From: a virus
Length of the DNA stretch: 64,000 nt
IMG/VR virus record: IMGVR_UViG_3300021962_007022
Coordinates: 1 to 64,000 of that record
Reading direction: 5' to 3' (one strand)
A model generated the notes under the pieces. That model did no database searches. It saw nothing but the letters and a program-made list of their open reading frames with translations, and was not told where the DNA came from. Positions 1-64,000 of this stretch are shown piece by piece (within the stretch, counting starts at the first letter, position 1; each line of letters opens with the position of its first letter). A program made the position numbers and the translations under genes.

Positions 1-6
1 ACCAGT

Positions 7-1293
7 CTATGTTGCGGTCTGGGCAATATAGCCGCTTTGTGTGTTTGAAGGCGGAGGAGTTATTGTTAGACCATAGGTACCAGCTCTAAGAGTTATTGGC
101 TGGGATCTCTTCTGGTCCATGATTGTGTTATCAGGAGATCTTAATGTAGCTACTACTGTAACAACAGCCTTCTTAAATCCAAATCCACTAACATCTTTAT
201 CGTGATATAAACTAATTCTTTCAACTTTAGTTGATGTGTTTGATGACAGTGTTTGTTGGGTAACTGTATCACCAGTTGTCTCAAGGGTGAATGTGATTGT
301 GCCTTGGGCATAGTCTGGAGCAATTGAATTATGTACTGCTGTAATATCAATTGTAGAATATTGGCTCGCAGAATTTGAGAATTGATTATTTGATAATGCA
401 GCTGGAGTAAGAGAGGTAATCTGTCTATCAATAAACTGTGCTTTAATGTCAATGGTAGATGTATTAGATGCAACTACCTTACCATTATTAATCATCTCAG
501 AAAGTAGAGAATACACTACAGCATTTGTTGATGGTTTTGGAGCTGATACACCAAAAGATATGCTATCGCCAATTCCTGGAAAAACACCATCAAAGGTAAA
601 TGTTGGAGTTATCTCTCCAGTACCTGACAAATATTTTGGTGTGAATCTATATGTTGTGCCTGTTAATGAAGCATTAGATGTTGCTGTAACTGTCACAAAT
701 GCTGTCTGGGCCACAACGCCAGTAGCATTAATAATAAATGCTGGTGTGGCTATAACTTGGAAAGCTGTATTAACAGCATTAACAGTTAATAAGATATTTT
801 TAGTACATGTGTTGATTGTATGACCACTAACAGTCATTACACCCGTCACTGTTAGGTTGGCAACTTTAGTACCACTAGCTGAGGCTAGTTTAATAACAGC
901 AGTTTTACTATTAGTTTTTGTTACTGTTATGTCGCTTGCTGTTACATCAGATGATCCATTATCAATACTATATGTCCATGTTAATAATGGATCAAACATG
1001 TCGCTGTTTGCTTGAAGAGTAAGTTCTGCTGTTATAGGTGTACCTACAACTGCAATACCACCTTGAGTGTTTGTGGTAGATGTTGTATAGATTTCTGAGA
1101 AGCCAATTTTATTGCTCAGATCACTAAAGAGAATTTCACTACCAGCGACTGTTTTAGCGGCTGAGCCAGCAAGGTGTCTTACTGAGTTATTAGCACCAAT
1201 ATCCTGTTGCCCCTGTACATAGCTGGCAGGATTAATTTCATCCGATACATCGGAGACATCTAGGGCATTTGCTGGTACTTGTGGGGTGGTCAT
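7..1293 (-). CDS. Putative virion surface protein, Ig-like folds (unassigned)
   Basis: 428 aa, complete: the TAG stop lies at the left edge of the window. I do not recognise a named family. The sequence is Thr/Ser/Val-rich with repeated short beta-strand stretches and very few charged residues, which suggests several Ig-like or fibre beta domains. It is the last gene of the leftward tail-fibre module, and a T4-type late promoter about 31 nt upstream supports a late structural role. The ATG at 1293 follows a GGG-containing leader. It could be a fibre, whisker or capsid decoration protein; the sequence does not decide this. Confidence 0.6.
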   Translation of the reverse strand: MTTPQVPANALDVSDVSDEINPASYVQGQQDIGANNSVRHLAGSAAKTVAGSEILFSDLSNKIGFSEIYTTSTTNTQGGIAVVGTPITAELTLQANSDMFDPLLTWTYSIDNGSSDVTASDITVTKTNSKTAVIKLASASGTKVANLTVTGVMTVSGHTINTCTKNILLTVNAVNTAFQVIATPAFIINATGVVAQTAFVTVTATSNASLTGTTYRFTPKYLSGTGEITPTFTFDGVFPGIGDSISFGVSAPKPSTNAVVYSLLSEMINNGKVVASNTSTIDIKAQFIDRQITSLTPAALSNNQFSNSASQYSTIDITAVHNSIAPDYAQGTITFTLETTGDTVTQQTLSSNTSTKVERISLYHDKDVSGFGFKKAVVTVVATLRSPDNTIMDQKRSQPITLRAGTYGLTITPPPSNTQSGYIAQTAT

Positions 1294-1304
1294 TTCAAAC
1301 CCTA

Positions 1305-1338
1305 TAAAAAAAGGCTACGTATCTATTTATACGTAGCC
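1305..1338 (-). terminator. Rho-independent terminator (leftward)
   Basis: A 9-bp perfect stem (ggctacgta at 1313-1321 with tacgtagcc at 1330-1338) is followed, reading leftward, by a run of seven T. It lies just after the 78-aa gene and would end the leftward fibre transcript. Its loop contains a late promoter for the next gene. Confidence 0.85.
1324..1331 (-). promoter_or_regulatory. T4-type late promoter TATAAATA
   Basis: An exact match to the T4 late -10 element TATAAATA on the minus strand, ending 30 nt before the ATG of the 428-aa gene. It sits in the loop and inner stem of the terminator hairpin, so upstream transcription stops where new late transcription starts. Confidence 0.75.
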
Positions 1339-1356
1339 CCAGTTGAGATTTGAAGC

Positions 1357-1593
1357 TTACTTTTGTTCTTGTTTTGGCGCCTGCTGAGCAGGCTTTTGAC
1401 TTCTAATCGCTTCAATCTGCTTCTTCAAGTTTTGTATTGTATTTTCTTGTTCTTGTATTTGTTGTTCTAATTTCTTAATATTTTCGTTTGCTATTTCTAG
1501 CTGCGATTTCTGTACTATATTTAAACTTGAAGCTTCTATCCACGCATTTCTATAATTATTGAATACTTTTTCAACTAAGTCATTATTTTCCAT
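1357..1593 (-). CDS. Small coiled-coil protein (unassigned)
   Basis: 78 aa, highly charged. Residues of about 30-65 form a clear coiled coil (IKKLEQQIQEQENTIQNLKK) followed by a Gln/Pro-rich tail. The start is supported by AAGAGG about 5 nt upstream of the ATG at 1593. It lies between the 662-aa fibre protein and a terminator, so it is expressed with the tail-fibre genes. Similar short coiled-coil proteins accompany fibre genes in T4-like phages, but I cannot name a function. A fibre chaperone or connector is possible. Confidence 0.65.
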   Translation of the reverse strand: MENNDLVEKVFNNYRNAWIEASSLNIVQKSQLEIANENIKKLEQQIQEQENTIQNLKKQIEAIRSQKPAQQAPKQEQK

Positions 1594-1602
1594 TTAAACC
1601 TC

Positions 1603-3591
1603 TTAGAATGTGCCTCCATCCAAATCAGCAAATACTGGGTAGCCAGTTGAGTTTGCTTGGAGAACTTGGCCATCTGTGCCAGCTGCTGTCACACCTAGTG
1701 GGCCAGCTGTATTGCCATATAGGATACCTCTGGCTGTTACAGTTGATAGACCTGTACCACCTGAACCAACTGCTAGAGCAGTCGATAGTGTTAAACTATT
1801 GGCAGTAATATTGACATTAACTGTTGAGTTAGCAGTAATTGTTACTGCTAGACTATTAGATATTAATGCGCCTGACTGTAGCCATGCATTCAAGTCTGCT
1901 AGAGCAAACGTTGGATCAGCAACGTTGACTGTGAGTACGCCACTTAGATCCTGGGTTAAACCCTTGAATAGGTAGTACTCATCTACTGATGCATCTCTGA
2001 ATAGACCAGTGTGAAGTTCCTGGCCACCAGTGAAGTAGTGACCAACAAAACCAATATCAACTAGGTCTGATGTATCGTTATTAGCAGCTAGTTGGATTAG
2101 TGGGTCAGAAATAACAACTGACTGGACATTTGTAGTAACAAGATTGCCTGTTACTGTCAAGTCGCCGTAGATTGCAACATCATGCTCAAAGTAACCATAA
2201 TCAGCATGGACATTACCAGTATGAACTTCAGACCAATATAGAGAGTTGTTACCTAAGCTATATGTTAGGTTGGCTGATGGAATAATATGAGTATTAACTT
2301 TACCGATAAATGATACAACATCAGTTGTGGCATTACCTAGCTTTGTATTACCTTGAACTTCTAGGTCGCCACTTACTGTTAGGTTAGCTACTGCTAATGT
2401 GCCAGTTGAGACAGCTGTAGAGTTAATAACAGTGTTGACAGTTGAGTTACCAATTGACAATATTGCTGTTGACAATACAACATTTGAGCCAACTGATACG
2501 GATGTGCCAACCTCGACTGTACCTGTAACATTAGCAAAGCCAGTAATTGTTGTATTACCAAGACTTGCTAGTGATGCATTTACAGATGTTGAATTGATTA
2601 CTGTATTAACAGTACTATTACCAACCGTTAGTACTGCAGTAACTGTTGTATTGCCAAGAGATGCTGTGTTAGCAACTGTCAATACGCCATTTACTGTTAC
2701 ATCACTTCTTGCTGTAATTGCACCACCAACATTTGCTGTCGATGTTACGTTGATAAAGCCAGCAATCTCTGTATTACCAGATGTTACAGATCCATCGACG
2801 CTGATCGATGTTGAATTGATAACAGTGTTAACAGTTGAGTTACCAACGATGATTGTATTGCCATCGATAACTAGATCTGGACCGATGGAAATCTGAGTGC
2901 CACGTAGAGCAATATTACCAGCTTGGATTGTCGTATTGACAGTGCTGTTGCCAATAAAGATTGCGCTTGTGTTGACTGTTACATTTGAACCAACTGTAAT
3001 TTGTCCAGCAACTGCAGCAGAGTTTGTTGCAAGAGCTGTTGAGTTAACAACTGTGTTTACTGTAGAGTTGCCAACTGTTAAACTTGAATTTACGATTACA
3101 TTATCTGGCAACGATACTGTAATATCTTGAGATGTAAATGTTACATTAACTTGGCCTGTTGTACCACTTATTGAATGGTTTTCCCATTGGCCAGCAGTAT
3201 TGTCGTAGACTAATAGTTGGTTATTAGCAGCAGATGTAATTGTAACATCTGTTAGGGAATCCAAACTTGATACAGGCGAGTCCCAATATACACCACCTGT
3301 TGAATTTGCAGAAAGAACTTGACCAGCTGTACCCAGCGCACCATTTGCTGTGATGAATGTTGAAACTAGATTGGCAACAATTACCTTATCGATGCCGCTT
3401 GTCGCATTCGCAACGAGAGCTTGATTTGCTGTAAGGATACCAGGATTATGGGTACCACCGATAGGGATTACAGCTGAGCTGTTACCTATGAATAGTTTAC
3501 CTGATAAGTACGAAAACGCTAGCTCGCCTTCGTTCAGTGTTGTTGGTGCCGCTGTCGCCGCACTTCTTTTAATTTTAATTAGATTTGCCAT
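1603..3591 (-). CDS. Tail-fibre-like protein with NSTVNTVINST repeats
   Basis: 662 aa. The N-terminus (MANLIKIKRSAATAAPTTL, then GELAFSYLSGKLFIG) is the conserved opening of many fibre-like proteins in aquatic T4-like phages. The body contains many copies of a unit around GNSTVNTVINST, about 25-60 residues apart, which suggests a beta-helical or triple-stranded shaft. The C-terminus has GTDGQVLQANSTG and ends in DGGTF. Its ATG shares bases with the stop of the upstream 94-aa gene (TGATGG), so the two are translationally coupled. Probable role: host-contact fibre or its shaft; the receptor cannot be read from sequence. Confidence 0.8.
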   Translation of the reverse strand: MANLIKIKRSAATAAPTTLNEGELAFSYLSGKLFIGNSSAVIPIGGTHNPGILTANQALVANATSGIDKVIVANLVSTFITANGALGTAGQVLSANSTGGVYWDSPVSSLDSLTDVTITSAANNQLLVYDNTAGQWENHSISGTTGQVNVTFTSQDITVSLPDNVIVNSSLTVGNSTVNTVVNSTALATNSAAVAGQITVGSNVTVNTSAIFIGNSTVNTTIQAGNIALRGTQISIGPDLVIDGNTIIVGNSTVNTVINSTSISVDGSVTSGNTEIAGFINVTSTANVGGAITARSDVTVNGVLTVANTASLGNTTVTAVLTVGNSTVNTVINSTSVNASLASLGNTTITGFANVTGTVEVGTSVSVGSNVVLSTAILSIGNSTVNTVINSTAVSTGTLAVANLTVSGDLEVQGNTKLGNATTDVVSFIGKVNTHIIPSANLTYSLGNNSLYWSEVHTGNVHADYGYFEHDVAIYGDLTVTGNLVTTNVQSVVISDPLIQLAANNDTSDLVDIGFVGHYFTGGQELHTGLFRDASVDEYYLFKGLTQDLSGVLTVNVADPTFALADLNAWLQSGALISNSLAVTITANSTVNVNITANSLTLSTALAVGSGGTGLSTVTARGILYGNTAGPLGVTAAGTDGQVLQANSTGYPVFADLDGGTF

Positions 3592-3875
3592 CAGAATGTT
3601 CCCCCGTCAAGAGTTATTGACGTATTGCTTAAAGCCTTTACTTCGTATTTGTCATTAGAAGCATTATATACGACAATATCACCATTAGCAGGTGAACCTT
3701 CTGTCACATCAAGTAACTCATCAAACCTACCAACACCACCGCCAGCAGTTGTGGATGCTATCAGACTAACAGGGTTTACCTTATTAGTTTGCTGTAGTCC
3801 TCCACTAACATTTTTGACTGTTACAGCAGCCGCTAATTTATTTTGGTTTACTGTAACTTTACTTAAAATAGCCAT
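3591..3875 (-). CDS. Small virion-associated protein ending in DGGTF
   Basis: 94 aa. The central part (GRFDELLDVTEGSPANGDIV, then VVYNASNDKYEVKAL) resembles the short LxDV-NGDxLVYN-KWxP segment found in aquatic T4-like phage fibre proteins. The C-terminus LDGGTF is the same as that of the adjacent 662-aa fibre. The stop overlaps the start of that gene. A TATAAATA motif lies only 3 nt upstream of the ATG, too close for ordinary use unless translation starts on a leaderless mRNA. Likely a fibre-module component. Confidence 0.65.
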   Translation of the reverse strand: MAILSKVTVNQNKLAAAVTVKNVSGGLQQTNKVNPVSLIASTTAGGGVGRFDELLDVTEGSPANGDIVVYNASNDKYEVKALSNTSITLDGGTF

Positions 3876-3878
3876 TTC

Positions 3879-3886
3879 TATTTATA
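3879..3886 (-). promoter_or_regulatory. TATAAATA late-promoter match
   Basis: Exact TATAAATA on the minus strand, 3 nt from the ATG of the 94-aa gene and inside the gap after the 108-aa gene. The spacing puts the expected start point inside the start codon, so this is either incidental or serves the downstream 662-aa gene. Confidence 0.35.
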
Positions 3887-3889
3887 TTT

Positions 3890-4216
3890 TTATCGAGTTA
3901 CGTTTGGTGTTACAGTTACTATACCTTCAATCAACCTTGAAATTTGATTGCTTGCATCCGTAACCTCGAGATCATAAACATAGCGACCAGATGTTAAATT
4001 AGCTGTTTGGTTAGCTGTTAACCCAAGAGTAATAACACCATTTGATGTCATATTGACTGAAAAGCTTACAGAGTTAGAGGACGTGAAATGCTTCCTCATC
4101 TGAGCAGCACCAGAATACGTAGAAAAGTTAATCGTGTTACCATTTTCATCGTTGAAAGTAACAGAGGTTTGGAATGTTGAACCTTGGTCGACGACCAAAT
4201 TAACTTTTGTGGCCAT
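3890..4216 (-). CDS. Conserved small virion structural protein
   Basis: 108 aa with the pattern LVVDQGSTFQTSVTFNDENG, then YSGAAQMRKHFTS and GRYVYDLEV, ending in a beta-rich tail. This matches the general type of a small structural protein repeatedly found beside fibre and baseplate genes in marine T4-like phages. It is compact, all-beta in appearance and has no signal peptide. It is separated by 1 nt from the S74 fibre gene upstream, so it belongs to the same operon. The exact place in the virion is not known to me. Confidence 0.7.
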   Translation of the reverse strand: MATKVNLVVDQGSTFQTSVTFNDENGNTINFSTYSGAAQMRKHFTSSNSVSFSVNMTSNGVITLGLTANQTANLTSGRYVYDLEVTDASNQISRLIEGIVTVTPNVTR

Positions 4217-4217
4217 T

Positions 4218-5342
4218 TTACCTACTACTACTGCGGTATTTGTCTTCTAGCTCAGCTTCTACTATATTAAGTCTATAGCTGAGTTCCTTAATGGCTTCAA
4301 TTAGCACAGGAACAAGTTTACTATAATCTACAGCTTTGAAACCATCTTCTCTGAGCATAACAGCTTGTGGGAATACCTTTTCCACTTCTTGGGCAATCAA
4401 GCCAATGTCCTTATCAGGCTTTGGTCCAACATTTTCTAGCTTTTCAATAGCTTCTTTGTCCCAAGTAAACTCTACACCATTTAGCCATCTAACTTTTTCT
4501 AGCGCGTCATCAATTCTAACAACATCTTTCTTTAATCTTTGGTCTGATGTATAGAATGCTGAAATATCACCAGTTGCGTAAACTGCACCTTGAACATGCA
4601 ATGGAGCCTGTGGGTTTGTAACACCACCAACACCAATTCTAGCTGCTGTGTTTGAAACAAATAGCGAGGATGTAGTGCCACCAAAGTTTGTATTGGCATT
4701 AACTCTTACCTGGCCACTTGCAGCATTAGCTGTTACGGTGCCAAGTGTTAGAGCATCAATCTCTTGTGAAACAAGGTGTGTTAATCTTGTTCTTACAAAC
4801 TTGCTGGCAGATGAATCGTAAGCAATAACATCATATGTTGTGTTAGTTGCTGTTGTATAAGGACCAAGGTTTGATGTTAGTACAAACTCATCTGGATCTA
4901 GATCCGTGCCCTTTACTTCTAGGTTTGCAATTAACACATAACCTGTTGAGTTGGCCTTTAGCCAACCAGTATTAGAGGAGTATGTTGTTGATCTATCAAC
5001 AAATCTTAGTTTAGAAGTAGTGTCAATAATAATATTGCCCTTGACACTCAAATCGCCCACTGTATAAAACTTGAAAGCTGATTTGAGTTCTAGATTAGCT
5101 TCAATACCAACATTAGCACCAGTAACATTAGATGTGAGCGTGTTACCAATCAAAATTGTGTTGGCGGCAAACTTACCCCATAGTTTAGAATTGAAATTAG
5201 CAGTAGCATTACCTGTAACACCTTCAGAGGTATTTGCAGTGATAACAGCATTACTAATTGTTTGTGCCATCTGATTAGTGATGGCAACCCAACTAGCAAA
5301 TGTATCTGAATTTGCATCAATTGAATTAATTATTACTGACAT
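4218..5342 (-). CDS. Tail fibre with C-terminal S74 intramolecular chaperone
   Basis: 374 aa. The N-terminal two thirds are Asn/Thr/Ser-rich fibre sequence. From about residue 265 it carries a peptidase S74 (endosialidase-type) chaperone domain: SDQRLKKD holds the Ser-Lys dyad of the self-cleavage site, followed by VEFTWDKEA, DIGLIAQEVEKVFPQAV, VDYSKLVPVLIEAIKEL and a coiled coil. In this family the domain trimerises the fibre and is then released by autoproteolysis. The gene overlaps the end of the small coiled-coil gene upstream by about 10 nt. The fibre may bind host glycans or proteins; specificity cannot be inferred. Confidence 0.9.
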   Translation of the reverse strand: MSVIINSIDANSDTFASWVAITNQMAQTISNAVITANTSEGVTGNATANFNSKLWGKFAANTILIGNTLTSNVTGANVGIEANLELKSAFKFYTVGDLSVKGNIIIDTTSKLRFVDRSTTYSSNTGWLKANSTGYVLIANLEVKGTDLDPDEFVLTSNLGPYTTATNTTYDVIAYDSSASKFVRTRLTHLVSQEIDALTLGTVTANAASGQVRVNANTNFGGTTSSLFVSNTAARIGVGGVTNPQAPLHVQGAVYATGDISAFYTSDQRLKKDVVRIDDALEKVRWLNGVEFTWDKEAIEKLENVGPKPDKDIGLIAQEVEKVFPQAVMLREDGFKAVDYSKLVPVLIEAIKELSYRLNIVEAELEDKYRSSSR

Positions 5343-5542
5343 TTTCTTTCCTCAAGGACTGCTTGGAGAAGTGCTTTTAGTTCTGCCACTTCACTTTGTA
5401 GGTCCTGTATCTTTTTGTTCTGCTTCTTTCTAAGTTTATAATCTCTTAACTTAGCTGTATTAGTATTTAACACAGCATTTGTTTCTATGTCTCTTATATA
5501 GTCAGGATTTTCTTGGACTCTGTAAATTACTTCTCTTTCCAT
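5333..5542 (-). CDS. Small conserved structural-module protein with coiled coil
   Basis: 69 aa from the ATG at 5542, which overlaps the end of the 569-aa gene region tightly; a further upstream start is a poorer choice. The sequence shows YIRDIETNAVLNTNTAKLRD, a motif common to small proteins of T4-like aquatic phages encoded beside DUF4815 structural genes, and then a Lys-rich coiled coil (IQDLQSEVAELKALLQAVLE). It probably helps assemble or link a virion component. No enzyme motif is visible. Confidence 0.7.
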   Translation of the reverse strand: MEREVIYRVQENPDYIRDIETNAVLNTNTAKLRDYKLRKKQNKKIQDLQSEVAELKALLQAVLEERKCQ

Positions 5543-5543
5543 A

Positions 5544-7253
5544 TTACATCTGTAGAGCAATAACTCTCAAATCGTTAACCTTTGGATAAATGTGTTCTAA
5601 ACCAGTATCAGAAGTCAATACTAATTTAACAGCAAACTTCTTGATAACTTTATTATAACCACTGCCACCATATAATGGACCACCAGTTACGCCGCCTGTG
5701 GAGTTGGCACCAAGATATGATACAGGTACTGTGTTGCTTGACTGAAATGCAGCTAATGCATTACCAGCAAGGGTTGCGCTTGTGGCAAATGAGTAAACAT
5801 ATTCTAGATACTCTTCTGGAGCATTAGTGTTTCTAACAGTAGCTGGATTCTCATACGTCATCTTAGACCAGACCTTTGTATCAAATGGTTCTGGATCTGT
5901 ATCGCTCCATACCTTTGTATAGACATGAATCTCTGTATTAGCTGGCTTATTGGCGGTAATAAAGATTCTTAGATCTTCTGCTTCCTGCTCATCTTCTAGT
6001 GTGATAACCTTAGAAATATATTTTGAATCAGCTCCGCCGCCATCCTTATGTTCATTTGTGGTATTGGCATTAATAACATTACGTAATAAAATAACATTGT
6101 TGCGAGTTAAATCAATTGCTGGAGAAATATAATCATTATCGGAGCTAATAGCTGCTTCAATAATAATAGAAGAATTTGAACACTGCTTACCAGATGGAGT
6201 CACACCTGTTCTAAATTCATTCGTTGCATCTCTTTCGTCTGTCTCGCCAAGCCAATATCTTGTTCTATCTCTAAATTCTAATTCTGTATTATTATCAATT
6301 AGTTTATTATCATCTTGAACATACTTTGTTCCATTATACTTTGCGCCCTTATATGTAAGTGTAACACCAGTAAATGGAATCTTGTTTATGGCTAGTTTTG
6401 GTACAATTGCATGATAAGCAAATTTAGTTAAACCATTATTTGCTGTACTGTCAATTCTTGCTACGCCTAGCATACCAGAGTTATTAGATGATGGATTTCC
6501 TTCTTCACCAGTTCTTACAAATACAATATCTGTGTTGGCTGTGAAGTTACCTGAAGAGTTCTTGACATATAGTAGGTTATTAACTGTGTCTAGTTTAGTT
6601 ACTACAGCATTTGCAGATGTATTAACATATGCATTAGACCAAGCATAAACGTGGTCTCCTGCCCTAATATCAATTGCACCTGTAATATTAGAAAGATTAT
6701 AGAATGAAATTATTTCCGTATTATTATTTCTTAATGCTGCAGTACCACTTGTAGCAGTAAATTTAGCTCTATAAAGATTAAATTTGATATCTTGATTAAT
6801 TAAATCAGCATACTTTTGTTTATTACCTGCAAAATAAGCTGTCTCAACAACTGGGTTTGAACCAATTGGCTTATCAGTAGCTAGGTCTCTTCTTCCTAGC
6901 TCACCAACCCAAACCTCATAGTCAGGAGAGTTGCCAATAGCCTTAATACCAAATGCATATGTTTCCCCAGCATTTAGATAAACAAGTTGAGGGAAAACAA
7001 ATTGGGTTTCAGATGATCCATCTGTTGATATAGCAACATTTTCTGTGTCAACTGTTACGAGAGAGTTTGGAATAATCTTATCCTGATCAGGTAGGTTATT
7101 TGTAACCTGCATCAAGAATGCTTGTACACCCAATGAATCAGATTTCTTTTTAAAGAACAAACCAAGCTTTGAAACATAAACACCAGGGACTCCTGGTGGA
7201 GCTGTCACTCTAAATGTTTGCGAAAGACTCGTGTATTTTATTGCGTCTGTCAT
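5544..7253 (-). CDS. Virion structural protein paired with DUF4815 protein
   Basis: 569 aa, beta-rich, no signal peptide. The N-terminus (AIKYTSLSQTFRVTAPPGVPG, then VYVSKLGLFFKKK) resembles a galactose-binding-like or carbohydrate-module fold seen within DUF4815-type virion proteins. It lies 10 nt downstream of the 1945-aa DUF4815 gene, and I infer that it is a separate subunit of the same appendage or baseplate-associated structure. The C-terminus (YPKVNDLRVIALQM) is compact. Function beyond structural is not resolved. Confidence 0.7.
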   Translation of the reverse strand: MTDAIKYTSLSQTFRVTAPPGVPGVYVSKLGLFFKKKSDSLGVQAFLMQVTNNLPDQDKIIPNSLVTVDTENVAISTDGSSETQFVFPQLVYLNAGETYAFGIKAIGNSPDYEVWVGELGRRDLATDKPIGSNPVVETAYFAGNKQKYADLINQDIKFNLYRAKFTATSGTAALRNNNTEIISFYNLSNITGAIDIRAGDHVYAWSNAYVNTSANAVVTKLDTVNNLLYVKNSSGNFTANTDIVFVRTGEEGNPSSNNSGMLGVARIDSTANNGLTKFAYHAIVPKLAINKIPFTGVTLTYKGAKYNGTKYVQDDNKLIDNNTELEFRDRTRYWLGETDERDATNEFRTGVTPSGKQCSNSSIIIEAAISSDNDYISPAIDLTRNNVILLRNVINANTTNEHKDGGGADSKYISKVITLEDEQEAEDLRIFITANKPANTEIHVYTKVWSDTDPEPFDTKVWSKMTYENPATVRNTNAPEEYLEYVYSFATSATLAGNALAAFQSSNTVPVSYLGANSTGGVTGGPLYGGSGYNKVIKKFAVKLVLTSDTGLEHIYPKVNDLRVIALQM

Positions 7254-7263
7254 TTTCTATTCC

Positions 7264-10200
7264 TTACTTCTTAAACTTCATATATTTTTCATATTCATAA
7301 CGTGGTCCACCACCGCCACCGCCGACACCACCACCGCCACTTGTTCCACCTGGAGTACCTGTACGTGGTGGCTCTCGTACTGGAACAGCAGATGTTGTCT
7401 TCAATGTAAAGTGCTGGGATGTGTTACCAATTGAGTTTGCATAACCATTTGATAGGTAGAAATCAGCCTTGACAAGTACAATTGTCTCTGAGTCAGGGCC
7501 TGTATTTGAGTATAATGTAATAGAGTCATTTGCACATCTTGGCGAGTCAGTTGGTGTTGAATTAAACACAACACCTGGTACTAGCGTCAATACTGCTCCA
7601 GTACCACCAGAAGTATTACCATTGGTGCTATTGGCTGGAGCTGTAGTGTTTGCAATTTGTACTCTAATCTGTTCAGGTGGCTTGAAGCCTGTACCTGGCG
7701 TTACGCCAGTTGCGTTGTAAGATACAATAGCGATATCTGGACTTACTAGGTAGTTAAGATTTGTAGTAAAGTTTAGAGTTGTGCCACCGCCGGTCACTTG
7801 ATAATCAACACCTGGTGATTGTACTAGCCCATTGACTGTTACAAGAATACTTGTATTTGTACTTGAAGTAGATAGTGTGAAATTATTAAACAGAGTACTA
7901 TTGGCAGTAAATGTTTCCTGTGTTGCAGGTGTACCATCTGTGAAGTTACCACGTGATGCCAATTCAATGTACTTAATGCTACCAGTATCATCTGTGAAGA
8001 TTGTAGCATAGGCATCAACCTGACCATTAGAGAATCTAATTGTGTCATTGTTTGAGTATCCACTGCCACCTGACTCAACATAAACTTGAGTTAGGTTAGC
8101 TTCTGTGAATGTTCTTAATGATGTGGCTGATACAGGTGTTACAGTCCAACCAATGTAGCCTTGATAATCTACAGATGGCTTAGCAATAACTCTAACAACT
8201 GTATTTGTACCTAGGGACACACCTGCATCATATGTCAAGCTCAAGTAAGGTAAATTTAGCCCTGTGAAGCTTGGTAGATATGCATCTGTGCTCCAGCTTG
8301 CATAGCTATATGGATCAGAAATCTGATTGATCTCAGAGGCAACAAATGTTAGTTCAACGTTTGGTACAGCTGGTGGTGTCGCTGGTGGATCAACAATTAG
8401 CGGTGGTGGAATCAACTTAGTTAATCTAATCTGCTGACTATTACTCTTCTTGACATTAGCAGAGTCTGTAATTGTTAGTGTTACAAGAACATCTAGTACT
8501 GCTCTATCAGTAGTAAATGGAATTGTGTGTGGACCAACTCCTGTTAGAGTTGTATTAACATTTAGGATTCCAATTTCTGGGAAATCACCGGTATTAAAAT
8601 TCCACTCATATGCAGTAATGCTTCCGTTCTTAACGAAGCTGTCATCTGTAAATGTTAGAGTAAACACGCCATTACTAATATAACCATTTGCATCACGAGC
8701 GGCAACAACAGTTGTATTACCTGTATATGTAAATCTTGCAAATGCCTCTGGTAAGGTAATAACTGTATTTGTTGAGTTATTACTTGGAGGTGGCAAGCCT
8801 GTGTTGGCAGGAGTGTTTGCATCTGGTGGTGGAGGTACAGGAGGATCAACAATAATAGGTGGCTGCTGTAGTGCAATATCTACTGTAAAGTATGCATCAG
8901 CATAAGATTCATCAATACCACGATTTAGGGTGTTTCTGTTTCTGATTGTTAGCTTATGTGTACCTGATCTTAATGCAAGAGCTGGTACAATAAACTTACC
9001 AATCATTTCCCCACGTGAGTCTGTTTCTAAAATAGTACCCCATGGTGTTGATCTTGTAACAAACGTCTCATCACCAGCGTTTGGTGTTCCACTTAGCTCA
9101 CCAAGAGCTGCATACTCTGAATTGTTGTTATCGTTAATAAACAAATAGTGTATTGTATTTGGCTTTAGACCAACTGCCTTGAAGGCATAGACTCTTTCCT
9201 TTGAAAGATAGACAATACCAGTCTGTACTTTCTCACCACTCTGGGTTGTTACAGATTTATTTGTTTCAATTGTTATTGAGGTAGCATTTCTTGCATCATT
9301 TGGTCCAGACTTAATGTTATAGTCGTCATTATTTTGAATACCTTCTCTCCACCAACCGTACTGTGTTGTACCAGGTGTGACAGAGGCCATTGAACTATAG
9401 GCTTGGGCAATCTTAGATGTACTACCGACTGAAGCTGGTCTTGCCAAGAACTCAACATCATTTCTTACTGTTGGTCTGACATCAATTGTGCCTCTAAAGG
9501 CAATTGGCGTACCTGATACATTAACAGGATCAGATGCATGTGGCTGATCAATATACACTTCATGAACATATGGCAACGTAATCATGTTACCTGTTATCTG
9601 AACATTACCATATGAATCCTGGTTTGTATCAAATTCCATTTCAATGACTTGTGGCTCAAACAATGGTCGTAATAAGCCATTTTGTTCGTCAATAGCAATC
9701 TTGTAATCTGGGTCTTCTGTTCTACCAAATGCGTGACTATTGAATGGATCAACAAAGAATCCATTTTGGAATCTTTGATCACCATTTTGGTCGGCAATCA
9801 TTGTTGATAGAGCAATGCTTTCTAGCATATTGAGAGTTGTATAGTATTCTAATCTTTCAATTCTCTTTTCGAGAACTGAAATATCTCTCATTGTAAAGCG
9901 CTTGTTTGTTAGAATATCAATTAGAATGTTGCTTTCTGGTCTGACTACTAATGACTTCTCTGTATCAGAAAGAGATGGATAGGCAGGAACTGTTACTTCA
10001 GCTACGTTTAGTACATCCGGCAACATTGGTGACAATCTTGGATTGATACCAGGTAAGCCTTCCTCGACTTTAAACACACCCTCTGGTGTAAGAACCAATC
10101 TATCCTTTCTGCCAAGATAGTATGTGAAGTTTGTTGTTAATGTCGAACCAGGATATGGAGTATATGTGGTTGTGTTTGAATTGAATGTATTTGTTGCAGG

Positions 10201-13101
10201 TGGATTGATTGTCGCTGATGTAAATGATGATGTGATGTTTGCTGTGTTGGCCTTGTATGGTCTAAAGTCAATAACATCTCTAAGATCATATGTGACTGTT
10301 GTATTGGCAACAGTTGTGGTGTATGATGGAATTTCATATGTTCTTAGTGTTAACTCTGTGTTTGCAGTAGCTGCATCATTGGCCTGGTATGATTCTACAG
10401 AGAAGAATCCTTCTCCAGCTGTAACATTTGCAGTAAAGCAATCAAACTGAACTAACAAGAATGTATTAGCTAATGATGTAAGAGATGAACCTGGTGACAG
10501 AGAAATCTTAGCGTGGTCATAGTGGGTATCTCTTTGACCGTTGTCAAGAATAAAATCACCAACTCTGTTTGTTTGGGTAACGAAGTTTGATGAGTTTGAA
10601 CCAATATAGACACCTGATAGTCTTAATACGTCAGGTACACCAAGTGACCATGGACCAGTATTTCCACCAACATTATTGGCTGTGTTGATAATGACTACTG
10701 AATTTCTATTAACTCTCTTAGATATTGGGTTAGCTTCATTGTTGAGAGCCTGGAATCTAACAACGACGTTTGTCGTGCCAGCATAGGTATTACCAAGATT
10801 AATTGTTGCAGTTTCCGTACCTGGATTTACAACCATTGTTCTCTTGGTGCCAGCAGCTGGATTCAACGCAATAACTGAACCTCTCAAGTGCACTCTTGTA
10901 TAGGTATTAGCAACAACACTTACTGCTGTGTTGATGGTCATAGATGTGGAATTAGTAATTGATACGATTCTATGTGTATTAGCAGAAGGTAGGCCATCAA
11001 ATCTAATACATTCACCAGGAATGAAGTCTTCTGTGAATAATGTACCAGTACCTGTAATAACATTTGTAGCTGATGCTGCAACTGTACCAACTAGGGCACT
11101 AGCACATTGTGCGTTAGCATCTGCTACAATAATGTCAACCTTTAATTCATCAGTATTTGTGCTGCCGCTGAACCCTAAAATACCCTTGAGAGCACCAATA
11201 CCAAATGTCAATAAGCCAGTTGATTGAAGTTGGGCGCCTGAAGTGTTGGCAGCTGAGTAATAATAATCAGTATCAAAAACGTTATTACTATTTCTTAAAT
11301 TCTTTACTGCCTTAGCATTTAAATTAAAGAATAGAGGAGTTTGCGTGCTTTCCTGTAATACAGGAACACCACCAGTCAATACAAGATCGGCAAATGCCTG
11401 GGCGTTTGAGCCATCATGATAGACAACAGATCTCGCATCCTGGAATGTGTAGGTACCAACTGGTCTATAATTGAAGATGTATAATCTATACTGTGCTAGG
11501 TGTGAACCCTTCAAGGCAGTGCTTGAATCAATATATGTGACTGCTCGGATGTTTGCATAGCCAACAATTGTACCAGTTGCTGTATTGGCAACAGGCAATC
11601 TTTCGCCTGATACAGCATCTTGAGCTGCATTATAAAATCTTACTTCTACTGATTGATCAACTGGGAAATACCCTCTCAAATCATCAACGATAACATAGTT
11701 ACCATAAGCCATAGTGATTGGCTGTTCTGATTCAGAAACAGTATCAACGCCCTTCCTTCCTTCAACATTTTGGTTGTTTAGGAATTCAATTCTCTTACCT
11801 TTAACATACGATAAGCCCTGGCCAACTTCATATACAAACTTATCTGGGTCACTGCCATGTGGCTTTGTTAAGACTGTAAATGGCTTAACAACATAATGGC
11901 CTGACTCTTCATATGTTCTCTTTGCAAGCTCATCACCAATAATATTATATTCTGTGTTTGTTTTCTGGAAGATAGGACCATTGTTACCAAACTCAACAAT
12001 TGGGAATGCAATATCTGTATTAGAAATAGTGTTAGCACCATTCTTATTTCTTGCGATTAATGTCGATGTTAGCTTTAATCTGTGGGCGCCAGGTGCATTG
12101 ATGTTTGTTGTGCCAGAAGCATTATCATAAAGGGATGAATCATCCGTCTCCTTGATAACTTCTTCTTCTGTCTTGAAATATAGAATCTTACCACTTGGAT
12201 CTGGTGTATCTTCGTTTGTGATTGTTGTGTGGGCATTAACCTTAACAAAGTGACCTTTGTGGAAAATAATACCTGGGGATACAACAACACCATGAGCAAA
12301 GCCAAGAGATGTGTAGCCAAGTTCTGTGTTGTCTGTAAGAGTTGACACTGTATCAATTAGAGAGTTTGCATAGCTCTCATAATCTACGCTAACAACATTG
12401 GCAGTTACTGCTGCATCTGTTGAAAGAACCAACGTGTCACCAGTGACAAACGTTTTTCTTACATTTCTCAGTTCAACATAATTGCCTAACGCATTGGCAT
12501 AGGCATTGATAACAAAGCCACGGGCTTGGTTTACATTATTAATTAACTTTGAACCAACTGGGAAGTTTGTTGTATTGACAGTAATTACTGTATTAACTTG
12601 AACGATGACTTTATCAATATATGATTTACCAGGCTGGTAAAGACTAATTGTTTCATTCTGGTCAAATGTTCTTTGATTATTAAACCCAGGTTGGGTATAT
12701 TGAATAAAGAATCTAGCTGGATTTGAGGATGCCTTGAAGCCCTCTCTTGCAGAAATGATCTGGGCCACAACACCTGAATTTGAACCTACAGCAATAGCAT
12801 TAACAAACTGTGTATTAGTTGATGATAAAGAAGTATTAGTATCAAACTGGTCATTAATAGAAACGTAGTCAATTCTATTAAGATAAGAAAGACCGCAGCC
12901 CTTGATAATAGTACCGTCTTTAAAGATATGCTGACCAAATCTTTCAATTTGGTTTTGAAGAATAGACTGGACTTGGTTTAGTTCGCGAGCCTGAACGGCA
13001 ACAGATGGTCTGAAGAGAACTCTATGGAAGTTCTTATCTTCATTATAGTCATCAAAATATGGTGATGCATTCAATACTGTGTTTGCGATATCAAGAGCCA
13101 T
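7264..13101 (-). CDS. Giant DUF4815-type structural protein with PKD-like insert
   Basis: 1945 aa. Residues of about 1-130 show the DUF4815 signature (SPYFDDYNEDKNFHRVLFRP, then AVQARELNQVQSILQNQIER), found in large virion or baseplate-periphery proteins of T4-like aquatic phages. The middle continues with an adhesin-like beta-rich body. Near residues 1380-1560 a poly-Pro linker (VDPPVPPPPD) leads into a PKD-like domain (GSITAYEWNFNTGD), followed by a second poly-Pro linker (LIPPPLIVDPPATPP). The last 60 residues contain a poly-Gly tract and a basic tail (EYEKYMKFKK). It is co-oriented with gp8 and probably decorates or extends the baseplate. The added linkers and domains suggest host-surface contact. 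Confidence 0.8.
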   Translation of the reverse strand: MALDIANTVLNASPYFDDYNEDKNFHRVLFRPSVAVQARELNQVQSILQNQIERFGQHIFKDGTIIKGCGLSYLNRIDYVSINDQFDTNTSLSSTNTQFVNAIAVGSNSGVVAQIISAREGFKASSNPARFFIQYTQPGFNNQRTFDQNETISLYQPGKSYIDKVIVQVNTVITVNTTNFPVGSKLINNVNQARGFVINAYANALGNYVELRNVRKTFVTGDTLVLSTDAAVTANVVSVDYESYANSLIDTVSTLTDNTELGYTSLGFAHGVVVSPGIIFHKGHFVKVNAHTTITNEDTPDPSGKILYFKTEEEVIKETDDSSLYDNASGTTNINAPGAHRLKLTSTLIARNKNGANTISNTDIAFPIVEFGNNGPIFQKTNTEYNIIGDELAKRTYEESGHYVVKPFTVLTKPHGSDPDKFVYEVGQGLSYVKGKRIEFLNNQNVEGRKGVDTVSESEQPITMAYGNYVIVDDLRGYFPVDQSVEVRFYNAAQDAVSGERLPVANTATGTIVGYANIRAVTYIDSSTALKGSHLAQYRLYIFNYRPVGTYTFQDARSVVYHDGSNAQAFADLVLTGGVPVLQESTQTPLFFNLNAKAVKNLRNSNNVFDTDYYYSAANTSGAQLQSTGLLTFGIGALKGILGFSGSTNTDELKVDIIVADANAQCASALVGTVAASATNVITGTGTLFTEDFIPGECIRFDGLPSANTHRIVSITNSTSMTINTAVSVVANTYTRVHLRGSVIALNPAAGTKRTMVVNPGTETATINLGNTYAGTTNVVVRFQALNNEANPISKRVNRNSVVIINTANNVGGNTGPWSLGVPDVLRLSGVYIGSNSSNFVTQTNRVGDFILDNGQRDTHYDHAKISLSPGSSLTSLANTFLLVQFDCFTANVTAGEGFFSVESYQANDAATANTELTLRTYEIPSYTTTVANTTVTYDLRDVIDFRPYKANTANITSSFTSATINPPATNTFNSNTTTYTPYPGSTLTTNFTYYLGRKDRLVLTPEGVFKVEEGLPGINPRLSPMLPDVLNVAEVTVPAYPSLSDTEKSLVVRPESNILIDILTNKRFTMRDISVLEKRIERLEYYTTLNMLESIALSTMIADQNGDQRFQNGFFVDPFNSHAFGRTEDPDYKIAIDEQNGLLRPLFEPQVIEMEFDTNQDSYGNVQITGNMITLPYVHEVYIDQPHASDPVNVSGTPIAFRGTIDVRPTVRNDVEFLARPASVGSTSKIAQAYSSMASVTPGTTQYGWWREGIQNNDDYNIKSGPNDARNATSITIETNKSVTTQSGEKVQTGIVYLSKERVYAFKAVGLKPNTIHYLFINDNNNSEYAALGELSGTPNAGDETFVTRSTPWGTILETDSRGEMIGKFIVPALALRSGTHKLTIRNRNTLNRGIDESYADAYFTVDIALQQPPIIVDPPVPPPPDANTPANTGLPPPSNNSTNTVITLPEAFARFTYTGNTTVVAARDANGYISNGVFTLTFTDDSFVKNGSITAYEWNFNTGDFPEIGILNVNTTLTGVGPHTIPFTTDRAVLDVLVTLTITDSANVKKSNSQQIRLTKLIPPPLIVDPPATPPAVPNVELTFVASEINQISDPYSYASWSTDAYLPSFTGLNLPYLSLTYDAGVSLGTNTVVRVIAKPSVDYQGYIGWTVTPVSATSLRTFTEANLTQVYVESGGSGYSNNDTIRFSNGQVDAYATIFTDDTGSIKYIELASRGNFTDGTPATQETFTANSTLFNNFTLSTSSTNTSILVTVNGLVQSPGVDYQVTGGGTTLNFTTNLNYLVSPDIAIVSYNATGVTPGTGFKPPEQIRVQIANTTAPANSTNGNTSGGTGAVLTLVPGVVFNSTPTDSPRCANDSITLYSNTGPDSETIVLVKADFYLSNGYANSIGNTSQHFTLKTTSAVPVREPPRTGTPGGTSGGGGVGGGGGGPRYEYEKYMKFKK

Positions 13102-13112
13102 TCTTAGAACCT

Positions 13113-15164
13113 CTAGAACTTAACTACTAGTCTAATTTGTTCGTTTGTTGTGTTTGATCTTTGTATTGGCAATAGGTTTTGTAGATACAAAACTTCGCCT
13201 GAATACAACTTCAAATCAGGAACTGTTGTAATAGCTGTATTACCAGCTGCCTTAGAGTATTTAGCTCCCGATGCAACTATTTCTGGTGTATCGGCGCCAT
13301 TTACAATATAGCCAACACCATCCATTACAACATCGTTTACAAATGTTACTACACTATTATTGCCACGGGCTTGGGATCTATCAAGTCCAGTTAATACAAT
13401 TTTGGATGTATTGGCAAATGCAACCTTAGCCTGTACTTGAGAGCCGCCGCCTGCACCATCAGAACCAAGAATAAATTCACCTGGCTGTAATAGGGCAGGA
13501 GTGGTATTAGAGGCTGTGACAGTTACTGTTTGGTTGAAAAAAGCGTTGAAGAATCTTTTTCTAATATCAAATGTTTCTGCAACGACAGTATATGAAAATG
13601 GGTTTTTTAGTATTAGGCTTGTATTATTGGCAATGGATACTACTTCCTTTTCCTCATCCAAATAAATGATATTATCGCCAATGTTTAATTCTGTTGTGAA
13701 CTTTGTACCAACACCAGTCACGCTTAAGCTATTAGCAACAAGATCTATAGTTCCTGTACCATCAGATGTTGTAGAAGATAGAGGATTCTTTAATATACCT
13801 ACAGATCTAAATTCTACATCTGAAGAAAAAGAGAATGTTGAAGTGTTGGAAAACACAACGCCAATGCCAACTGACTGACAGTATAATTCATCCTTGACAT
13901 TTGATCCGTGGCCACCAATAGGTGACATAATGGCTCTGACTCTAGCTCCGCTACCAAAACCTACCGAGGTTTGAACGGAAACATTTGCTTGCTTATAGTT
14001 TCTACCAGGATTAATAATATCAATCATTTCAACGCTACCAGTAAAGTTAGTATTTGAAATGTTTTGCATTACCGCTGATGCTATACAGTTTGAGCCTGTC
14101 TTGGAATCAATTTTAATAAATGGGCCAATTGAATAGGGGTTGTTGTTTGATACCTGACCTGTAGAGAATGGTATTTTCAGAATAACAAAGTTGCCGGCAC
14201 CATTTGAAACATAGTCTCTGATTTCCTTAACATATGTTAAGTTTGTTGAATCATTAGTAATTGTAATAGCACAATTAGCAAAGAAGTCGTTTGATGTTGA
14301 TGTACCAGTTCTAATTTGGATAATGTAATTATTACCATTTGGATCAGTTCTAATATTACCACTGTCAGCTGGATATGCAGATCCATTAGCCTCTACAACA
14401 ATATTAAAAATAGAACCATCAATTGCCGAGCTCTTTACGTTGGCATTTTCAATTACAGGAATGTAATTTTCTGTAGCATATGTTAGATAATCAATATTAT
14501 TAATCGTGTACAAATATAACCATCTATAACCATCGGACTCTTCAGGTGGATACCCAACCTCTGTATGAGATGGTTCAACGGTTGAAATATCTCCAAGATC
14601 GTTATGAATACATTTGTATACTTTATTTTCTGATGTTACAACATAAAAAGCTTTTGCTGATAAATCTTGATCTTTATCGTCATATATTGCATAGGCTGTA
14701 TTAGATTGCCATTCTCTTTTTGTTACCATTGGCAAAACATCATCATCTGTAATTTTCATTCCAAACATTAATTCATCTTGAACAAATATTTGGGATTCAT
14801 AATTATCATCGATCGTGTTTGCAGTGATACTTTCATTTTCATATGGAGACTGTCTGGCAGCAAAGACGTAATAACTATCGTTTTTTAGTCTACCTTTCTT
14901 GTATGTGTTAGCTGATGCGTTTGCTGAATAGGCTGAGCCAACAACGATCAATGTGTTATTAACAATAGAGATAATCTGTCTTGATTCAGAACCAATGAAC
15001 AAGCGGTCGTCTACTGTAAAATCAACAGTAAAGTTTGTACCCGAACCAGTTACATTTGCAGACGAAGTGTTGACTGTTACTGTACCAGAAAGATCTGTGC
15101 TTAGTGTATTAGCAACAGAATCTATGAAAAGGTCAACAACATTTCGCTTAAATTTGGTTAACAT
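13113..15164 (-). CDS. 8: Baseplate wedge protein gp8-like, extended
   Basis: 683 aa, about twice the length of T4 gp8 (334 aa). The first third keeps the gp8 pattern: a small aromatic region (YYVFAARQSPYENE), VTKREWQ corresponding to the PRRDW region, KVYKCIHN, and ESDGYRWLYLYTI corresponding to the GYVWEYLF region. The C-terminal half is a beta-rich extension. In T4, gp8 dimers bind gp7 and gp10 in the wedge, and here the gene follows gp7 with the giant Thr-rich gene between them. A late promoter lies 28 nt upstream. The gp8 call is by motif order. Confidence 0.75.
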   Translation of the reverse strand: MLTKFKRNVVDLFIDSVANTLSTDLSGTVTVNTSSANVTGSGTNFTVDFTVDDRLFIGSESRQIISIVNNTLIVVGSAYSANASANTYKKGRLKNDSYYVFAARQSPYENESITANTIDDNYESQIFVQDELMFGMKITDDDVLPMVTKREWQSNTAYAIYDDKDQDLSAKAFYVVTSENKVYKCIHNDLGDISTVEPSHTEVGYPPEESDGYRWLYLYTINNIDYLTYATENYIPVIENANVKSSAIDGSIFNIVVEANGSAYPADSGNIRTDPNGNNYIIQIRTGTSTSNDFFANCAITITNDSTNLTYVKEIRDYVSNGAGNFVILKIPFSTGQVSNNNPYSIGPFIKIDSKTGSNCIASAVMQNISNTNFTGSVEMIDIINPGRNYKQANVSVQTSVGFGSGARVRAIMSPIGGHGSNVKDELYCQSVGIGVVFSNTSTFSFSSDVEFRSVGILKNPLSSTTSDGTGTIDLVANSLSVTGVGTKFTTELNIGDNIIYLDEEKEVVSIANNTSLILKNPFSYTVVAETFDIRKRFFNAFFNQTVTVTASNTTPALLQPGEFILGSDGAGGGSQVQAKVAFANTSKIVLTGLDRSQARGNNSVVTFVNDVVMDGVGYIVNGADTPEIVASGAKYSKAAGNTAITTVPDLKLYSGEVLYLQNLLPIQRSNTTNEQIRLVVKF

Positions 15165-15186
15165 TACGTGTCCTAAATCCTATGCT

Positions 15187-18100
15187 CTAGTTATTTATAA
15201 TAACAGTTTCATATGTTGTTTGAATGGCTGTATCATAATTTGTGTCTGTTGCCTTATCGGTTATTCTAGATGTGGAGGTTGACTTAGATGTACCAACCAT
15301 TGTACCAGCTCCAAAATCTGTCAAGTAAGCAGTAGATGTATCAAATGCTGTAGCAACAGACGTTGTTCTAGTTGTATCAATTACTAATTCAGATGTGTCT
15401 GTATTTGTTAATAATTGTGTTAGTCGTGCTGTTTGTCTGTCACCAGATTCAAATACGGTTGCAGTTTCTACAGAGGTAAGTGTCTGATATTCAGTGTTTC
15501 TAATACTGAAGTCAATAACTGTTGTTGTGTTGACAGATGTTAAAAATACCGTTGCACCACTTGATGTGGTATACTGAGTTTCTGTACCATATGAAGTAGA
15601 TGTTGATGTATTAATTAGTGTGCCCTGGTTTGTTTGTGTAGCTGTCGACTTACTTGTCAACATATCACTAATAGTTACAGTAGTAGTGTTAAATGATGTG
15701 ATGGTGCCAGTGAATGTATTTCTAGATGTGCTAACTAATGTACCAGCGCCTGAATCAGTCTGGAATGTAGTAGAAGTACCTCTGGCTGTATCAGTATTGA
15801 CCGTAGTTGTTGTAGCAAATTGTGTAATCTTACTAGAGCCTGTAATTCTTGCTGTTTCTGTAACATATGCAGTTGATGTAGTTAAGAAAGTTGCTGTATC
15901 TCTTGTTGTTGCAAGACCAGTGCTATAAACAGTATCAAATGCTGTAGTTGTTGCTTTTTGAGTTAGTGGACCTGTGGTATATATTGTATTGTATGCTGTA
16001 GTTGTGCTCTTACCAGATGTTGTCAACGTATCTTTAGATGTACCAAATTCTGTAAACACTGTTGGATAAACTGTTAGTGTGCTCTTAGATGTACCATAAG
16101 CAGTTGTTACAAATGGATCTGTAGCAAACGCTGTTGTAAACACTGTAGATGTTTGCTTACCACTTACATATCTTGTGTATCTTGTTATTGTATTCTGAGA
16201 TGTATCCTTTAACGTACCACCACCAGAGTCAGTCTGGAATGTGGTAGCTGTAGATATCACTGACTGTGTAATTAGATAAACAGTGTCAAATGCTGTTGTA
16301 GTATTCTTTGTTGTATTGAATAGCGTACCGCCACCAGCAGCTGTCTGGAATATTGTTTCTGTAGTCTTAGATGTGCCAAAAGATGTAAGAGCTTGGGTTT
16401 GTCTGCTTGTATCAATTACGGTTGAGTAAGAAGACAGATATGATGTTGTAGTGTTAATTGTTGATTGATACTCAGACAGATATACTGTTGTTGTATTCTT
16501 AGAAGTACTTGTTAGAGCAATAGTTTGACCAGCAACTGTATTTTTTGTTGTGTCATACATTGAAGCTGTAGTCTTAGATGTTAGAAAGTATGTACCACTT
16601 GCTGTTATAGTAGTTTTTGTTGTTGAAGTTGTCTTATTTGTGTTTGTGGAAATACCTGTTGAGGTTGTCTTAGATGTACCAATTAATGTACCAGCCCCTG
16701 AATCAGTCTGGAATGATGTTGTTGTATCAAACACAGAAGATGTCTGGAATATAGTTTGTGTATTGAATGTAGTAGTTGTATCATATGCTGTACCCACAAC
16801 AGTTTCAAATACAGTCTCTGTACCAAAACTACTTGACATCAAGTATTGAGTTTCAGTGCTGTTGGTTGTATCAATTGTAGTCAATCTAGCTGTAACAGTT
16901 GATTTTTCCACAGCTGTAGCTTTAGTAATAAGAGACGATGTGTCCTTCAATGTACCAGCACCAGAGTCAGTCTGGAAGACAGTCTGGTATGTTGTGTTAA
17001 TATGGGTTACTGTATTTTTGGCGGTATCATAAGATGTTGTAATAACAGATGATGTTGATGTTGAAGTGCTTTTACTTGTTGATGTTGATTTAGATGTAGC
17101 TAAAGTAGAATCAAACACTGTATCAAAAATTGTTGCCAAACTACTTTGTGTTGTCTTAGTTGTGTTATATGCTGTACTACGTCCTGTTAACGTATTGAAT
17201 GATGTTGTAGTATCAGTTGATGTGGCAATATCAGTAACTTTAGATGTTCCTACTAAAGTGTTGTAATGGCTCAATGTGCTCTTGCCAGTAATTGTTGTTG
17301 TAGTTTTGTTTAGTGTAGTTGCAAAGCTAGTTAGGAATGATGTCGAGCTGTCAAATACTGTTGTTTGATTTGTACCTCTTTTTGTATCAAATACTGTTGT
17401 CTCAGTTGTTGATGTGTTGAACTGAGTTGTGCGAGATACTGTAGCAAAGTTACTAACGTAAACTGTTTGACGAGTTACACTTGTAGGCTTGAATGTAGCT
17501 TGAGAAGTACCAAAGAAGGTTAAAATCTCTGTACCCTTTGACAAAGTTGTATTTCTAGATGTAACCTGGCTTGTATCAAATGTTGATACAGTTAAGAATG
17601 CTGTAACAAATAGAGATGTCGTTGTTGCATTTGTATCATATCCCGTATCATACGTTGTTGTTGTATTTGTCTGATAAGAAGACGTTGTTGTTCTAGATGT
17701 GCCAGTAGCAAAAATTGTAGATCTACTTGTATCAAATACTGTTGAAGAAGTTACCAGAGTATTACGAGAAGTTGATGATGTTACAACTGTTAATGTATTA
17801 AATGCACTTGTTGTATCATATACAGTTGTTGTTGCTGTATCAAATACAGTAGATGTATTTTTACTTGTAGCATATGCTGTGCTAAATGTTATATAACGTG
17901 TAACTTGGTTTGTATTATATGATGTTTGGAATAATGTTGTTGTAGCAATTAATGTTGGGTTTGTTGTCTGGAATGATGTATCCCTTAGAGTATTTCTTGT
18001 TTCAAGAGCAAATGAGGTATCAGTAGTTCTACCAGTTAAAATATCTGTTGAAATAGTTGTTAAGACACCAGCAATTGTTTCATATGTTGTTTGGATGTTA

Positions 18101-21100
18101 GTGCTAAACAATGTTTGTGTAACAACAATTCTATACTCTGTTAGAATAGAGGTATCTGTACCCTTCAGCGTGCTTGATGTTGTGGCATAAACTGACTGCG
18201 TTATTGTATTTCTTGTTGTATTTGGTCCTGTATCAAATACAGTAGAAGTTGCATATGCGGTGTCAAATACTGATGAGGTACTCTTAGATGTTGCAATCTC
18301 AGTTGCATACGCAGTTTCAAAGGCTGTCGATGTTGTTATATTTGTTACATTTGTTGTGAATTTAGATGTAGCTGTTGCAATGTTGGTTGCATAGGCTGTA
18401 TCAATTGTTGTATCAAATACACTTGTAGTATTTTTTGCTGTATTGAATACTGTGTTAAAGACAGAGGTTGTTGTCTTATTTGTATTATATGCAGTGTCAA
18501 TAGCAGTCTCAAATATTGTTGAGGTACCCTTTGATGTTAAGATAACAGTATCACGAGAGGTATCTGTTGCTATTACAGTATTAAATACTGTATTTCTATT
18601 TGTTTCAAACGTGGTGTCTGTGTTATATGCAGTTGTTGTTTGAAATGCAGAAGCAGTCAACTTAGATGTTGACTTTGATGTTGCAGTAGAAGTATCTGTT
18701 GTTTTATTTGTTTCAAATACTGTGCTATAAATTGTGTCATATGCAGTTGTTGTTGCGTATGCAGTTCCAAATGTTGTTGTGGTTGCAGTGCTTTTTGACG
18801 TGGCAGCAGCTGTATTGAATAGCGTGCTAAACGTTGTATCTGTAGCCTTAGATGTACCAAAGTTAGTTTCAAATGTAGTATCTGTGGCCTTTGATGTATT
18901 TCTAGCTGTACCAAAGTTAGTTTCAAATGTAGTAGTTGTATCAAATACTGTAGTTGTAGCAACGCTCGTTGCGGTTGCCTTACTTGTTGATGTGGATGTA
19001 GCAACTAATGTGTTATATGCAGTCGTTGTGGCAACACTTGTTCCTGTAACTGCAGCAGTACCTCTTGCTGTATCAAATATAGTAGTTGTACTTCTGGATG
19101 TAACAAATACAGTAGTTGTAGCTGCTAGATAGGTAGTAACAAAAGTTGTAGACGTTACAGATGATGTTGCTGTATCAAATATAGATGTAGTATTTCTACT
19201 TGTACCAGTGGCAGCTGCAGTACTTCTTGCTGTATCAAAGACTGTTGTAGTACCTCTAGATGTACCAAATATTGTCAGTGTTTGATAACCTGTGACATAT
19301 GATGTTGTAGTTTGATATGTCGTGTTAAATGTTGTTGTTGTGTTGAATGTTGTAGTTGTAGATTTAGATGTTGCAGTAGATTTAGATGTTGCAGTGGCTC
19401 TAGATGTGTCTGTGGCTCTAGATGTTGCAGCACTTGTTATGCGTGATGTATTGACGCTGCTCTGAATTGTCCAAATAAATTGAACACGGCCGTCGGCACC
19501 ATTTGCGCCATCGCCACCGTTAGATTGCGTATTAGGTGAACCGCCACCGCCGCCACCGCCTGGAGCTGAGCCAGCTGATCCATTACCATTATTAACACCA
19601 TCTACACCACCAGCACCTCCTGCACCACCACTTGCAGCCGCACCACCAGCACCGCCGCCAACGTATTGATTGCCATTACCTGCGGTACCAGCTGTATTTA
19701 CATCACCTCCAGAAGCAAACCCACCAAAACCGCCGATACCAGCATAAACATTTGCAGGTATACTACTGTCTGGCCAAGCATTTTGGCCACCGCCGCCAGC
19801 ACCAGCATCAATATTTACACCTGTACCTGTAACTGTAGATGATCCCCCTTGGTCTGCATACGAAAATTGATCGTCTACTTCTGCACCAGGTGGATTACCA
19901 AAGCCATTGCCCCCCAGACCCACATTATATGTAAATTGTGTTACCCCACCCGTCACGTTAACGGTTTTTTGAACATAGGCGCCACCGCCACCACCACCGC
20001 CGCCGCCACCTTGCGAGCCGACAACCATACCACTTCCGCCACCGCCGCCGCCGCCCCAAGCTTTGATTACTACAGAAACAGCACCAGCTGGAGCTGTGAT
20101 TGTAGCTGAGCCAGAATTATAGGTATCAGTTTGTTCAGATGTGGAAGTTGTTTGGTAGGTTGTAGTATAGCTTGTATCAAATGTAGTTGTAGTGCCAAAT
20201 GTGGTTGTTGTATCAAACGATGTTGTAGTATTAAACAGCGTTGTTGTAGATCTAGAAGTTGCTGTAGCTTTACTTGTTGCAATTGTTTTTTCAGTTGCTT
20301 TACTTGTTCCACGGTTTGTTTCTGTTAGAATATTTGTATCAAATGCTGTTGTCGTTGCAAAATTAGTTGCATATGTTGTGTTAAACGTTGTTGTAGTGCC
20401 AAATGCAGTTGTTGTTATAACACTTGTTGCAGTGTTAAAAATTGTGGTTGTACTTCTGGCAGTATTTGGCGATACAGTAGTTTGTGTTGCTATATTTGTT
20501 TCAAATGATGTTGTCGTTGCAAAGTTAGTTGCGTATGATGTATTAAATGAAGTTGATGTGTTGAACAACGATGTTGTTGACTTGCTTGTATTGTAGCCTG
20601 TGTCATACACTGTAGTGAATACAGTAGACGTGTTGAACAACGATGTTGTTGACTTACTAGTTGATGTTAATTTGCTAGTATTAAAGACTGTAACAAATGC
20701 TGTTTCAAACACTGAGGCTGTTGACTTAGACGTATTGAATACAGTTACATAAAGGGATGTCGTGCTTCTAGTTGTTGAACCAGCAGTATCAAAAATTGTA
20801 ACAAAGGTAGTTGTTGTATTTGTGGCCTTTGATGTGCTGACAGTTGTATCAGTTGATCTAGAGGTAGCTAAATTTGTATCCTTAGATGTATTGAATACAG
20901 TTGTTGTTCCATATGATGATGCATACAACGTATCATAAACGGTAGAAGTTGCCTTAGTAGTATCTGTGCTCTTACTTGTTTCAGTGGCAAAATTTGTATT
21001 ATAGACAGTATTTCTATTTGTTTCGTAAGCAGTCTCAGTGGCGTAAACTGTTGTATAGGCAGTACTATAAACTGTTGTAGTTGTTCTATTACTATCAAAA

Positions 21101-21651
21101 ATTGTTGTTATTGTTGTATCATAAACAGTAGTTGTAGATTTATTTGTTACACCAGTAGTTTCAAATACTGTTGATGTTGTTTTTGTTGTTGCATAGGATG
21201 TAGCAATGACTGTATCAAATACAGATACTGTATTAAATATTGTCTGGTAAGCTGTAACATATTGAGATACAGTATTCTTAGATGTAGCAATAACTGTATC
21301 AAATACTGAGATATATGCTGTTGTTGTTGATTTAGATGTTGCAACAGTTGTATCAGTGGCCTTAGATGTAGAGTAGGCAGTAACAAATGTTGTAGTTGTA
21401 CCTGTTCCAATATTTGTATTGAATGTTGAAGATACAGTAGTTTGCGTAGAGTATGCTGTAAGTAGTTCTGTTAATCTAATTTGTTCAATTTGAAAACTTG
21501 TCTCAATAACACTTCGTGGTGTCTGTTTTTTAATTTCAACTAAAGCGTCTGCACTAGGTGCATTGACAAATACAACACTACCACCAGAAATGGTATAATC
21601 GGTACCTAGTACCTGCAATACTCCATTTACTTTAACTGTTAGTGTACTCAT
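15187..21651 (-). CDS. Giant Thr-rich repeat protein with Gly-rich insert (fibre-like)
   Basis: 2154 aa. Residues 1-45 (VKVNGVLQVLGTDYTISGG, then VVFVNAPSADALVEI) resemble the N-terminal attachment part of T7-type tail fibres. Almost all of the rest repeats aromatic-x-Thr and Ser-Lys-x-Thr motifs (VFDT, IFNT, AYNT, TSKST, TSKAT), with successive Thr mostly 4 or 6 residues apart; even spacing fits beta-strands. Residues of about 515-735 form a Gly-rich domain with poly-Gly runs (SATITAPAGAVSVVIKAWGG opens it). The gene overlaps the gp7 stop by ATGA. I infer a long shaft or appendage bound to the baseplate. No enzyme domain is visible. Confidence 0.8.
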   Translation of the reverse strand: MSTLTVKVNGVLQVLGTDYTISGGSVVFVNAPSADALVEIKKQTPRSVIETSFQIEQIRLTELLTAYSTQTTVSSTFNTNIGTGTTTTFVTAYSTSKATDTTVATSKSTTTAYISVFDTVIATSKNTVSQYVTAYQTIFNTVSVFDTVIATSYATTKTTSTVFETTGVTNKSTTTVYDTTITTIFDSNRTTTTVYSTAYTTVYATETAYETNRNTVYNTNFATETSKSTDTTKATSTVYDTLYASSYGTTTVFNTSKDTNLATSRSTDTTVSTSKATNTTTTFVTIFDTAGSTTRSTTSLYVTVFNTSKSTASVFETAFVTVFNTSKLTSTSKSTTSLFNTSTVFTTVYDTGYNTSKSTTSLFNTSTSFNTSYATNFATTTSFETNIATQTTVSPNTARSTTTIFNTATSVITTTAFGTTTTFNTTYATNFATTTAFDTNILTETNRGTSKATEKTIATSKATATSRSTTTLFNTTTSFDTTTTFGTTTTFDTSYTTTYQTTSTSEQTDTYNSGSATITAPAGAVSVVIKAWGGGGGGGSGMVVGSQGGGGGGGGGGAYVQKTVNVTGGVTQFTYNVGLGGNGFGNPPGAEVDDQFSYADQGGSSTVTGTGVNIDAGAGGGGQNAWPDSSIPANVYAGIGGFGGFASGGDVNTAGTAGNGNQYVGGGAGGAAASGGAGGAGGVDGVNNGNGSAGSAPGGGGGGGSPNTQSNGGDGANGADGRVQFIWTIQSSVNTSRITSAATSRATDTSRATATSKSTATSKSTTTTFNTTTTFNTTYQTTTSYVTGYQTLTIFGTSRGTTTVFDTARSTAAATGTSRNTTSIFDTATSSVTSTTFVTTYLAATTTVFVTSRSTTTIFDTARGTAAVTGTSVATTTAYNTLVATSTSTSKATATSVATTTVFDTTTTFETNFGTARNTSKATDTTFETNFGTSKATDTTFSTLFNTAAATSKSTATTTTFGTAYATTTAYDTIYSTVFETNKTTDTSTATSKSTSKLTASAFQTTTAYNTDTTFETNRNTVFNTVIATDTSRDTVILTSKGTSTIFETAIDTAYNTNKTTTSVFNTVFNTAKNTTSVFDTTIDTAYATNIATATSKFTTNVTNITTSTAFETAYATEIATSKSTSSVFDTAYATSTVFDTGPNTTRNTITQSVYATTSSTLKGTDTSILTEYRIVVTQTLFSTNIQTTYETIAGVLTTISTDILTGRTTDTSFALETRNTLRDTSFQTTNPTLIATTTLFQTSYNTNQVTRYITFSTAYATSKNTSTVFDTATTTVYDTTSAFNTLTVVTSSTSRNTLVTSSTVFDTSRSTIFATGTSRTTTSSYQTNTTTTYDTGYDTNATTTSLFVTAFLTVSTFDTSQVTSRNTTLSKGTEILTFFGTSQATFKPTSVTRQTVYVSNFATVSRTTQFNTSTTETTVFDTKRGTNQTTVFDSSTSFLTSFATTLNKTTTTITGKSTLSHYNTLVGTSKVTDIATSTDTTTSFNTLTGRSTAYNTTKTTQSSLATIFDTVFDSTLATSKSTSTSKSTSTSTSSVITTSYDTAKNTVTHINTTYQTVFQTDSGAGTLKDTSSLITKATAVEKSTVTARLTTIDTTNSTETQYLMSSSFGTETVFETVVGTAYDTTTTFNTQTIFQTSSVFDTTTSFQTDSGAGTLIGTSKTTSTGISTNTNKTTSTTKTTITASGTYFLTSKTTASMYDTTKNTVAGQTIALTSTSKNTTTVYLSEYQSTINTTTSYLSSYSTVIDTSRQTQALTSFGTSKTTETIFQTAAGGGTLFNTTKNTTTAFDTVYLITQSVISTATTFQTDSGGGTLKDTSQNTITRYTRYVSGKQTSTVFTTAFATDPFVTTAYGTSKSTLTVYPTVFTEFGTSKDTLTTSGKSTTTAYNTIYTTGPLTQKATTTAFDTVYSTGLATTRDTATFLTTSTAYVTETARITGSSKITQFATTTTVNTDTARGTSTTFQTDSGAGTLVSTSRNTFTGTITSFNTTTVTISDMLTSKSTATQTNQGTLINTSTSTSYGTETQYTTSSGATVFLTSVNTTTVIDFSIRNTEYQTLTSVETATVFESGDRQTARLTQLLTNTDTSELVIDTTRTTSVATAFDTSTAYLTDFGAGTMVGTSKSTSTSRITDKATDTNYDTAIQTTYETVIINN
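15192..15199 (-). promoter_or_regulatory. T4-type late promoter TATAAATA
   Basis: Exact TATAAATA on the minus strand, overlapping the last codons of the 2154-aa gene and ending 27 nt before the ATG of gp8. Position and spacing suit an internal late promoter that restarts transcription after the very long upstream gene. Confidence 0.7.
15250..19440 (-). repeat. Degenerate coding repeats of the Thr-rich protein
   Basis: The DNA is an irregular array of short related units encoding [F/Y]-x-T and S-K-x-T motifs; on the plus strand they appear as recurring words such as gtatcaaat and cttagatgt. Units are 12 or 18 bp and are not identical copies. A second tract of the same kind lies at 20130-21480, and the two are separated by the Gly-rich coding region. 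Confidence 0.75.
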
Positions 21652-23633
21652 GCTCCACCCGGGATAGCAAACGTTGTCGTTGACCCATCCCCTATATATG
21701 CTTGCTGTGTAACGTCTGGTGTTGCAGCCGTGACTTCATTACTTACAAGAACTCTACCAAACTTCTCAACACCAGCTGGGTGCCAAAGCTTTCTTAGAAG
21801 GTCACTATACTTATTGAATACAACTGATGATCTTACTTCATAAGAATAATCTTGATAGTAATAGCTATCGTGGATGTATTTGTCTGAGTTTAAGAAACCA
21901 CGAGTTGATTTGAAATTACCTTCACCCTGACCCTGTCTTGTTAGTAATACAGTACCAGATGTTATTAGGTTTGTGTTGGATAATGAAACAAGAAGAGCTT
22001 CTTCTCTTTGTTCATAGCCTAGACCTGAGTCAATAACTTTGACTTCTCCTAGGGCATCATCGCCAAATCCAGCAACGCCAGTCACAACGGCGTTATTACC
22101 AAGATACCCATTGCCACGCGCACCACGACCTGCTGGGTGTTCTTGATCAGGTAATTCCATTAGTCCTATTACAGTATCTGTGACTGTAATTTGTACATTG
22201 GTTGTATAATCCTGGCCAGGATTGGTTGTAAAGATTTTAGATATTGTACCAACTTCATAGTTTTGATAGCTCAGGGCATCTCTGAGGATTGTATCAAATC
22301 CTGCTGCGACATTTGAAGCAAGACCATAACCATTTCCAGTCGGATAGGATAATTCACCAATAAGTGTATTATCGACGTTGTTAGCTGTACCAATATAATT
22401 CAATGTTTGGCCAATTGTATTAATTTTTATGGCTGAGGAGAAAAGATATTTAATATCTGAAAGAGCACCAATTCTCAAACCGGCCTGGTCGCCACCACCT
22501 GCAATTGCTGGTACTAGGTTTGCGCCAACACCTGCTGAAGCTCCACCAGTTGAATTTGCTATGGTAACTGTGACAGTAAAAGCATTTGTTGTTAAAAATC
22601 CATTGCCGCCATTAACGACATTAATATTATTAGCAAGGATTGCACCACCGCCACCCAAAGCACCAACTAGGGTTATCGTTGCATTTGCCGTTCCATTTGA
22701 ACATGTAATAACATCTGTATTGCTATAACCTGAGCCCCCGGCCTCTACTACAAGTCCTGTTACAGGACCTTTGATTAAGAAAACAGTATTATTAACTGTA
22801 TAACCTGATCCACCATCTTCTAGATTAAATGAAATTGTACCATCTAGCTCTTTAAGTTTTGTTACAACTACCTTGCCGCGAGAACCTCTACCTTGTACTT
22901 CAAGTATGTCACCAACAGTATAACCAAAAGGCGAGCTTCTATTTGATACATCAACCTCTGTCATTGAACCAATGATCTTTGGTGAGTTGATTGCTGTTAC
23001 CGATGGAACTTCACCATCTGGTAGTTTGGACTCATCAATCAGAACAACTTCATCATGCCTAAAATTACCAACAACGTCTGTTAGGTAGAATATGTTTATG
23101 TTTTTGTTATTAATGTATTTTGTCTGGAAGCTTTCAACATAAGCTCTTGCACCAGATATACGGCCTCTAATAAATTCACCTACAAACAAACTATTGAATG
23201 GCTTATAAGACACTTCAAGATAAATGTCTCTATTCCAATCACCGTCTGATAATCTAAAGACATCATCACCTGGTTTATATACACTAATGTTGTCAGCAAA
23301 CAGAAGCTGAAACAAAAGTTTTAGGCCTCGCTCTGTACCCTTAGAACCATATACTTCTTTAATGTGCTTTTGTAGTAGGACCTTATCACCAGCAATATCT
23401 TCTGGGATAGGGAACATATATTTCTTTTTAAAATTATTGATAAACACATCTATAGTTTTATCAATGTCTCTATATTCCAGCAATCTTCTGGAATCGTAGA
23501 CAACTTGGTCTTGAGATTCAAGCCACTCAAAATATGCTTTTACAAATGCAATGAATAGAGGACCCTCTTCCTTATAGATAGAAGGGAATTGATTAGCTAT
23601 GAATGGTGATATAAACTTTTCTAATTCTTTCAT
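21648..23633 (-). CDS. 7: Baseplate wedge protein gp7-like (C-terminal part)
   Basis: 661 aa versus 1032 in T4. It matches the C-terminal half of gp7: FPSIYKEEGPLFIAFVKAY with YFEWLE, YRDIDKTIDVFINNF, VYGSKGTERGLKLLFQLLF, ISVYKPGDDVFRLSDG, and near the end LLRKLWHPAGVEKFG, which corresponds to the T4 VHPVGFG region. The N-terminal half of T4 gp7 is missing, and the middle is filled with Gly-rich beta segments. In T4, gp7 joins the gp6 pair of each wedge to gp8 and gp10. The ATG overlaps the gp6 stop (TAATG), and its own stop overlaps the next gene. Confidence 0.8.
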   Translation of the reverse strand: MKELEKFISPFIANQFPSIYKEEGPLFIAFVKAYFEWLESQDQVVYDSRRLLEYRDIDKTIDVFINNFKKKYMFPIPEDIAGDKVLLQKHIKEVYGSKGTERGLKLLFQLLFADNISVYKPGDDVFRLSDGDWNRDIYLEVSYKPFNSLFVGEFIRGRISGARAYVESFQTKYINNKNINIFYLTDVVGNFRHDEVVLIDESKLPDGEVPSVTAINSPKIIGSMTEVDVSNRSSPFGYTVGDILEVQGRGSRGKVVVTKLKELDGTISFNLEDGGSGYTVNNTVFLIKGPVTGLVVEAGGSGYSNTDVITCSNGTANATITLVGALGGGGAILANNINVVNGGNGFLTTNAFTVTVTIANSTGGASAGVGANLVPAIAGGGDQAGLRIGALSDIKYLFSSAIKINTIGQTLNYIGTANNVDNTLIGELSYPTGNGYGLASNVAAGFDTILRDALSYQNYEVGTISKIFTTNPGQDYTTNVQITVTDTVIGLMELPDQEHPAGRGARGNGYLGNNAVVTGVAGFGDDALGEVKVIDSGLGYEQREEALLVSLSNTNLITSGTVLLTRQGQGEGNFKSTRGFLNSDKYIHDSYYYQDYSYEVRSSVVFNKYSDLLRKLWHPAGVEKFGRVLVSNEVTAATPDVTQQAYIGDGSTTTFAIPGGA

Positions 23634-25432
23634 TATGCCCTGATGCCACGCGCAGAAACAGTTAGATGAACAGCTTCTACTTGAAGTACTTTATTAGCAT
23701 TTGTTTCTATATCTAACTTCTTTGTTCTACCGTAAATTTCTAATTCATTGTCTAAACCAACATCTTCATATATGATAGCGCCAATGGATATTGTACCATT
23801 GGTATAATCTACAGTACCAACTTTATCCTTTAGTAGTTGTACGACGCCATTAACAGTAGATACAATCATTAAGTTACCTTGGGTGTCGTCTTTTATCTTA
23901 GCAAGATAATCAATATCATTTAGATTATACGTAAACAAAGATGACTCAATTGTAGCAGTTGTATCTTCATAGATTTTTCTTGATGTGGATACTTCTCTCT
24001 TCAATTCATTTTCAAATGAGAAAGCAATTCTGAATGGAATACCTGTATCAACCTCAACATTCTTAATAATTCTTAGTTCTGTATTATTACTAATGATAGC
24101 AGCTTCTGAATCATCAATTGCCTTGACAAGTTTTGAGTATCTAAGATCAGAACCAAACTTGGCAAGATTGGCATCACCAAAATTGAGAATAGTTGATTCG
24201 ACAAGAGCCTCAATATCTCTTTGTGATCTTGTTGTTTCGTTAATATTATATAGAACTTCTGTCACAACTTCTGCAAAGAAGTATTCTGGATCTACAACAA
24301 CTGGATCAATAGAAATAGCAGATCTTTCTTTTAAGAAATTATAAATCTGTGTCTTCAATGGTGTAGGCAACTTGATACCACCAATTGGTTTAGCTGCAAC
24401 AATTACCTTACCATATTGCTTAGGTTCTGTCTCTTCACCACCATATGCTGTGACAATTTCTAGGGATGGAAATGCTTGCTTTGTTAGAGCAATATAATCT
24501 TCTACTGTGACAGCTCTATTCTGAGTAGGGAAGTAACGAGGCGCATTGAACTTGATTTCATCATCTGTCTCGTGCTCTGAACCTGATGCAGCAGCACTAA
24601 CTGTTGCTATTGCTATAGTAGAATAACCCTGAATAGCATTTGGAGCAGTAAATGCTTCAACACCATTTGCATCAATACCATTTGTTTCTCTATAGTTTAT
24701 AGTAACTAAATTACCATCTGTAAGTTCTTTACCAATATCACCATTACCAAAAACAAGCTCGTATAGATGGTCTTCAGCACCCTGTATAAAGTAAATGTTG
24801 TCTGTGTTGTTTAGACCAAATAGGAAGGTTTCTCTGTTATACTTTGTTTCTGTCGTTGCAGTGTTTGATTCTCTGATGGTAACATTAATTGAATTGATAT
24901 CTACGTTTGCAGACTGTAGTAGATAGCGCGATGATGCGTTTGCCACAAATACTTCTTTAACAATATTGCCTTCGTAAACAGCAACATTTGAAACCGCATA
25001 GACGCCATCTACAGGTCTAACAATAATCGTTTCATCGGTTGTAAAGAAGTAGGTTGTATTATCATCTGTCCTACCATTGATCTCATAATATTTTGGAATT
25101 GTAATAGAATCAGGAGCATCGCTAGGTGTAATAGTAATGTTAACATAGGCAACAGCAGCTGTTCTAGAACGTGGCGTATAGTTTAGTTCTTTAGCATGTG
25201 AAACAATTGATTCTCTAAGCTGAGCTGTATCTAAGAACATTTCACTACCAACAAGATTTAGATACACACCATTCATGAAGGTATTGTAAGCAAGAAGATC
25301 CAGCAATACAGATAGGTTCGAGCCTTCAAAATCGTAATCTTGGAATTGATCCTGCTGTGACAGGAATGTTCTTAGGCTAGTCTTATAGTTTTGTAAATCT
25401 AGCTCAGAAGTTGTTAGGAATCCATTTGCCAT
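23633..25432 (-). CDS. 6: Baseplate wedge protein gp6
   Basis: 599 aa, close to T4 gp6 (660 aa). The N-terminus (SELDLQNYKTSLRTFLSQQD, then FEGSNLSVLLDLLAYNT, then LREsIVSHAKELNYTPRS) is typical of gp6 and the wider gpJ-like baseplate family. GDIGKELTDGNLVTINY and DDEIKFNAPRYFPTQNRAV follow, the latter being the most conserved core. gp6 forms the ring of the wedges around the hub and binds gp25 and gp53. The gene follows gp25 directly, with a 1-nt gap. Confidence 0.92.
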   Translation of the reverse strand: MANGFLTTSELDLQNYKTSLRTFLSQQDQFQDYDFEGSNLSVLLDLLAYNTFMNGVYLNLVGSEMFLDTAQLRESIVSHAKELNYTPRSRTAAVAYVNITITPSDAPDSITIPKYYEINGRTDDNTTYFFTTDETIIVRPVDGVYAVSNVAVYEGNIVKEVFVANASSRYLLQSANVDINSINVTIRESNTATTETKYNRETFLFGLNNTDNIYFIQGAEDHLYELVFGNGDIGKELTDGNLVTINYRETNGIDANGVEAFTAPNAIQGYSTIAIATVSAAASGSEHETDDEIKFNAPRYFPTQNRAVTVEDYIALTKQAFPSLEIVTAYGGEETEPKQYGKVIVAAKPIGGIKLPTPLKTQIYNFLKERSAISIDPVVVDPEYFFAEVVTEVLYNINETTRSQRDIEALVESTILNFGDANLAKFGSDLRYSKLVKAIDDSEAAIISNNTELRIIKNVEVDTGIPFRIAFSFENELKREVSTSRKIYEDTTATIESSLFTYNLNDIDYLAKIKDDTQGNLMIVSTVNGVVQLLKDKVGTVDYTNGTISIGAIIYEDVGLDNELEIYGRTKKLDIETNANKVLQVEAVHLTVSARGIRA

Positions 25433-25433
25433 A

Positions 25434-25856
25434 TTATCTTACCCTCTCTAGGGCAACCTCAAGCGTCTGGGGCTGCTCAACTGAGTTAATTCTGAATTGT
25501 ATTGTTACTTCGTAAGAATTTCTATCATAATCTGGCGTGGCAACTACCTTATCGAGGATTGCCCTAGGCTCATAATTTTTTATTGTGTCTGTTATATAAT
25601 CTTCTAAAACTGTAGTCGTCATTGATGACATTGGCTCAAACAACAACGCTCTAATATTGCCGCCAATTTCGGGATCTAGAAGTCTTTCATATCTGTTGGT
25701 CAATATAAGACTTTTTACAGATCTCTTAACACTATCAACCTCAGTAATTCTATTAAGATCACTATTGAAAGGATTTCTGCCAAAGTTCATACTCAAATCA
25801 GAGTATCTGACATTCTTCTTAATAAATGTTGAAGTTGTTTTTGTGTAACTAGACAT
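25434..25856 (-). CDS. 25: Baseplate wedge protein gp25
   Basis: 140 aa, the usual gp25 size. The family pattern is complete: YSDLSMNFGRNPFNSDL, then VDSVKRSVKSLILTNRYERL, the EPR-type core seen here as PEIGGNIRALLFEPMS, and KNYEPRAILDKVVATPDYD. gp25 is a sheath-initiator protein with a lysozyme-like name only by tradition; it nucleates sheath polymerisation at the wedge. A T4-type late promoter lies 22 nt upstream of its ATG, so it heads a late transcription unit gp25-gp6-gp7. Confidence 0.95.
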   Translation of the reverse strand: MSSYTKTTSTFIKKNVRYSDLSMNFGRNPFNSDLNRITEVDSVKRSVKSLILTNRYERLLDPEIGGNIRALLFEPMSSMTTTVLEDYITDTIKNYEPRAILDKVVATPDYDRNSYEVTIQFRINSVEQPQTLEVALERVR

Positions 25857-25877
25857 ATAAAACCTCTATATCAAGGT

Positions 25878-25885
25878 TATTTATA
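25878..25885 (-). promoter_or_regulatory. T4-type late promoter TATAAATA
   Basis: Exact TATAAATA on the minus strand in the 29-nt gap between the PAAR gene and gp25, ending 21 nt before the gp25 ATG. Being intergenic and well placed, it is one of the strongest late-promoter calls here. Confidence 0.8.
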
Positions 25886-26212
25886 TTAACCATTTGCAAA
25901 GACATTTGGTGAGCCTTCAGTGATTGTATTCTGCTCAGGTGTACCCGTAGCGTAGTGGTCGTCCTTTCTTCCTATCTCCTTACCACCTATAAAGACGTTT
26001 GGAGAGTATTTGTCAAGGACTGACTCGTCAGGCTCACAGCCCTTTTTTTTATGTGGGGCTATCTTATTACCTTTTACAACAATTAGTCTATTGTTTGCCA
26101 ATACAGAACTAGAATTAACTTCACCTACAGCTGTATCAACTGGATTACCGCAGCGTGTGCCTACCCCCGTTGGGGAATATACCTTATCGTCTTTTCTGGC
26201 TACAGCACTCAT
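25886..26212 (-). CDS. 5.4: PAAR-motif spike tip protein (gp5.4-like)
   Basis: 108 aa. PAAR-type protein: an N-terminal start with short Ser/Gly strands, VVKGNKIAPHKKKGCEPDES, then PNVFIGGKEIGRKDDHY and SPNVFANG. His and Cys residues of the central and C-terminal parts are candidates for the metal at the tip of the spike. PAAR proteins cap the gp5 beta-helix and sharpen the puncturing device. The ATG overlaps the stop of gp5 upstream (ATGA), which matches the expected partner. Confidence 0.9.
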   Translation of the reverse strand: MSAVARKDDKVYSPTGVGTRCGNPVDTAVGEVNSSSVLANNRLIVVKGNKIAPHKKKGCEPDESVLDKYSPNVFIGGKEIGRKDDHYATGTPEQNTITEGSPNVFANG

Positions 26213-27894
26213 CCTAGTTTCTGTCCAGGCTTCAGGTCAACAAACTTGTTACGAGCATGGATTCTTGGAACACTCCATGTTGCCATTGGAAGGGCATGCT
26301 TAGCCCCATCTGCATAGGCAATATGCAACCAGCCAGGACCACCCCCATTCAGATTATATTCTAAGAAAAATTGCTTAGAAATTTTACCAACAATTGGATA
26401 TATTTTAAGTGCAGCTTCATAAGCTGACATACCAAAGACATTAAAATCTACGGCTCGGCCTGTATTGTGGTCCGACTTGTTGTTTGTTCCACCACCAGAA
26501 AGCTTAACGTCTGGTGTTCTAAAGCCTGAGGTTATTGATACTCTAAATCCTGCAGCTACAATTGGTTCCATAATATTCTCAGCATGCTTAACAATATTAC
26601 ATAGAATATCTGCTGCAGTGAGACCTCCTTGATCCCTCAACCTTCTTGTTCCATTTTGCGTGTAGTCCGCTAATGTAAAGTTTTTGGACACCTTTACTTT
26701 CTTATAATCATCAAGTAGAATAATAGAACCACATTTAACGTTTTTGTTTTCACCACCAGCGGGTGGTGTATCAGAAGCACCTTCAACTGGTGGTGTGTTA
26801 TCGGCTGGAATCAATCCATTTGATACAATAACATTGTTATATTCCTCTAATGATTTTTCGACATCATCATCAAACGCATATACTTCAAATACGGTTGGGC
26901 CACCAGCCTCTGATTTAGTAATACTTTCTGGTGCTCGAATTGCTCCAAGGGGTTTAGCTGTTGGTCTATTGAAATGAACCTCACTACCCTGTAATTCAAC
27001 TGTACCACCTGAATAAACAATTGTTCCACCACCCGTGTCAATGTTTGTGGCACCACCAACTGCTACATCAAAGTTGCCACCAATATCCATTTTTAGATTA
27101 CCACCAACTCTCCAGGTAGCATCTCCACCTGTGGATATATTTGTATCAGTACCTGATAAAATATTAACATTACCAACAACCGATAGATTCATATTTCCAC
27201 CGGCATAAACATTCTCGTTATTAAAAATAACTTGGTAACGATCTTGGGCCCCTCTATGGACAATAGAACCATCTGGGTGGAATTCAATAAACGATCCTTT
27301 CCTATGGAATATTTGTACTCTCTCTGCTCCAGGAGTATCATCCATTTCAAAGACATGACCCCCATCTGTTTCCATAACATGGTTAGCTGGATATCTTGCA
27401 TCAAACTTTGACTCGGGCTCTGCAAACTTAGTACCATCAGCAATTGGTACGCCTGATGTTGCAGTTGACCTTGAAAAAGCTACAGCATTTCTGTCTGGTG
27501 TTCCAGCCTCACCTCTAGCATGTCTGGGATTTGTTCCTTCTCCAGGAAATCTTGGATGGATGCCTTGTGGGTCATAGAACCCTTCGTTTGGATTTGCTGG
27601 TTCACCTGGCTTACCTACCATTGAACCAAAAACTATTGGTTGCTGAGCCTGTTCTCCATCTACAAAAAATCCAACAACCCAATCGCCTTGGTTAACCATT
27701 GGAGATGACATCTGAGCTGTGGAAGAAATGAATGGAGCCCAAGGCAGATCAGCAGTTGGCATTAAAGTCTTATCTGCTGTGTGGTAACCGATACAGCGGA
27801 CTCTCACTCTATTGAGGCTTTCTGGGTCATTAATGTCTTCAACAACACCCATGAACCAAACCATATTTTTAAAATTTGATTGACCTGTTTCCAT
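26209..27894 (-). CDS. 5: Baseplate spike gp5-like with C-terminal M15 peptidase
   Basis: 561 aa. Residues of about 10-95 are the gp5 OB-fold (VWFMGVVEDINDPESLNRVR, then WAPFISSTAQMSSP, VVGFFVDGEQAQQPIVFGSM). A beta-helix of repeated VGG/IGG strands follows at about 225-300. From about residue 400 there is a D-Ala-D-Ala carboxypeptidase-type M15 domain: SGFRTPDVKLSGGG, SDHNTGRAVDFNVFG and a C-terminal WLHIAY, which supply the zinc His/Asp/His set. T4 instead has a lysozyme between OB-fold and helix. The enzyme would open peptidoglycan cross-links during penetration. Its stop overlaps the PAAR start. Confidence 0.92.
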   Translation of the reverse strand: METGQSNFKNMVWFMGVVEDINDPESLNRVRVRCIGYHTADKTLMPTADLPWAPFISSTAQMSSPMVNQGDWVVGFFVDGEQAQQPIVFGSMVGKPGEPANPNEGFYDPQGIHPRFPGEGTNPRHARGEAGTPDRNAVAFSRSTATSGVPIADGTKFAEPESKFDARYPANHVMETDGGHVFEMDDTPGAERVQIFHRKGSFIEFHPDGSIVHRGAQDRYQVIFNNENVYAGGNMNLSVVGNVNILSGTDTNISTGGDATWRVGGNLKMDIGGNFDVAVGGATNIDTGGGTIVYSGGTVELQGSEVHFNRPTAKPLGAIRAPESITKSEAGGPTVFEVYAFDDDVEKSLEEYNNVIVSNGLIPADNTPPVEGASDTPPAGGENKNVKCGSIILLDDYKKVKVSKNFTLADYTQNGTRRLRDQGGLTAADILCNIVKHAENIMEPIVAAGFRVSITSGFRTPDVKLSGGGTNNKSDHNTGRAVDFNVFGMSAYEAALKIYPIVGKISKQFFLEYNLNGGGPGWLHIAYADGAKHALPMATWSVPRIHARNKFVDLKPGQKLG

Positions 27895-27895
27895 A

Positions 27896-29260
27896 TTATT
27901 GTCTTTGTTTAATTAAGTTGCTATTGGTGTCTCTTCTAAAGTTTGAGATATCAAGCTCATACCCATCCTTAAATAAATCAATAACTGTTTCATAGGTTCC
28001 AGCATCTATAACAATATGCTTAACACTACCAACTAAAAATTTACCATTTAAAAATGGGTCTCGTTGTTCTATATCAGATGGATCAGCCTGGGCAGCTTTA
28101 AGTTCAATTATGTCGCCCGGTTTAATTTTTGGATTACCAAGCACTCTACAAGATATAACAGTCTGATTCATTAATTGATATTGTGCCTGGGTAGGCCCTC
28201 TTTTGAGAGTAATAAAATCTTCTTGTTGATCATAAGATTTGCTACTGCATCTTGGAAAGACGTTCTGCTCTTCATCTGTTGTACGCTGCTCATCTCCAAC
28301 AAGATTGTCAATTTCATCCATATCAAACTTTAAATTCTCACCCATTAATAATATATCTTTAAAGTTATCCTTGAGTTTAAATGTTTTCTTTTCAATCTTT
28401 CTTGATATAAAATCAAAGGTTAGCGTTTGGTTTTCGAGCACACCCTCATTAAGCTTCTGACTATGATTATCTGTAGTCTTGACTTCAAACTCAAGAATTC
28501 TAAAATAATCTAGGTCCTCAGATTCTTCACTTCTATTTTTATCAGCAGGAATAATATAATTAAATGTGTTAGCATCCTGAACTATCTTTCTTAGAGACTT
28601 ATATACAACACCCTGTCTTGTTTCATAGAAGAAAAAATTATTATCTCCAGCTTTGTTTGCTGGTGATACTGCCTGGCTGTTTATTCTTTCAATTACATCA
28701 AAGGGTTGTAGAGAAGAAGCTGATATGTTTAAAACACCAAATGTTTCTTCAATATTGTTTGCACTGACTTTACCTGGTTCAAGATCAAAAAATTTATCAC
28801 AAATCTGTTGTATAATTTCTGACGCTTTACCATTGAATGATCTTTTAATTTTTGTTTTTAGGGCCATAAACCCAATTTTAGATACAGCTCTAAATGTAAA
28901 AATTTCACCTTTGCCACTGACAAGTCTTGTACTGCCACTCACTGACTCAATATAAAACTCACCAGAAATAATATCATCTAAGGAATCTTCTGGTTGTTTA
29001 AATAAGTCAATTCTAATAATATCGCCAGCCTGTATGCCAATTGTTTTTACAAAACCAGCACCATCAAAGATCTGTCCTTCAACATACATAAATTTTGAGA
29101 ACATACCTTCAAATAAAGAAAACCTCTGAAGGTATGTTGTAAAATTAAATTGAGCTTTAGAATTATTTGTATTTTTAATTAATAACGCCTTATAGCCAAA
29201 TTGGTCAACCTGCTTGTTATTAATAATAAATGGCTGGGCCACAACATCCTGTGCTATCAT
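27896..29260 (-). CDS. 27: Baseplate hub protein gp27-like
   Basis: 454 aa (T4 gp27 is 391). The N-terminal tube-like domain has FNFTTYLQRFSLFEGMFSKF followed by MYVEGQIFDG, matching the order of conserved segments in T4 gp27. The C-terminus NGKFLVGSVKHIVIDAG and TYETVIDLFKDGY matches the second tube-like domain. gp27 trimers form the hub cylinder that holds gp5, and this gene directly precedes gp5 with a 1-nt gap. It starts inside the gp53 stop (ATGATA). The assignment rests on order and motif layout. Confidence 0.75.
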   Translation of the reverse strand: MIAQDVVAQPFIINNKQVDQFGYKALLIKNTNNSKAQFNFTTYLQRFSLFEGMFSKFMYVEGQIFDGAGFVKTIGIQAGDIIRIDLFKQPEDSLDDIISGEFYIESVSGSTRLVSGKGEIFTFRAVSKIGFMALKTKIKRSFNGKASEIIQQICDKFFDLEPGKVSANNIEETFGVLNISASSLQPFDVIERINSQAVSPANKAGDNNFFFYETRQGVVYKSLRKIVQDANTFNYIIPADKNRSEESEDLDYFRILEFEVKTTDNHSQKLNEGVLENQTLTFDFISRKIEKKTFKLKDNFKDILLMGENLKFDMDEIDNLVGDEQRTTDEEQNVFPRCSSKSYDQQEDFITLKRGPTQAQYQLMNQTVISCRVLGNPKIKPGDIIELKAAQADPSDIEQRDPFLNGKFLVGSVKHIVIDAGTYETVIDLFKDGYELDISNFRRDTNSNLIKQRQ

Positions 29261-29796
29261 ACTTTATTGACCTTCTTCAACACCCTTTCCAGCTCAAATG
29301 ATACATCGACTACTACTGATCTATCGAGAAGTTTAATTTTTCTTTTTTCTTCGTTCAGAATAAGTTCATAATTATAATTAGATATTGGCTGCCATCCTGT
29401 TCTTTCCCCAGCCGAGATATTGTCATACGTTGTTTTTGTCATATAGTATGAATAATTAGAATTACGATAGTATAAACTCAACGATATGTTCATTGCTGTA
29501 GCAATACTACCATACTTCTTTACAATGTACTCATCAAAAATGCTATCGTCCATTGGCCAATCGTAGTATGGATCAACAATATCATTTACTAAAAAAATTA
29601 ACCAAACATATTCCACTGATCCATAATAATCGTAAGCAAGAGACGTTGGTGTCTCTCCTGCTTTGATAGTATATGGGTAGTAGGCATCATAAGATTGAAT
29701 TAGGTTCTTACCAATTTTAGCTTTAAGAATTATGTTCCTTAAAGCATGCTCATTATATTGAACAACAGGAAAATTTTTAAAATAGTTTACTGCCAT
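29257..29796 (-). CDS. 53: Baseplate wedge protein gp53
   Basis: 179 aa (T4 gp53 is 196). It has the family core YYPYTIKAGETPTSLAYDYY followed by GSVEYVWLIFLVNDIVDPYY and DWPMDDSIFDEYIVKKYGS, a LysM-like segment that binds gp25 and gp6 in the wedge. The C-terminal half is shorter than in T4. The ATG overlaps the gp48 stop as TAATG, and its own stop overlaps the hub gene. Confidence 0.93.
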   Translation of the reverse strand: MAVNYFKNFPVVQYNEHALRNIILKAKIGKNLIQSYDAYYPYTIKAGETPTSLAYDYYGSVEYVWLIFLVNDIVDPYYDWPMDDSIFDEYIVKKYGSIATAMNISLSLYYRNSNYSYYMTKTTYDNISAGERTGWQPISNYNYELILNEEKRKIKLLDRSVVVDVSFELERVLKKVNKV

Positions 29797-30821
29797 TAGG
29801 TACCCCCACCATTTAAGTATCTTTGAGTTGGGTTATCTACACCAGATCTTAGTTTGTTACCAGGTTGCTCAGCACTTGGTAATGACTCAGCTCCTTCTGG
29901 TGACTGTGGACCACTTAAATTGTCCATGTTATTAAATTCAGCTTGGTATGATGATCTCGTTAGCTGTTCAATTTCACTCAACTCAATCTGTAGTTCAACA
30001 GCCTGTGGGGCACCAACTAGTTTACTTTCTGCTGTATTCTTAAAGAACGATGGCACATTCTGGGGTGCGTAGTTGACTTGAATTCTTTTGATTACACATC
30101 TCGCAAAACCATATAATGCGTTTGTACCAAAGAACAATACATCTACTTCATCTGGCATGCTAAGAAATGTACTACTTGCTGAACCACCAGGTAGGGCGTG
30201 AAACTTTAATTCACTTATAATCTTTGCAATCATTACTGAGTCTTCAGGTGTTTCTGGTGTAAGCCTAAATGTGAAATTGTGTTGTCTGATCTCGACATTC
30301 TTAAAGATGGCAGTCTGGAATGGATTAGGAACATTGCCAGCGTTAAGATTTAACAATCCACTTACAGAACCTGATACTTGTGCAAGAGATCTAATCACAT
30401 ACTCAGCTGTGCCGCCGGGGGTGACGCCTCCACTATCTTTACCCTCTGCCTGGGTTTCTTGGGTACTCATAAAGCTTTTGATAGCTTCTCCTGTCTTGGC
30501 ACCTGCTGCAAACCCCACTGCAGCCAATCCTAAATCAGCAGTTTCATAGTTGATGCCAATACTATCAACAAGGTTTTCTGGTAACGGTAAGGCAATGTGA
30601 GCTTGAGTAACATCAGTTGCAATTGTAGACTTCCCGCCAGGTCCGCCATAAGTGAATTTCTTGAAAGCAAACAACATTCCCATTCCTAACTTCTCTGGCG
30701 CAGCTGGAAAGTGTAATAAAGCGTCCCCGCCTCTACCGCGTGATCCTGAGCCTCTTCCGGCTCTATCTGCTGCCAAAACAACATTGGGATTGTTTGATTT
30801 TGAAGGACCTGAGCTAGCCAT
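29796..30821 (-). CDS. 48: Baseplate tail-tube cap gp48-like
   Basis: 341 aa from ATG 30821 (MASSGPSKSNN); a longer reading would run through the divergent promoter, so I chose this start. The core NPFQTAIFKNVEIRQHNF followed by RLTPETPEDSVMIAKIISEL and KFHALPG matches the gp48/gp54 family in T4-like phages (the T4 equivalent has LFKG-R-HSFAWKF). gp48 sits on the hub and starts the tail tube together with gp54, which is encoded nearby on the other strand. Between the two divergent genes is only a 12-nt gap carrying the gp4 late promoter. Confidence 0.82.
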   Translation of the reverse strand: MASSGPSKSNNPNVVLAADRAGRGSGSRGRGGDALLHFPAAPEKLGMGMLFAFKKFTYGGPGGKSTIATDVTQAHIALPLPENLVDSIGINYETADLGLAAVGFAAGAKTGEAIKSFMSTQETQAEGKDSGGVTPGGTAEYVIRSLAQVSGSVSGLLNLNAGNVPNPFQTAIFKNVEIRQHNFTFRLTPETPEDSVMIAKIISELKFHALPGGSASSTFLSMPDEVDVLFFGTNALYGFARCVIKRIQVNYAPQNVPSFFKNTAESKLVGAPQAVELQIELSEIEQLTRSSYQAEFNNMDNLSGPQSPEGAESLPSAEQPGNKLRSGVDNPTQRYLNGGGT

Positions 30822-30828
30822 ATAAATA
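30821..30828 (+). promoter_or_regulatory. T4-type late promoter TATAAATA (rightward)
   Basis: Exact TATAAATA on the plus strand between divergent gp48 and gp4. It ends only 5 nt before the gp4 ATG, so transcription starting the usual 5-7 nt downstream would yield a leaderless gp4 mRNA. Its first base overlaps the gp48 start codon. Confidence 0.7.
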
Positions 30829-30833
30829 CCTAT

Positions 30834-31277
30834 ATGAGTTATAAGGGGCGTTATAAAGTCAAAAATCCACAAAAATACAAAGGTGACCCCACCAATGTTA
30901 TTTATCGTTCATCTTTGGAACTAAAATTGATGAACTATCTGGATACACATCCTGATGTTTTAGAGTGGTCAAGTGAAGAGTTCTTTGTGCCATATCTATC
31001 ACCAATTGATGGTAGATACCATAGGTACTTCCCTGACTTTAGTGTTAAGAGACGAGATAAGAATGGCAATGTTGATAGGATTGTTATAGAAATTAAACCA
31101 TCTTCTCAAACAAGGCCACCAGAGAAGAAAAGTAGGATAACACCAAGATATATTCATGATGTTAAGAACTGGGGAATCAACAATGCTAAATGGAAGGCTT
31201 GTCAGGAGTTTTGCGACGAGAGGAAATGGAAGTTTCAGATACTAACTGAACGAGAGATTAATGGCTACAACTACTAA
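30834..31277 (+). CDS. 4: Head completion nuclease-fold protein gp4
   Basis: 147 aa (T4 gp4 is about 150). The sequence MSYKGRYKVKNPQKYKGDP, then VIYRSSLELKLMNYLDTHPD, VLEWSSEEFFVPYLSPIDGR and HRYFPDFSVK...IVIEIKP is diagnostic. The E-D-ExK residues (E of SLELK, D of FPDF, EIK) form a PD-(D/E)XK-type nuclease core. gp4 acts at completion of the packaged head, at or near the portal. It is first in the rightward unit and overlaps the next gene by 17 nt. Confidence 0.95.
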   Translation: MSYKGRYKVKNPQKYKGDPTNVIYRSSLELKLMNYLDTHPDVLEWSSEEFFVPYLSPIDGRYHRYFPDFSVKRRDKNGNVDRIVIEIKPSSQTRPPEKKSRITPRYIHDVKNWGINNAKWKACQEFCDERKWKFQILTEREINGYNY

Positions 31278-31866
31278 CATTCCTGGATTTCAAAAGCTTC
31301 TAATGGAAGCTGAGAGGGATGGTATTGTATTAGATAATTCAGCTGAGTCTCTAGCATGGCTAAAGCAGAAGTATGTTGGACTTTCTCCTAGAGATGTTTT
31401 ACCTAAAGAGTTTATTAAAGATATTGACAGGTATAGAAGAGTGCCATTGATTGGTAGACTATACATGTTTTTATATAAACCTAAATATAAAGATGAATTG
31501 CCATACTATGATAGATTTCCACTAGTGTTTCCAATAAGAAGAGTTGCTGGTGGATTCTATGGTTTGAATATTCATTATCTTGCTCCAAGATATAGAGCAC
31601 TTTTAATGGATTCTCTATATAATACAATTAGTAATACAAAGTTTGATGAGACAACAAGGCTGAAGATCACTTATGATATACTTAACTCAGCATCTAAATA
31701 TAGATGGTTTAGGCCTTGTGTAAAGCATTATTTGACACCACATTTATCATCACAACTACTTTATATTGACCCTAAGGAATGGAACCTAGCTTTATTTGTT
31801 CCATCAGAACAGTTTAGGGGTGCTAACAAGAGAGATGTCTGGCAAGATTCAAAAGAGATGTTTTAA
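31261..31866 (+). CDS. Conserved T4-like phage protein next to gp4
   Basis: 201 aa. The conserved core is YYDRFPLVFPIRRVAGGFYG, then LNIHYLAPRYRALLMDSL, with a Tyr/Arg-rich C-terminal half. I recognise this as a type of protein found beside gp4/gp54 in aquatic T4-like phages, but I cannot assign a function. In T4 the neighbour of gene 4 is gene 2 (DNA end protector), so that is one possibility by position only. It overlaps gp4 and is TAATG-coupled to gp54. Confidence 0.7.
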   Translation: MATTTNIPGFQKLLMEAERDGIVLDNSAESLAWLKQKYVGLSPRDVLPKEFIKDIDRYRRVPLIGRLYMFLYKPKYKDELPYYDRFPLVFPIRRVAGGFYGLNIHYLAPRYRALLMDSLYNTISNTKFDETTRLKITYDILNSASKYRWFRPCVKHYLTPHLSSQLLYIDPKEWNLALFVPSEQFRGANKRDVWQDSKEMF

Positions 31867-32870
31867 TGGCATTCAACATAGAAAAATTTAAATCAGAAAC
31901 TAATGGTGGCTTTATTAAGCCATCAAACTTCTTAGTTTATATTCTGCCTCCAATCTGGGCTCTGAACACAGAGTATGATTACAATTTAGCCTATCTAACA
32001 TCAGCCACGTCGCTTCCTGGTATGCAAATTCTTACTCAAGAAGCTAGAATTTATGGTGCTGGGCCAATTGTTAAAATGCCATATGACATTGCCACAACAG
32101 ACATCACAATGACGTTTTATGTTGACGCAGATGGTATTTCAATTAATTATTTTTATGAGTGGTTAAGAAACGTTGTCAACCTAAGTCACGATCAGCAGGA
32201 AGTGAGATCAGGAGCCTTCAGTAACCAGGTTGCCTATAGAAGCTGGTACTCGACAAAAATTGATATCATGTTGTTTAATGATAAGCCAGGTGGTGATCCA
32301 GGATCTCCTCAGGATGCCGCATTGGCAATATACACATTGTTTGATGCTTATCCTATCAACATTTCTGAGCCAAGTTTAAGTTGGCAATCTGGTAATGAAA
32401 TACTACAATTCAATGTAACATTCTCGTATAGATCATTCGAGAGAACAGTTGTCAACCTACCAGGTAAAAGAAGTATCAATATTCCACAAGTTCCAGTTCC
32501 TCCAGATGTTGGTGCCGCCCCTGCAAGACAAGTACCAGTTCCTCCAGTACTTTCACACGAACCACCCCAGACAACCTCAAGACAGTCAGGTAAGGCATTT
32601 ACAAATCCGAAACTTCAAGCTGTTAACGACTTTGCAAGAAGCTTGAGAGATGGCGCAATGAAGGTTCGTACTGAGTCTGTCTCTAAGGTCAATGACGTCA
32701 GAAAGGCAACAATGGGTAATGAATTTGTCCAGGCTGGTATTAACATTCTTAATACTGCTAACGAAATAAAGAGCACATTGGGGTCTCTAAAACAATTAAA
32801 CACTTCGCTAAAGAAGGGTCTCATACAAGATCTTAAAGGTGCAGTGAAGGGTAAAATCCCAGGTTTATAA
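31866..32870 (+). CDS. 54: Tail-tube initiator gp54-like
   Basis: 334 aa (T4 gp54 is 320). It has the tail-tube-fold pattern: GGFIKPSNFLVYILPP, then LTSATSLPGMQI, MPYDIATTDITMTFYVDADG, FYEWLRNVVN, and YPINISEPSLSWQSGNEILQ with FNVTFSYRSFE, which matches the SAPELSYDGDNQITTFDVTFAYR region of T4 gp54. The C-terminus after about 215 is a low-complexity helical tail. gp54 completes the cap on which gp19 tube subunits polymerise. Its start overlaps the previous stop. Confidence 0.82.
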   Translation: MAFNIEKFKSETNGGFIKPSNFLVYILPPIWALNTEYDYNLAYLTSATSLPGMQILTQEARIYGAGPIVKMPYDIATTDITMTFYVDADGISINYFYEWLRNVVNLSHDQQEVRSGAFSNQVAYRSWYSTKIDIMLFNDKPGGDPGSPQDAALAIYTLFDAYPINISEPSLSWQSGNEILQFNVTFSYRSFERTVVNLPGKRSINIPQVPVPPDVGAAPARQVPVPPVLSHEPPQTTSRQSGKAFTNPKLQAVNDFARSLRDGAMKVRTESVSKVNDVRKATMGNEFVQAGINILNTANEIKSTLGSLKQLNTSLKKGLIQDLKGAVKGKIPGL

Positions 32871-32890
32871 TTTAACAATTGAGGTGCATT

Positions 32891-33589
32891 ATGCCATTAC
32901 CAAAGATTAGTCAACCAATATTTCAACTTACATTACCATCTACAGGTAAAGTAATCCACTATAGACCATTCACAGTTAGAGAGGAAAAGCTTCTTCTAAT
33001 GGCGCAAGAGTCAGGTGAAAGAAAGGATATTGTCAATGTATACAAACAGCTTATCAACAATTGTGCTATTGATCCAGTAGATGTTGATGGTTTGGCTGCA
33101 ATTGATCTTGAATACTTTTTTGTTTGTCTAAGAGCAAAGTCTGTCTCAAACATCTCTAAGGTCCAAGTCAAGGATAAGGATGATGGTAAGTTCTATGAAG
33201 TGGAAATTAACTTAGACAAAGTCCAGGTTGAAAAGAAAGCTGATGTTAGCAACAACATTAAGTTGACTGAGTCAATTGGTGTCGTATTGCGTTATCCTAC
33301 TTTCCAGACATTGGCTAAAATTGGTGCTAATGAAAACAAGACTGATTCCACTCTAGCTGTTCTAAGAGGTTGTGTCGCCCAAGTATATGAAGGCGAACAA
33401 GTATTTGATACAGTTAATTACTCTGAAAAAGAACTAGATGAATTTATTCTATCCCTCAGTGTCCAGCATGTAGAGAAGATCCAGGAATTTTTTGAATCAA
33501 TGCCTAAACTTGTATATCATGCAAAGTATGTAACAGAAGAAAAGGTAGTTAAAGAACTAACAATTGAGGGCCTCGAGAATTTTTTCTAG
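32891..33589 (+). CDS. 26: gp26-like baseplate/tape-measure chaperone (PF12322 type)
   Basis: 232 aa from ATG 32891, which has GAGGTG 7 nt upstream; an earlier in-frame ATG at 32879 lacks this. Signature: FQLTLPSTGKVIHYRPFTVR, then EEKLLLMAQESGE, DLEYFFVCLRAKSVS. This is the T4 base-plate protein family that includes gp26. In T4, gp26 is not a final virion part and is thought to help hub or tape-measure assembly. The gene ends in a slippery T_TTT_TTC immediately before its TAG stop, followed by a small ORF in the -1 frame. Confidence 0.85.
   Translation: MPLPKISQPIFQLTLPSTGKVIHYRPFTVREEKLLLMAQESGERKDIVNVYKQLINNCAIDPVDVDGLAAIDLEYFFVCLRAKSVSNISKVQVKDKDDGKFYEVEINLDKVQVEKKADVSNNIKLTESIGVVLRYPTFQTLAKIGANENKTDSTLAVLRGCVAQVYEGEQVFDTVNYSEKELDEFILSLSVQHVEKIQEFFESMPKLVYHAKYVTEEKVVKELTIEGLENFF
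33580..33586 (+). promoter_or_regulatory. Predicted -1 ribosomal frameshift site T_TTT_TTC
   Basis: The zero-frame codons are AAT TTT TTC TAG. The heptamer fits X_XXY_YYZ exactly. A -1 slip reads CTA GTA ATG and enters the 62-aa ORF with no intervening stop, giving a fusion of about 296 aa. The position just upstream of the tape-measure gene matches the tail-chaperone frameshift of many tailed phages. Confidence 0.6.
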
Positions 33590-33591
33590 TA

Positions 33592-33780
33592 ATGGCTGGG
33601 TATAGCAACCTAGCCAATTACTATCAAACAGTGTTTGCGTTATGCCAACACCATAAATATTCTATTAGTGATGTTGAAGATCTTTTGCCATTTGAACGTG
33701 ATATTTACGTTGCTATGCTTGTTGATTATATCGAGAAAGAAAAGGAACGATTGCGTAAATCAGGATATAAAGACGTATAA
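33592..33780 (+). CDS. Small tail-assembly ORF, likely -1 extension of gp26
   Basis: 62 aa with LANYYQTVFALCQHHKYSIS, then VEDLLPFERDIYVAMLVDYI, a helical pattern found in short ORFs after gp26-like genes in T4-like phages. It lies in the -1 frame relative to gp26 and starts 2 nt after the gp26 stop, without a convincing ribosome binding site. I infer that it is made mainly as the C-terminal part of a frameshifted gp26 fusion, like the T part of lambda G-T. It is TAATG-coupled to the tape measure. Confidence 0.7.
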   Translation: MAGYSNLANYYQTVFALCQHHKYSISDVEDLLPFERDIYVAMLVDYIEKEKERLRKSGYKDV

Positions 33781-35819
33781 TGGCTTTACCAAAATTAGAT
33801 AACACACAAATTGAAAAAAACCAGATAGTCATCATTCAAAAGATTGATGCTCTTCATGCTGTGCTGGCTGATAAGATGGTTCCAGCTATAGAGAAAATGG
33901 CAGAGTCATCTATTGTTGAAAAGATGTTTCCGTTTGTTGTACAGATTGCCGACAACATTTACAACATAGCTGGTAAGATGGAAGCCCAGGTTACTTCTCT
34001 TAAAGAAGTTCAGGATGCACTTAGTGCCCAAGCCAAAACTACAATGGCAAATGAAGGGCAGCAGATAGAGGCCGCCAGAGAAGCAGGCAAGAAGCCAGAA
34101 GCAGAGAAAAAGGAAGTTAAGCAAAAGTCAGCTCTAGAGCGCTTCTTTGAATTCATGGAGAAAGTATTACTACCATTGGTTGGTGGTTTTATTATTGGAT
34201 TATCAAAGGCACTTGGTGGTTTTGAATCCACATTTGGTAAGATTCTAACTATCTTTGCAGCACTATATGTTGGCCTGGCTGGGTTTAGAAAAACTGTCAA
34301 TAATATAGTACTTCAGATTATTAAGTCATTACCTCAATTAGTTGGAATGATAAAAGGCGCATTCATGAGCCTTGTTAGTGGTATAAAGTCAGCAGGCGGT
34401 GGCTTTACTAAATCAATAGTTAATACATTCAGAGAACTTGTTGTAATGTCCTCTAAGACAGCTCAACAAATTACAGCTGTATTCCAGAACGTTGGCAAAT
34501 TCTTCTCCGGAGCAGGAGCTAAGATTGCAGGGTTCTTTAAGGGTGGCACAATTGGTAAGGCAATCGATGTAGTAGTTGATTCCTTTAAAACAGTATTCAA
34601 CTTGATTAGTAAGATTGGCAATGTTGGTAAGGTAACAGAAGGGGCTGCTAAGGCTGGCCAGTTCTTTGCCAAGACAGGTCAAATGTTTGCTAAGATTGGT
34701 AGACTACTAGGTCCTATTGGTGTTGTTATCTCAACCGTTATGGCTCTATTCCAAGGCATTCAAGGAGCGTTTAAGGGCTTTGATGAAGAGGGAGTGTTTG
34801 GTGCTATTAAGGGATTCACATCAGGCGTAATAACTGGACTCGTTGGTTGGATCGGAGACCTAGGCACATGGTTACTTGGTAAGCTTGTTTCCCTACTAGG
34901 GTTTGATGAGCTTGGAGATAAGATTGCTGCATTTGACTTTAGTGGACTGCTATCCCAGTTCATTAAAAATATGTTTGATACAGTGAAGCAAGCATTCACA
35001 GGATTCTTTGAAAGTATAACTGGAGCATTTGGTAAGATCTTCTCAGGCGAAGATATTATAGGAGGTATCCTAGAGTTACTTGGTGCAGTACCAATGTTGT
35101 TAATTGATATCATAACTGCCCCATTCAAATCCTTAGGTGATGCTCTAAAGGAATTATTTGATTTTGATATTGGTCAAATGGCTAAGAAACTTCTTGTCTC
35201 AATGTTCCCACCTGATACAATGATTGGTAAAGTAATTGGGACTGGTGAAATACAAGAAGAAGTTGCAGCTGCAGAAGCTAAGAAGGCTGATGAGAAGGCA
35301 AAAGACAATGCTGCAAAGGCAGAACAGGCAGTTAAGGCAGGAGAAACTAAGCCAGGTACTACTCCTGCTCCAGTAGTAAGAACGACTCCTCCTTCACAAC
35401 AAGCACCAGCCCAAAGCACTCCAGCCACTGTACAAACATCACCAGCCCAGAGAAGTGCAGCCGTGCCAGTTCAAACAGCCACTGCAGCTAACCAACCAGC
35501 TGCTGTTGCAGCAGCTCCTGGGGCTGTGTCAAATGTTCAACCTGCACCTGCTCAAGCACCAGGCGCGACACCAGGTGCTCAACCAGCAATTGCTATGAGA
35601 CCAGTACAAACAAGAACCCCTGGCCAGGCAATTAACACAGACTCACAAAGAGTTGCTGCTGCCCAGGGTGGCGGCGGTGGTGGCGGCCAAACAAACATTG
35701 TTGCTCCTCAACAATCAATTATAAGTGCCCCACAAAGTCAAGTGGTCAATGCACCACTAAGCGCCTATGGCATCTTTGGTGGTAGAGTAAGTTACCCTCA
35801 AATGGCTGGTACATTCTAA
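33780..35819 (+). CDS. Tape-measure candidate (gp29 position)
   Basis: 679 aa. N-terminal 1-110 is helical and charged; about 115-190 has hydrophobic helices (VLLPLVGGFIIGLSKALGG, then ILTIFAALYVGLAG), and several more amphipathic or hydrophobic stretches follow to about 480. The C-terminal 190 residues are Ala/Pro/Gln-rich with a poly-Gly run and an end of YPQMAGTF. Length, helical content, membrane-like segments and position right after the chaperone pair indicate the tape measure. At about 0.15 nm per residue it would set a tail of roughly 100 nm. Confidence 0.78.
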   Translation: MALPKLDNTQIEKNQIVIIQKIDALHAVLADKMVPAIEKMAESSIVEKMFPFVVQIADNIYNIAGKMEAQVTSLKEVQDALSAQAKTTMANEGQQIEAAREAGKKPEAEKKEVKQKSALERFFEFMEKVLLPLVGGFIIGLSKALGGFESTFGKILTIFAALYVGLAGFRKTVNNIVLQIIKSLPQLVGMIKGAFMSLVSGIKSAGGGFTKSIVNTFRELVVMSSKTAQQITAVFQNVGKFFSGAGAKIAGFFKGGTIGKAIDVVVDSFKTVFNLISKIGNVGKVTEGAAKAGQFFAKTGQMFAKIGRLLGPIGVVISTVMALFQGIQGAFKGFDEEGVFGAIKGFTSGVITGLVGWIGDLGTWLLGKLVSLLGFDELGDKIAAFDFSGLLSQFIKNMFDTVKQAFTGFFESITGAFGKIFSGEDIIGGILELLGAVPMLLIDIITAPFKSLGDALKELFDFDIGQMAKKLLVSMFPPDTMIGKVIGTGEIQEEVAAAEAKKADEKAKDNAAKAEQAVKAGETKPGTTPAPVVRTTPPSQQAPAQSTPATVQTSPAQRSAAVPVQTATAANQPAAVAAAPGAVSNVQPAPAQAPGATPGAQPAIAMRPVQTRTPGQAINTDSQRVAAAQGGGGGGGQTNIVAPQQSIISAPQSQVVNAPLSAYGIFGGRVSYPQMAGTF

Positions 35820-35846
35820 AAAGAAAGGGGCCAGTTTCCTGGCCCC
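35815..35846 (-). terminator. Rho-independent terminator of the gp32 unit
   Basis: Stem ggggcca (35827-35833) with tggcccc (35840-35846), loop of 6. Reading leftward it is followed by TTTCTTTTTT, so it acts on the minus strand after gp32. It overlaps the end of the convergent tape-measure gene; no T-run exists for the plus direction. Confidence 0.8.
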
Positions 35847-35888
35847 TCCATATCATCAATCGATGCGTCTACACGCTCACCAATGATA

Positions 35889-36806
35889 TTATTCTTCAGC
35901 TAACTTCTTAAAGAAATTTGGAAGATCATCTTCAGAGTCAGAAGGCGTGAATGCCTCATCATCAGAATTCCATGCTTCCTTCTCTTGCTTGGCTGGGGCT
36001 GCCTTAGGACGGTAGACAGGAGCCTCCTCTTCTTCCTCTTCAGTGGCACGAGTCATTGGAGCAGCGTGACCAAGGGACTTGGCCAAACGAGCACTCAAAT
36101 CCTCATAGCCCTTGAACTCCTTCTTGTCAGTAAAGCTGGCAAGTGAATGCTCACTCTGCCAAATCTTCTCGAGCTTAGCATCATCATCAAGGAGTGCAGC
36201 AGGACTATCGAACTCAGACTTATCGTAGTTACGATAGCCTTCGACCTTACGAATCTTCAACTTAAAGTCAGCGCCTTCCCACATATCGAAAGGATTGACT
36301 GCCTTCTCATCTTCAAACTCAGGATACATTGCGTTGTTGATCTTATCATAGATCTTCTTGCCATACTTGTACAAGAATACCTTACCTTCGTTAGAGGGAT
36401 TCGCTGGATCACGAACAACGTAGATATTAGAAATGAAATTTAGCTTTCGCTTACGCTCAGAAACAATCTTCTTATTGGAATCAACGCCACTGTTCCAGAG
36501 CTTAGTATTTTCTTCACAAGCAGGGCACTTCTCATTAAGGGTAGTTGGGCAGTTCTCAATGAACCAGCCACCTGGACCCTTAAAGCCATGTGAAAAGACT
36601 CGTACGAAAGGATTGTCTTCGCCAGCAGGTGCTGGAAGGAAACGAATAACGGCGAAACCGTTACCAGCTTGGTCTACTCCAGGCTGCCAGAAACGATTGT
36701 CCTCGTTACTGCCACCCTGCTTCTCGTTGAGCTTCTCGACAGCCTTTGCTAGCTTATCGAAGTCACTCTTACGACCTTGCTTCAATTGATTAAATGAACT
36801 TGCCAT
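35889..36806 (-). CDS. 32: Single-stranded DNA-binding protein gp32
   Basis: 305-306 aa (T4 gp32 is 301) from ATG 36806, with GGAG 8 nt upstream; the longer frame has no such site. The cooperativity region (SFNQLKQGRKSDFDKLAKAV) is followed by the OB core with the zinc set of gp32: SHGF, then ENCPTTLNEKCPAC. The C-terminal tail is acidic (EEEEEEAP; SDSEDDLPNFF), as needed for interaction with gp59 and polymerase. It coats ssDNA during replication and recombination. gp59 lies immediately upstream. Confidence 0.97.
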   Translation of the reverse strand: MASSFNQLKQGRKSDFDKLAKAVEKLNEKQGGSNEDNRFWQPGVDQAGNGFAVIRFLPAPAGEDNPFVRVFSHGFKGPGGWFIENCPTTLNEKCPACEENTKLWNSGVDSNKKIVSERKRKLNFISNIYVVRDPANPSNEGKVFLYKYGKKIYDKINNAMYPEFEDEKAVNPFDMWEGADFKLKIRKVEGYRNYDKSEFDSPAALLDDDAKLEKIWQSEHSLASFTDKKEFKGYEDLSARLAKSLGHAAPMTRATEEEEEEAPVYRPKAAPAKQEKEAWNSDDEAFTPSDSEDDLPNFFKKLAEE

Positions 36807-36875
36807 ATGTATTCTCCGTATTAAATGTATTAGTGTATAGAACGTATTCACAAACAATCATCATATACACTATTT

Positions 36876-36904
36876 ATCTTACCTCTATAACTCAAAATAG
36901 TCAA
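36876..36904 (-). promoter_or_regulatory. Sigma70-like promoter for gp32
   Basis: TTGACT, 17-bp spacer, TAAGAT on the minus strand, with the -35 overlapping the last codons of gp59. It gives a leader of about 60 nt before the gp32 ATG. A GATAAATA variant of the late element overlaps the -10. Confidence 0.55.
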
Positions 36905-37469
36905 CAGTTATTTTCTTAGTTTTTTGTTTGTCAAACCTAACGAATGGTTTGTACTTTACGAGCTTGTTATGTTCAACTGGCCATACTGCTGGGTCCAGAA
37001 TCTCCTTTTCCCAATAAGGGAAGAAGTTCAATTGGGAATTTAGCAAGATTACGGTTTCTGGATAAATAGTAGTCCCAATAAGAAGTTTTAGCAGCTTTGG
37101 ATGTTGACCATCAACCACCCTCAGCGATTCGTCTATATCGTTAGGTAACTTCTTTAGGTCTTCCTGGAATGTATAGGATATAGAGTCCTGTCTTTTCTTC
37201 CAACGAAGATAGACGTCCTCACTCATTTCAGCGTTTACTATGTCTCCGATCCACGCATTAGGATCATCAACAAAGTTAGATACAAGAAGACCAATAGGAT
37301 CACTATGTTTCTGAAGCTTCGAAAAGAAATACTTGTCCTTACGAACTTCAAAAGCAGTGAACTGAACTTTGACTTTGCCATTGTATTTAAAAAAGTCGTA
37401 ACTAGTATGAAAGTGATTCTTGATCGCTACGTAAAGTTGATACGCTTCGTACGGACTTTGCAGTTGCAT
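36885..37469 (-). CDS. 59: Helicase loader gp59-like
   Basis: 194 aa from the ATG at 37469; the reading frame is open further upstream but only with TTG. It matches T4 gp59 (217 aa): AIKNHFHTSYDFFKYNGKVK, then VRKDKYFFSKLQKHSD, GLLVSNFVDDPNAWIGDI. gp59 loads the gp41 helicase onto gp32-covered forks. The N-terminus overlaps the end of the preceding gene by 68 nt. Neighbouring gp32 supports the call. The helicase itself is not in the window. Confidence 0.88.
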   Translation of the reverse strand: MQLQSPYEAYQLYVAIKNHFHTSYDFFKYNGKVKVQFTAFEVRKDKYFFSKLQKHSDPIGLLVSNFVDDPNAWIGDIVNAEMSEDVYLRWKKRQDSISYTFQEDLKKLPNDIDESLRVVDGQHPKLLKLLIGTTIYPETVILLNSQLNFFPYWEKEILDPAVWPVEHNKLVKYKPFVRFDKQKTKKITVDYFEL

Positions 37470-38028
37470 CTGTATACCACTTAGGAGGAGTTGTGAATCG
37501 CCAGCGAGCAAACTTTGACTTGCTACCAACGTAAAAGTTTCTATAAGCCTTTACGGGGTCTGGGTCTTTATATTCATCTGGCATTGCCTGAACAAATTTA
37601 TGATTGCCAAGTAACCTTGAACCAGTTGTAAAGTTTGGTATGTTCAATGGAGCACCAACGTTCACAAGGTATTCAACTATACTATGGCAAGCATGAATCT
37701 TTTTGTAACGCTTCGTATACTCAAAGCTCAAAGCAGCTGTATGGCTCATTAACCATTCGTAATGAATGATATCTTCTCTAATCCAAATGTTACATGGATG
37801 TTTAAAGTGAACTGCATGGTAAAGAACTTTATCTCTACCATCAGCTAAACGATAACGAGGAACATTCCGCTTACCAGAGTTAGAAGGGGCAATCTCCATC
37901 TTGCCATCTAACACCCTATGGCAAGTTGATAGCATTTGAACACTCTCGGTGACCATCTTAACAACATGCTGGTCGCATAGCATCTCGGCTGCAACAACAG
38001 GGTTACGGTCTACAATAAAAATGTTCAT
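37402..38028 (-). CDS. Conserved phage protein, CDQHVVKMVTESVQMLSTCHR type
   Basis: 208 aa. N-terminus MNIFIVDRNPVVAAEMLCDQ, then HVVKMVTESVQMLSTCHRVL, later HFKHPCNIWIREDIIHYEWL and MPDEYKDPDPVKAYRNFYVG. This family is common in T4-like aquatic phages; conserved Cys/His/Asp residues suggest an enzyme, and some related entries carry a DNA-glycosylase label that I cannot confirm. The ATG is 6 nt from a strong TATAAT, so its mRNA is likely leaderless. Confidence 0.75.
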   Translation of the reverse strand: MNIFIVDRNPVVAAEMLCDQHVVKMVTESVQMLSTCHRVLDGKMEIAPSNSGKRNVPRYRLADGRDKVLYHAVHFKHPCNIWIREDIIHYEWLMSHTAALSFEYTKRYKKIHACHSIVEYLVNVGAPLNIPNFTTGSRLLGNHKFVQAMPDEYKDPDPVKAYRNFYVGSKSKFARWRFTTPPKWYTDATAKSVRSVSTLRSDQESLSY

Positions 38029-38034
38029 GAAGGT

Positions 38035-38063
38035 ATTATACTATACTTCTTTAGGAATGGCAA
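38035..38063 (-). promoter_or_regulatory. Sigma70-like promoter, leaderless
   Basis: TTGCCA, 17-bp spacer, TATAAT on the minus strand, lying in the end of the 2OG oxygenase gene. The -10 ends 6 nt before the ATG at 38028, so the start point falls at or next to the start codon. Confidence 0.65.
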
Positions 38064-38580
38064 ATCCAAATTGGTAGACAATTCTGTTTTCGGGTCCAGC
38101 TATTGGTAATGTATAGTGAAGATTGTTAGTTGCACTGAATGACCAAGCATCACCCTTTCCAATATCATAGGATATGTTTTCAATAACTGGATTATACGAT
38201 ACGTCTGTTCCTCTGTCAACTACAATATTGAATCTATAATTAATCATATGTTTCCAATTTGGGTCTGAGTAGATGTCTCTATGCTTGTGAATAAAACCAC
38301 CTGGCTCAATGTAGGAAATTATGAATCCCAATCGAGGGTCAATACGGGCATCAGGTAGACCTAATGTGGAGAGGATTCGTAAGTGCAAACTATGAATTTC
38401 TTTTGTGTAGTATGCACCATTGAGGTCTGCTTGTGGATTTCTTTTTAATACCAAAATCCATCTCTTAGAGTAGGTGTGATTTGGCCAGAAGCGTCCGTCC
38501 TTAAAGTTATTGTCTGCATACTCTTTAAGATGCAGCCTCTCCTCTTCGGTGATAAAGTTTCTGTATATCTTAACTTCCAT
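38041..38580 (-). CDS. 2OG-Fe(II) dioxygenase
   Basis: 179 aa with a double-stranded beta-helix pattern: GGFIHKHRDIYSDP supplies the His-x-Asp, NLHYTLPIAGPENR the distal His and the Arg that binds 2-oxoglutarate, followed by VYQFGF. Such enzymes hydroxylate proteins, nucleobases or small molecules using 2-oxoglutarate and O2. The substrate is unknown; it is one of four 2OG enzymes in this window. The gene overlaps its upstream neighbour by 11 nt. Confidence 0.85.
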   Translation of the reverse strand: MEVKIYRNFITEEERLHLKEYADNNFKDGRFWPNHTYSKRWILVLKRNPQADLNGAYYTKEIHSLHLRILSTLGLPDARIDPRLGFIISYIEPGGFIHKHRDIYSDPNWKHMINYRFNIVVDRGTDVSYNPVIENISYDIGKGDAWSFSATNNLHYTLPIAGPENRIVYQFGFAIPKEV

Positions 38581-38848
38581 TTGTCTGTTGAACTAGTTGC
38601 CTTTGTGAATCAGGGAACATGTGGTCTATTGTTCTATCCTTCTCCCCCCAATATTCTTCAATCGCTTTCTTAGCAAATTCAAGTTCAATGTACTGACCAA
38701 GATGTAAATCTTCATTTGCATTTATAGGAATCTTGGCACCCCAAACAATAGTGTGCGCAAGATTATATGCCTGCCCAATTACTAACCCATTATGTTTCTG
38801 GAAATAGTAATGACAGTTCTTTTCAACATAACGCCAATCACGTCTCAT
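38570..38848 (-). CDS. Small early protein (unassigned)
   Basis: 92 aa from ATG 38848 (MRRDWRYVEKNC), chosen because the longer frame begins with TTG. Features: CHYYFQKHNGLVIGQAYNLA, then a basic/acidic C-terminal helix (LEFAKKAIEEYWGEKDRTID). It is cytoplasmic with no membrane segment. It starts 3 nt after the stop of the 162-aa gene and overlaps the dioxygenase gene, so it belongs to this early operon. Function unknown. Confidence 0.65.
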   Translation of the reverse strand: MRRDWRYVEKNCHYYFQKHNGLVIGQAYNLAHTIVWGAKIPINANEDLHLGQYIELEFAKKAIEEYWGEKDRTIDHMFPDSQRQLVQQTNGS

Positions 38849-38850
38849 AA

Positions 38851-39339
38851 TTAATCCCAAAGGTTCTCGTAGTACTTGCCAAACAAACGAAAGGCATTTT
38901 TCTTTCGATCATGATATGCTTTCATCTTTTCCATATCATAAACTGGCTCGACAAGAGTCACTCTTTCACTAAAGTCTTCACCTTCTTTCTGCACCCATTT
39001 GTACTTGCCTTTCTTGATACAGAAGTTTGGATCACGATCTTTGACAAGTTCACCAAATGCCCAGATCATCTCTCTCATGATCCAGTCCCAACGCTTGAAA
39101 TGGTTGGAGTCTGTATCCCATTCATTCTTCTTTGGTTTGGCATTTGTAGAACGAATGTTCTCTGGCACATCGTCATCATCAGTGTAAGGAGCACCGTGAT
39201 TAGTCTTGTGCAACTGCTTGAGCATCGGATGAATAATGAGCGCAAGTGTACGATCCATAGACCAAGTGTCCCATGGATCAATACGAACAGAGACTTTCTG
39301 CTCGCCCTTCTTCGGATACTTGCCGATAGAAATTTTCAT
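38851..39339 (-). CDS. Conserved T4-like phage protein (WDTWSMDRTLALIIHPML type)
   Basis: 162 aa. MKISIGKYPKKGEQKVSVRI, DPWDTWSMDRTLALIIHPML and FKRWDWIMREMIWAFGELVK are the recurring segments of a small family that I know from many T4-like phages; function not established. The acidic His-rich C-terminal half ends with GKYYENLWD. Its ATG overlaps the stop of the membrane-protein gene (ATGA). Confidence 0.75.
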   Translation of the reverse strand: MKISIGKYPKKGEQKVSVRIDPWDTWSMDRTLALIIHPMLKQLHKTNHGAPYTDDDDVPENIRSTNAKPKKNEWDTDSNHFKRWDWIMREMIWAFGELVKDRDPNFCIKKGKYKWVQKEGEDFSERVTLVEPVYDMEKMKAYHDRKKNAFRLFGKYYENLWD

Positions 39340-39599
39340 GTGAATATTACTCTCAGTATTCCACCAAACAAAACAACACCAATGACACCATTAAGAATCA
39401 TTAGCGCTCTATCATTCCATTTGAATCCAACGAAGAACCAACCACAAGCACCAATCCAACTACAGACAAGATCAATCCATTGAAATTGGATCAGACCACT
39501 TGCCCTCACTGTAATACCAACGAGTGTAATTAGGCTGGCGGTCCACTTGACATACCAAGTAATATCATACTTGGGTGTAACTGAATTTACTTTTGTCAT
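39336..39599 (-). CDS. Small membrane protein, three helices
   Basis: 87 aa. Three hydrophobic segments: ASLITLVGITVRASGLI, LVCSWIGACGWFFVGF, and MILNGVIGVVLFGGILRVIF. The N-terminus (KYDITWYVKW) is typical of small inner-membrane proteins in T4-like aquatic phages. It probably sits in the host inner membrane; a role in lysis control or membrane modification is possible but not shown. Its ATG overlaps the stop of the 29-aa basic gene (TAATG). Confidence 0.75.
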   Translation of the reverse strand: MTKVNSVTPKYDITWYVKWTASLITLVGITVRASGLIQFQWIDLVCSWIGACGWFFVGFKWNDRALMILNGVIGVVLFGGILRVIFT

Positions 39600-39688
39600 T
39601 AACTCTTCTTACGACGAGCCTTGCGCTTCTTGGAACCTAGCTTAGCACGACCCTTACCGTAACCCTTTGTACCTGTTTTTGCTGGCAT
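39599..39688 (-). CDS. 29-residue strongly basic peptide
   Basis: 29 aa, MPAKTGTKGYGKGRAKLG, then KKRKARRKKS-type tail; more than a third of residues are Lys or Arg and there are no acidic ones. It fits tightly: start 2 nt from the neighbour's stop and TAATG overlap with the next gene. The composition suggests nucleic-acid or acidic-partner binding. It is too short for similarity judgement, and real expression is supported only by coupling. Confidence 0.6.
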   Translation of the reverse strand: MPAKTGTKGYGKGRAKLGSKKRKARRKKS

Positions 39689-39689
39689 G

Positions 39690-40097
39690 TTAATAATCCT
39701 TTGTTTTGTATGAAGAATATTCTTTGGCAACTCCATTAGCATCATACTCGACCCAACTTCCAACACCGAAGTTGGTGACTTCTGGATCAGGCCAGTCGTT
39801 AGGCCAGTTGGGATTCACAGACTTTACACTGCCATTAGTTGCTTGCTGATAGGCTCGCGATTCGGCTTCCTCTTCACTAATCATTGTATCAAAAGATTGA
39901 TCGTGCTTGAAATCATTAACTACATCAAGACGATCATCAATATCAAAACAATAACCACAGGCCTTCATAAAGTTCATGAACTCCTCAAGAACCTGAGGTA
40001 CAGTTGCATCTTGCTTGTCAAGATTCACTGTAACATCTTTACCATTACAACGATACGTGAAAGTAAAGTGTGAATAACTACTATCAAACAAACTCAT
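39690..40097 (-). CDS. Conserved early protein, acidic
   Basis: 135 aa. HFTFTYRCNGKDVTVNLDKQ, then VPQVLEEFMNFMKACGYCFD is a pattern typical of small phage proteins encoded in early clusters. The C-terminal half is Asn/Asp/Trp-rich (NPNWPNDWPDPEVTNFG type). It overlaps the preceding gene by 4 nt. No catalytic motif is seen; function unknown. Confidence 0.7.
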   Translation of the reverse strand: MSLFDSSYSHFTFTYRCNGKDVTVNLDKQDATVPQVLEEFMNFMKACGYCFDIDDRLDVVNDFKHDQSFDTMISEEEAESRAYQQATNGSVKSVNPNWPNDWPDPEVTNFGVGSWVEYDANGVAKEYSSYKTKDY

Positions 40098-40330
40098 AAT
40101 TCCTTCTCCCGTCTCATTTGTTCTTTCTCAACAGCAGCCATCATTCTGTTCTCATCGAACTTTAGTTGCTCTGTTGCTTCTCTGATTGCATTTAGGAGGC
40201 ATGCCACTTGAATTTCAACTTTGGCATCGGCCTTGTTTTTATGGATTGCCATCAAGGCCTCAGCGCAAACTTTAGATAGTTCACATGCCTCGAGCATCAT
40301 GTATTGTAATGTTTGTTGTCTTGAATCCAT
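40094..40330 (-). CDS. Small helical protein (unassigned)
   Basis: 78 aa, all helical: MMLEACELSKVCAEALMAIH, then VACLLNAIREATEQLKFDEN and a charged C-terminus. Similar short helical early proteins are frequent in T4-like phages. It is the last protein gene before the isolated tRNA at 40341. Cytoplasmic; function unknown. Confidence 0.6.
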   Translation of the reverse strand: MDSRQQTLQYMMLEACELSKVCAEALMAIHKNKADAKVEIQVACLLNAIREATEQLKFDENRMMAAVEKEQMRREKEL

Positions 40331-40340
40331 AATATTATAT

Positions 40341-40416
40341 TGGTGGGCCCACTAGGATTTGAACCTAGAATCAAAGGATTATGAGTCCTCTGCATTAACC
40401 GTTATGCTATAGGCCC
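40341..40416 (-). tRNA. tRNA with CAT anticodon (Met, or Ile2)
   Basis: Complete cloverleaf with loop CTCATAA and encoded CCA. It stands alone, 12.5 kb from the main array. The sequence around the loop resembles both elongator Met and Ile2 (CAU, lysidine-modified). Ile2 would read AUA, useful in an AT-rich phage, but sequence alone does not settle it. Confidence 0.93.
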
Positions 40417-40422
40417 TTTTGT

Positions 40423-40761
40423 TTAGGACCTTTGGAATATTCGAGCAAACCAACTCTTCTTTGGTTCCTCAACTACTTCTGTAACAGGATCTTCAACCAC
40501 AGGGTCTTCAATAACATCTGTATTGACATCCATCTCGATTACCATATCCTGGAGTGTGAAGAAGCCGCCTTGGGTCTTCAAAGTTTCTGCTCTTGTTTTA
40601 GCATCCATGAAGTCACGATACTGACCTTCAACACTCCAGAAATTGAAAAACCACTTCTTAGAGCGATACTCAACGTGCCACGCTCCATCACGGAAGCGCA
40701 CACGAACCTTATTGATAGGTTTGAGTACTAACTCTTTACCGAAGTAGTCAATCGTGTTCAT
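40423..40761 (-). CDS. Small early protein (unassigned)
   Basis: 112 aa. The N-terminal half (VRVRFRDGAWHVEYRSKKWF, then FNFWSVEGQYRDFMDAKTRA) is a small alpha/beta domain, followed by an acidic linker (VEDPVTEVVEEPKK) and a short basic tail (SWFARIFQRS) that could dock on a membrane or a partner. It overlaps the next gene by 4 nt. Function unknown. Confidence 0.65.
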   Translation of the reverse strand: MNTIDYFGKELVLKPINKVRVRFRDGAWHVEYRSKKWFFNFWSVEGQYRDFMDAKTRAETLKTQGGFFTLQDMVIEMDVNTDVIEDPVVEDPVTEVVEEPKKSWFARIFQRS

Positions 40762-40967
40762 TCACTAGTCTCATCAATATTCTGACCGACAGCCATTGTA
40801 CCACGCTTGTTATAATAAGCACGATGGTGGCGATGAGCCTCGACCCATAGTTGCTTCAATGAGCTGTACTCGTTATTGTCTTTAATCCAACCATACGCAC
40901 GCTCCATAGCGAGCATACGCTTGAACTGACGAGGAAGGTCAGCTTGGAAATCACTTCTATTAGCCAT
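40758..40967 (-). CDS. Small basic early protein (unassigned)
   Basis: 69 aa from ATG 40967 (MANRSDFQADLPRQFKRM); the frame is open further but this start overlaps the upstream stop as ATGGCTAA, a typical coupling. It contains WVEAHRHHRAYYNKRGT. Rich in His/Arg/Lys. Unknown function. Confidence 0.65.
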   Translation of the reverse strand: MANRSDFQADLPRQFKRMLAMERAYGWIKDNNEYSSLKQLWVEAHRHHRAYYNKRGTMAVGQNIDETSE

Positions 40968-41130
40968 TGTCAACCTCTGGTGCCTGAGCCTGCAACTGTT
41001 GCTGGGCCTGGGCGGTAACTTTACCAATCAAATTCATAGAAACCTTAGCTGGGAGTTCGGCAAGTGCAGAGAGCACAAGATTCAACTCATCCACGGTAAG
41101 GGCAACATTCAATACCTTTTCGTTAGACAT
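40960..41130 (-). CDS. Small conserved phage protein (LTVDELNLVLSALAELPAK)
   Basis: 56 aa. The motif LTVDELNLVLSALAELPAKV, then SMNLIGKVTAQAQQQLQAQ matches a tiny, very common tailed-phage protein family (about 45-60 aa) of unknown function. A sigma70-like promoter lies upstream at 41159-41187. The stop overlaps the next start. Confidence 0.75.
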   Translation of the reverse strand: MSNEKVLNVALTVDELNLVLSALAELPAKVSMNLIGKVTAQAQQQLQAQAPEVDNG

Positions 41131-41158
41131 TAATTTACCTCAAGTAGAAATATTTATC

Positions 41159-41187
41159 ACTATACAATATGTATATAGAAAACTCAA
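41159..41187 (-). promoter_or_regulatory. Sigma70-like promoter
   Basis: TTGAGT, 17-bp spacer, TATAGT on the minus strand in the 60-nt gap downstream of the ligase gene, 28 nt before the ATG of the 56-aa gene. A GATAAATA sequence directly follows the -10. Confidence 0.6.
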
Positions 41188-41190
41188 CAG

Positions 41191-42510
41191 TTATTTGACA
41201 CTCTTCGAATCATCAGCCACATTCTTATCGTTCCTCACTTCAAGGAACACAGGGAGGAACAAGCTGCTAACACCAGTTCTAGTATCTACAATACGACCAT
41301 TATATTTGATAGCAATGACCTTACCAATAACTTTGTTAGTGATAACATCTCTATCGTGGTCAGTAAATCCAGTGCCGACGTTTACCTTAATCGCACCGTC
41401 GGACGACTCGAGAACCAGGGCACCTAAGCGACCGGCATTCTTACCAGTGCCCTCGACCCAATCGACGCACATCAGATCGCACTCGAGTTCACCTTTAAAC
41501 TTGATCTGGTGTTTGGCACGCTTGTCCTCCCAATGAGCGAGGAAATCTTTTAATATGATACCTTCTTGACCTTCACTTAACATCTCTTCGAATACCTCTT
41601 GGGCCTGTTGAATGTTATCCACATTCTTATTCCAGACCTTATGAACCTTGCCAACCCGGAATTCTGTCTTCTCATATGCTGCATTATCCATAGAAGCGAA
41701 CAATGAGTTCAGACGCATGCGGTATGGCATTGTACAAGTGCCAGTTAAGAAGTCAGCGTACGGAATCCAATCCCAAACAGTAGCATGGATCAAAGCAGCA
41801 TCACCAAGTGTCAATGTGCCCTTTTGAGCCTTTGATAGGATGCCATTACCAACCTGTCTTGCCATGAACTGCATCGAGTCAGTATCCATGACATTGAGTT
41901 CGCCATCAAAGACGACCTCATCGTTGCCAGCAATGGCTAAGAACTCTTGCTCAAGCTGACCAAGAAGGTTTAGCAATTTACCATTACGCGAACGGAACTC
42001 AACAGTCCCCCTCTTGACGATAGCATTGAACCTCATACCATCCAACTTTAGCTGGACGTTAGCTGGCCATGTGATCTTGTTGACGAGTTTCTCCTCGTAA
42101 CCAGAAGCCAACATGCAAGGATATGTTGGAACAAGGTTAGGCCAAATCTTGTTGACAGTAGCCTCTGATACTCCACAGCGAAGATCCTTTTCGATCACTC
42201 GCTCAACTACACGAGCATCTTCTGGCTCAACTTCTTCTAACAGTTTTGTCAGGAACTCGATACCAGCATTACCTGTTACCTGTCTTGAGGATAGTGAATA
42301 CAAACTATCAAGAGCCTGTTGCAGAGTAGTATAGGGACCAATTCCTGTCTTATACTTCGGAATCTTCCTAATGTAGAAGTTAGTGAATGGGTCAAGCGCC
42401 AAGAAACATGCCCATCTAAGAACAGCATTGTTCTTGTTCTCTGTTAGGATAGCCTCCTTCTCTAGACGAGAGGAGGTGGCAGCCAACTCATTGAAAATTT
42501 TATCAATCAT
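41191..42510 (-). CDS. 30: ATP-dependent DNA ligase
   Basis: 439 aa from ATG 42510, which overlaps the preceding stop (TAATG). Nucleotidyltransferase motif I is LKLDGMRF, with Lys as the AMP attachment site near residue 155; further motifs are FRSRNGKLL, VVFDGELNV, EGIILKD and the final K-containing DLMCVDWVEG region with HQIKFKGE. It joins Okazaki fragments and repairs nicks. T4 gp30 (487 aa) is the functional equivalent. Translational coupling to an SprT-like protease suggests a repair pair. Confidence 0.95.
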   Translation of the reverse strand: MIDKIFNELAATSSRLEKEAILTENKNNAVLRWACFLALDPFTNFYIRKIPKYKTGIGPYTTLQQALDSLYSLSSRQVTGNAGIEFLTKLLEEVEPEDARVVERVIEKDLRCGVSEATVNKIWPNLVPTYPCMLASGYEEKLVNKITWPANVQLKLDGMRFNAIVKRGTVEFRSRNGKLLNLLGQLEQEFLAIAGNDEVVFDGELNVMDTDSMQFMARQVGNGILSKAQKGTLTLGDAALIHATVWDWIPYADFLTGTCTMPYRMRLNSLFASMDNAAYEKTEFRVGKVHKVWNKNVDNIQQAQEVFEEMLSEGQEGIILKDFLAHWEDKRAKHQIKFKGELECDLMCVDWVEGTGKNAGRLGALVLESSDGAIKVNVGTGFTDHDRDVITNKVIGKVIAIKYNGRIVDTRTGVSSLFLPVFLEVRNDKNVADDSKSVK

Positions 42511-42965
42511 TACCAAATGTCCGCTTCAGGTTCTTCACGAATGCCATATTCAACACCTATCTGGAGAAGCGTACGGCGATCACATACCTTGTAATAATCC
42601 AACAATTCGAAGTATTTGTCAACAAAATCTTCATCATGGTCATCATAGCCAAGTGCATGAACCATTTCGTGGATCAGTACATACTTCTTACGTTCAGAGC
42701 GAGCAAGTTCTACTCGTTCGCCATCGCAATAAGAATAATACCGACCATTATACTTAGTTCCTTTGCCGGCCACAACAGTAGGCATTGGTTTAACTTTGTC
42801 ACCATGGTAGTGACCAGTATATCCAGCTTCCTTCCAAATGTCATATGCAAGTTCCTGTAGTACCTTGATTGAAAGGTTTGGTTCACCACGGAACCATTCC
42901 TTCTCAAACTTGTACAGACGACGAGTGTCGAGTGTACGCTTACGTTGGCTCTTAGTAATGTTCAT
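42510..42965 (-). CDS. SprT-like zinc metalloprotease
   Basis: 151 aa. The active site IHEMVHALGYDDHDEDF fits HExxH-x2-G-x3-H-x3-F, as in SprT/Spartan/WLM-type proteases. The N-terminal half has basic residues that may bind DNA. Family members degrade proteins cross-linked to DNA. Its stop overlaps the start of DNA ligase (TAATG), and both may act in genome repair. Start at 42965 overlaps the previous gene by 14 nt. Confidence 0.82.
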   Translation of the reverse strand: MNITKSQRKRTLDTRRLYKFEKEWFRGEPNLSIKVLQELAYDIWKEAGYTGHYHGDKVKPMPTVVAGKGTKYNGRYYSYCDGERVELARSERKKYVLIHEMVHALGYDDHDEDFVDKYFELLDYYKVCDRRTLLQIGVEYGIREEPEADIW

Positions 42966-43173
42966 CTCCTAACCAAACCTCTTCTGGTTCATTGGTAAGA
43001 TCATCATAGCTGACAACATCAGCATCGGTCATATCCCAATCATACTCACGATTGAAGTATGCCTCAAGTTCTCGTTCACTCAAGAACGGATACTTAACAA
43101 GGACCTCATCACAAGTAGCACCCTGAGAGATCATGTCGTTAATTTCAATATCAAGTTCACTTAAAAAGCCCAT
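42952..43173 (-). CDS. Small acidic early protein
   Basis: 73 aa, strongly acidic, with a C-terminus rich in Asp/Glu/Tyr (WDMTDADVVSYDDLTNEPEE). The N-terminus reads MGFLSELDIEINDMISQGA, then TCDEVLVKYPFLSERELEAY, and resembles short helix-turn-helix-like segments of phage early proteins. Acidity may mean DNA mimicry; not proven. Overlaps both neighbours. Confidence 0.65.
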   Translation of the reverse strand: MGFLSELDIEINDMISQGATCDEVLVKYPFLSERELEAYFNREYDWDMTDADVVSYDDLTNEPEEVWLGDEHY

Positions 43174-43364
43174 TATGCAGCCCTCTGTTTGTTAGTAGCA
43201 ATTCGTTCAAGTATCCGATCACGGAATTTCGGACTCCGGTCCATCTCCATGGCAAGCATGCTTTGGAGATAACCAACAGCATACATTGGTCCACCCTGCT
43301 TCAAGAGAAGGTCGGTGAACATCTTAGCAAGATTAGAATTCAATTCAGTTTGCTTTGCAGACAT
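43173..43364 (-). CDS. Small early protein (unassigned)
   Basis: 63 aa, helical (LNSNLAKMFTDLLLKQGGPM, then YAVGYLQSMLAMEMDR), basic C-terminus. ATG shares bases with the upstream stop. Similar short ORFs are common in T4-like early regions; function unknown. Confidence 0.65.
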   Translation of the reverse strand: MSAKQTELNSNLAKMFTDLLLKQGGPMYAVGYLQSMLAMEMDRSPKFRDRILERIATNKQRAA

Positions 43365-43615
43365 TAAAGTACTCCTAGTGTCTTACGGACTTCGTCCAAC
43401 TGCTCTTTCGTAAATTTCTCAGAGTTGAAATTTGGACCAGAAAAGTAATACTTACTCCAAGCGTTATAGAGGGTAAGATGGTCTTCCGACATTTTAGAAA
43501 GACTCACAATCTGACTCTGGACACTTTCACCAGCCCGCCAAACACGACCATCGTCTGAGTAGTTGTAGTACCAGTCATGGCCCCTCAACAGCTTATCATA
43601 TTCGTTTAGCGTCAT
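43364..43615 (-). CDS. Small early protein (unassigned)
   Basis: 83 aa (LNEYDKLLRGHDWYYNYSDD start; C-terminal FTKEQLDEVRKTLGVL). Aromatic-rich N-terminal half of the type HDWYYxYSDDxRVWxxG found in phage early proteins. Overlaps both neighbours by 1 nt. Function unknown. Confidence 0.65.
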   Translation of the reverse strand: MTLNEYDKLLRGHDWYYNYSDDGRVWRAGESVQSQIVSLSKMSEDHLTLYNAWSKYYFSGPNFNSEKFTKEQLDEVRKTLGVL

Positions 43616-43764
43616 TAGATGTAGTCCTCGAGATCATCCCAACCGCCAAGGCGGCTCTCAATCCAAGCGAGTTGCTCTTGCTCCTCGCGCTTGACGTCAA
43701 TATCACCCTGGACGAGTTCGTACTCGTTCCAGGCCTCTTGTTCAATTGCAGTTATTGTTTCCAT
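43615..43764 (-). CDS. Small acidic protein, first gene of repeat-promoter unit
   Basis: 49 aa from ATG 43764 (METITAIEQEAWNEYELVQG). The longer frame would run through the promoter and cannot be translated from it. Acidic and helical. The promoter lies only 7 nt upstream, so the mRNA is probably leaderless. Function unknown. Confidence 0.6.
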   Translation of the reverse strand: METITAIEQEAWNEYELVQGDIDVKREEQEQLAWIESRLGGWDDLEDYI

Positions 43765-43771
43765 GTCGCCC

Positions 43772-43799
43772 ACTATACGCGAATGGTCAATTAAGGCAA
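43772..43799 (-). promoter_or_regulatory. Sigma70-like early promoter (module 1)
   Basis: TTGCCT, 16-bp spacer, TATAGT, then GGGCGAC and ATG. The block from TTGnCT to ATG is almost identical to that at 49201-49236. It is preceded by the phased repeat set. Confidence 0.65.
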
Positions 43800-43806
43800 C
43801 ACGTAA

Positions 43807-43858
43807 AATCAAGGAGTTAGTAACTGCTTGATTCTAAAGGAACTGTAACTTATTGATT
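43807..43858 (-). repeat. Phased regulatory repeat set, module 1
   Basis: Three related 14-mers: aatcaaggagttag (43807-43820), gtaactgcttgatt (43820-43833) and gtaacttattgatt (43845-43858), written on the plus strand. The last two start exactly 25 bp apart; the first is in the opposite orientation. They sit just upstream of early promoter module 1. Confidence 0.75.
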
Positions 43859-43875
43859 CTACAGGGATTTTGGAA

Positions 43876-44457
43876 TTACGTGTTTCTGACGGCTGCTAGC
43901 AGGCATTGGGTAGCCTGTTTTTCGTTAGATATGAAGTGGTCTAAGACCTGGAACCTGGAATCGATGTATTTGCCAAATTCATCGAACGTCCACTCTCTTA
44001 CATGGCAGACGTTATCAGGTGGACCATCATAGCCTCTTGGGAACAACATTCGCTCTGGAGTAGAGAAGACAATCAGTTTTGGATTTGCTTGTTCGATTGT
44101 ATCCAAGAGAGGGTCTGGATCAGGAATGTGTTCAATGACATCAGAACAGATGATCATATCATAGCCATGAAAGACTTCAAAACTATCAGACCAGTCTCTA
44201 TTTGGATAAGTCGCTCTTAACCAATTAACAGTCGGCGTAAGATCAGTGCCAAGTGTCTTTACGTCACCAAAGTTCTTCAAGAGCTTATAACCAGACCCTG
44301 TGCCTATATCCCAAACACTTTTAAGATTGTGAAGATTGAATTGAAGACGAGCATACTCATAGACTTCCTTCTGCCATTCGTCCTTCATGTTCGTATCATT
44401 GTAGAACATGTTCTCTAAACGAACCTTATAGCCTTCTCTTATAAAATAGTTTTTCAT
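43876..44457 (-). CDS. Class I SAM-dependent methyltransferase
   Basis: 193 aa. Motif I VWDIGTGSGYKLLKNF, then TLGTDLTP and YDMIICSDVIEHIPDPDPLL (motif 4 type DxIEHI), followed by LIVFSTPERM. This is a type-11-like small-molecule or lipid/sugar methyltransferase fold. It overlaps the TylF-like gene by 4 nt, so they are translated together. Substrate unknown. Confidence 0.85.
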   Translation of the reverse strand: MKNYFIREGYKVRLENMFYNDTNMKDEWQKEVYEYARLQFNLHNLKSVWDIGTGSGYKLLKNFGDVKTLGTDLTPTVNWLRATYPNRDWSDSFEVFHGYDMIICSDVIEHIPDPDPLLDTIEQANPKLIVFSTPERMLFPRGYDGPPDNVCHVREWTFDEFGKYIDSRFQVLDHFISNEKQATQCLLAAVRNT

Positions 44458-45080
44458 AGTTTGTGTATCACCAAAGATCCGTCTTCTATTGATAGGTTGT
44501 AGTCTTCTTCTACGTTGGCCAAGTATTCATCCACAGCCAACTTACATCCAGGCCAGTCTGAGTAATCATCTACAATGATATAGCCACCTTTGACGACTCT
44601 TGGAAAGAGGACTTCCATTTCAATCTTGGTAGAAGAGTACCAGTCTGTATCCAATCTACAAAGAGCGATTGCCTCTGGCCCAAATACTTCTAGTGTATCT
44701 TCTACTTTACCTTCAATAAGGTAGCAATGGTCACTGTACGTTTTTGTTACTTGTCTTAGTGTGTCTCTAACGATATCAATCCCAGCTCTACACCAATCTG
44801 AATACTCACCATCCTTCAATTCGCTGTATCGTCTTAAAGCATCTGGATGATCCTTATCACCAGGCTCTGGCATACCTTCAAATGTATCATAGATAAAGAT
44901 TAGCTTACTAACATTATGATCTAATACATGCTGTAACATGAGGGCAGCAAGTCCGCCCCTCCACGTACCGCATTCTACAATATCGCCGCCAAGGTTGTTT
45001 ATCTTAGGTAGTATATTTCGAAGAGATTGGATTCTCTTCTCACTACACATTGTGTTATTCTTTACTATTGTCTCTATCAT
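44454..45080 (-). CDS. TylF-like O-methyltransferase
   Basis: 208 aa from ATG 45080 (AAGGAA 6 nt upstream); a longer frame lacks a site. GGDIVECGTWRGGLAALMLQ is motif I, FIYDTFEGMPEPGDKDHPD is a hallmark of the macrocin O-methyltransferase family, and the C-terminal GGYIIVDDYSDWPGCKLAVD matches the metal-binding part. Family members methylate sugar hydroxyls. Together with the neighbouring methyltransferase it may modify a surface glycan or nucleotide sugar. Confidence 0.87.
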   Translation of the reverse strand: MIETIVKNNTMCSEKRIQSLRNILPKINNLGGDIVECGTWRGGLAALMLQHVLDHNVSKLIFIYDTFEGMPEPGDKDHPDALRRYSELKDGEYSDWCRAGIDIVRDTLRQVTKTYSDHCYLIEGKVEDTLEVFGPEAIALCRLDTDWYSSTKIEMEVLFPRVVKGGYIIVDDYSDWPGCKLAVDEYLANVEEDYNLSIEDGSLVIHKL

Positions 45081-45297
45081 GCTGTTCCTTAATGATCGCT
45101 TCATACTGACGGAACAGCTCATCGAACTTTGCATTATAGAGTGCTTCGATACCAATTAGCATGTTGGCAATCTTATCTTCTCTACCAGTCTCAAGAGGAG
45201 CGTCCATAAGATATTTAGCCACAGTCTTAACGTCACTCGTGACATTCCAGCATTCCATGATCTGCTGCTCAAATTCAAAACGATCAAACTTCTTCAT
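45055..45297 (-). CDS. Conserved small early protein
   Basis: 80 aa from ATG 45297 (MKKFDRFEFEQQIMECWNVT). VKTVAKYLMDAPLETGREDK, then IANMLIGIEALYNAKFDELF follow. It is a known kind of small T4-like phage protein without function. It overlaps both neighbours. Confidence 0.7.
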   Translation of the reverse strand: MKKFDRFEFEQQIMECWNVTSDVKTVAKYLMDAPLETGREDKIANMLIGIEALYNAKFDELFRQYEAIIKEQHDRDNSKE

Positions 45298-45491
45298 TTT
45301 CCAAGCATCTCCTTTCGTTCTTTCCACCAACGAATCGCTTCTTTGATTTCAGCCATTTGTTGTAATCGAATGTCGTCCATGATACCCATTCCAAGAAACT
45401 CAGATTCCATGTTTCGTTTCGTCATTTCCCAAAGTTTGTCATGGTGCTTTTGCAGAACATCAAGAACGACATCGTATTCTTTTTCGGTCAT
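45294..45491 (-). CDS. Small charged protein (unassigned)
   Basis: 65 aa, mostly one or two charged helices (VVLDVLQKHHDKLWEMTKRN, then RLQQMAEIKEAIRWWKERKE). 4-nt overlaps on both sides. Function unknown. Confidence 0.65.
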   Translation of the reverse strand: MTEKEYDVVLDVLQKHHDKLWEMTKRNMESEFLGMGIMDDIRLQQMAEIKEAIRWWKERKEMLGK

Positions 45492-45859
45492 AAAAAGTAA
45501 TCTCTTATCTTTGCATCAGCATCTTCAATTCCAAACTTGACACAGAATGCCTTGAGCAATCTTTCATCATGATCAGATGCCATAATAGAATTGTGAATTG
45601 CCAAGTATCCAGCCAACTGAGCAGGGGCATAGGCTTCTGGACCAAACCCAAATACATCATAAAGAACATAACGATATGTTCCTCTATCCTCAATCTCACC
45701 CTTATAGATTCTTCGTGAGATAGCACAGAATGCTTTTAACTGGTCATCTTTAGAAAGACTGTTCCAAAAGTCTTCTGATTCCTTCTCAACCTCGGCCATC
45801 GCCTCATTAAAGATCTTACTAATCTCTTCTAGTGATTTAAGACGGTCTTCATTGCTCAT
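45488..45859 (-). CDS. Conserved early protein (unassigned)
   Basis: 123 aa from ATG 45859 (MSNEDRLKSLEEISKIFNEA). Helical N-terminus; the central YRYVLYDVFGFGPEAYAPAQ is followed by LAGYLAIHNSIMASDHDERL. Overlaps both neighbours. Cytoplasmic; function unknown. Confidence 0.65.
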   Translation of the reverse strand: MSNEDRLKSLEEISKIFNEAMAEVEKESEDFWNSLSKDDQLKAFCAISRRIYKGEIEDRGTYRYVLYDVFGFGPEAYAPAQLAGYLAIHNSIMASDHDERLLKAFCVKFGIEDADAKIRDYFL

Positions 45860-46079
45860 CACCTTCTCCATAATACTTCAACACAGTCTTGAACGCATCA
45901 ATATGTCGTTTGATCTCAGCAATGTCTTTCTTCTTATTTTCATGAAAGATTGCCATGCCAGTTCCAGCCTTGCGCTTCTCAAGATCGTCTTCAAGACTCT
46001 CAGCAACACCCTTCATTGAGCAAGTTGTGATCTTGTCCATTGTATCCCAATCAAGTTCAACTGTAATCTTCTTGTTCAT
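45849..46079 (-). CDS. Small early protein (unassigned)
   Basis: 76 aa from ATG 46079 (MNKKITVELDWDTMDKITTC), the first ATG after the previous gene. Similar N-terminal MxKVTVELDxxTxDxI starts occur in small phage proteins. C-terminus IAEIKRHIDAFKTVLKYYG. Function unknown. Confidence 0.65.
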   Translation of the reverse strand: MNKKITVELDWDTMDKITTCSMKGVAESLEDDLEKRKAGTGMAIFHENKKKDIAEIKRHIDAFKTVLKYYGEGDEQ

Positions 46080-46369
46080 TTGTCCATCTCCCACTCTGGT
46101 GTATGGTGCCATTGAATCTTGGGATTTGTTTTCTCATATTCAGAAACCAACATTCTAAGAGTCCACATATAATCAGTTTCAAAAGTATCTAACCAATCAC
46201 TAAAACGACCCCAGTCCTCTGACTTCATGGGTGGCAATCCTATTTCATCAGGATACAATCCCTCACCGTAAATGTCAATGCGACCAGCGCACCAACCTTC
46301 ACCGTGTTGCTTTATCCACTCAAGGTTGATTGGTCCCATCAAGTTTGTCGAATAGCAAACACCATTCAT
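46076..46369 (-). CDS. Small early protein (unassigned)
   Basis: 97 aa from ATG 46369 (MNGVCYSTNLMGPINLEWIK), chosen because ATGA overlaps the stop of the 38-aa gene. YGEGLYPDEIGLPPMKSEDW and MLVSEYEKTNPKIQWHHTPE are visible; Trp-rich. Function unknown. Confidence 0.65.
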   Translation of the reverse strand: MNGVCYSTNLMGPINLEWIKQHGEGWCAGRIDIYGEGLYPDEIGLPPMKSEDWGRFSDWLDTFETDYMWTLRMLVSEYEKTNPKIQWHHTPEWEMDK

Positions 46370-46482
46370 TGCTTTATCCAAAAACATCGAATCATGATTG
46401 GTCCAATGCGAAAGTCGCGATAAGGATTACCATTATTGAATCGCGCTGTTGATCCAAAAGACCATCGCTTGACCCAATGCAT
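46366..46482 (-). CDS. 38-residue peptide gene
   Basis: 38 aa: MHWVKRWSFGSTARFNNGNP, then YRDFRIGPIMIRCFWIKQ. It starts 1 nt after the stop of the 149-aa gene and ends in an ATGA overlap with the next gene, so no coding gap remains. Basic and aromatic. Its reality rests on this fit. Confidence 0.55.
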   Translation of the reverse strand: MHWVKRWSFGSTARFNNGNPYRDFRIGPIMIRCFWIKQ

Positions 46483-46483
46483 A

Positions 46484-46933
46484 TCAAACTTCACCGTAGA
46501 CCTCAAACTGAAACTCGCCATCGACAACAGTCACCTTGACCAACTTACCATCAGCGTTGTTACCACTGGTGCGCAAATAGTCGCGACCACCATCAATCAT
46601 GTATGGTCCCTTCTGAACACAATCGTGCCGATAGCGACTGACAATCACCTCACCATCTTCCGTCAGCAAGCCAGTGATCGGTTCGCTGAATGCACTTTTG
46701 GCATCTGTAATCATCACACCCTGTCCTGGAACCGTGAAGATTCCAAAGTAGTGTGAGTGACCCTTGGACAAATCAGGATTTGGTTGATAGAAAACATCAA
46801 CAGGCATCTCGCTCCAACTGCCACCACGCTTAATTGCCCAGTATCCCATGTACTCGGCTTTGTACTGCTCTTCGATAATGTTGAGGGCATACTTGTGGTC
46901 AAAGTGATACGATTCAGGCGTTTTGATAAACAT
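46484..46933 (-). CDS. Conserved T4-like phage early protein
   Basis: 149 aa. MFIKTPESYHFDHKYALNII, then EEQYKAEYMGYWAIKRGGSW and VDVFYQPNPDLSKGHSHYFG are a family pattern seen in many T4-like phages. The C-terminal half (LVKVTVVDGEFQFEV) is beta-rich. No function is known to me. Start overlaps the previous gene by 20 nt. Confidence 0.75.
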   Translation of the reverse strand: MFIKTPESYHFDHKYALNIIEEQYKAEYMGYWAIKRGGSWSEMPVDVFYQPNPDLSKGHSHYFGIFTVPGQGVMITDAKSAFSEPITGLLTEDGEVIVSRYRHDCVQKGPYMIDGGRDYLRTSGNNADGKLVKVTVVDGEFQFEVYGEV

Positions 46934-47165
46934 CTTCTACCCTATCATTAAAATATCTAAACAATGCTGAGCCAATACTGCTTGGAATGGTATGTCCATA
47001 TTCAGTTACATATTTTAGGTTTTGTTTGTTGTGTTGGTCTGCAATACAAATATTATATACAACTTTCTCTTTACCAGAGAATGTGTAGATAATGTATCTG
47101 AAGATACCAATTTGGTGTGGTAATCTATCATCGTATAAGAAGATAACTTTCGGTACTTTGTTCAT
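46914..47165 (-). CDS. Small early protein, leaderless candidate
   Basis: 83 aa (NKVPKVIFLYDDRLPHQIGI, then FRYIIYTFSGKEKVVYNICI; C-terminal SIGSALFRYFNDRVEDV). ATG at 47165 lies 6 nt after a strong TATAAT. Function unknown. Confidence 0.65.
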   Translation of the reverse strand: MNKVPKVIFLYDDRLPHQIGIFRYIIYTFSGKEKVVYNICIADQHNKQNLKYVTEYGHTIPSSIGSALFRYFNDRVEDVYQNA

Positions 47166-47171
47166 ACAATT

Positions 47172-47200
47172 ATTATACTACAGCTTTGTTGTTAGGACAA
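47172..47200 (-). promoter_or_regulatory. Sigma70-like promoter, leaderless
   Basis: TTGTCC, 17-bp spacer, TATAAT on the minus strand in the 42-nt intergenic gap. The -10 ends 6 nt before the ATG at 47165. Confidence 0.75.
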
Positions 47201-47207
47201 GTCTTTT

Positions 47208-47597
47208 CTAACTAAATTCTCTTGAGCAAAACGAATAACCTTCTGGATCATCCCAATCATACTCTGGGTTGAACCAGCCTTCTTTACGACCTTCTTCGTT
47301 GTGAACCTTTACCTTGCGACCTTGTGGGTGATACTCATTCACAATCACATAGTTCGGATGTGTATGGACTTCTACCAGTTCAACAAACTTATCAAATGAA
47401 ATTTGTTCACCATACTCATCATAGATGATTTTGTCAGTAAGATACTCTTTCCACTTTTGCCAAGTGGTCAGACCATCGTACTTGTAACCTTGGAAAGAGA
47501 ATGCCCAACCATACGAACTCTTGCCGATATGATATTTTTCATCATATCGCTTACAGCATTCGCAAACATTATCAACAACATAATAATTAGTGCCCAT
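47208..47597 (-). CDS. Conserved phage protein, MGTNYYVV family
   Basis: 129 aa. MGTNYYVVDNVCECCKRYDE, then HIGKSSYGWAFSFQGYKYDG is characteristic of a widespread phage and bacterial family with a CxxC near the N-terminus that may bind a metal. Function is not established. Its ATG overlaps the upstream stop. Confidence 0.8.
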   Translation of the reverse strand: MGTNYYVVDNVCECCKRYDEKYHIGKSSYGWAFSFQGYKYDGLTTWQKWKEYLTDKIIYDEYGEQISFDKFVELVEVHTHPNYVIVNEYHPQGRKVKVHNEEGRKEGWFNPEYDWDDPEGYSFCSREFS

Positions 47598-47818
47598 CAT
47601 TCAACTCCGAAATGTTTCATTACTGATTCTTTCACAGGTTGATATACTTCAAACCTTTCGTCCTCAATCTTGGCAAACACTTCCCGAACAATCAACTCGG
47701 CGAACTTTTCTAACGCAATAGATGTTTTGGTATCCATTCTTTTATTGTTACCATCGGTAACAGTTACATCAGAACGGAATCCAGCCTGCTCAGCAAGTTG
47801 TCGAATTCGTTCGTTCAT
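47597..47818 (-). CDS. Small conserved phage protein, MNERIRQLAEQAGF type
   Basis: 73 aa. MNERIRQLAEQAGFRSDVTV start and EKFAELIVREVFAKIEDERF-containing helix match small hypothetical proteins frequent in tailed phages. 4-nt overlaps with neighbours. Function unknown. Confidence 0.75.
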   Translation of the reverse strand: MNERIRQLAEQAGFRSDVTVTDGNNKRMDTKTSIALEKFAELIVREVFAKIEDERFEVYQPVKESVMKHFGVE

Positions 47819-48240
47819 TGCACGCTCCGATAAGTCTGTTCTGTTTCGCGAATCCAGAACGCAGCAGCTTCTGAGTCAGAATCCCAATCCGCATCAGCAT
47901 CATACTGACGCAATACCTGCTCTGTCGTGAGTAGGTCATCTAGATACGAACGACCAAACTGCGCAAGACGTTCCTGAACATCTTCACACGCAAAGTCTGA
48001 ATCCCAATCAAACTCAGCTTGGAACGAATCGCAGTGATCGCAAGAGCCAAACGCACCCTGCACCCAACCACGTTCACCCTGATACTCAACTAGCGCGACC
48101 CATGAGCCTTGCCAGTCACCAAACTCCTGGAACGAGATTACTCGCGCACCAGCAGCCTCTAATGCTTGTTCGTATGACATTTTGTATTCAAACCCTTCTA
48201 AATTTCTATCGGCGATCTGCCTCTTACGTGAAAGAGACAT
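47815..48240 (-). CDS. Early protein (unassigned)
   Basis: 141 aa. MSYEQALEAAGARVISFQEF, then GDWQGSWVALVEYQGERGWV and FGSCDHCDSFQAEFDWDSDF. The part WxGxWVAxVEYxGExGWVxGxFGSCxxCDxF is typical of phage/bacterial proteins of unknown role; HCD and C residues may bind a metal. An internal Met at residue 19 is a possible alternative start. Acidic. Confidence 0.7.
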   Translation of the reverse strand: MSLSRKRQIADRNLEGFEYKMSYEQALEAAGARVISFQEFGDWQGSWVALVEYQGERGWVQGAFGSCDHCDSFQAEFDWDSDFACEDVQERLAQFGRSYLDDLLTTEQVLRQYDADADWDSDSEAAAFWIRETEQTYRSVQ

Positions 48241-48491
48241 TACGCACCAGTCGACTTAACAGCTACGACTCGAACGTAGCAATTGCCAGTCGTGTATACT
48301 TGATTACTAAATCCTGCTTCTTGCAACTTACTCTTAATCATATCCAAAGCAGCATCAACGTTAGTTGGAAAGAAGAAGCCAAGAGTCCGCATATCAGGAT
48401 CAGCCACAGTGTTTGTAAAAAGAGGACTAATCGAAAACGTCTGCTTGAAAAGCTTCCGAATCTGTTTTGTATTAGCGATTGTTGTATTCAT
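48240..48491 (-). CDS. Small basic early protein (unassigned)
   Basis: 83 aa from ATG 48491, TAATG-coupled to the upstream stop. ANTKQIRKLFKQTFSISPLF, then MIKSKLQEAGFSNQVYTTGN and YVRVVAVKS suggest a small alpha/beta fold. Function unknown. Confidence 0.65.
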   Translation of the reverse strand: MNTTIANTKQIRKLFKQTFSISPLFTNTVADPDMRTLGFFFPTNVDAALDMIKSKLQEAGFSNQVYTTGNCYVRVVAVKSTGA

Positions 48492-48805
48492 TAGAGTCCC
48501 ACCCATCGATGATTGACATATGAGCTAGTATTCAAAATATTACCACGAGCAAAGTTCTTTGCAGGTTGTGCCCAAGAAGCAGCCTTCAGAATGTCACCAT
48601 ACTTCCAGCCATCATGTTCCTTGATGCAGATGAAACTATGCACCGAACGTGAGCCCCAAGAATTGGAGACAACCTTCAGAAACTTGCGACCACGATCAAA
48701 TGACACTTGATAGTGACCCTCTGAGCCCGTCTTGTTATACGTTGCAACAAGATGGTCAGCATACTTATAAAGAGCCATGTCAAAATCATAATTTTCAAAC
48801 AACAT
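48491..48805 (-). CDS. Small early protein (unassigned)
   Basis: 104 aa. YQVSFDRGRKFLKVVSNSWG, then SVHSFICIKEHDGWKYGDIL and AASWAQPAKNFARGNIL; the latter SxHxFIxxxDxxxFxxGDILKAAxWxxPAxxxARGNI pattern is common in T4-like phages. Function unknown. Confidence 0.72.
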   Translation of the reverse strand: MLFENYDFDMALYKYADHLVATYNKTGSEGHYQVSFDRGRKFLKVVSNSWGSRSVHSFICIKEHDGWKYGDILKAASWAQPAKNFARGNILNTSSYVNHRWVGL

Positions 48806-48817
48806 TGTATAATCCTC

Positions 48818-49201
48818 TTAGGCAGCCATGTCACCAATATTACGACCACTCAGATAACCATATGGCACGCCGAGATTGTATTCGAGATACTCGATGTTGC
48901 CGTTTGTGTCATGCTGTTCGTGGAGATAGCGAATCGCGTCCTCACGAGTCGAGCCGGCGACCGTCGACAATATGAACTTGATTTGATCTTCAAGGTCATG
49001 GATAGCCTCGATCTGCATCTCGCGCTCGTTCTCGACAGCACGGTCAAGATCATCGAGCAATCCATCCCAGATCCGCTGCTTGTCATCGCTGTTGCAAGCG
49101 TCCCAATGAGCCCAGAAGTATTCTCCAGGACGGCTGCCATAGGCATCCTTGTGGAGGTCGGAAACGATGTTCTCGTCAAATGTGTATTCGCGTTTGTTCA
49201 T
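48818..49201 (-). CDS. Early protein under repeat-promoter module 2
   Basis: 127 aa from ATG 49201 (MNKREYTFDENIVSDLHKDA). GEYFWAHWDACNSDDKQRIW, then LLDDLDRAVENEREMQIEAI and STREDAIRYLHEQHDTNGNI. Acidic and helical. First gene after module 2, with the promoter 7 nt upstream. Function unknown. Confidence 0.7.
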   Translation of the reverse strand: MNKREYTFDENIVSDLHKDAYGSRPGEYFWAHWDACNSDDKQRIWDGLLDDLDRAVENEREMQIEAIHDLEDQIKFILSTVAGSTREDAIRYLHEQHDTNGNIEYLEYNLGVPYGYLSGRNIGDMAA

Positions 49202-49208
49202 GTCGCCC

Positions 49209-49236
49209 ACTATACGCGGTTGGTCAATTAAGACAA
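49209..49236 (-). promoter_or_regulatory. Sigma70-like early promoter (module 2)
   Basis: TTGTCT, 16-bp spacer, TATAGT, GGGCGAC, ATG. Nearly the same as module 1, including the spacer words TTAATTGACCA and GCG. Confidence 0.65.
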
Positions 49237-49243
49237 CACGTAG

Positions 49244-49306
49244 AATCAAGGAGTTACAAAATCTACAGTAACTCGTTGATTTTTAAGGATTCGTAACCTA
49301 TTGATT
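49244..49306 (-). repeat. Phased regulatory repeat set, module 2
   Basis: Plus-strand sites aatcaaggagttac (49244-49257), gtaactcgttgatt (49268-49281) and gtaacctattgatt (49293-49306). The first and second form an inverted repeat with one mismatch; the second and third start exactly 25 bp apart. Confidence 0.8.
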
Positions 49307-50041
49307 CTAAAGGACTTTTTTAAACACGTATAAAGTGGGCCATCTAGGGTGTGCTTTCCACCCACCAAGCGCTTTCATCTGCCACTTATCCTGGATATGA
49401 GGTGTAATTGATTGTACAGTATGTCGTTGGAAAATGAAGGACTTCATTCCACTATCATTTTCTGGATCATCATTATTGACTGGACGAATAGAATGTTTAT
49501 CGACATCAATAGGATTCCCTTCGAATACAGGTTTAAGTCTATAGTTGATGTCATACTCCATCGTTTGTTGTTTACTATTATTCACATACAAAGTAACAAT
49601 AAATTTACCACCGATGTTAAAGTGTGGGTGGATTTGATCAAGACACTCAATAAGTTTGTATAGAGGTAGGTGGGTAAAGACTGATTGAGCAATGCCCATA
49701 TCAAACTTAACATTGAACTTGCTAATATCAAAATTACTATTGACATCAAAGTTATCATAGGATGAGTGTAATCCAACAGCAGGGAGTTCAATATCTAACC
49801 CTGCATCAATCATTTCTCTATGCTTATCAATACCAAAATAATTAGCACCAATATGCCTAATGAAATGAACACCACCCCTCAGTGATCCACAACCAATATC
49901 AATGAATTTCATGTGATGATGAAGGCCATGCTCGATGCATAGATCAAACTGTAGCCTGCCAATCGTATCCCATACCTCAGGACAATCACTACCTGTGAAA
50001 ATTCTATGGTCTTGATTGTTGATATGATACTTAGAATTCAT
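49307..50041 (-). CDS. Class I SAM-dependent methyltransferase
   Basis: 244 aa. KFIDIGCGSLRGGVHFIRHI is motif I with the SAM-binding GCGS, YFGIDKHREMI motif II, and DMGIAQSVFTHLPLYKLIEC followed by GGKFIVTLYV motifs 4-6. The GCGSLRGG variant is common in glycan-cluster methyltransferases. It overlaps the next gene by 11 nt. Target unknown. Confidence 0.85.
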   Translation of the reverse strand: MNSKYHINNQDHRIFTGSDCPEVWDTIGRLQFDLCIEHGLHHHMKFIDIGCGSLRGGVHFIRHIGANYFGIDKHREMIDAGLDIELPAVGLHSSYDNFDVNSNFDISKFNVKFDMGIAQSVFTHLPLYKLIECLDQIHPHFNIGGKFIVTLYVNNSKQQTMEYDINYRLKPVFEGNPIDVDKHSIRPVNNDDPENDSGMKSFIFQRHTVQSITPHIQDKWQMKALGGWKAHPRWPTLYVFKKVL

Positions 50042-50594
50042 TTGCTAATAAATTTTTATAGTCAATAGTTGATATTGGGTTAGGCATTAGATCAACCATC
50101 AAATGAACTCGACCAATATCAGTTGGATTGATAACGCTATGTTCCACAACATTATTAATCTCATAAACATTGCCAGCCTCTAGATGGAATTTTTCACTAT
50201 CAAGAACAAATACTATCTTCGAATCTGTTATAATTGGAATGTGTATTCTATGCGTATCAATAAACCATCCACCATCAGTGTGGGGAATGATATTTGTTTT
50301 CGGCTTCAGTTTAACAAGAACAATAGCAGCAGCTTTTGTATTATAAAAGCTTTCGAGATTATTGACCAGTGGTCTGATTGCCTTCCAGATATCTGTATCT
50401 TGGTTGTACAGCTTTGGCTTCTCACCATACTCAGAGAACATGAATGGGTAGGACTCTGTGGCAGCATGGACTTTATATCTATTCTGCCTCAGGTCCCATT
50501 CCATCCATTGCTCGCTGGTTAGAGCATTTACGCACTCTTCAATCTTTGAGGTATCAACCTTTCCAATCTTATAGAGTAAGCCTGGCAGCCTCAT
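50031..50594 (-). CDS. Asp/Asn beta-hydroxylase-like 2OG oxygenase
   Basis: 187 aa. IIPHTDGGWFIDTHRIHIPI holds the His-x-Asp and the Arg/His of the cupin core; VYEINNVVEHSVINPTDIGR and VHLMVDL hold the distal His and the 2OG-binding Arg, as in the Asp/Asn hydroxylase family (PF05118 type). These act on proteins or peptide-linked residues. The N-terminal part WMEWDLRQNRYKVH is family-like. 4-nt overlap with the HNH gene. Confidence 0.82.
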   Translation of the reverse strand: MRLPGLLYKIGKVDTSKIEECVNALTSEQWMEWDLRQNRYKVHAATESYPFMFSEYGEKPKLYNQDTDIWKAIRPLVNNLESFYNTKAAAIVLVKLKPKTNIIPHTDGGWFIDTHRIHIPIITDSKIVFVLDSEKFHLEAGNVYEINNVVEHSVINPTDIGRVHLMVDLMPNPISTIDYKNLLANEF

Positions 50595-51160
50595 TGGATA
50601 GGAAAGATTCTACTGTGCTTTGGAATTCTACCAATTAGGAATTCCATCTGGTCAGCCAAGATCTTTTTATTCCGCAAGATCATCTTTTCGAATATATTAG
50701 GAACGTATGGAACATAGAGAAGATGCATCTTAGCCTCTTCTGGAGTCTTATTACCCTTTCTATGGTTGCATGGCTTACATGCTGCTACAACATTTGTCCA
50801 AAGATTCTTACCACCTCTTGATCGAGGGTGGACATGGTCAATAGTTAATTCTTTAGGCTGAAACTGATTGCCGCAGTAAGCACAAAGGTGGCGATCGCGT
50901 GAGTATAAAACATAACGATCAGCATAAATTGACTCTCTATCATAAAAATGAGAACCAAGGATTGGACCAGAGACTCCAAGGATTGAAGAGATAGTAATCT
51001 TCGATTGCTCGCCAAGATAGTTATGGCCACCCAGGAATTCTCTTATAGGAGAACCTGCTTCCCAGATAACTTTATCTTTAGCGTAATAGCAAACAGCAGT
51101 TTCGAAGTTAACCCAATCTTTTGGGGTACCAGCACTATCAGCAATCAATACAAGAGACAC
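50591..51160 (-). CDS. HNH endonuclease
   Basis: 189 aa from GTG 51160 (AGGAG 8 nt upstream). CAYCGNQFQPKELTIDHVHP, then RSRGGKNLWTNVVAACKPCN and HRKGNKTPEEA form a complete HNH with two zinc CxxC knuckles. The N-terminal domain before it is of the kind found in bacterial HNH proteins that are not intron-borne. It may take part in host-DNA degradation or recombination. A good promoter lies 32 nt upstream. Confidence 0.88.
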   Translation of the reverse strand: MSLVLIADSAGTPKDWVNFETAVCYYAKDKVIWEAGSPIREFLGGHNYLGEQSKITISSILGVSGPILGSHFYDRESIYADRYVLYSRDRHLCAYCGNQFQPKELTIDHVHPRSRGGKNLWTNVVAACKPCNHRKGNKTPEEAKMHLLYVPYVPNIFEKMILRNKKILADQMEFLIGRIPKHSRIFPIQ

Positions 51161-51192
51161 GACAAACTCCTAATGGTCAGTATGTAATATTT

Positions 51193-51221
51193 ATTATACT
51201 AGCCCTTAGGTTTAGAATCAA
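51193..51221 (-). promoter_or_regulatory. Sigma70-like promoter for the HNH unit
   Basis: TTGATT, 17-bp spacer, TATAAT on the minus strand, overlapping the end of the 55-aa gene; the ATG/GTG follows after 32 nt with a proper ribosome binding site. Confidence 0.7.
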
Positions 51222-51366
51222 CAGCTAACTTTTCTAGTTCTTTCGTCCAAGCGGTCATACGGACATAATAAGAAAACCGTCTTGGTTCATGAATATGGTT
51301 TGGTAGTTGGTCCCCGTATTGTTCAACTAGTTGGTTGAACTTTTCTAGAACTTCTTCGTTGTCCAT
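51199..51366 (-). CDS. 55-residue early protein
   Basis: 55 aa: MDNEEVLEKFNQLVEQYGDQ, then LPNHIHEPRRFSYYVRMTAW and a Lys-rich end. It has the LPNPEHEPxRFxYYVKMY-type core seen in small T4-like phage proteins. Starts within the end of the 51-aa gene. Function unknown. Confidence 0.68.
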   Translation of the reverse strand: MDNEEVLEKFNQLVEQYGDQLPNHIHEPRRFSYYVRMTAWTKELEKLAVDSKPKG

Positions 51367-51478
51367 CTTTCTTCTTTTTATCCTTCTTACCGAAGATCTT
51401 TTCCCAGTTCTGTCTATAAGCGTCAGATGCTAACTTTGTCTGAATAGTATCACCAGTTACATCATTTTTTGTCGCCAT
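51323..51478 (-). CDS. Small conserved phage protein, KNDVTGD...WEKIFGKKK type
   Basis: 51 aa: MATKNDVTGDTIQTKLASDA, then YRQNWEKIFGKKDKKKK. The DITGD-Y-xxWDxIFGKK pattern is shared by tiny proteins across many T4-like phages. Overlaps the upstream P-loop gene and the downstream gene. Function unknown. Confidence 0.7.
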   Translation of the reverse strand: MATKNDVTGDTIQTKLASDAYRQNWEKIFGKKDKKKKDGQRRSSRKVQPTS

Positions 51479-51989
51479 GTTTTACGTACTCCAGAATTTC
51501 GTATTTTGTTGTCCTATCAACAACAGTCTTAAAATATTTGTCGTTGTTACCTTCTAGAAGATCGATCATCATCTTATCCTTGATGAGCGCCTCTTCATAC
51601 TTCTGATTCCTTCCAGCCTCAATATAGTTACTTTGTTCTCTCTCAAGAACGATATTTATATTGGTATACGAATTCCAAACCTCATGGATAAACTTACTAA
51701 AATATTCAGGGTAGTAAGTAGGAGGTGTATATGCTAGACCTAAAAGGATTGGTGAATCTGTAATAACGTAATCGACCTTACCTTTCAATCTAACCAAACG
51801 TCTGTTCTGGTGGGCCAGGACATAGAACTCATCATCTAAATAACTAAAGTGCCCCTCCCAGGTAACTTCTTTAGCATACTCATTCACTAGTTCTACATTG
51901 TGGCCTTCACGCTTCATCATAGCAAAGAGGTCGGCTGCAATTGTAGACTTGCCAACGCCTGGCCCACCGAACAAATTAATAACTTTCAT
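51462..51989 (-). CDS. P-loop ATPase (AAA_28-like)
   Basis: 175 aa from ATG 51989 (MKVINLFGGPGVGKSTIAAD), which places the Walker A (GGPGVGKST) correctly near the N-terminus. VDYVITDSPILLGLAYTP is the Walker B-like part, and the layout resembles nucleotide-kinase-like P-loop proteins of T4-like phages. Likely a small-molecule kinase or NTPase. Its stop overlaps the next start. Confidence 0.83.
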   Translation of the reverse strand: MKVINLFGGPGVGKSTIAADLFAMMKREGHNVELVNEYAKEVTWEGHFSYLDDEFYVLAHQNRRLVRLKGKVDYVITDSPILLGLAYTPPTYYPEYFSKFIHEVWNSYTNINIVLEREQSNYIEAGRNQKYEEALIKDKMMIDLLEGNNDKYFKTVVDRTTKYEILEYVKHGDKK

Positions 51990-52213
51990 TCTACTATCTC
52001 GACTTCTGATTCTGTAACTACAGCAACTCTGGCACCACAAGATAGTAGTGGTTTGTCGTTGCCTGAATAGACTACTTCACTTGGACCAAGAATCTTCACC
52101 TTCCGACAGTAAGTATTCTTAGATCCTCTCTTAACTGTAATTACTGGATCATTATTTCCGTTCTTTTTGTTTGAACGTATCACATGCTGGTTAACATGGA
52201 TATAGGTCTTCAT
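51986..52213 (-). CDS. Small conserved phage protein, HVNQHVIRSNKK type
   Basis: 75 aa from ATG 52213. YIHVNQHVIRSNKKNGNNDP, then VITVKRGSKNTYCRKVKILG and PLLSCGARVAVVTE. This is a well conserved small protein of many T4-like phages, probably a small beta fold; function unknown. ATGA overlap with the upstream peptide gene. Confidence 0.78.
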   Translation of the reverse strand: MKTYIHVNQHVIRSNKKNGNNDPVITVKRGSKNTYCRKVKILGPSEVVYSGNDKPLLSCGARVAVVTESEVEIVE

Positions 52214-52317
52214 GCAAAGAACCAATATGCAATGAATACAAGAACAACGATGCCAGCCTCAATGTGGAACATTTTATCCTTCTTGAGGTTTGCCCAAGTA
52301 AGCTTCTGCTTCTTCAC
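52210..52317 (-). CDS. 35-residue membrane peptide (GTG start)
   Basis: 35 aa: a basic N-terminus (KKQKLTWANLKKDK) and one hydrophobic helix (MFHIEAGIVVLVFIAYWFFA). The GTG overlaps the protease stop (GTGA) and the stop overlaps the next ATG (ATGA), so it fits without gaps. A single-pass inner-membrane peptide is likely. Confidence 0.62.
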   Translation of the reverse strand: MKKQKLTWANLKKDKMFHIEAGIVVLVFIAYWFFA

Positions 52318-52943
52318 TTGCAATTTCTCCAAACGAAGTCAACTACGCTGTATGGAACAAAGATTGTCAGGTCACCATACTTCTCTTCTTCAAATGCGTA
52401 CTTCTTCAATCCCTTGGCAGGACGACCCATAACAATGCCAACAACAGCGCCATCAGACCTAGCAATAACTGGACCACCGCTCATCCCCTTGACAACAATC
52501 CCTGTTCCAAGCCAAACCCAATCAACCTTCTCACCGTTCCAGTAGATAACAGTTCTACGTAATGCTAGGCCAACTGAGTTACTCTCAATCACCATAGTCA
52601 TCTTACGGTCTTCTGATGTTGCTTCGATCTTGCCCTTATAGGTCAACTCTTCAAATGCGACTGGGTCGCGCCACTTTGCATATTGGGTTTCTTGCTTAAC
52701 AAACTTAACATCAAACTCTTTTGATTCGCAGAGTTCGCCTTCGATTAAGGCATTGATATGAGCGCTGGTTGCTACAACTTCATTTGTCCAAGGTGCAGCA
52801 CTACCTTGCTTCATTCTATACTTACCGGTGACAATCTCAGCCATAATATCTTGCATGCCTCTTGGCTCTGCAAGCTCATTCTGCTGACCAAATGCTTGAC
52901 CAACAAGAGCAAAAACCAATAGTAAAGATAACTTATGCTTCAT
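52314..52943 (-). CDS. Secreted trypsin-like serine protease
   Basis: 209 aa. A signal peptide is evident (KHKLSLLLVFALVGQAFGQ, cleavage about residue 19). NEVVATSAHIN holds His62 and GIVVKGMSGGPV the nucleophile Ser155 in the GxSGGP context of chymotrypsin/HtrA-like proteases; the Asp is probably D78 or D93. It would act in the periplasm or outside. No PDZ domain follows. Neighbours are tRNA-Leu and, beyond it, a TonB-dependent receptor, so both genes address the host envelope. Confidence 0.82.
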   Translation of the reverse strand: MKHKLSLLLVFALVGQAFGQQNELAEPRGMQDIMAEIVTGKYRMKQGSAAPWTNEVVATSAHINALIEGELCESKEFDVKFVKQETQYAKWRDPVAFEELTYKGKIEATSEDRKMTMVIESNSVGLALRRTVIYWNGEKVDWVWLGTGIVVKGMSGGPVIARSDGAVVGIVMGRPAKGLKKYAFEEEKYGDLTIFVPYSVVDFVWRNCK

Positions 52944-52960
52944 GTCACTCTCTTATAATA

Positions 52961-53044
52961 TGGTGCCCGGGAGAGGACTCGAACCTCCACGCTTTCGGCG
53001 ACGGCTTCTAAGACCGTTGCGTCTACCAATTCCGCCACCCGGGC
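52961..53044 (-). tRNA. tRNA-Leu (TAG)
   Basis: Class II cloverleaf with a long variable arm; anticodon loop CTTAGAA; CCA encoded. First tRNA of the array at its 3' end, preceded by its own sigma70-like promoter at 53055-53083. Confidence 0.95.
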
Positions 53045-53054
53045 AATACTGTGT

Positions 53055-53083
53055 ATTGTATAGGATAAGCCCCTGGATGTCAA
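53055..53083 (-). promoter_or_regulatory. Sigma70 promoter for tRNA-Leu, -35 in a hairpin loop
   Basis: TTGACA, 17-bp spacer, TACAAT on the minus strand, about 10 nt upstream of tRNA-Leu. A 9-bp stem (53067-53075 with 53084-53092) just after the TonB receptor gene places the TTGACA in its loop. Confidence 0.72.
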
Positions 53084-53096
53084 CAGGGGCTTATGT

Positions 53097-55154
53097 TCAG
53101 AACTTCTCGCTGATGTTCAACTTGACAACTCTTGGCATACCAGGCCAAGCGCCAGCATACTGACCAATATATATCGATCCTTCTGTATACTCCTTATCAA
53201 GACAGTTAGTACATTGCAGCGACACATCCACGCTGCTTATACTATATGTCGCCGACAAATTAATCAGAGCATAACCACCAGAAACATCTAAACCTTTACC
53301 AGCTAACAAAGGTGCAGTGAATGCAAGATTAGCTGGTGTTAGTAGATACTTGTCAACATAATAGACATTAGCATTTAGAACTACCTTACCAGCTTTGGCT
53401 GGGAATGTAGCTGTTGCACCAAGTGTTGTCTGGTACTTTGGAGAGCGCTGAAGGCTACTAGCTAGATTGCGTGGTTGAGGCTGCTTATACTCACCATCTA
53501 GTAAACCAACACTACCATAGGCTGTTAGCCAACTATTGGCTACAACTTGACCTTCAACTTCCAATCCCTTGATAGTGGCATCAGCTGTCTGTACAGTAAA
53601 TGCACCATTCAATGTCAGTGTGTTGAATAGGTTCGTGTAGTCGGTATGGAATGCAGCAGCATTGATACGCCAGCTTGAGCCTTCAGCTTTAACACCAACC
53701 TCAACAGTTTCTACATTCTCAGGTTCAAAGTTGACATACTGATCGCCTCTAAAGGCACGACCTGTCCAGCCACCTGATCTAAACCCTTCTGCATATGAAG
53801 CGTACAATAATGCACCATTGAGATTATAGCTAGCAGATACCTTTGGTGTGAACTTATTGAATTCTCTCTTAGATGCTCTTGTATAGTTATATAATGGACC
53901 TGGAATTGTACTAGATTGAGCTAGGTTAAGTTCCTTATCTTCTTTAGTATATCTTCCACCAGCTGCCAATGTAAGATCATTCCAACTATACTCAGCCTGC
54001 CCATAGGCAGCATAATTATTCACTTCGACATCAAAGTATTTTGTAATGAATGTAGCAACATTAAACAGTGAGTTTGGTTGGCGGAGTTCATCTGTTACAT
54101 AAGCATCCGTCTTTTCACTGAAAAAATATAATCCTGAAACAAAGGTGACTGGACCAACATTACCTACAACCTGCAGTTCCTGTGAGAGCTGGTCAGCTGC
54201 TTGGTTCTGGTATATGTTATACAATGAAACTGGCTGGCCTGAAGCGTCAAAGGTGAGATACTGATTTGTTTCTCTATACCCAGTGATTGATAGGAGTTCA
54301 AAGTTGCCAACGGTATACTTAGCATTTAATACTGTACCAATTGATTCACTTAAATTTAGAGCATCTTTATTGGATTGACTGACAAATAAATTTCTTGAAC
54401 CAGATTGTAAAATGCCACCAACATCAACTACAAAATTACCATTTGTTTGACTATCGATATAGTCTGTTGATAATGTTACATCAACGTTTTCTTTTAAATA
54501 TCTTAAAGCAAACTTGCCACCAACAACATCTTGATTGTTAACACTCTTGTTGATAGCAGTCATATAACCATCATCTTGTGCCCAAACAAAACTTGCTCTT
54601 GCAAAAAGGTTGTCGGTGATTGGGGCATTGCCAATTAGCTTGGCATCGAGATAGTTGAATGAACCATATGAAAAATCATACTGGCCATAATAATCTGCAT
54701 TTGGCTTGACTGATGTTACCTTGATTGCACCACCATTAGTGTTGCGTCCATAAAGAACGCCCTGTGGTCCTCTAAGAACTTCTACACTCTCGACGTCAAA
54801 TAGTGCAATATTATTCAGGGCTTGTCTGCCCACGTATACATCATCAACGTACATACCAATTGCTGGATCAGCTGTTGCTAGATTTTCTGTCGTGCCAACA
54901 CCACGAATAAAAAGATTTAGTGCTGCCTGTGTTCCTAAGTTATTGTTACCAATAACGTTTGGAGCATTGAATAATACATTCTCAACAACAGATACTTGTC
55001 TTGCTTCTAGATCTGCAGATGTCAAAACTGAGATTGACATTGGAACGTCTTGAATGTTCTGAACCTTACGCTGGGCAGTGACAACCACTTCCTGTAGTTC
55101 AGCTGCAGAAGCAACTTGCGCAAATACTAAAAACATTAATAATAACTTTTTCAT
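53097..55154 (-). CDS. TonB-dependent outer-membrane receptor
   Basis: 685 aa, full length. Signal peptide MKKLLLMFLVFAQVASAAEL, TonB box LQEVVVTAQ directly after, plug domain (QDVPMSISVLTSADLEARQ; NLFIRGVGTTEN; MYVDDVYVGR; VESVEVLRGPQGVLYGRNTN) to about residue 145, then barrel repeats and a C-terminal strand ending in Phe, as needed for BAM insertion. AAGGAG precedes the ATG. Such proteins import iron complexes, vitamins or sugars. It is flanked on both sides by phage tRNA genes, so it belongs to the phage. No TonB/ExbB genes nearby; it would use those of the host. Confidence 0.95.
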   Translation of the reverse strand: MKKLLLMFLVFAQVASAAELQEVVVTAQRKVQNIQDVPMSISVLTSADLEARQVSVVENVLFNAPNVIGNNNLGTQAALNLFIRGVGTTENLATADPAIGMYVDDVYVGRQALNNIALFDVESVEVLRGPQGVLYGRNTNGGAIKVTSVKPNADYYGQYDFSYGSFNYLDAKLIGNAPITDNLFARASFVWAQDDGYMTAINKSVNNQDVVGGKFALRYLKENVDVTLSTDYIDSQTNGNFVVDVGGILQSGSRNLFVSQSNKDALNLSESIGTVLNAKYTVGNFELLSITGYRETNQYLTFDASGQPVSLYNIYQNQAADQLSQELQVVGNVGPVTFVSGLYFFSEKTDAYVTDELRQPNSLFNVATFITKYFDVEVNNYAAYGQAEYSWNDLTLAAGGRYTKEDKELNLAQSSTIPGPLYNYTRASKREFNKFTPKVSASYNLNGALLYASYAEGFRSGGWTGRAFRGDQYVNFEPENVETVEVGVKAEGSSWRINAAAFHTDYTNLFNTLTLNGAFTVQTADATIKGLEVEGQVVANSWLTAYGSVGLLDGEYKQPQPRNLASSLQRSPKYQTTLGATATFPAKAGKVVLNANVYYVDKYLLTPANLAFTAPLLAGKGLDVSGGYALINLSATYSISSVDVSLQCTNCLDKEYTEGSIYIGQYAGAWPGMPRVVKLNISEKF

Positions 55155-55173
55155 ATCATCTCCTTATATAATT

Positions 55174-55263
55174 TGGCGGAAGTGGTAGGATTCGAACCTA
55201 CGTGACCCGTTAAGGTCTGCTAGTTTTCAAGACTAGTGCGATCAACCGCTCTGCCACACTTCC
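55174..55263 (-). tRNA. tRNA-Ser (TGA)
   Basis: Class II cloverleaf; anticodon stem CTAGT/ACTAG with loop CTTGAAA; CCA encoded. Its 5' end is 1 nt from the stop of the 2OG oxygenase gene. Confidence 0.95.
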
Positions 55264-55264
55264 T

Positions 55265-55885
55265 TTATTTGTTTGGACCAAACACCATATTAATGACTAC
55301 TCTTGTCTCATGTTCAATAGGTGTTGAGCCAGCATGCCATGTGTTGGATGGGTACATGGCAGCTGTACCCTTGATAGGTCTCATTCTACCTATGCACTGA
55401 TCTCCATCAAAGAAAAACGTATCTCCATCACTGTCATTGACATAGTATAAAACTGTAATAAACTTATCTAATCTTGTATCCGGATGAGGAGCATTCATAG
55501 TCCATTTAGGTCTAATTGTTTGAATGTTCGTCATCAATCTATACACAGCATACTCTCTAGGAATATATGTAGTTTGTATATAGTCAACAAGCTTGGCAAC
55601 ACTTGGAAAATGTTTGTTGTAACGTGTATTTGGATTGCCACGAATGTCAATGAATCTAACATCAGGCTTCGCAAACCTATTTATATACTCATCAGTAAAT
55701 CTTTGGGTGTCGACAACAGGACCATACTTTGTATTAATACTATCAAGAAGAGCCCTTTGATTAGAATCTGACACATCGTAAAAATAATTTGTCATTCCAA
55801 CATATTGCCAGTTTGGCTTGATGCTTAGCAACTCTTTTTCCACTGAGTCAGCTAATGAAGGATCTATTCTAATAGTGTCAACCAT
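55265..55885 (-). CDS. 2OG-Fe(II) oxygenase A (prolyl-hydroxylase-like)
   Basis: 206 aa. NAPHPDTRLDKFITVLYYVN holds the His-x-Asp region, DSDGDTFFFDG the next strands, and PSNTWHAGSTPIEHETRVVI the distal His and 2OG Arg; NMVF ends the core. It shares the LYYVNDSDG and TxHAG segments with oxygenase B (55962-56525), so the two are paralogues that flank tRNA-Gly. Target unknown; peptidyl proline or another side chain is plausible. Confidence 0.83.
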   Translation of the reverse strand: MVDTIRIDPSLADSVEKELLSIKPNWQYVGMTNYFYDVSDSNQRALLDSINTKYGPVVDTQRFTDEYINRFAKPDVRFIDIRGNPNTRYNKHFPSVAKLVDYIQTTYIPREYAVYRLMTNIQTIRPKWTMNAPHPDTRLDKFITVLYYVNDSDGDTFFFDGDQCIGRMRPIKGTAAMYPSNTWHAGSTPIEHETRVVINMVFGPNK

Positions 55886-55897
55886 ACATTACCTAAA

Positions 55898-55972
55898 TGG
55901 AGCGGGATGCGAGAATCGAACTCGCGCGTGAACTTTGGCAAAGTTCTAGGCTACCATTACATCAATCCCGCT
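55898..55972 (-). tRNA. tRNA-Gly (GCC)
   Basis: Loop TTGCCAA on stem GAACT/AGTTC; CCA encoded. The last 11 nt of the oxygenase B gene lie inside its 5' end. Confidence 0.95.
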
Positions 55973-56525
55973 TTGAAAATATAATATTAATCACATACCT
56001 GCTTTTATTTATACATGGTACCTGTCCTGCGTGGACAGTGTTCGATCGGAACAGGGCACCAGTACCCCTGACAGGTGTTGTTTCAAATGCAATCTTACCA
56101 TCTTTGAAGAATACAGTCTGACCATCACTATCATTAACATAGTAGAGGAATGTAATCTTATCACCATCGTCCGAATCAACATGAGGAATGTTAAGAAGCA
56201 ATTCAGCATCTCTCAACTGGGTAGTCAAGTTACCCATGACTCTTCTTACCTCATAGTTTGAAGGCAGAATGTTTGCTATACACCATTGAGTCAATGGCAT
56301 AATGTACTTTTTATCGTTCTCTGGCGTTTTGGAATTTGGAAAGAAGTAGTGAGTGAGGCGCGGTAGATCAGCTATTGTGTAGGTATCTTGATCTACAGGG
56401 TGGCTACCTCTTGGTTCTTCACCCAATGTGTGAGTGAAGAAGAACCATGGGATCTTTGTACTTGTTACCCATAACTCAACATCATCAACAATTTTTTTAG
56501 GAATATTATTGACCAATTTAATCAT
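55962..56525 (-). CDS. 2OG-Fe(II) oxygenase B (prolyl-hydroxylase-like)
   Basis: 187 aa. NIPHVDSDDGDKITFLYYVN has the His-x-Asp, DSDGQTVFFKDGKIAF follows, RSNTVHAGQVPCINKSRYVI holds the distal His and Arg. Paralogue of oxygenase A across tRNA-Gly. Its final codons and stop overlap the 5' end of that tRNA by 11 nt, so the C-terminus and the tRNA acceptor share sequence. Confidence 0.83.
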   Translation of the reverse strand: MIKLVNNIPKKIVDDVELWVTSTKIPWFFFTHTLGEEPRGSHPVDQDTYTIADLPRLTHYFFPNSKTPENDKKYIMPLTQWCIANILPSNYEVRRVMGNLTTQLRDAELLLNIPHVDSDDGDKITFLYYVNDSDGQTVFFKDGKIAFETTPVRGTGALFRSNTVHAGQVPCINKSRYVINIIFSKRD

Positions 56526-56533
56526 AAAATTAT

Positions 56534-57115
56534 TTATCTCTGCTGTATCAAAGAAAATATCTCAGCGTTTGCTGTAAACGCTCTGGCTGTTTCCTTCCTT
56601 AGTACAACAGATCTCAATCCAAAGATTACTTTATTCTCAAGTATAGTATAATTACAGGCTTCTGTCAACTCTATAAAGAACTCTTTTGTATAGTAAATGG
56701 AACAATGATCTTTCCATGCCCCTGAATTTTCTAGTTCTTCTACATCTGGTACCATGTGGATCATAATGCCACCTGGCCTCACTACATCGTGGATGATAGA
56801 AAAACACTCATACTGTTTATCAATAGGCTCAACATGCTCGGTGACGCCAAGGTTTGTTAGGACATCATACCTACATCTAAAGTCATAAAAAAGCTCTGGC
56901 TTTGTTAGATCAAGTGGCAATGCTCCATCCTCTCCATTGATATCAACAGATGTATGAAGCATACCATAATGTTCAAAATGTTGCTTACCAGTTGTAAACT
57001 CACCACCAATGAATCTTTGGTTGCCAAGCTCAAACATAGAAAGACCATTAGGTTGAAAGAATTCAAACCTAATTGCATCGGTAACAAATTCCAAGTACTC
57101 TGGTAGGTATGCCAT
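56534..57115 (-). CDS. SAM-dependent methyltransferase-like protein
   Basis: 193 aa from ATG 57115 (MAYLPEYLEFVTDAIRFEFF). MFELGNQRFIGG stands at motif I but lacks the usual GxGxG; LHTSVDINGEDGALPLDLTK, YDVLTNLGVTEHVEPIDKQY and VRPGGIMIHMVPDVEE follow in methyltransferase order. It resembles type-11-like enzymes of phage glycan clusters. The atypical motif I may mean altered cofactor use. Confidence 0.7.
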   Translation of the reverse strand: MAYLPEYLEFVTDAIRFEFFQPNGLSMFELGNQRFIGGEFTTGKQHFEHYGMLHTSVDINGEDGALPLDLTKPELFYDFRCRYDVLTNLGVTEHVEPIDKQYECFSIIHDVVRPGGIMIHMVPDVEELENSGAWKDHCSIYYTKEFFIELTEACNYTILENKVIFGLRSVVLRKETARAFTANAEIFSLIQQR

Positions 57116-57130
57116 AATCAATCCTCAAAG

Positions 57131-57206
57131 TGGTGGGACCAACTGGGCTTGAACCAGTGACCTAACGCTTATCAAGCGTTTGCTCTACCAACTGAGCTAT
57201 GGTCCC
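57131..57206 (-). tRNA. tRNA-Ile (GAT)
   Basis: Loop TTGATAA on stem AACGC/GCGTT; CCA encoded. Begins a dense block of eight tRNAs. Confidence 0.95.
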
Positions 57207-57222
57207 TAATCTTATATGTATA

Positions 57223-57299
57223 TGGGGTGACCGGTTGGATTCGAACCAACGTATACTGGGATCACAACCCAGGGTCTTAGGCCACTTGACAACGGTCAC
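57223..57299 (-). tRNA. tRNA-His (GTG)
   Basis: Loop TTGTGAT; discriminator C73 with CCA. The base before the acceptor stem is T, so the extra G-1 of tRNA-His is not encoded. Confidence 0.95.
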
Positions 57300-57303
57300 A
57301 AAA

Positions 57304-57381
57304 TGGAGCGGGTGGGGAGAGTCGAACTCCGCGATCTTCAGCTTGGAAGGCTGCTGGACGCCCCTTGTCCTGTCCACCCGC
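57304..57381 (-). tRNA. tRNA-Gly (TCC)
   Basis: Loop CTTCCAA on stem CAGC/GCTG; CCA encoded. Second glycine isoacceptor of the array. Confidence 0.95.
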
Positions 57382-57385
57382 ATGT

Positions 57386-57462
57386 TGGCACCCTCTGAGA
57401 GACTTGAACTCCCGACCTCAACGTCCGTAGCGTTGCGTTCTAATCCACTGAACTAAGAGGGC
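57386..57462 (-). tRNA. tRNA-Arg (ACG)
   Basis: Loop CTACGGA; CCA encoded. The A34 would need host TadA to become inosine. Confidence 0.95.
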
Positions 57463-57470
57463 ATTTAAAA

Positions 57471-57545
57471 TGGTGCCAAGTGTTGGTATCGCGCCAACCT
57501 TTCAAGCTCTTCAGGCTCGTGCTAATCTATCTCAGCTAACTTGGC
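57471..57545 (-). tRNA. tRNA-Phe (GAA)
   Basis: Loop CTGAAGA on stem CGAGC/GCTTG; acceptor GCCAAG; CCA encoded. Confidence 0.93.
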
Positions 57546-57546
57546 T

Positions 57547-57621
57547 TGGAGTTGCGGACTGGACTCGCACCAGCATAAAAGAGTTTTGCAGACTCTTGCA
57601 TAACTTCTCTGCCACCGCAAC
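57547..57621 (-). tRNA. tRNA-Cys (GCA)
   Basis: Loop CTGCAAA on stem AGAGT/ACTCT; discriminator T73, typical of tRNA-Cys; CCA encoded. Confidence 0.95.
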
Positions 57622-57626
57622 AAATA

Positions 57627-57702
57627 TGGTAGCAACGGTTGGACTCGAACCAACGATAAACTCCGTATGAAGGAGGTGCATTAGCCACTATGCTACGTTG
57701 CC
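57627..57702 (-). tRNA. tRNA with CAT anticodon (elongator Met-like)
   Basis: Loop TTCATAC on stem CCTCC/GGAGT; acceptor GGCAACG with CCA. Elongator-type pairing at 1-72 (G-T); Met or Ile2. Confidence 0.92.
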
Positions 57703-57704
57703 AT

Positions 57705-57792
57705 TGGCGGAAGGTGTAGGATTCGAACCTACGTGACTATTACATCCATCTCTTTAGCAAAGAGCGCTAATAGGCCTCTCTAGCAACCTTCC
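57705..57792 (-). tRNA. tRNA-Ser (GCT)
   Basis: Class II with a long variable arm; loop TTGCTAA; CCA encoded. Its 5' end adjoins non-coding segment E. Confidence 0.95.
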
Positions 57793-57893
57793 AGTAAAAG
57801 AAGGACTCATGTTGGCCAAGGCCTTTTTCGTGCTTGGCGCCGCGAGTCCACCGGCCTTTGCCCCACTTGCCTGAACAGTACGAGGCTATTAAT
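57793..57893 (-). ncRNA. Non-coding structured segment E in the tRNA array
   Basis: About 100 nt between tRNA-Val and tRNA-Ser without a credible ORF. Hairpins by eye: ggactc (57803-57808) with gagtcc (57844-57849), enclosing gccaag (57815-57820) with cttggc (57833-57838). If transcribed with the array it would form a nested two-stem RNA. Known only as structure; no family recognised. Confidence 0.55.
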
Positions 57894-57969
57894 TGGTACC
57901 CGGTGACGGGATCGAACCGCCGACAATCGCCGTGTAAAGGCGGCGCTCTACCAGCTGAGCTAACCGGGC
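57894..57969 (-). tRNA. tRNA-Val (TAC)
   Basis: Loop TTTACAC on stem CGCC/GGCG; CCA encoded. Confidence 0.95.
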
Positions 57970-57976
57970 ATTGAAT

Positions 57977-58051
57977 TGGTGAACCCAAGGGAATTCGAAT
58001 CCCTATTCTTACCGTGAAAGGGTAATGTCCTAACCGTTAGACGATGGGTCC
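57977..58051 (-). tRNA. tRNA-Glu (TTC)
   Basis: Loop CTTTCAC on stem TTACC/GGTAA; CCA encoded. Its 5' 22 nt are also the last codons of the upstream membrane-protein gene. Confidence 0.95.
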
Positions 58052-58311
58052 TTCTTAATGTAATTGTAGTATATCATCATACAATACCACGTGATGGAAA
58101 GACAAGTGTACCACACTCCTGCCATCGCCGAATAGTATTGACCTAATGAATATAAAAGATATGTTCCTGATATCTGACCAGTATAGTTGATCAGAGGACT
58201 AGCCCAATGTATACCTTTGACTACTTTGTCTTTGTATACTCTATAGATGTTCAGCATAACAGCCGAACTAGCTATAACAGGGAACATACTATTGAATTGG
58301 TCTAGTGTCAT
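58030..58311 (-). CDS. Small membrane protein (SemiSWEET-like?) overlapping tRNA-Glu
   Basis: 93 aa. About three hydrophobic stretches: FPVIASSAVMLNIYRVY, WASPLINYTGQISGTYLLYS and YSAMAGVWYTCLSITWYCMM. The VKGIHWASP core and WYTCLSITWY end resemble small membrane proteins widespread in T4-like phages and perhaps the PQ-loop/SemiSWEET fold. The C-terminal residues KDPSSNG are encoded inside the 5' end of tRNA-Glu (22-nt overlap). Confidence 0.7.
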   Translation of the reverse strand: MTLDQFNSMFPVIASSAVMLNIYRVYKDKVVKGIHWASPLINYTGQISGTYLLYSLGQYYSAMAGVWYTCLSITWYCMMIYYNYIKKDPSSNG

Positions 58312-58318
58312 AATAATT

Positions 58319-58393
58319 TGGTAGCGGGGGATGGATTTGCACCACCGGTCTTCAGCTTATGAGGCTGACGAGTTTCTGCTTCTCTACCCCGCA
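58319..58393 (-). tRNA. Initiator-like tRNA (CAT)
   Basis: Loop CTCATAA; acceptor begins T-GCGGGG and ends CCCCGC-T-A-CCA, leaving a T1-T72 mismatch, the hallmark of initiator tRNA. The body GGGGTAGAGAAGCAGAAACT resembles fMet tRNA. The anticodon stem CAGC/GCTG lacks the three G-C pairs usual for initiators. Confidence 0.85.
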
Positions 58394-58516
58394 ACAATAA
58401 AGTATCGGTTTATCTATCGCCACACATTGCGCACTGTGCCCTAGATTCCTTATTTACGAAAAACAGCCATCGCTATGCGACAAACCTTACACCGAAAGGT
58501 AGGGCGGCTGGTTGCT
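58394..58516 (-). ncRNA. Non-coding structured segment D
   Basis: About 120 nt between the 67-aa gene and the initiator-like tRNA. Pairings: cagcc (58464-58468) with ggctg (58506-58510) enclosing acctt/aaggt (58484-58500) and tcgc/gcga (58470-58480); atcta (58412-58416) with tagat (58442-58446) enclosing caca/tgtg. A TATAAATA motif lies right at its 5' end. Multi-branched, tRNA-like in size; family unknown. Confidence 0.55.
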
Positions 58517-58524
58517 TATTTATA
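58517..58524 (-). promoter_or_regulatory. TATAAATA late-promoter match before segment D
   Basis: Exact TATAAATA on the minus strand overlapping the stop of the 67-aa gene. Transcription from it would start within segment D, giving late-time expression of this RNA and the tRNAs beyond. Confidence 0.45.
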
Positions 58525-58723
58525 ATACTTTACCTTCAGCTCTCATCTCTGCTAGCCACTCTTCTTCACCATGGAAGGTAGAGCATGATTCAAGAGCCTT
58601 TTGGATTTCCTTCTGGGCAAGATAGAGTTGTTGTTTGTTTGGCCAGTTGACAAACCCAGTTAGGTTTGGATCTCTAGCATTCTCTCCAACTCGCCACACT
58701 TCTCTTAGTAGACTGCTACTCAT
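58520..58723 (-). CDS. Small early protein within the tRNA array
   Basis: 67 aa. SSSLLREVWRVGENARDPNL, then VNWPNKQQLYLAQKEIQKAL and FHGEEEWLAEMRAEGKVL. GAGG lies about 6 nt upstream of the ATG. Helical and acidic; unknown function. It is encoded between tRNA-Thr and segment D. Confidence 0.65.
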   Translation of the reverse strand: MSSSLLREVWRVGENARDPNLTGFVNWPNKQQLYLAQKEIQKALESCSTFHGEEEWLAEMRAEGKVL

Positions 58724-58739
58724 AACAACCTCATTAAAA

Positions 58740-58815
58740 TGGTGCTCCCTATCTGACTTGAACAGATGACCTGCCGCTTACAAGGCGGCTGCTCTACCAA
58801 CTGAGCTAAAGGAGC
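58740..58815 (-). tRNA. tRNA-Thr (TGT)
   Basis: Loop CTTGTAA on stem CCGC/GCGG; CCA encoded. Confidence 0.95.
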
Positions 58816-58836
58816 AATGTAATATGTATATCAAAA

Positions 58837-58913
58837 TGGCGACCCCGGCAGGACTCGAACCTGCGACCCACAGCTTAGAAGGCTGTTGCTCTAATCCACT
58901 GAGCTACGAGGCC
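58837..58913 (-). tRNA. tRNA-Arg (TCT)
   Basis: Loop CTTCTAA on stem ACAGC/GCTGT; CCA encoded. Reads AGA/AGG, codons often rare in hosts. Confidence 0.95.
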
Positions 58914-58919
58914 AATGAA

Positions 58920-59004
58920 TGGTGCGACTGGTCGGACTTGAACCGACATGGCTAAAGCCGACAGATTTTAAGTCTGTTGTGTATACCGATTCCACCACAG
59001 TCGC
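58920..59004 (-). tRNA. tRNA-Leu (TAA)
   Basis: Class II; loop CTTAAAA on stem CAGA/TCTG; CCA encoded. Reads UUA/UUG. Confidence 0.95.
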
Positions 59005-59010
59005 GAAAAT

Positions 59011-59087
59011 TGGTCGGACATGCAAGACTCGAACTTGCGACCCCCTGCTCCCAAAGCAGGTGCTCTACCAGACTGAGCTAATATCCG
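59011..59087 (-). tRNA. tRNA-Pro (TGG)
   Basis: Loop TTTGGGA on stem CCTGC/GCAGG; acceptor starts with C as in bacterial tRNA-Pro; CCA encoded. Confidence 0.95.
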
Positions 59088-59090
59088 AAA

Positions 59091-59495
59091 TTAAATCTTA
59101 CCCCACTTAACTCTATTCCAAACTCTTTCGTTTGTATAATGAGTAAGTAGGTACATTATATTCAAAACGACTGTCAAAGACAACGCTTCACCACCACCTA
59201 GACCAAATGCCAGGCCTATGACAAAGACAATAAACAGTGACCACAATCTATAGGTAATTGTTTTCACAGCTGATCTTACTTTACGGTCGAAGCCACCAAG
59301 ATTGCCCCACTTGACTCTTGTCCATAATCTCTCATGGATAATGAATGTCAAGGCACCAAGTGTCAATGACATCACAGCAAGACCAGCTGACATCTGTTGC
59401 TGACCTGTAAGTAAAAATGTAATAACAAATGTTAAAACAAACGTAGTCAACCTATAGGTGATAGTTTTAGCTAATGTTCTTGTGTTAGTATCCAT
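59091..59495 (-). CDS. Tandem DUF2061 membrane protein
   Basis: 134 aa from ATG 59495 (MDTNTRTLAKTITYRLTTFV). Two copies of the DUF2061 unit: KTITYR-helix-HERLWTRVKWG near 10-65, and KTITYR-helix-NERVWNRVKWG near 80-130, each with two membrane helices. DUF2061 proteins are small bacterial membrane proteins of unknown role. It is embedded between tRNA-Lys and tRNA-Pro. Confidence 0.85.
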   Translation of the reverse strand: MDTNTRTLAKTITYRLTTFVLTFVITFLLTGQQQMSAGLAVMSLTLGALTFIIHERLWTRVKWGNLGGFDRKVRSAVKTITYRLWSLFIVFVIGLAFGLGGGEALSLTVVLNIMYLLTHYTNERVWNRVKWGKI

Positions 59496-59509
59496 AGCAA
59501 CCTCGTAAA

Positions 59510-59585
59510 TGGTAGGACCTAGGAGATTTGAACTCCTGACCAATAGATTAAAAGTCTACTGCTCTACCAGCTGAGCTAAGGTCCC
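59510..59585 (-). tRNA. tRNA-Lys (TTT)
   Basis: Loop CTTTTAA on stem TAGA/TCTA; CCA encoded. One of two lysine isoacceptors. Confidence 0.95.
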
Positions 59586-59596
59586 AAAAAACAAAA

Positions 59597-59673
59597 TGGC
59601 GACCCGTACCGGACTTGAACCGGTGGCCTCATGCGTGACAGGCATGCGTTCTAACCAACTGAACTAACGGGCC
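59597..59673 (-). tRNA. tRNA-Asp (GTC)
   Basis: Loop CTGTCAC on stem CATGC/GCATG; CCA encoded. Confidence 0.95.
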
Positions 59674-59681
59674 TGAATAAA

Positions 59682-59769
59682 TGGTGGGAAAGGAAGGATT
59701 CGAACCTACTCAGCTAATAGCGCCAGATTTACAGTCTGGTGTGACTCTCCAACTTCACCGCTTGCCCAC
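59682..59769 (-). tRNA. tRNA-Tyr (GTA)
   Basis: Class II; loop CTGTAAA on stem CCAGA/TCTGG; CCA encoded. The T-arm (GTAGGTTCGAATCCTTC) has imperfect pairing. Confidence 0.93.
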
Positions 59770-59776
59770 ATAAACT

Positions 59777-59850
59777 TGGCTGAGGAGCATGGATTCGAAC
59801 CACGATAAGCAGGATCAAAACCTGCTGTCCTGCCGTTAGACGACTCCTCA
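59777..59850 (-). tRNA. tRNA-Gln (TTG)
   Basis: Loop TTTTGAT on stem GCAGG/CCTGC; T1-A72 acceptor end as usual for tRNA-Gln; CCA encoded. Confidence 0.95.
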
Positions 59851-60013
59851 GAAGATTAGACAGCCGACACGTACATTGCTGCAGAGGTGTCGGGCAAATA
59901 AGATTGTTATTCGCACTATTTGCTGCGTCTCACCTTCAGGTTTCTAGAACTGAAGTTTTCTTTTGGCGCAGTTACTCAGGCATGATCGTGCCCATGGCTT
60001 ACGAATAACAAAT
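59851..60013 (-). ncRNA. Non-coding structured segment C (10-bp closing stem)
   Basis: 163 nt between tRNA-Ala and tRNA-Gln. A perfect 10-bp long-range stem (59904-59913 with 60002-60011) closes a domain with ctgcg/cgcag (59923-59927, 59967-59971) around cttcag/ctgaag (59934-59939, 59950-59955), plus ggca/tgcc (59979-59992). A separate 7-bp hairpin follows (59864-59870 with 59887-59893). The nested, compact fold indicates a real structured RNA. No family recognised. Confidence 0.65.
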
Positions 60014-60014
60014 T

Positions 60015-60089
60015 TGGTGGAGGATGAGAGAATCGAACTCTCAACTCTGCGATGCAAACGCAGCGTGTTCCCATTAGCACTAATCCCCC
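60015..60089 (-). tRNA. tRNA-Ala (TGC)
   Basis: Loop TTTGCAT on stem CTGCG/CGCAG; CCA encoded. Confidence 0.95.
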
Positions 60090-60252
60090 AAATAAGGCGT
60101 GGGCTACCATTGAAGGTTTGTGCTTATGCCTTATCCCCACGCAACAAGGCTGCAATCCGTTCTGCCTCATAATTCGATCAGTGCTACCGAAACGGATAAG
60201 CCCTTACACTGATAGGATGAACCCGACAGAGCGCTCCTGTGGGTCACCAAGT
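60090..60252 (-). ncRNA. Non-coding structured segment B
   Basis: About 160 nt between tRNA-Asn and tRNA-Ala. Two 7-bp stems: atcagtg (60177-60183) with cactgat (60207-60213), and gcgtggg (60097-60103) with cccacgc (60136-60142). ATCCGTT in the first loop can pair with AACGGAT between the domains, a possible pseudoknot. No ORF fits. Family unknown. Confidence 0.6.
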
Positions 60253-60327
60253 TGGCTGGCGTGGTAGGGATCGAACCTACGACAGAGTGATTAACAGTCA
60301 CTTGATCTACCGCTGATCTACACGCCA
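60253..60327 (-). tRNA. tRNA-Asn (GTT)
   Basis: Loop CTGTTAA on stem GTGA/TCAC; CCA encoded. Confidence 0.95.
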
Positions 60328-60336
60328 AAAACTAAC

Positions 60337-60410
60337 TGGCTTCCCGATACGGACTCGAACCGCAACCAAGAGTTTTGGAGACTCGTATGCTACCATTACA
60401 CTATCGGGAA
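60337..60410 (-). tRNA. tRNA-Trp (CCA)
   Basis: Loop CTCCAAA on stem GAGT/ACTC; discriminator G73 as in bacterial tRNA-Trp; CCA encoded. Confidence 0.93.
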
Positions 60411-60416
60411 ACAAAA

Positions 60417-60492
60417 TGGTGGACCGTGTAGGGTTCGAACCTACGACCTGTTGATTAAGAGTCAAATGCTCTACCAGCTGAGCTAACGGTCC
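60417..60492 (-). tRNA. tRNA-Lys (CTT)
   Basis: Loop CTCTTAA on stem TTGA/TCAA; CCA encoded. First tRNA after the array's leader RNA. Confidence 0.95.
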
Positions 60493-60494
60493 AT

Positions 60495-60830
60495 AATAAG
60501 TGCCGGTTACTAATCCGGCGTCACACTATGCTCCGTGGTGACAGTCCACGCTGCTACGATGATCAGGTAGCAGTCTGCAATAAGGTCCACTCTTTTCACC
60601 GTTACAACAACAAAACGGTTCGGGCCGGTACAATATGGCCTACCTACAACGAGGGGGTGGCGGGACACCCAACTAATAAGGTCGCTGTTAAGCCTGCCTG
60701 AACGGAAGCCGAGCGTCGAAACACTCCAGTCGGTCTGAAGAATGAACTAATGCCGACAGGTCGCGAAGCACCTAATTGGAATTCGTATTTTTAAAGAACT
60801 GAACAAGAGCGCAATGTCTTATTCAGGGCC
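60495..60830 (-). ncRNA. Non-coding leader RNA A with seven hairpins
   Basis: About 330 nt between the array promoter and tRNA-Lys(CTT), richer in G+C than its surroundings and without a credible ORF. Hairpins (plus-strand positions): 60502-60519, 60534-60550, 60551-60573 (7 bp, ctgctac/gtagcag), 60598-60619 (6 bp), 60623-60640, 60655-60670, and 60729-60757. It does not show tmRNA or RNase P landmarks. Most likely a stable phage RNA or a structured 5' leader; function unknown. Confidence 0.65.
60788..60800 (-). promoter_or_regulatory. boxA-like antitermination element
   Basis: GTTCTTTAAAAA on the minus strand, about 30 nt downstream of the predicted start point of the array. It resembles boxA of rRNA leaders (TGCTCTTTAACA), bound by NusB/NusE. 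Such an element would suit a long untranslated transcript. Confidence 0.4.
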
Positions 60831-60834
60831 TAGT

Positions 60835-60863
60835 ATTATCTACTAGAGTAGTATATATGTCAA
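60835..60863 (-). promoter_or_regulatory. Sigma70 promoter of the tRNA/ncRNA array
   Basis: TTGACA, 17-bp spacer, GATAAT on the minus strand. It overlaps the stop of the AAA gene and reads into leader RNA A and the tRNAs. Confidence 0.75.
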
Positions 60864-61732
60864 CAGTTACGAAAACAAGTCTGTTTTGCTAACTTTTGCC
60901 AGTTACTACTATTCATCTTCATCAACGTGGCCAACTTAATGACCATTCGAAGAGAGAGTTCACGGAGATTATCCATGTTCTTCTCAACAAAGTCCACAAT
61001 CGTAGACTCATCAGTAACGCTCAAGCCCTTATCACGGAGCATACCGAGCGCAACAACCTGCTTGATACGAACGACATAATCCATCTTCGTCTTCATCGCA
61101 AGGTCAAGGTAGTGTGATCTAGAAACAAGCGCCTCAAAGTGAGGAGCAAGTCGCGAGCCACGAGCGATGAGGTCATCAAAGTCGTAGTTCGTGATAAAGA
61201 TCACAGAACCTTCGAACTCGAAACTGTTAGGAATTGGTTCACCATCCTCATCTTCAACCTTATCGATAGATTTCGACAACCAGTGAAGCTTACGCGTATC
61301 AGTAGAGTCGCAAGCACTCTTCAACAAGTTCATCGAAATGTCATCGGCGAAGATCGAATCAGAGTCGTCAAACACGAGCACACAGTTCGGGAACCGCGAT
61401 TCGTAGAGCAGTCTATAGAGTGAGAGCGGACGGACATAGCCCTTGATTGTGGTCACGTTGTGACCCTGCTTCTCAAGCTCAGCCATCTTCTGCTCAACCG
61501 TATACGACTTACCAAGACCAGCAGGTCCAGATACAATCAGAGCACGGTTGATGCCCTTACCAGTTGCCTCAGTTAGAACCTCAAGAGCGTTAAAACGATC
61601 ATTGAGCTTCTCGGCAATCTGCTCAACCGACTCAGTACTCTTAGTAAGAGTAAGAGCAGGCTGATGTACTACATTCTGCTTCCGACGATTCTTAGTCATT
61701 CGAAAGCCCTTCTTCGGGACGCCTCTAGGCAT
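60860..61732 (-). CDS. AAA-type ATPase (phage)
   Basis: 290 aa. Basic N-terminus (PRGVPKKGFRMTKNRRKQ), Walker A GPAGLGKS at 69-76, Walker B VLVFDDSD near 120, sensor-1 GSVIFITNYDF and an arginine-rich stretch (RGSRLAPHFEALVSR). Resembles the single-domain AAA ATPases found in T4-like and other large phages. Possible clamp-loader-like or DNA-bound role; not assigned. It is the only large gene controlled by repeat-promoter module 3, through an 8-codon leader ORF that ends in TGATG. Confidence 0.82.
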   Translation of the reverse strand: MPRGVPKKGFRMTKNRRKQNVVHQPALTLTKSTESVEQIAEKLNDRFNALEVLTEATGKGINRALIVSGPAGLGKSYTVEQKMAELEKQGHNVTTIKGYVRPLSLYRLLYESRFPNCVLVFDDSDSIFADDISMNLLKSACDSTDTRKLHWLSKSIDKVEDEDGEPIPNSFEFEGSVIFITNYDFDDLIARGSRLAPHFEALVSRSHYLDLAMKTKMDYVVRIKQVVALGMLRDKGLSVTDESTIVDFVEKNMDNLRELSLRMVIKLATLMKMNSSNWQKLAKQTCFRNC

Positions 61733-61758
61733 CAGGAAACCTCATTCATCTCAAACAT
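61732..61758 (-). CDS. 8-codon leader ORF of the AAA gene
   Basis: MFEMNEVS followed by TGA, which overlaps the ATG of the AAA gene as TGATG. Its own ATG lies 6 nt after the module-3 -10 element. The main gene is thus reached by re-initiation, or the ORF is a leader peptide with a regulatory role. Confidence 0.45.
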   Translation of the reverse strand: MFEMNEVS

Positions 61759-61764
61759 GCGGGC

Positions 61765-61793
61765 ACTATACGCACATTGGCCAAACATAGCAA
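61765..61793 (-). promoter_or_regulatory. Sigma70-like early promoter (module 3)
   Basis: TTGCTA, 17-bp spacer, TATAGT, GCCCGC, ATG. Same plan as modules 1 and 2, including GCGTATAGTG. Confidence 0.65.
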
Positions 61794-61800
61794 CACGCAA

Positions 61801-61863
61801 AATCAAGGAGTTACAAAATTGACGATAACCTCTTGATTTTTAACGAGTTATAACTTGTTGATT
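61801..61863 (-). repeat. Phased regulatory repeat set, module 3
   Basis: Plus-strand sites aatcaaggagttac (61801-61814), ataacctcttgatt (61825-61838) and ataacttgttgatt (61850-61863). The spacing of sites is the same as in module 2 (24 and 25 bp). Confidence 0.78.
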
Positions 61864-61966
61864 TTACTGGGGAATTTGAGAGCGCGTTTTGACGCGTATA
61901 TACGAAAATTGAGTTAGCAGCACGCCAATCATACACAACTACACCTTCTAGACGACCTCGAAACGT

Positions 61967-62035
61967 GTAACCTATTGATTCTAAAGGAAAACGTGTTTTC
62001 TTCATCCGAAAACGCGGTGGTGTAACCTATTGATT
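61967..62035 (-). repeat. Extra copies of the GTAACCTATTGATT repeat
   Basis: Two identical 14-mers at 61967-61980 and 62022-62035, 55 bp apart, each followed by CTA and purines. They extend module 3 into a control region of about 300 bp without a convincing gene (61764-62035). Confidence 0.75.
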
Positions 62036-62221
62036 CTAGTAGGGCTTTTTGGGGTGTAGGAATTGCTCGATCAACTTCTCGGCTTGGTGGACGGTCATAC
62101 AGATGATTGTCTTAGCCGTCTTAGCTGTCTTATCGGTTAGGACGCAAACGATTGTATTGCTGTTGACAACTAGCTCAGCAACCTTAGTACCAATTGCAGA
62201 CGATCTATAGAGTAGACCCAT
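62036..62221 (-). CDS. Small protein after the carbamoyltransferase
   Basis: 61 aa: SSAIGTKVAELVVNSNTIVC, then VLTDKTAKTAKTIICMTVHQ and EKLIEQFLHPKKPY. It starts within the end of the carbamoyltransferase N-domain gene (17-nt overlap), GGAG about 11 nt upstream. The pattern suggests a small beta-beta-alpha protein. Unknown; moderate support. Confidence 0.55.
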   Translation of the reverse strand: MGLLYRSSAIGTKVAELVVNSNTIVCVLTDKTAKTAKTIICMTVHQAEKLIEQFLHPKKPY

Positions 62222-63380
62222 TATTGTATTGCTCCACTAGTTGGATAAGTCTTTGCTTAACTGTTGAAAGTTCGTAATCAGGTCCAAAGTATACATTGTG
62301 TACTTTCTTGAACTTAGTATCAGGAAATTCCAACTTGTAATGATATAACGCAGCACCAATTGATTGAGCAGCATCAGCTGCAATTGGTTCAGGATACACA
62401 TTGATGTTTGGAAAGTGCTTCTTGACTTCAGAGTTACCTAAGATGTTAAGAGCACAACCACCACCAAGTATTACATTATTACTATACTTAATTTTCAATG
62501 CAGATGCAACTCTTTCTACAAATATTTTTTCAAGAGCCTTCTGAACATTGTAGGCCATGTTCTTCTTGGTCTGGTCATCTGGATTATCTAGTTCAGGATA
62601 TAACTGAACATCTATATGGCTATCATATCTAAACAAATTGCTATTGGATATAATTGTACCATCCACGAGCATGGATGGCAAGTTGTTTGGTTTTCCATAA
62701 GCCGACAAGCCCATCGTCTTACCAGCATCGACAGTATAGAATCCAATATGTCTGGTTACTGTGCCATACATCTTGCCAATGTCAAAATGTGTAGTAATTG
62801 TAACAGGAAACCTAAAAGACTTCTTCTTATCGGATAGTTTTTGATTGTCCCATCCTGTCTTTTTTGGTGATTCAAATTTATATAAGATTTGCTTATGGAG
62901 GGTCTCGAAAGTATCTTTGGCATAGAAGATGGAAGTTGTTTCTGCAAATGAAACATCCTCATGCTGCTCTGTTGAACCAAAGCCATCAATAATAATACAG
63001 ATTGCATCATCGAGGCCAGAAGTATAATAACCAGCGGCAGCATGGTAGAGGTGATGTTGGGCGTTATCAACAACTGTCCTTTTGCATTGTATTCCAGCGT
63101 TCCTTACTTTCCTTAGTAAGCCCTCCACTGTCTCTGATACATCAAAGGCATTGAACATTGGATACTTTTCATACTTTGCATGGACATTGATAAGAACCAA
63201 CTTATCAACATTCCTAGTGTATTTTGCAATTACATCAATATCAGATTGCTCCACTCTTTGAGTGTGCTTCATTCTATTAGTTCTTTCACAAGAAAAAGCA
63301 ACAACTATCTCACTGTCTTTAAGTAGACAGATAGATGAATCGTGATTAGATGAAGATATTGCTAGTGTGTAGTAGCTCAT
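62205..63380 (-). CDS. Carbamoyltransferase, N-terminal (Kae1-like) domain
   Basis: 391 aa. This is the TsaD/Kae1-like half of NodU/CmcH-type carbamoyltransferases: ISSSNHDSSICLLKDSEIVV, VVDNAQHHLYHAAAGYYTSG with the metal His pair, AICIIIDGFGS, VDAGKTMGLSAYGKP, and NVILGGGCALNILGNS. It uses carbamoyl phosphate and ATP to form carbamoyl-adenylate. Its ATG overlaps the stop of the separate C-terminal domain gene located upstream. Single-chain homologues are about 570 aa with N then C order, whereas here C comes first. Confidence 0.92.
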   Translation of the reverse strand: MSYYTLAISSSNHDSSICLLKDSEIVVAFSCERTNRMKHTQRVEQSDIDVIAKYTRNVDKLVLINVHAKYEKYPMFNAFDVSETVEGLLRKVRNAGIQCKRTVVDNAQHHLYHAAAGYYTSGLDDAICIIIDGFGSTEQHEDVSFAETTSIFYAKDTFETLHKQILYKFESPKKTGWDNQKLSDKKKSFRFPVTITTHFDIGKMYGTVTRHIGFYTVDAGKTMGLSAYGKPNNLPSMLVDGTIISNSNLFRYDSHIDVQLYPELDNPDDQTKKNMAYNVQKALEKIFVERVASALKIKYSNNVILGGGCALNILGNSEVKKHFPNINVYPEPIAADAAQSIGAALYHYKLEFPDTKFKKVHNVYFGPDYELSTVKQRLIQLVEQYNNGSTL

Positions 63381-63934
63381 TTGGAAACAAGCAACTGCAA
63401 CTCGGGTAAGTAGAGATAGTCAATCTTAGACTTAGCAAATGTATTGAATGTGTCGTCGATAGTTTCTACTAGTGGCTCGCCTGCAAGGTTCAATGAAGTA
63501 TTGAGAACCATTGGGACACCAGTTAGCTCATAGAATGCTTTGATTAAGTTATAGTAGTGAAAGTTCTGCTGCTCAGTTACAGTCTGAATTCTACAAGAAC
63601 CATCTACATGGATTACAGATGGAATGACATGCTTCTTATCTTCTTTACATGTGAAAGAGAAAGTCATATAAGGCGATTCTGGAATGCCAAGCATATCAAA
63701 CCAATCATTTGCATGCTCTAGCATCATTGATGCAGCTAGTGGTCTAAAGTACTCTCTACCTTTAATTTTATTAACATGGTCCCTGCCATTAGGGTCGGTA
63801 GGAGTATAGAGCATAGATCTATTGCCAAGTGCTCTTGGGCCACTCTCTGATCGGCCCTGGAAGATGGCTACGATATTTTCATCAGCCAGTAGTTTAGCTA
63901 CATCACTATAGAGAATATTTTCTTGCACATTCAT
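63377..63934 (-). CDS. Carbamoyltransferase, C-terminal (Carbam_trans_C) domain
   Basis: 185 aa from ATG 63934 (MNVQENILYSDVAKLLADEN); a longer frame starts at a TTG. FQGRSESGPRALGNRSMLY, then REYFRPLAASMML, HVDGSCRIQTVTEQQN and GVPMVLNTSLNLAGEPLVET are the defining segments of the C-terminal domain that completes the transfer site. It is a free-standing protein here, translated before the N-domain partner with a 4-nt overlap. A late promoter lies about 58 nt upstream. Confidence 0.92.
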   Translation of the reverse strand: MNVQENILYSDVAKLLADENIVAIFQGRSESGPRALGNRSMLYTPTDPNGRDHVNKIKGREYFRPLAASMMLEHANDWFDMLGIPESPYMTFSFTCKEDKKHVIPSVIHVDGSCRIQTVTEQQNFHYYNLIKAFYELTGVPMVLNTSLNLAGEPLVETIDDTFNTFAKSKIDYLYLPELQLLVSK

Positions 63935-63991
63935 AAATGTAATTTTTCTCAAGCTGGTAGACTGGACCTTGGTATGAACCAAATACCAATT

Positions 63992-63999
63992 TATTTATA
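63992..63999 (-). promoter_or_regulatory. T4-type late promoter TATAAATA
   Basis: Exact TATAAATA on the minus strand at the right edge of the window, giving a leader of about 50 nt to ATG 63934. It suggests late expression of the split carbamoyltransferase. Confidence 0.65.
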
Positions 64000-64000
64000 T

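Follow-up and report, generated by a model that had tools for sequence, protein, structure and literature searches.

A split baseplate gp7 with a long threonine-parity array and a glycosyltransferase-like partner family in phages

Overview

The window, a stretch of 64,000 nucleotides taken from a viral record of 68,244 bases that is probably a fragment, encodes on its minus strand a Thr-rich protein of 2154 residues (15187–21651, ATG start), which we call gp7B because it corresponds to the second half of a split gp7. Our preferred reading, to which we assign a probability of roughly 0.5, is that gp7B forms a beta-structured and probably O-glycosylated baseplate fibre, joined to the baseplate through the split gp7 and served by an enzyme of the phrog_26179 type. 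The even spacing of Thr, the restriction of this class of array to phages and the sugar-transferase-like partner together suggest that gp7B may serve as a long fibre, probably coated with sugar, in contact with the host.

Gene structure and selection

The open reading frame lies exactly where the first-pass annotation had placed it, and the impression of a small residue alphabet is borne out: outside the N-terminus and a Gly-rich insert, gp7B contains 34% T, 12% S, 7% A, 6% F and 4% Y. The N-terminal residues are followed by array block 1 (residues 47–508; 20128–21513), which runs for 462 residues without a parity exception, and by the Gly-rich insert (residues 513–725; 19477–20115), which was also recognized earlier and matches Pfam PF21722 Gly_rich_2 with an E value of 1.6e-8. 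Array block 2 (residues 742–2154; 15190–19428) has a conserved C-terminus, AIQTTYETVxINN. The presence of the insert varies, and several relatives of gp7B are without it. Searches of the array against Pfam, PHROGs and PDB sequences matched nothing, the insert being the sole match.

gp7B is a real gene under purifying selection, with dN/dS values of 0.10–0.21 against its close relatives L001, L002, L018 and L028. The complete relatives (these four together with L023, L024 and L026) range from 1699 to 2251 aa in length, and L001 carries 54-residue insertions relative to the window. Thus, the length variation proposed from the sequence is found, but the 'low-complexity DNA' held responsible for it was overstated, because tandem repeats are few (best TRF score of 91). 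A neutral low-complexity expansion without function would fit the small alphabet and the 54-residue insertions; it is hardly credible, however, given the dN/dS values, the scarcity of tandem DNA repeats and a parity pattern, described below, that persists at about 50% identity.

Split gp7 at the baseplate locus

The genes surrounding gp7B encode baseplate wedge proteins. Directly upstream, gp7A (21648–23633, minus strand, 661 aa) is the N-terminal part of a T4-gp7-like baseplate wedge protein, matching phrog_17744 (E = 4.5e-140) and PF23786 Baseplate_wedge (E = 5.4e-8). It is preceded by a gp6-like wedge protein (23633–25432, minus strand; PF21379, E = 1.4e-17; phrog_219, E = 5.7e-164), and gp7B is followed by a gp8-like wedge protein (13113–15164, minus strand; phrog_438, E = 2e-73). 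The phrog_17744 core of gp7A and the position between gp6-like and gp8-like genes identify a T4-like gp7. gp7B alone has no gp7 match, and a gp7 core and an array are fused in a single reading frame in Stenotrophomonas phage DLP_6 and in L077, L079 and L093.

The border between the two genes is precise. gp7A ends with ...YIGDGSTTTFAIPGGA, gp7B opens with MSTLTVKVNGVLQVLGTDYTISG, and both share the stop/start overlap ATGA at 21648–21651 (GTGA in L016 and L028). Each of the 16 sequences extending to the border keeps this overlap, with an ATG start in 14 and GTG in two, so a sequencing error at this position is very unlikely. The border also cuts a small domain in two. The T7-fibre-like N-terminus noted in the first-pass annotation is the second half of this domain (gp7B residues 1–46; 21514–21651), and the first half (QQAYIGDGSTTTFAIPGGA; 21648–21707) belongs to the end of gp7A. 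The joined halves match PF03906, the T7 tail fibre N-terminal domain, with an E value of 4e-5 and a score of 23.8 bits, which lies below the Pfam cut-off of 25.2, and the second half alone, likewise below the cut-off, gives an E value of 0.0059. In the AlphaFold model, residues 1–46 form beta strands with pLDDT values of 54–82, and hhalign aligns the second-half domain to the contiguous domain of other gp7 proteins at 96% (E = 1.7e-9).

In the giant gp7 relatives from viral contigs, the equivalent domain is unbroken and follows the same gp7 core. T4 gp7 and the giant gp7 proteins (phrog_17744, phrog_2885, phrog_701) share with the window the gp7 core and the placement between gp6 and gp8; the giant proteins hold the contiguous form of the domain that is split here, and their C-terminal part is not Thr-rich, with 7–12% T past the core motif. 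A close counterpart is DLP_6 gp7 (AAY80_265, KU682439.2), which combines a gp7-like core with a Thr array of this kind (41% identity over 240 residues) in a genome that also carries a phrog_26179 partner. It differs in being a single reading frame without the split T7-fibre-like domain and in having another inserted domain ahead of the array.

From these comparisons we infer that the gp7 gene underwent fission within the small beta domain, gp7B being the C-terminal half, and that both chains rejoin via the split T7-fibre-like domain. The two proteins would be made in tandem from the ATGA overlap and would associate non-covalently by completing the domain. Alternatively, programmed frameshifting might join gp7A and gp7B into one gp7 of ~2,800 aa, as the splitting of the domain exactly at the border and the fused form in other phages could suggest. 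However, a reading of the border by eye found no slippery heptamer, and the retained start codon (ATG in 14 of 16, GTG in two) fits re-initiation, which leaves frameshifting with little credence.

Two-residue parity of the array

The earlier observation that Thr residues lie mostly 4 or 6 residues apart is correct, with 47 steps of 4, 36 of 6 and 4 of 8 between residues 65 and 508, but it captures half of an underlying two-residue parity rule. The longest Thr chains in steps of 4 or 6 span 250 residues in block 1 and 422 in block 2, compared with shuffled maxima of 92 and 106. Between residues 47 and 508, all F, Y, K and R residues fall on one parity and all A, N, D and E residues on the other, with no exception among 164 informative residues; the longest exception-free run in 200 shuffles was 61 residues. 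Counted over residues 65–508, the first parity holds all 30 F, 22 Y, 16 K and 7 R, and the opposite parity all 33 A, 28 N, 14 D and 9 E. Segmentation of block 2 gives 12 parity switches, none earlier than residue 1174.

Conservation follows the same pattern. In a comparison with three diverged relatives, Thr is the best-conserved residue of the array (0.69), and within block 1 it is conserved at 0.81 on face X and at 0.39 on face Y. The net length shifts measured from one exact anchor to the next are even throughout in the pairs window/L001, window/L002, L001/L002, window/L018 and L001/L018, and are mixed in other pairs, chiefly distant ones with few anchors. The gap parity of pairwise alignments (626 even, 208 odd) was set aside as evidence, because in-phase alignment is biased toward even gaps.

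An uninterrupted beta conformation whose turns are even would produce this alternation, and the result would be a single long array with two faces. One face would carry the conserved Thr residues alternating with F, Y, K and R, and the opposite face small and acidic or amide residues. The stalk so formed may project from the baseplate and display inserted binding domains, the Gly-rich one in the window and a different one in DLP_6. The first-pass annotation had proposed a beta-fibre or an ice-binding-like array on a baseplate; the baseplate link and the beta-type alternation agree with our analysis. Ice binding is not supported, since the steps of 4, 6 and 8 are irregular, no ice-protein family of Pfam is matched and a phage baseplate is the proposed location.

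The AlphaFold check that had been recommended was run on single chains of residues 1–320 and 1700–2154. It returned strands, but no confident model of the array, the mean array pLDDT being 35 and 32, values which by themselves would suit disorder as well as a fold that is unfamiliar or oligomeric; the conserved parity speaks against simple disorder. A disordered, mucin-like glycosylated brush, in which parity stems from a recurring acceptor motif for the enzyme (aromatic/basic-x-Thr) and not from a fold, would be consistent with the low AlphaFold confidence, with Thr at every 4 or 6 residues and F, Y, K or R at −2, and with the association of arrays and partner genes described below. However, A, N, D and E are also bound to parity, through steps of 6 and 8 and over hundreds of residues, and this weighs against the brush because an acceptor motif alone would not require such parity; we regard the brush as distinctly unlikely.

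Distribution of the arrays

A DNA pattern describing a single chain of Thr at even spacings, preceded by aromatics at −2, was used to scan viral contigs, in which it found at least 119 stretches. The same pattern gave no match in ~85,000 bacterial and archaeal genomes; among the control scans, an odd-spaced pattern gave none and a reversed pattern one. In all 79 loci analysed, the match lies within an open, in-frame, Thr-containing array, and the longest exception-free parity among them extends over 889 residues (L119). Searches of phages and plasmids with the array by tblastn returned DLP_6 only or nothing, an outcome that says little because BLAST masks low complexity. No description of these Thr arrays was found in the open-access literature searched, and one may exist elsewhere. 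The Thr-parity arrays appear to be an undescribed class that occurs in many phages and is absent from the scanned bacterial genomes. One of the reading frames, L101 (1212 aa), contains an intein-like stretch (ending ...VYKLDVEPNDVFYANGILTHN) within or behind its Thr array.

The partner gene phrog_26179

A protein of ~300 aa usually follows the stand-alone arrays; it belongs to phrog_26179, a family whose function is not annotated in PHROGs. A partner model matches 50 of the 56 array loci that have more than 900 nt downstream, a count that includes the 16 loci from which the model was built. In the converse scan, an array ends no more than 700 nt upstream in 62 of 78 partner loci under a strict test, and about nine partner loci have no array nearby. 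The first-pass annotation had seen the array and missed this glycosyltransferase-like partner, together with the split gp7 domain and the phage-wide distribution.

The partner was found by tblastn in 28 records of cultured phages. Six of the seven inspected (DLP_6, Lullwater, BL198, Quill_5.2, KVP40 and F86) encode a protein that resembles an array and has Thr at regular spacing; in DLP_6 this protein is gp7, and the partner gene is not adjacent. The Cr30 proteins gp253 and gp254 were tested as arrays and found unsupported, so Cr30 counts as a phage with a partner and no demonstrable array. The annotation of the partner in KVP40 (KVP40.0256), Caulobacter phage Lullwater and DLP_6 (AAY80_002) goes no further than hypothetical protein; the array protein of KVP40 is KVP40.0254. 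The partner was not found in the 68-kb window record. The contigs of L026 and L077 have one, as does the 188-kb phage to which L018 belongs. This 188-kb relative of the window phage also carries a second, stand-alone Thr array (G001:C1:56561-60372, part of it in L181) with the partner directly behind.

Pfam searches with 11 members of the partner family gave Capsule_synth in three of the 11 (best E = 0.0016), GT52 (5e-4), a polysialyltransferase (0.019) and MGDG synthase (0.064). The four top-ranked families are all glycosyltransferases, every match being under the cut-off. Families of this kind are GT-B enzymes that have an HP motif, and the partner itself has an invariant KxHPxT motif. An NCBIfam search gave no convincing glycosyltransferase match, and a profile search of the PDB returned none. 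These weak hits point to a GT-B-like glycosyltransferase. Since the Pfam matches are below the cut-off and the PDB search was empty, glycosylation is plausible rather than established. In L066, a GT4-like gene adjoins the partner. A second conserved gene stands behind the partner at L095:7042-7746, L131:9284-9994, L180:2696-3448 and L181:3561-4496, with homologues in DLP_6 (E = 1e-6) and L181 (E = 7e-12); Pfam gives it no function.

The Thr face of the array would probably be O-glycosylated by a phage enzyme of the phrog_26179 family. A competing explanation is an unglycosylated beta fibre, a self-folding or trimeric shaft for which the phrog_26179 protein serves as assembly chaperone or acts on another target. 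Several observations would suit an unmodified shaft: parity and the conservation of Thr are by themselves enough to suggest beta structure, the partner family has no curated function and its glycosyltransferase hits are sub-threshold. In contrast, the agreement of the four top Pfam families, the invariant KxHPxT motif and the GT4-like gene next to the partner in L066 favour a sugar-transferring enzyme, and we consider the unglycosylated fibre rather unlikely.

Extending the glycosylated-fibre reading beyond the window, we propose tentatively, and with less assurance than for gp7B itself, that Thr-parity arrays and a dedicated phrog_26179 enzyme constitute a two-gene system, undescribed so far and spread across phages, for making beta fibres with a glycan coat on the virion; its range would take in T4-like and T7-like phages and others, among them the model phage KVP40. 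If so, many phages would encode long fibres by a two-faced sequence rule not recognized before, along with an enzyme to modify them, and virion glycosylation would become testable in phages already in culture. The parity rule provides a simple finder for such proteins where profile searches fail.

Comparison with known repeat proteins

The serine-rich repeat glycoproteins of Gram-positive bacteria contain long Ser/Thr repeats that are O-glycosylated by dedicated transferases and form a stalk for a binding domain. gp7B differs in that its Thr residues (T 34%, S 12%) combine with F, Y, K and R in steps of 4 and 6, the Ser-x dipeptides that define the serine-rich proteins are missing, the gene is a phage gene and the glycosylation is proposed from the partner. 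Bacterial ice nucleation proteins likewise have repeats of even length that carry ladders of Thr and Tyr; they use fixed coils of 16 residues, whereas gp7B has neither a fixed coil length nor a Pfam match to them.

Other features in the window

A TonB-dependent receptor of 685 aa (53097–55154; PF00593, E = 1.8e-33; PF07715, E = 4e-20) is unusual for a phage. The regions 43876–45155, 49307–50594, 55265–57121 and 62205–63982 encode methyltransferases including one of the TylF type, an Asp/Asn beta-hydroxylase-like protein, two 2OG-Fe(II) oxygenases and a carbamoyltransferase, the C-terminal part of which may be the next reading frame; these proteins could act in sugar or protein modification. 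Lastly, a 662-aa protein (1603–3591) with repeats of the GNSTVNTVINSTSV type is another repeat-built structural protein.
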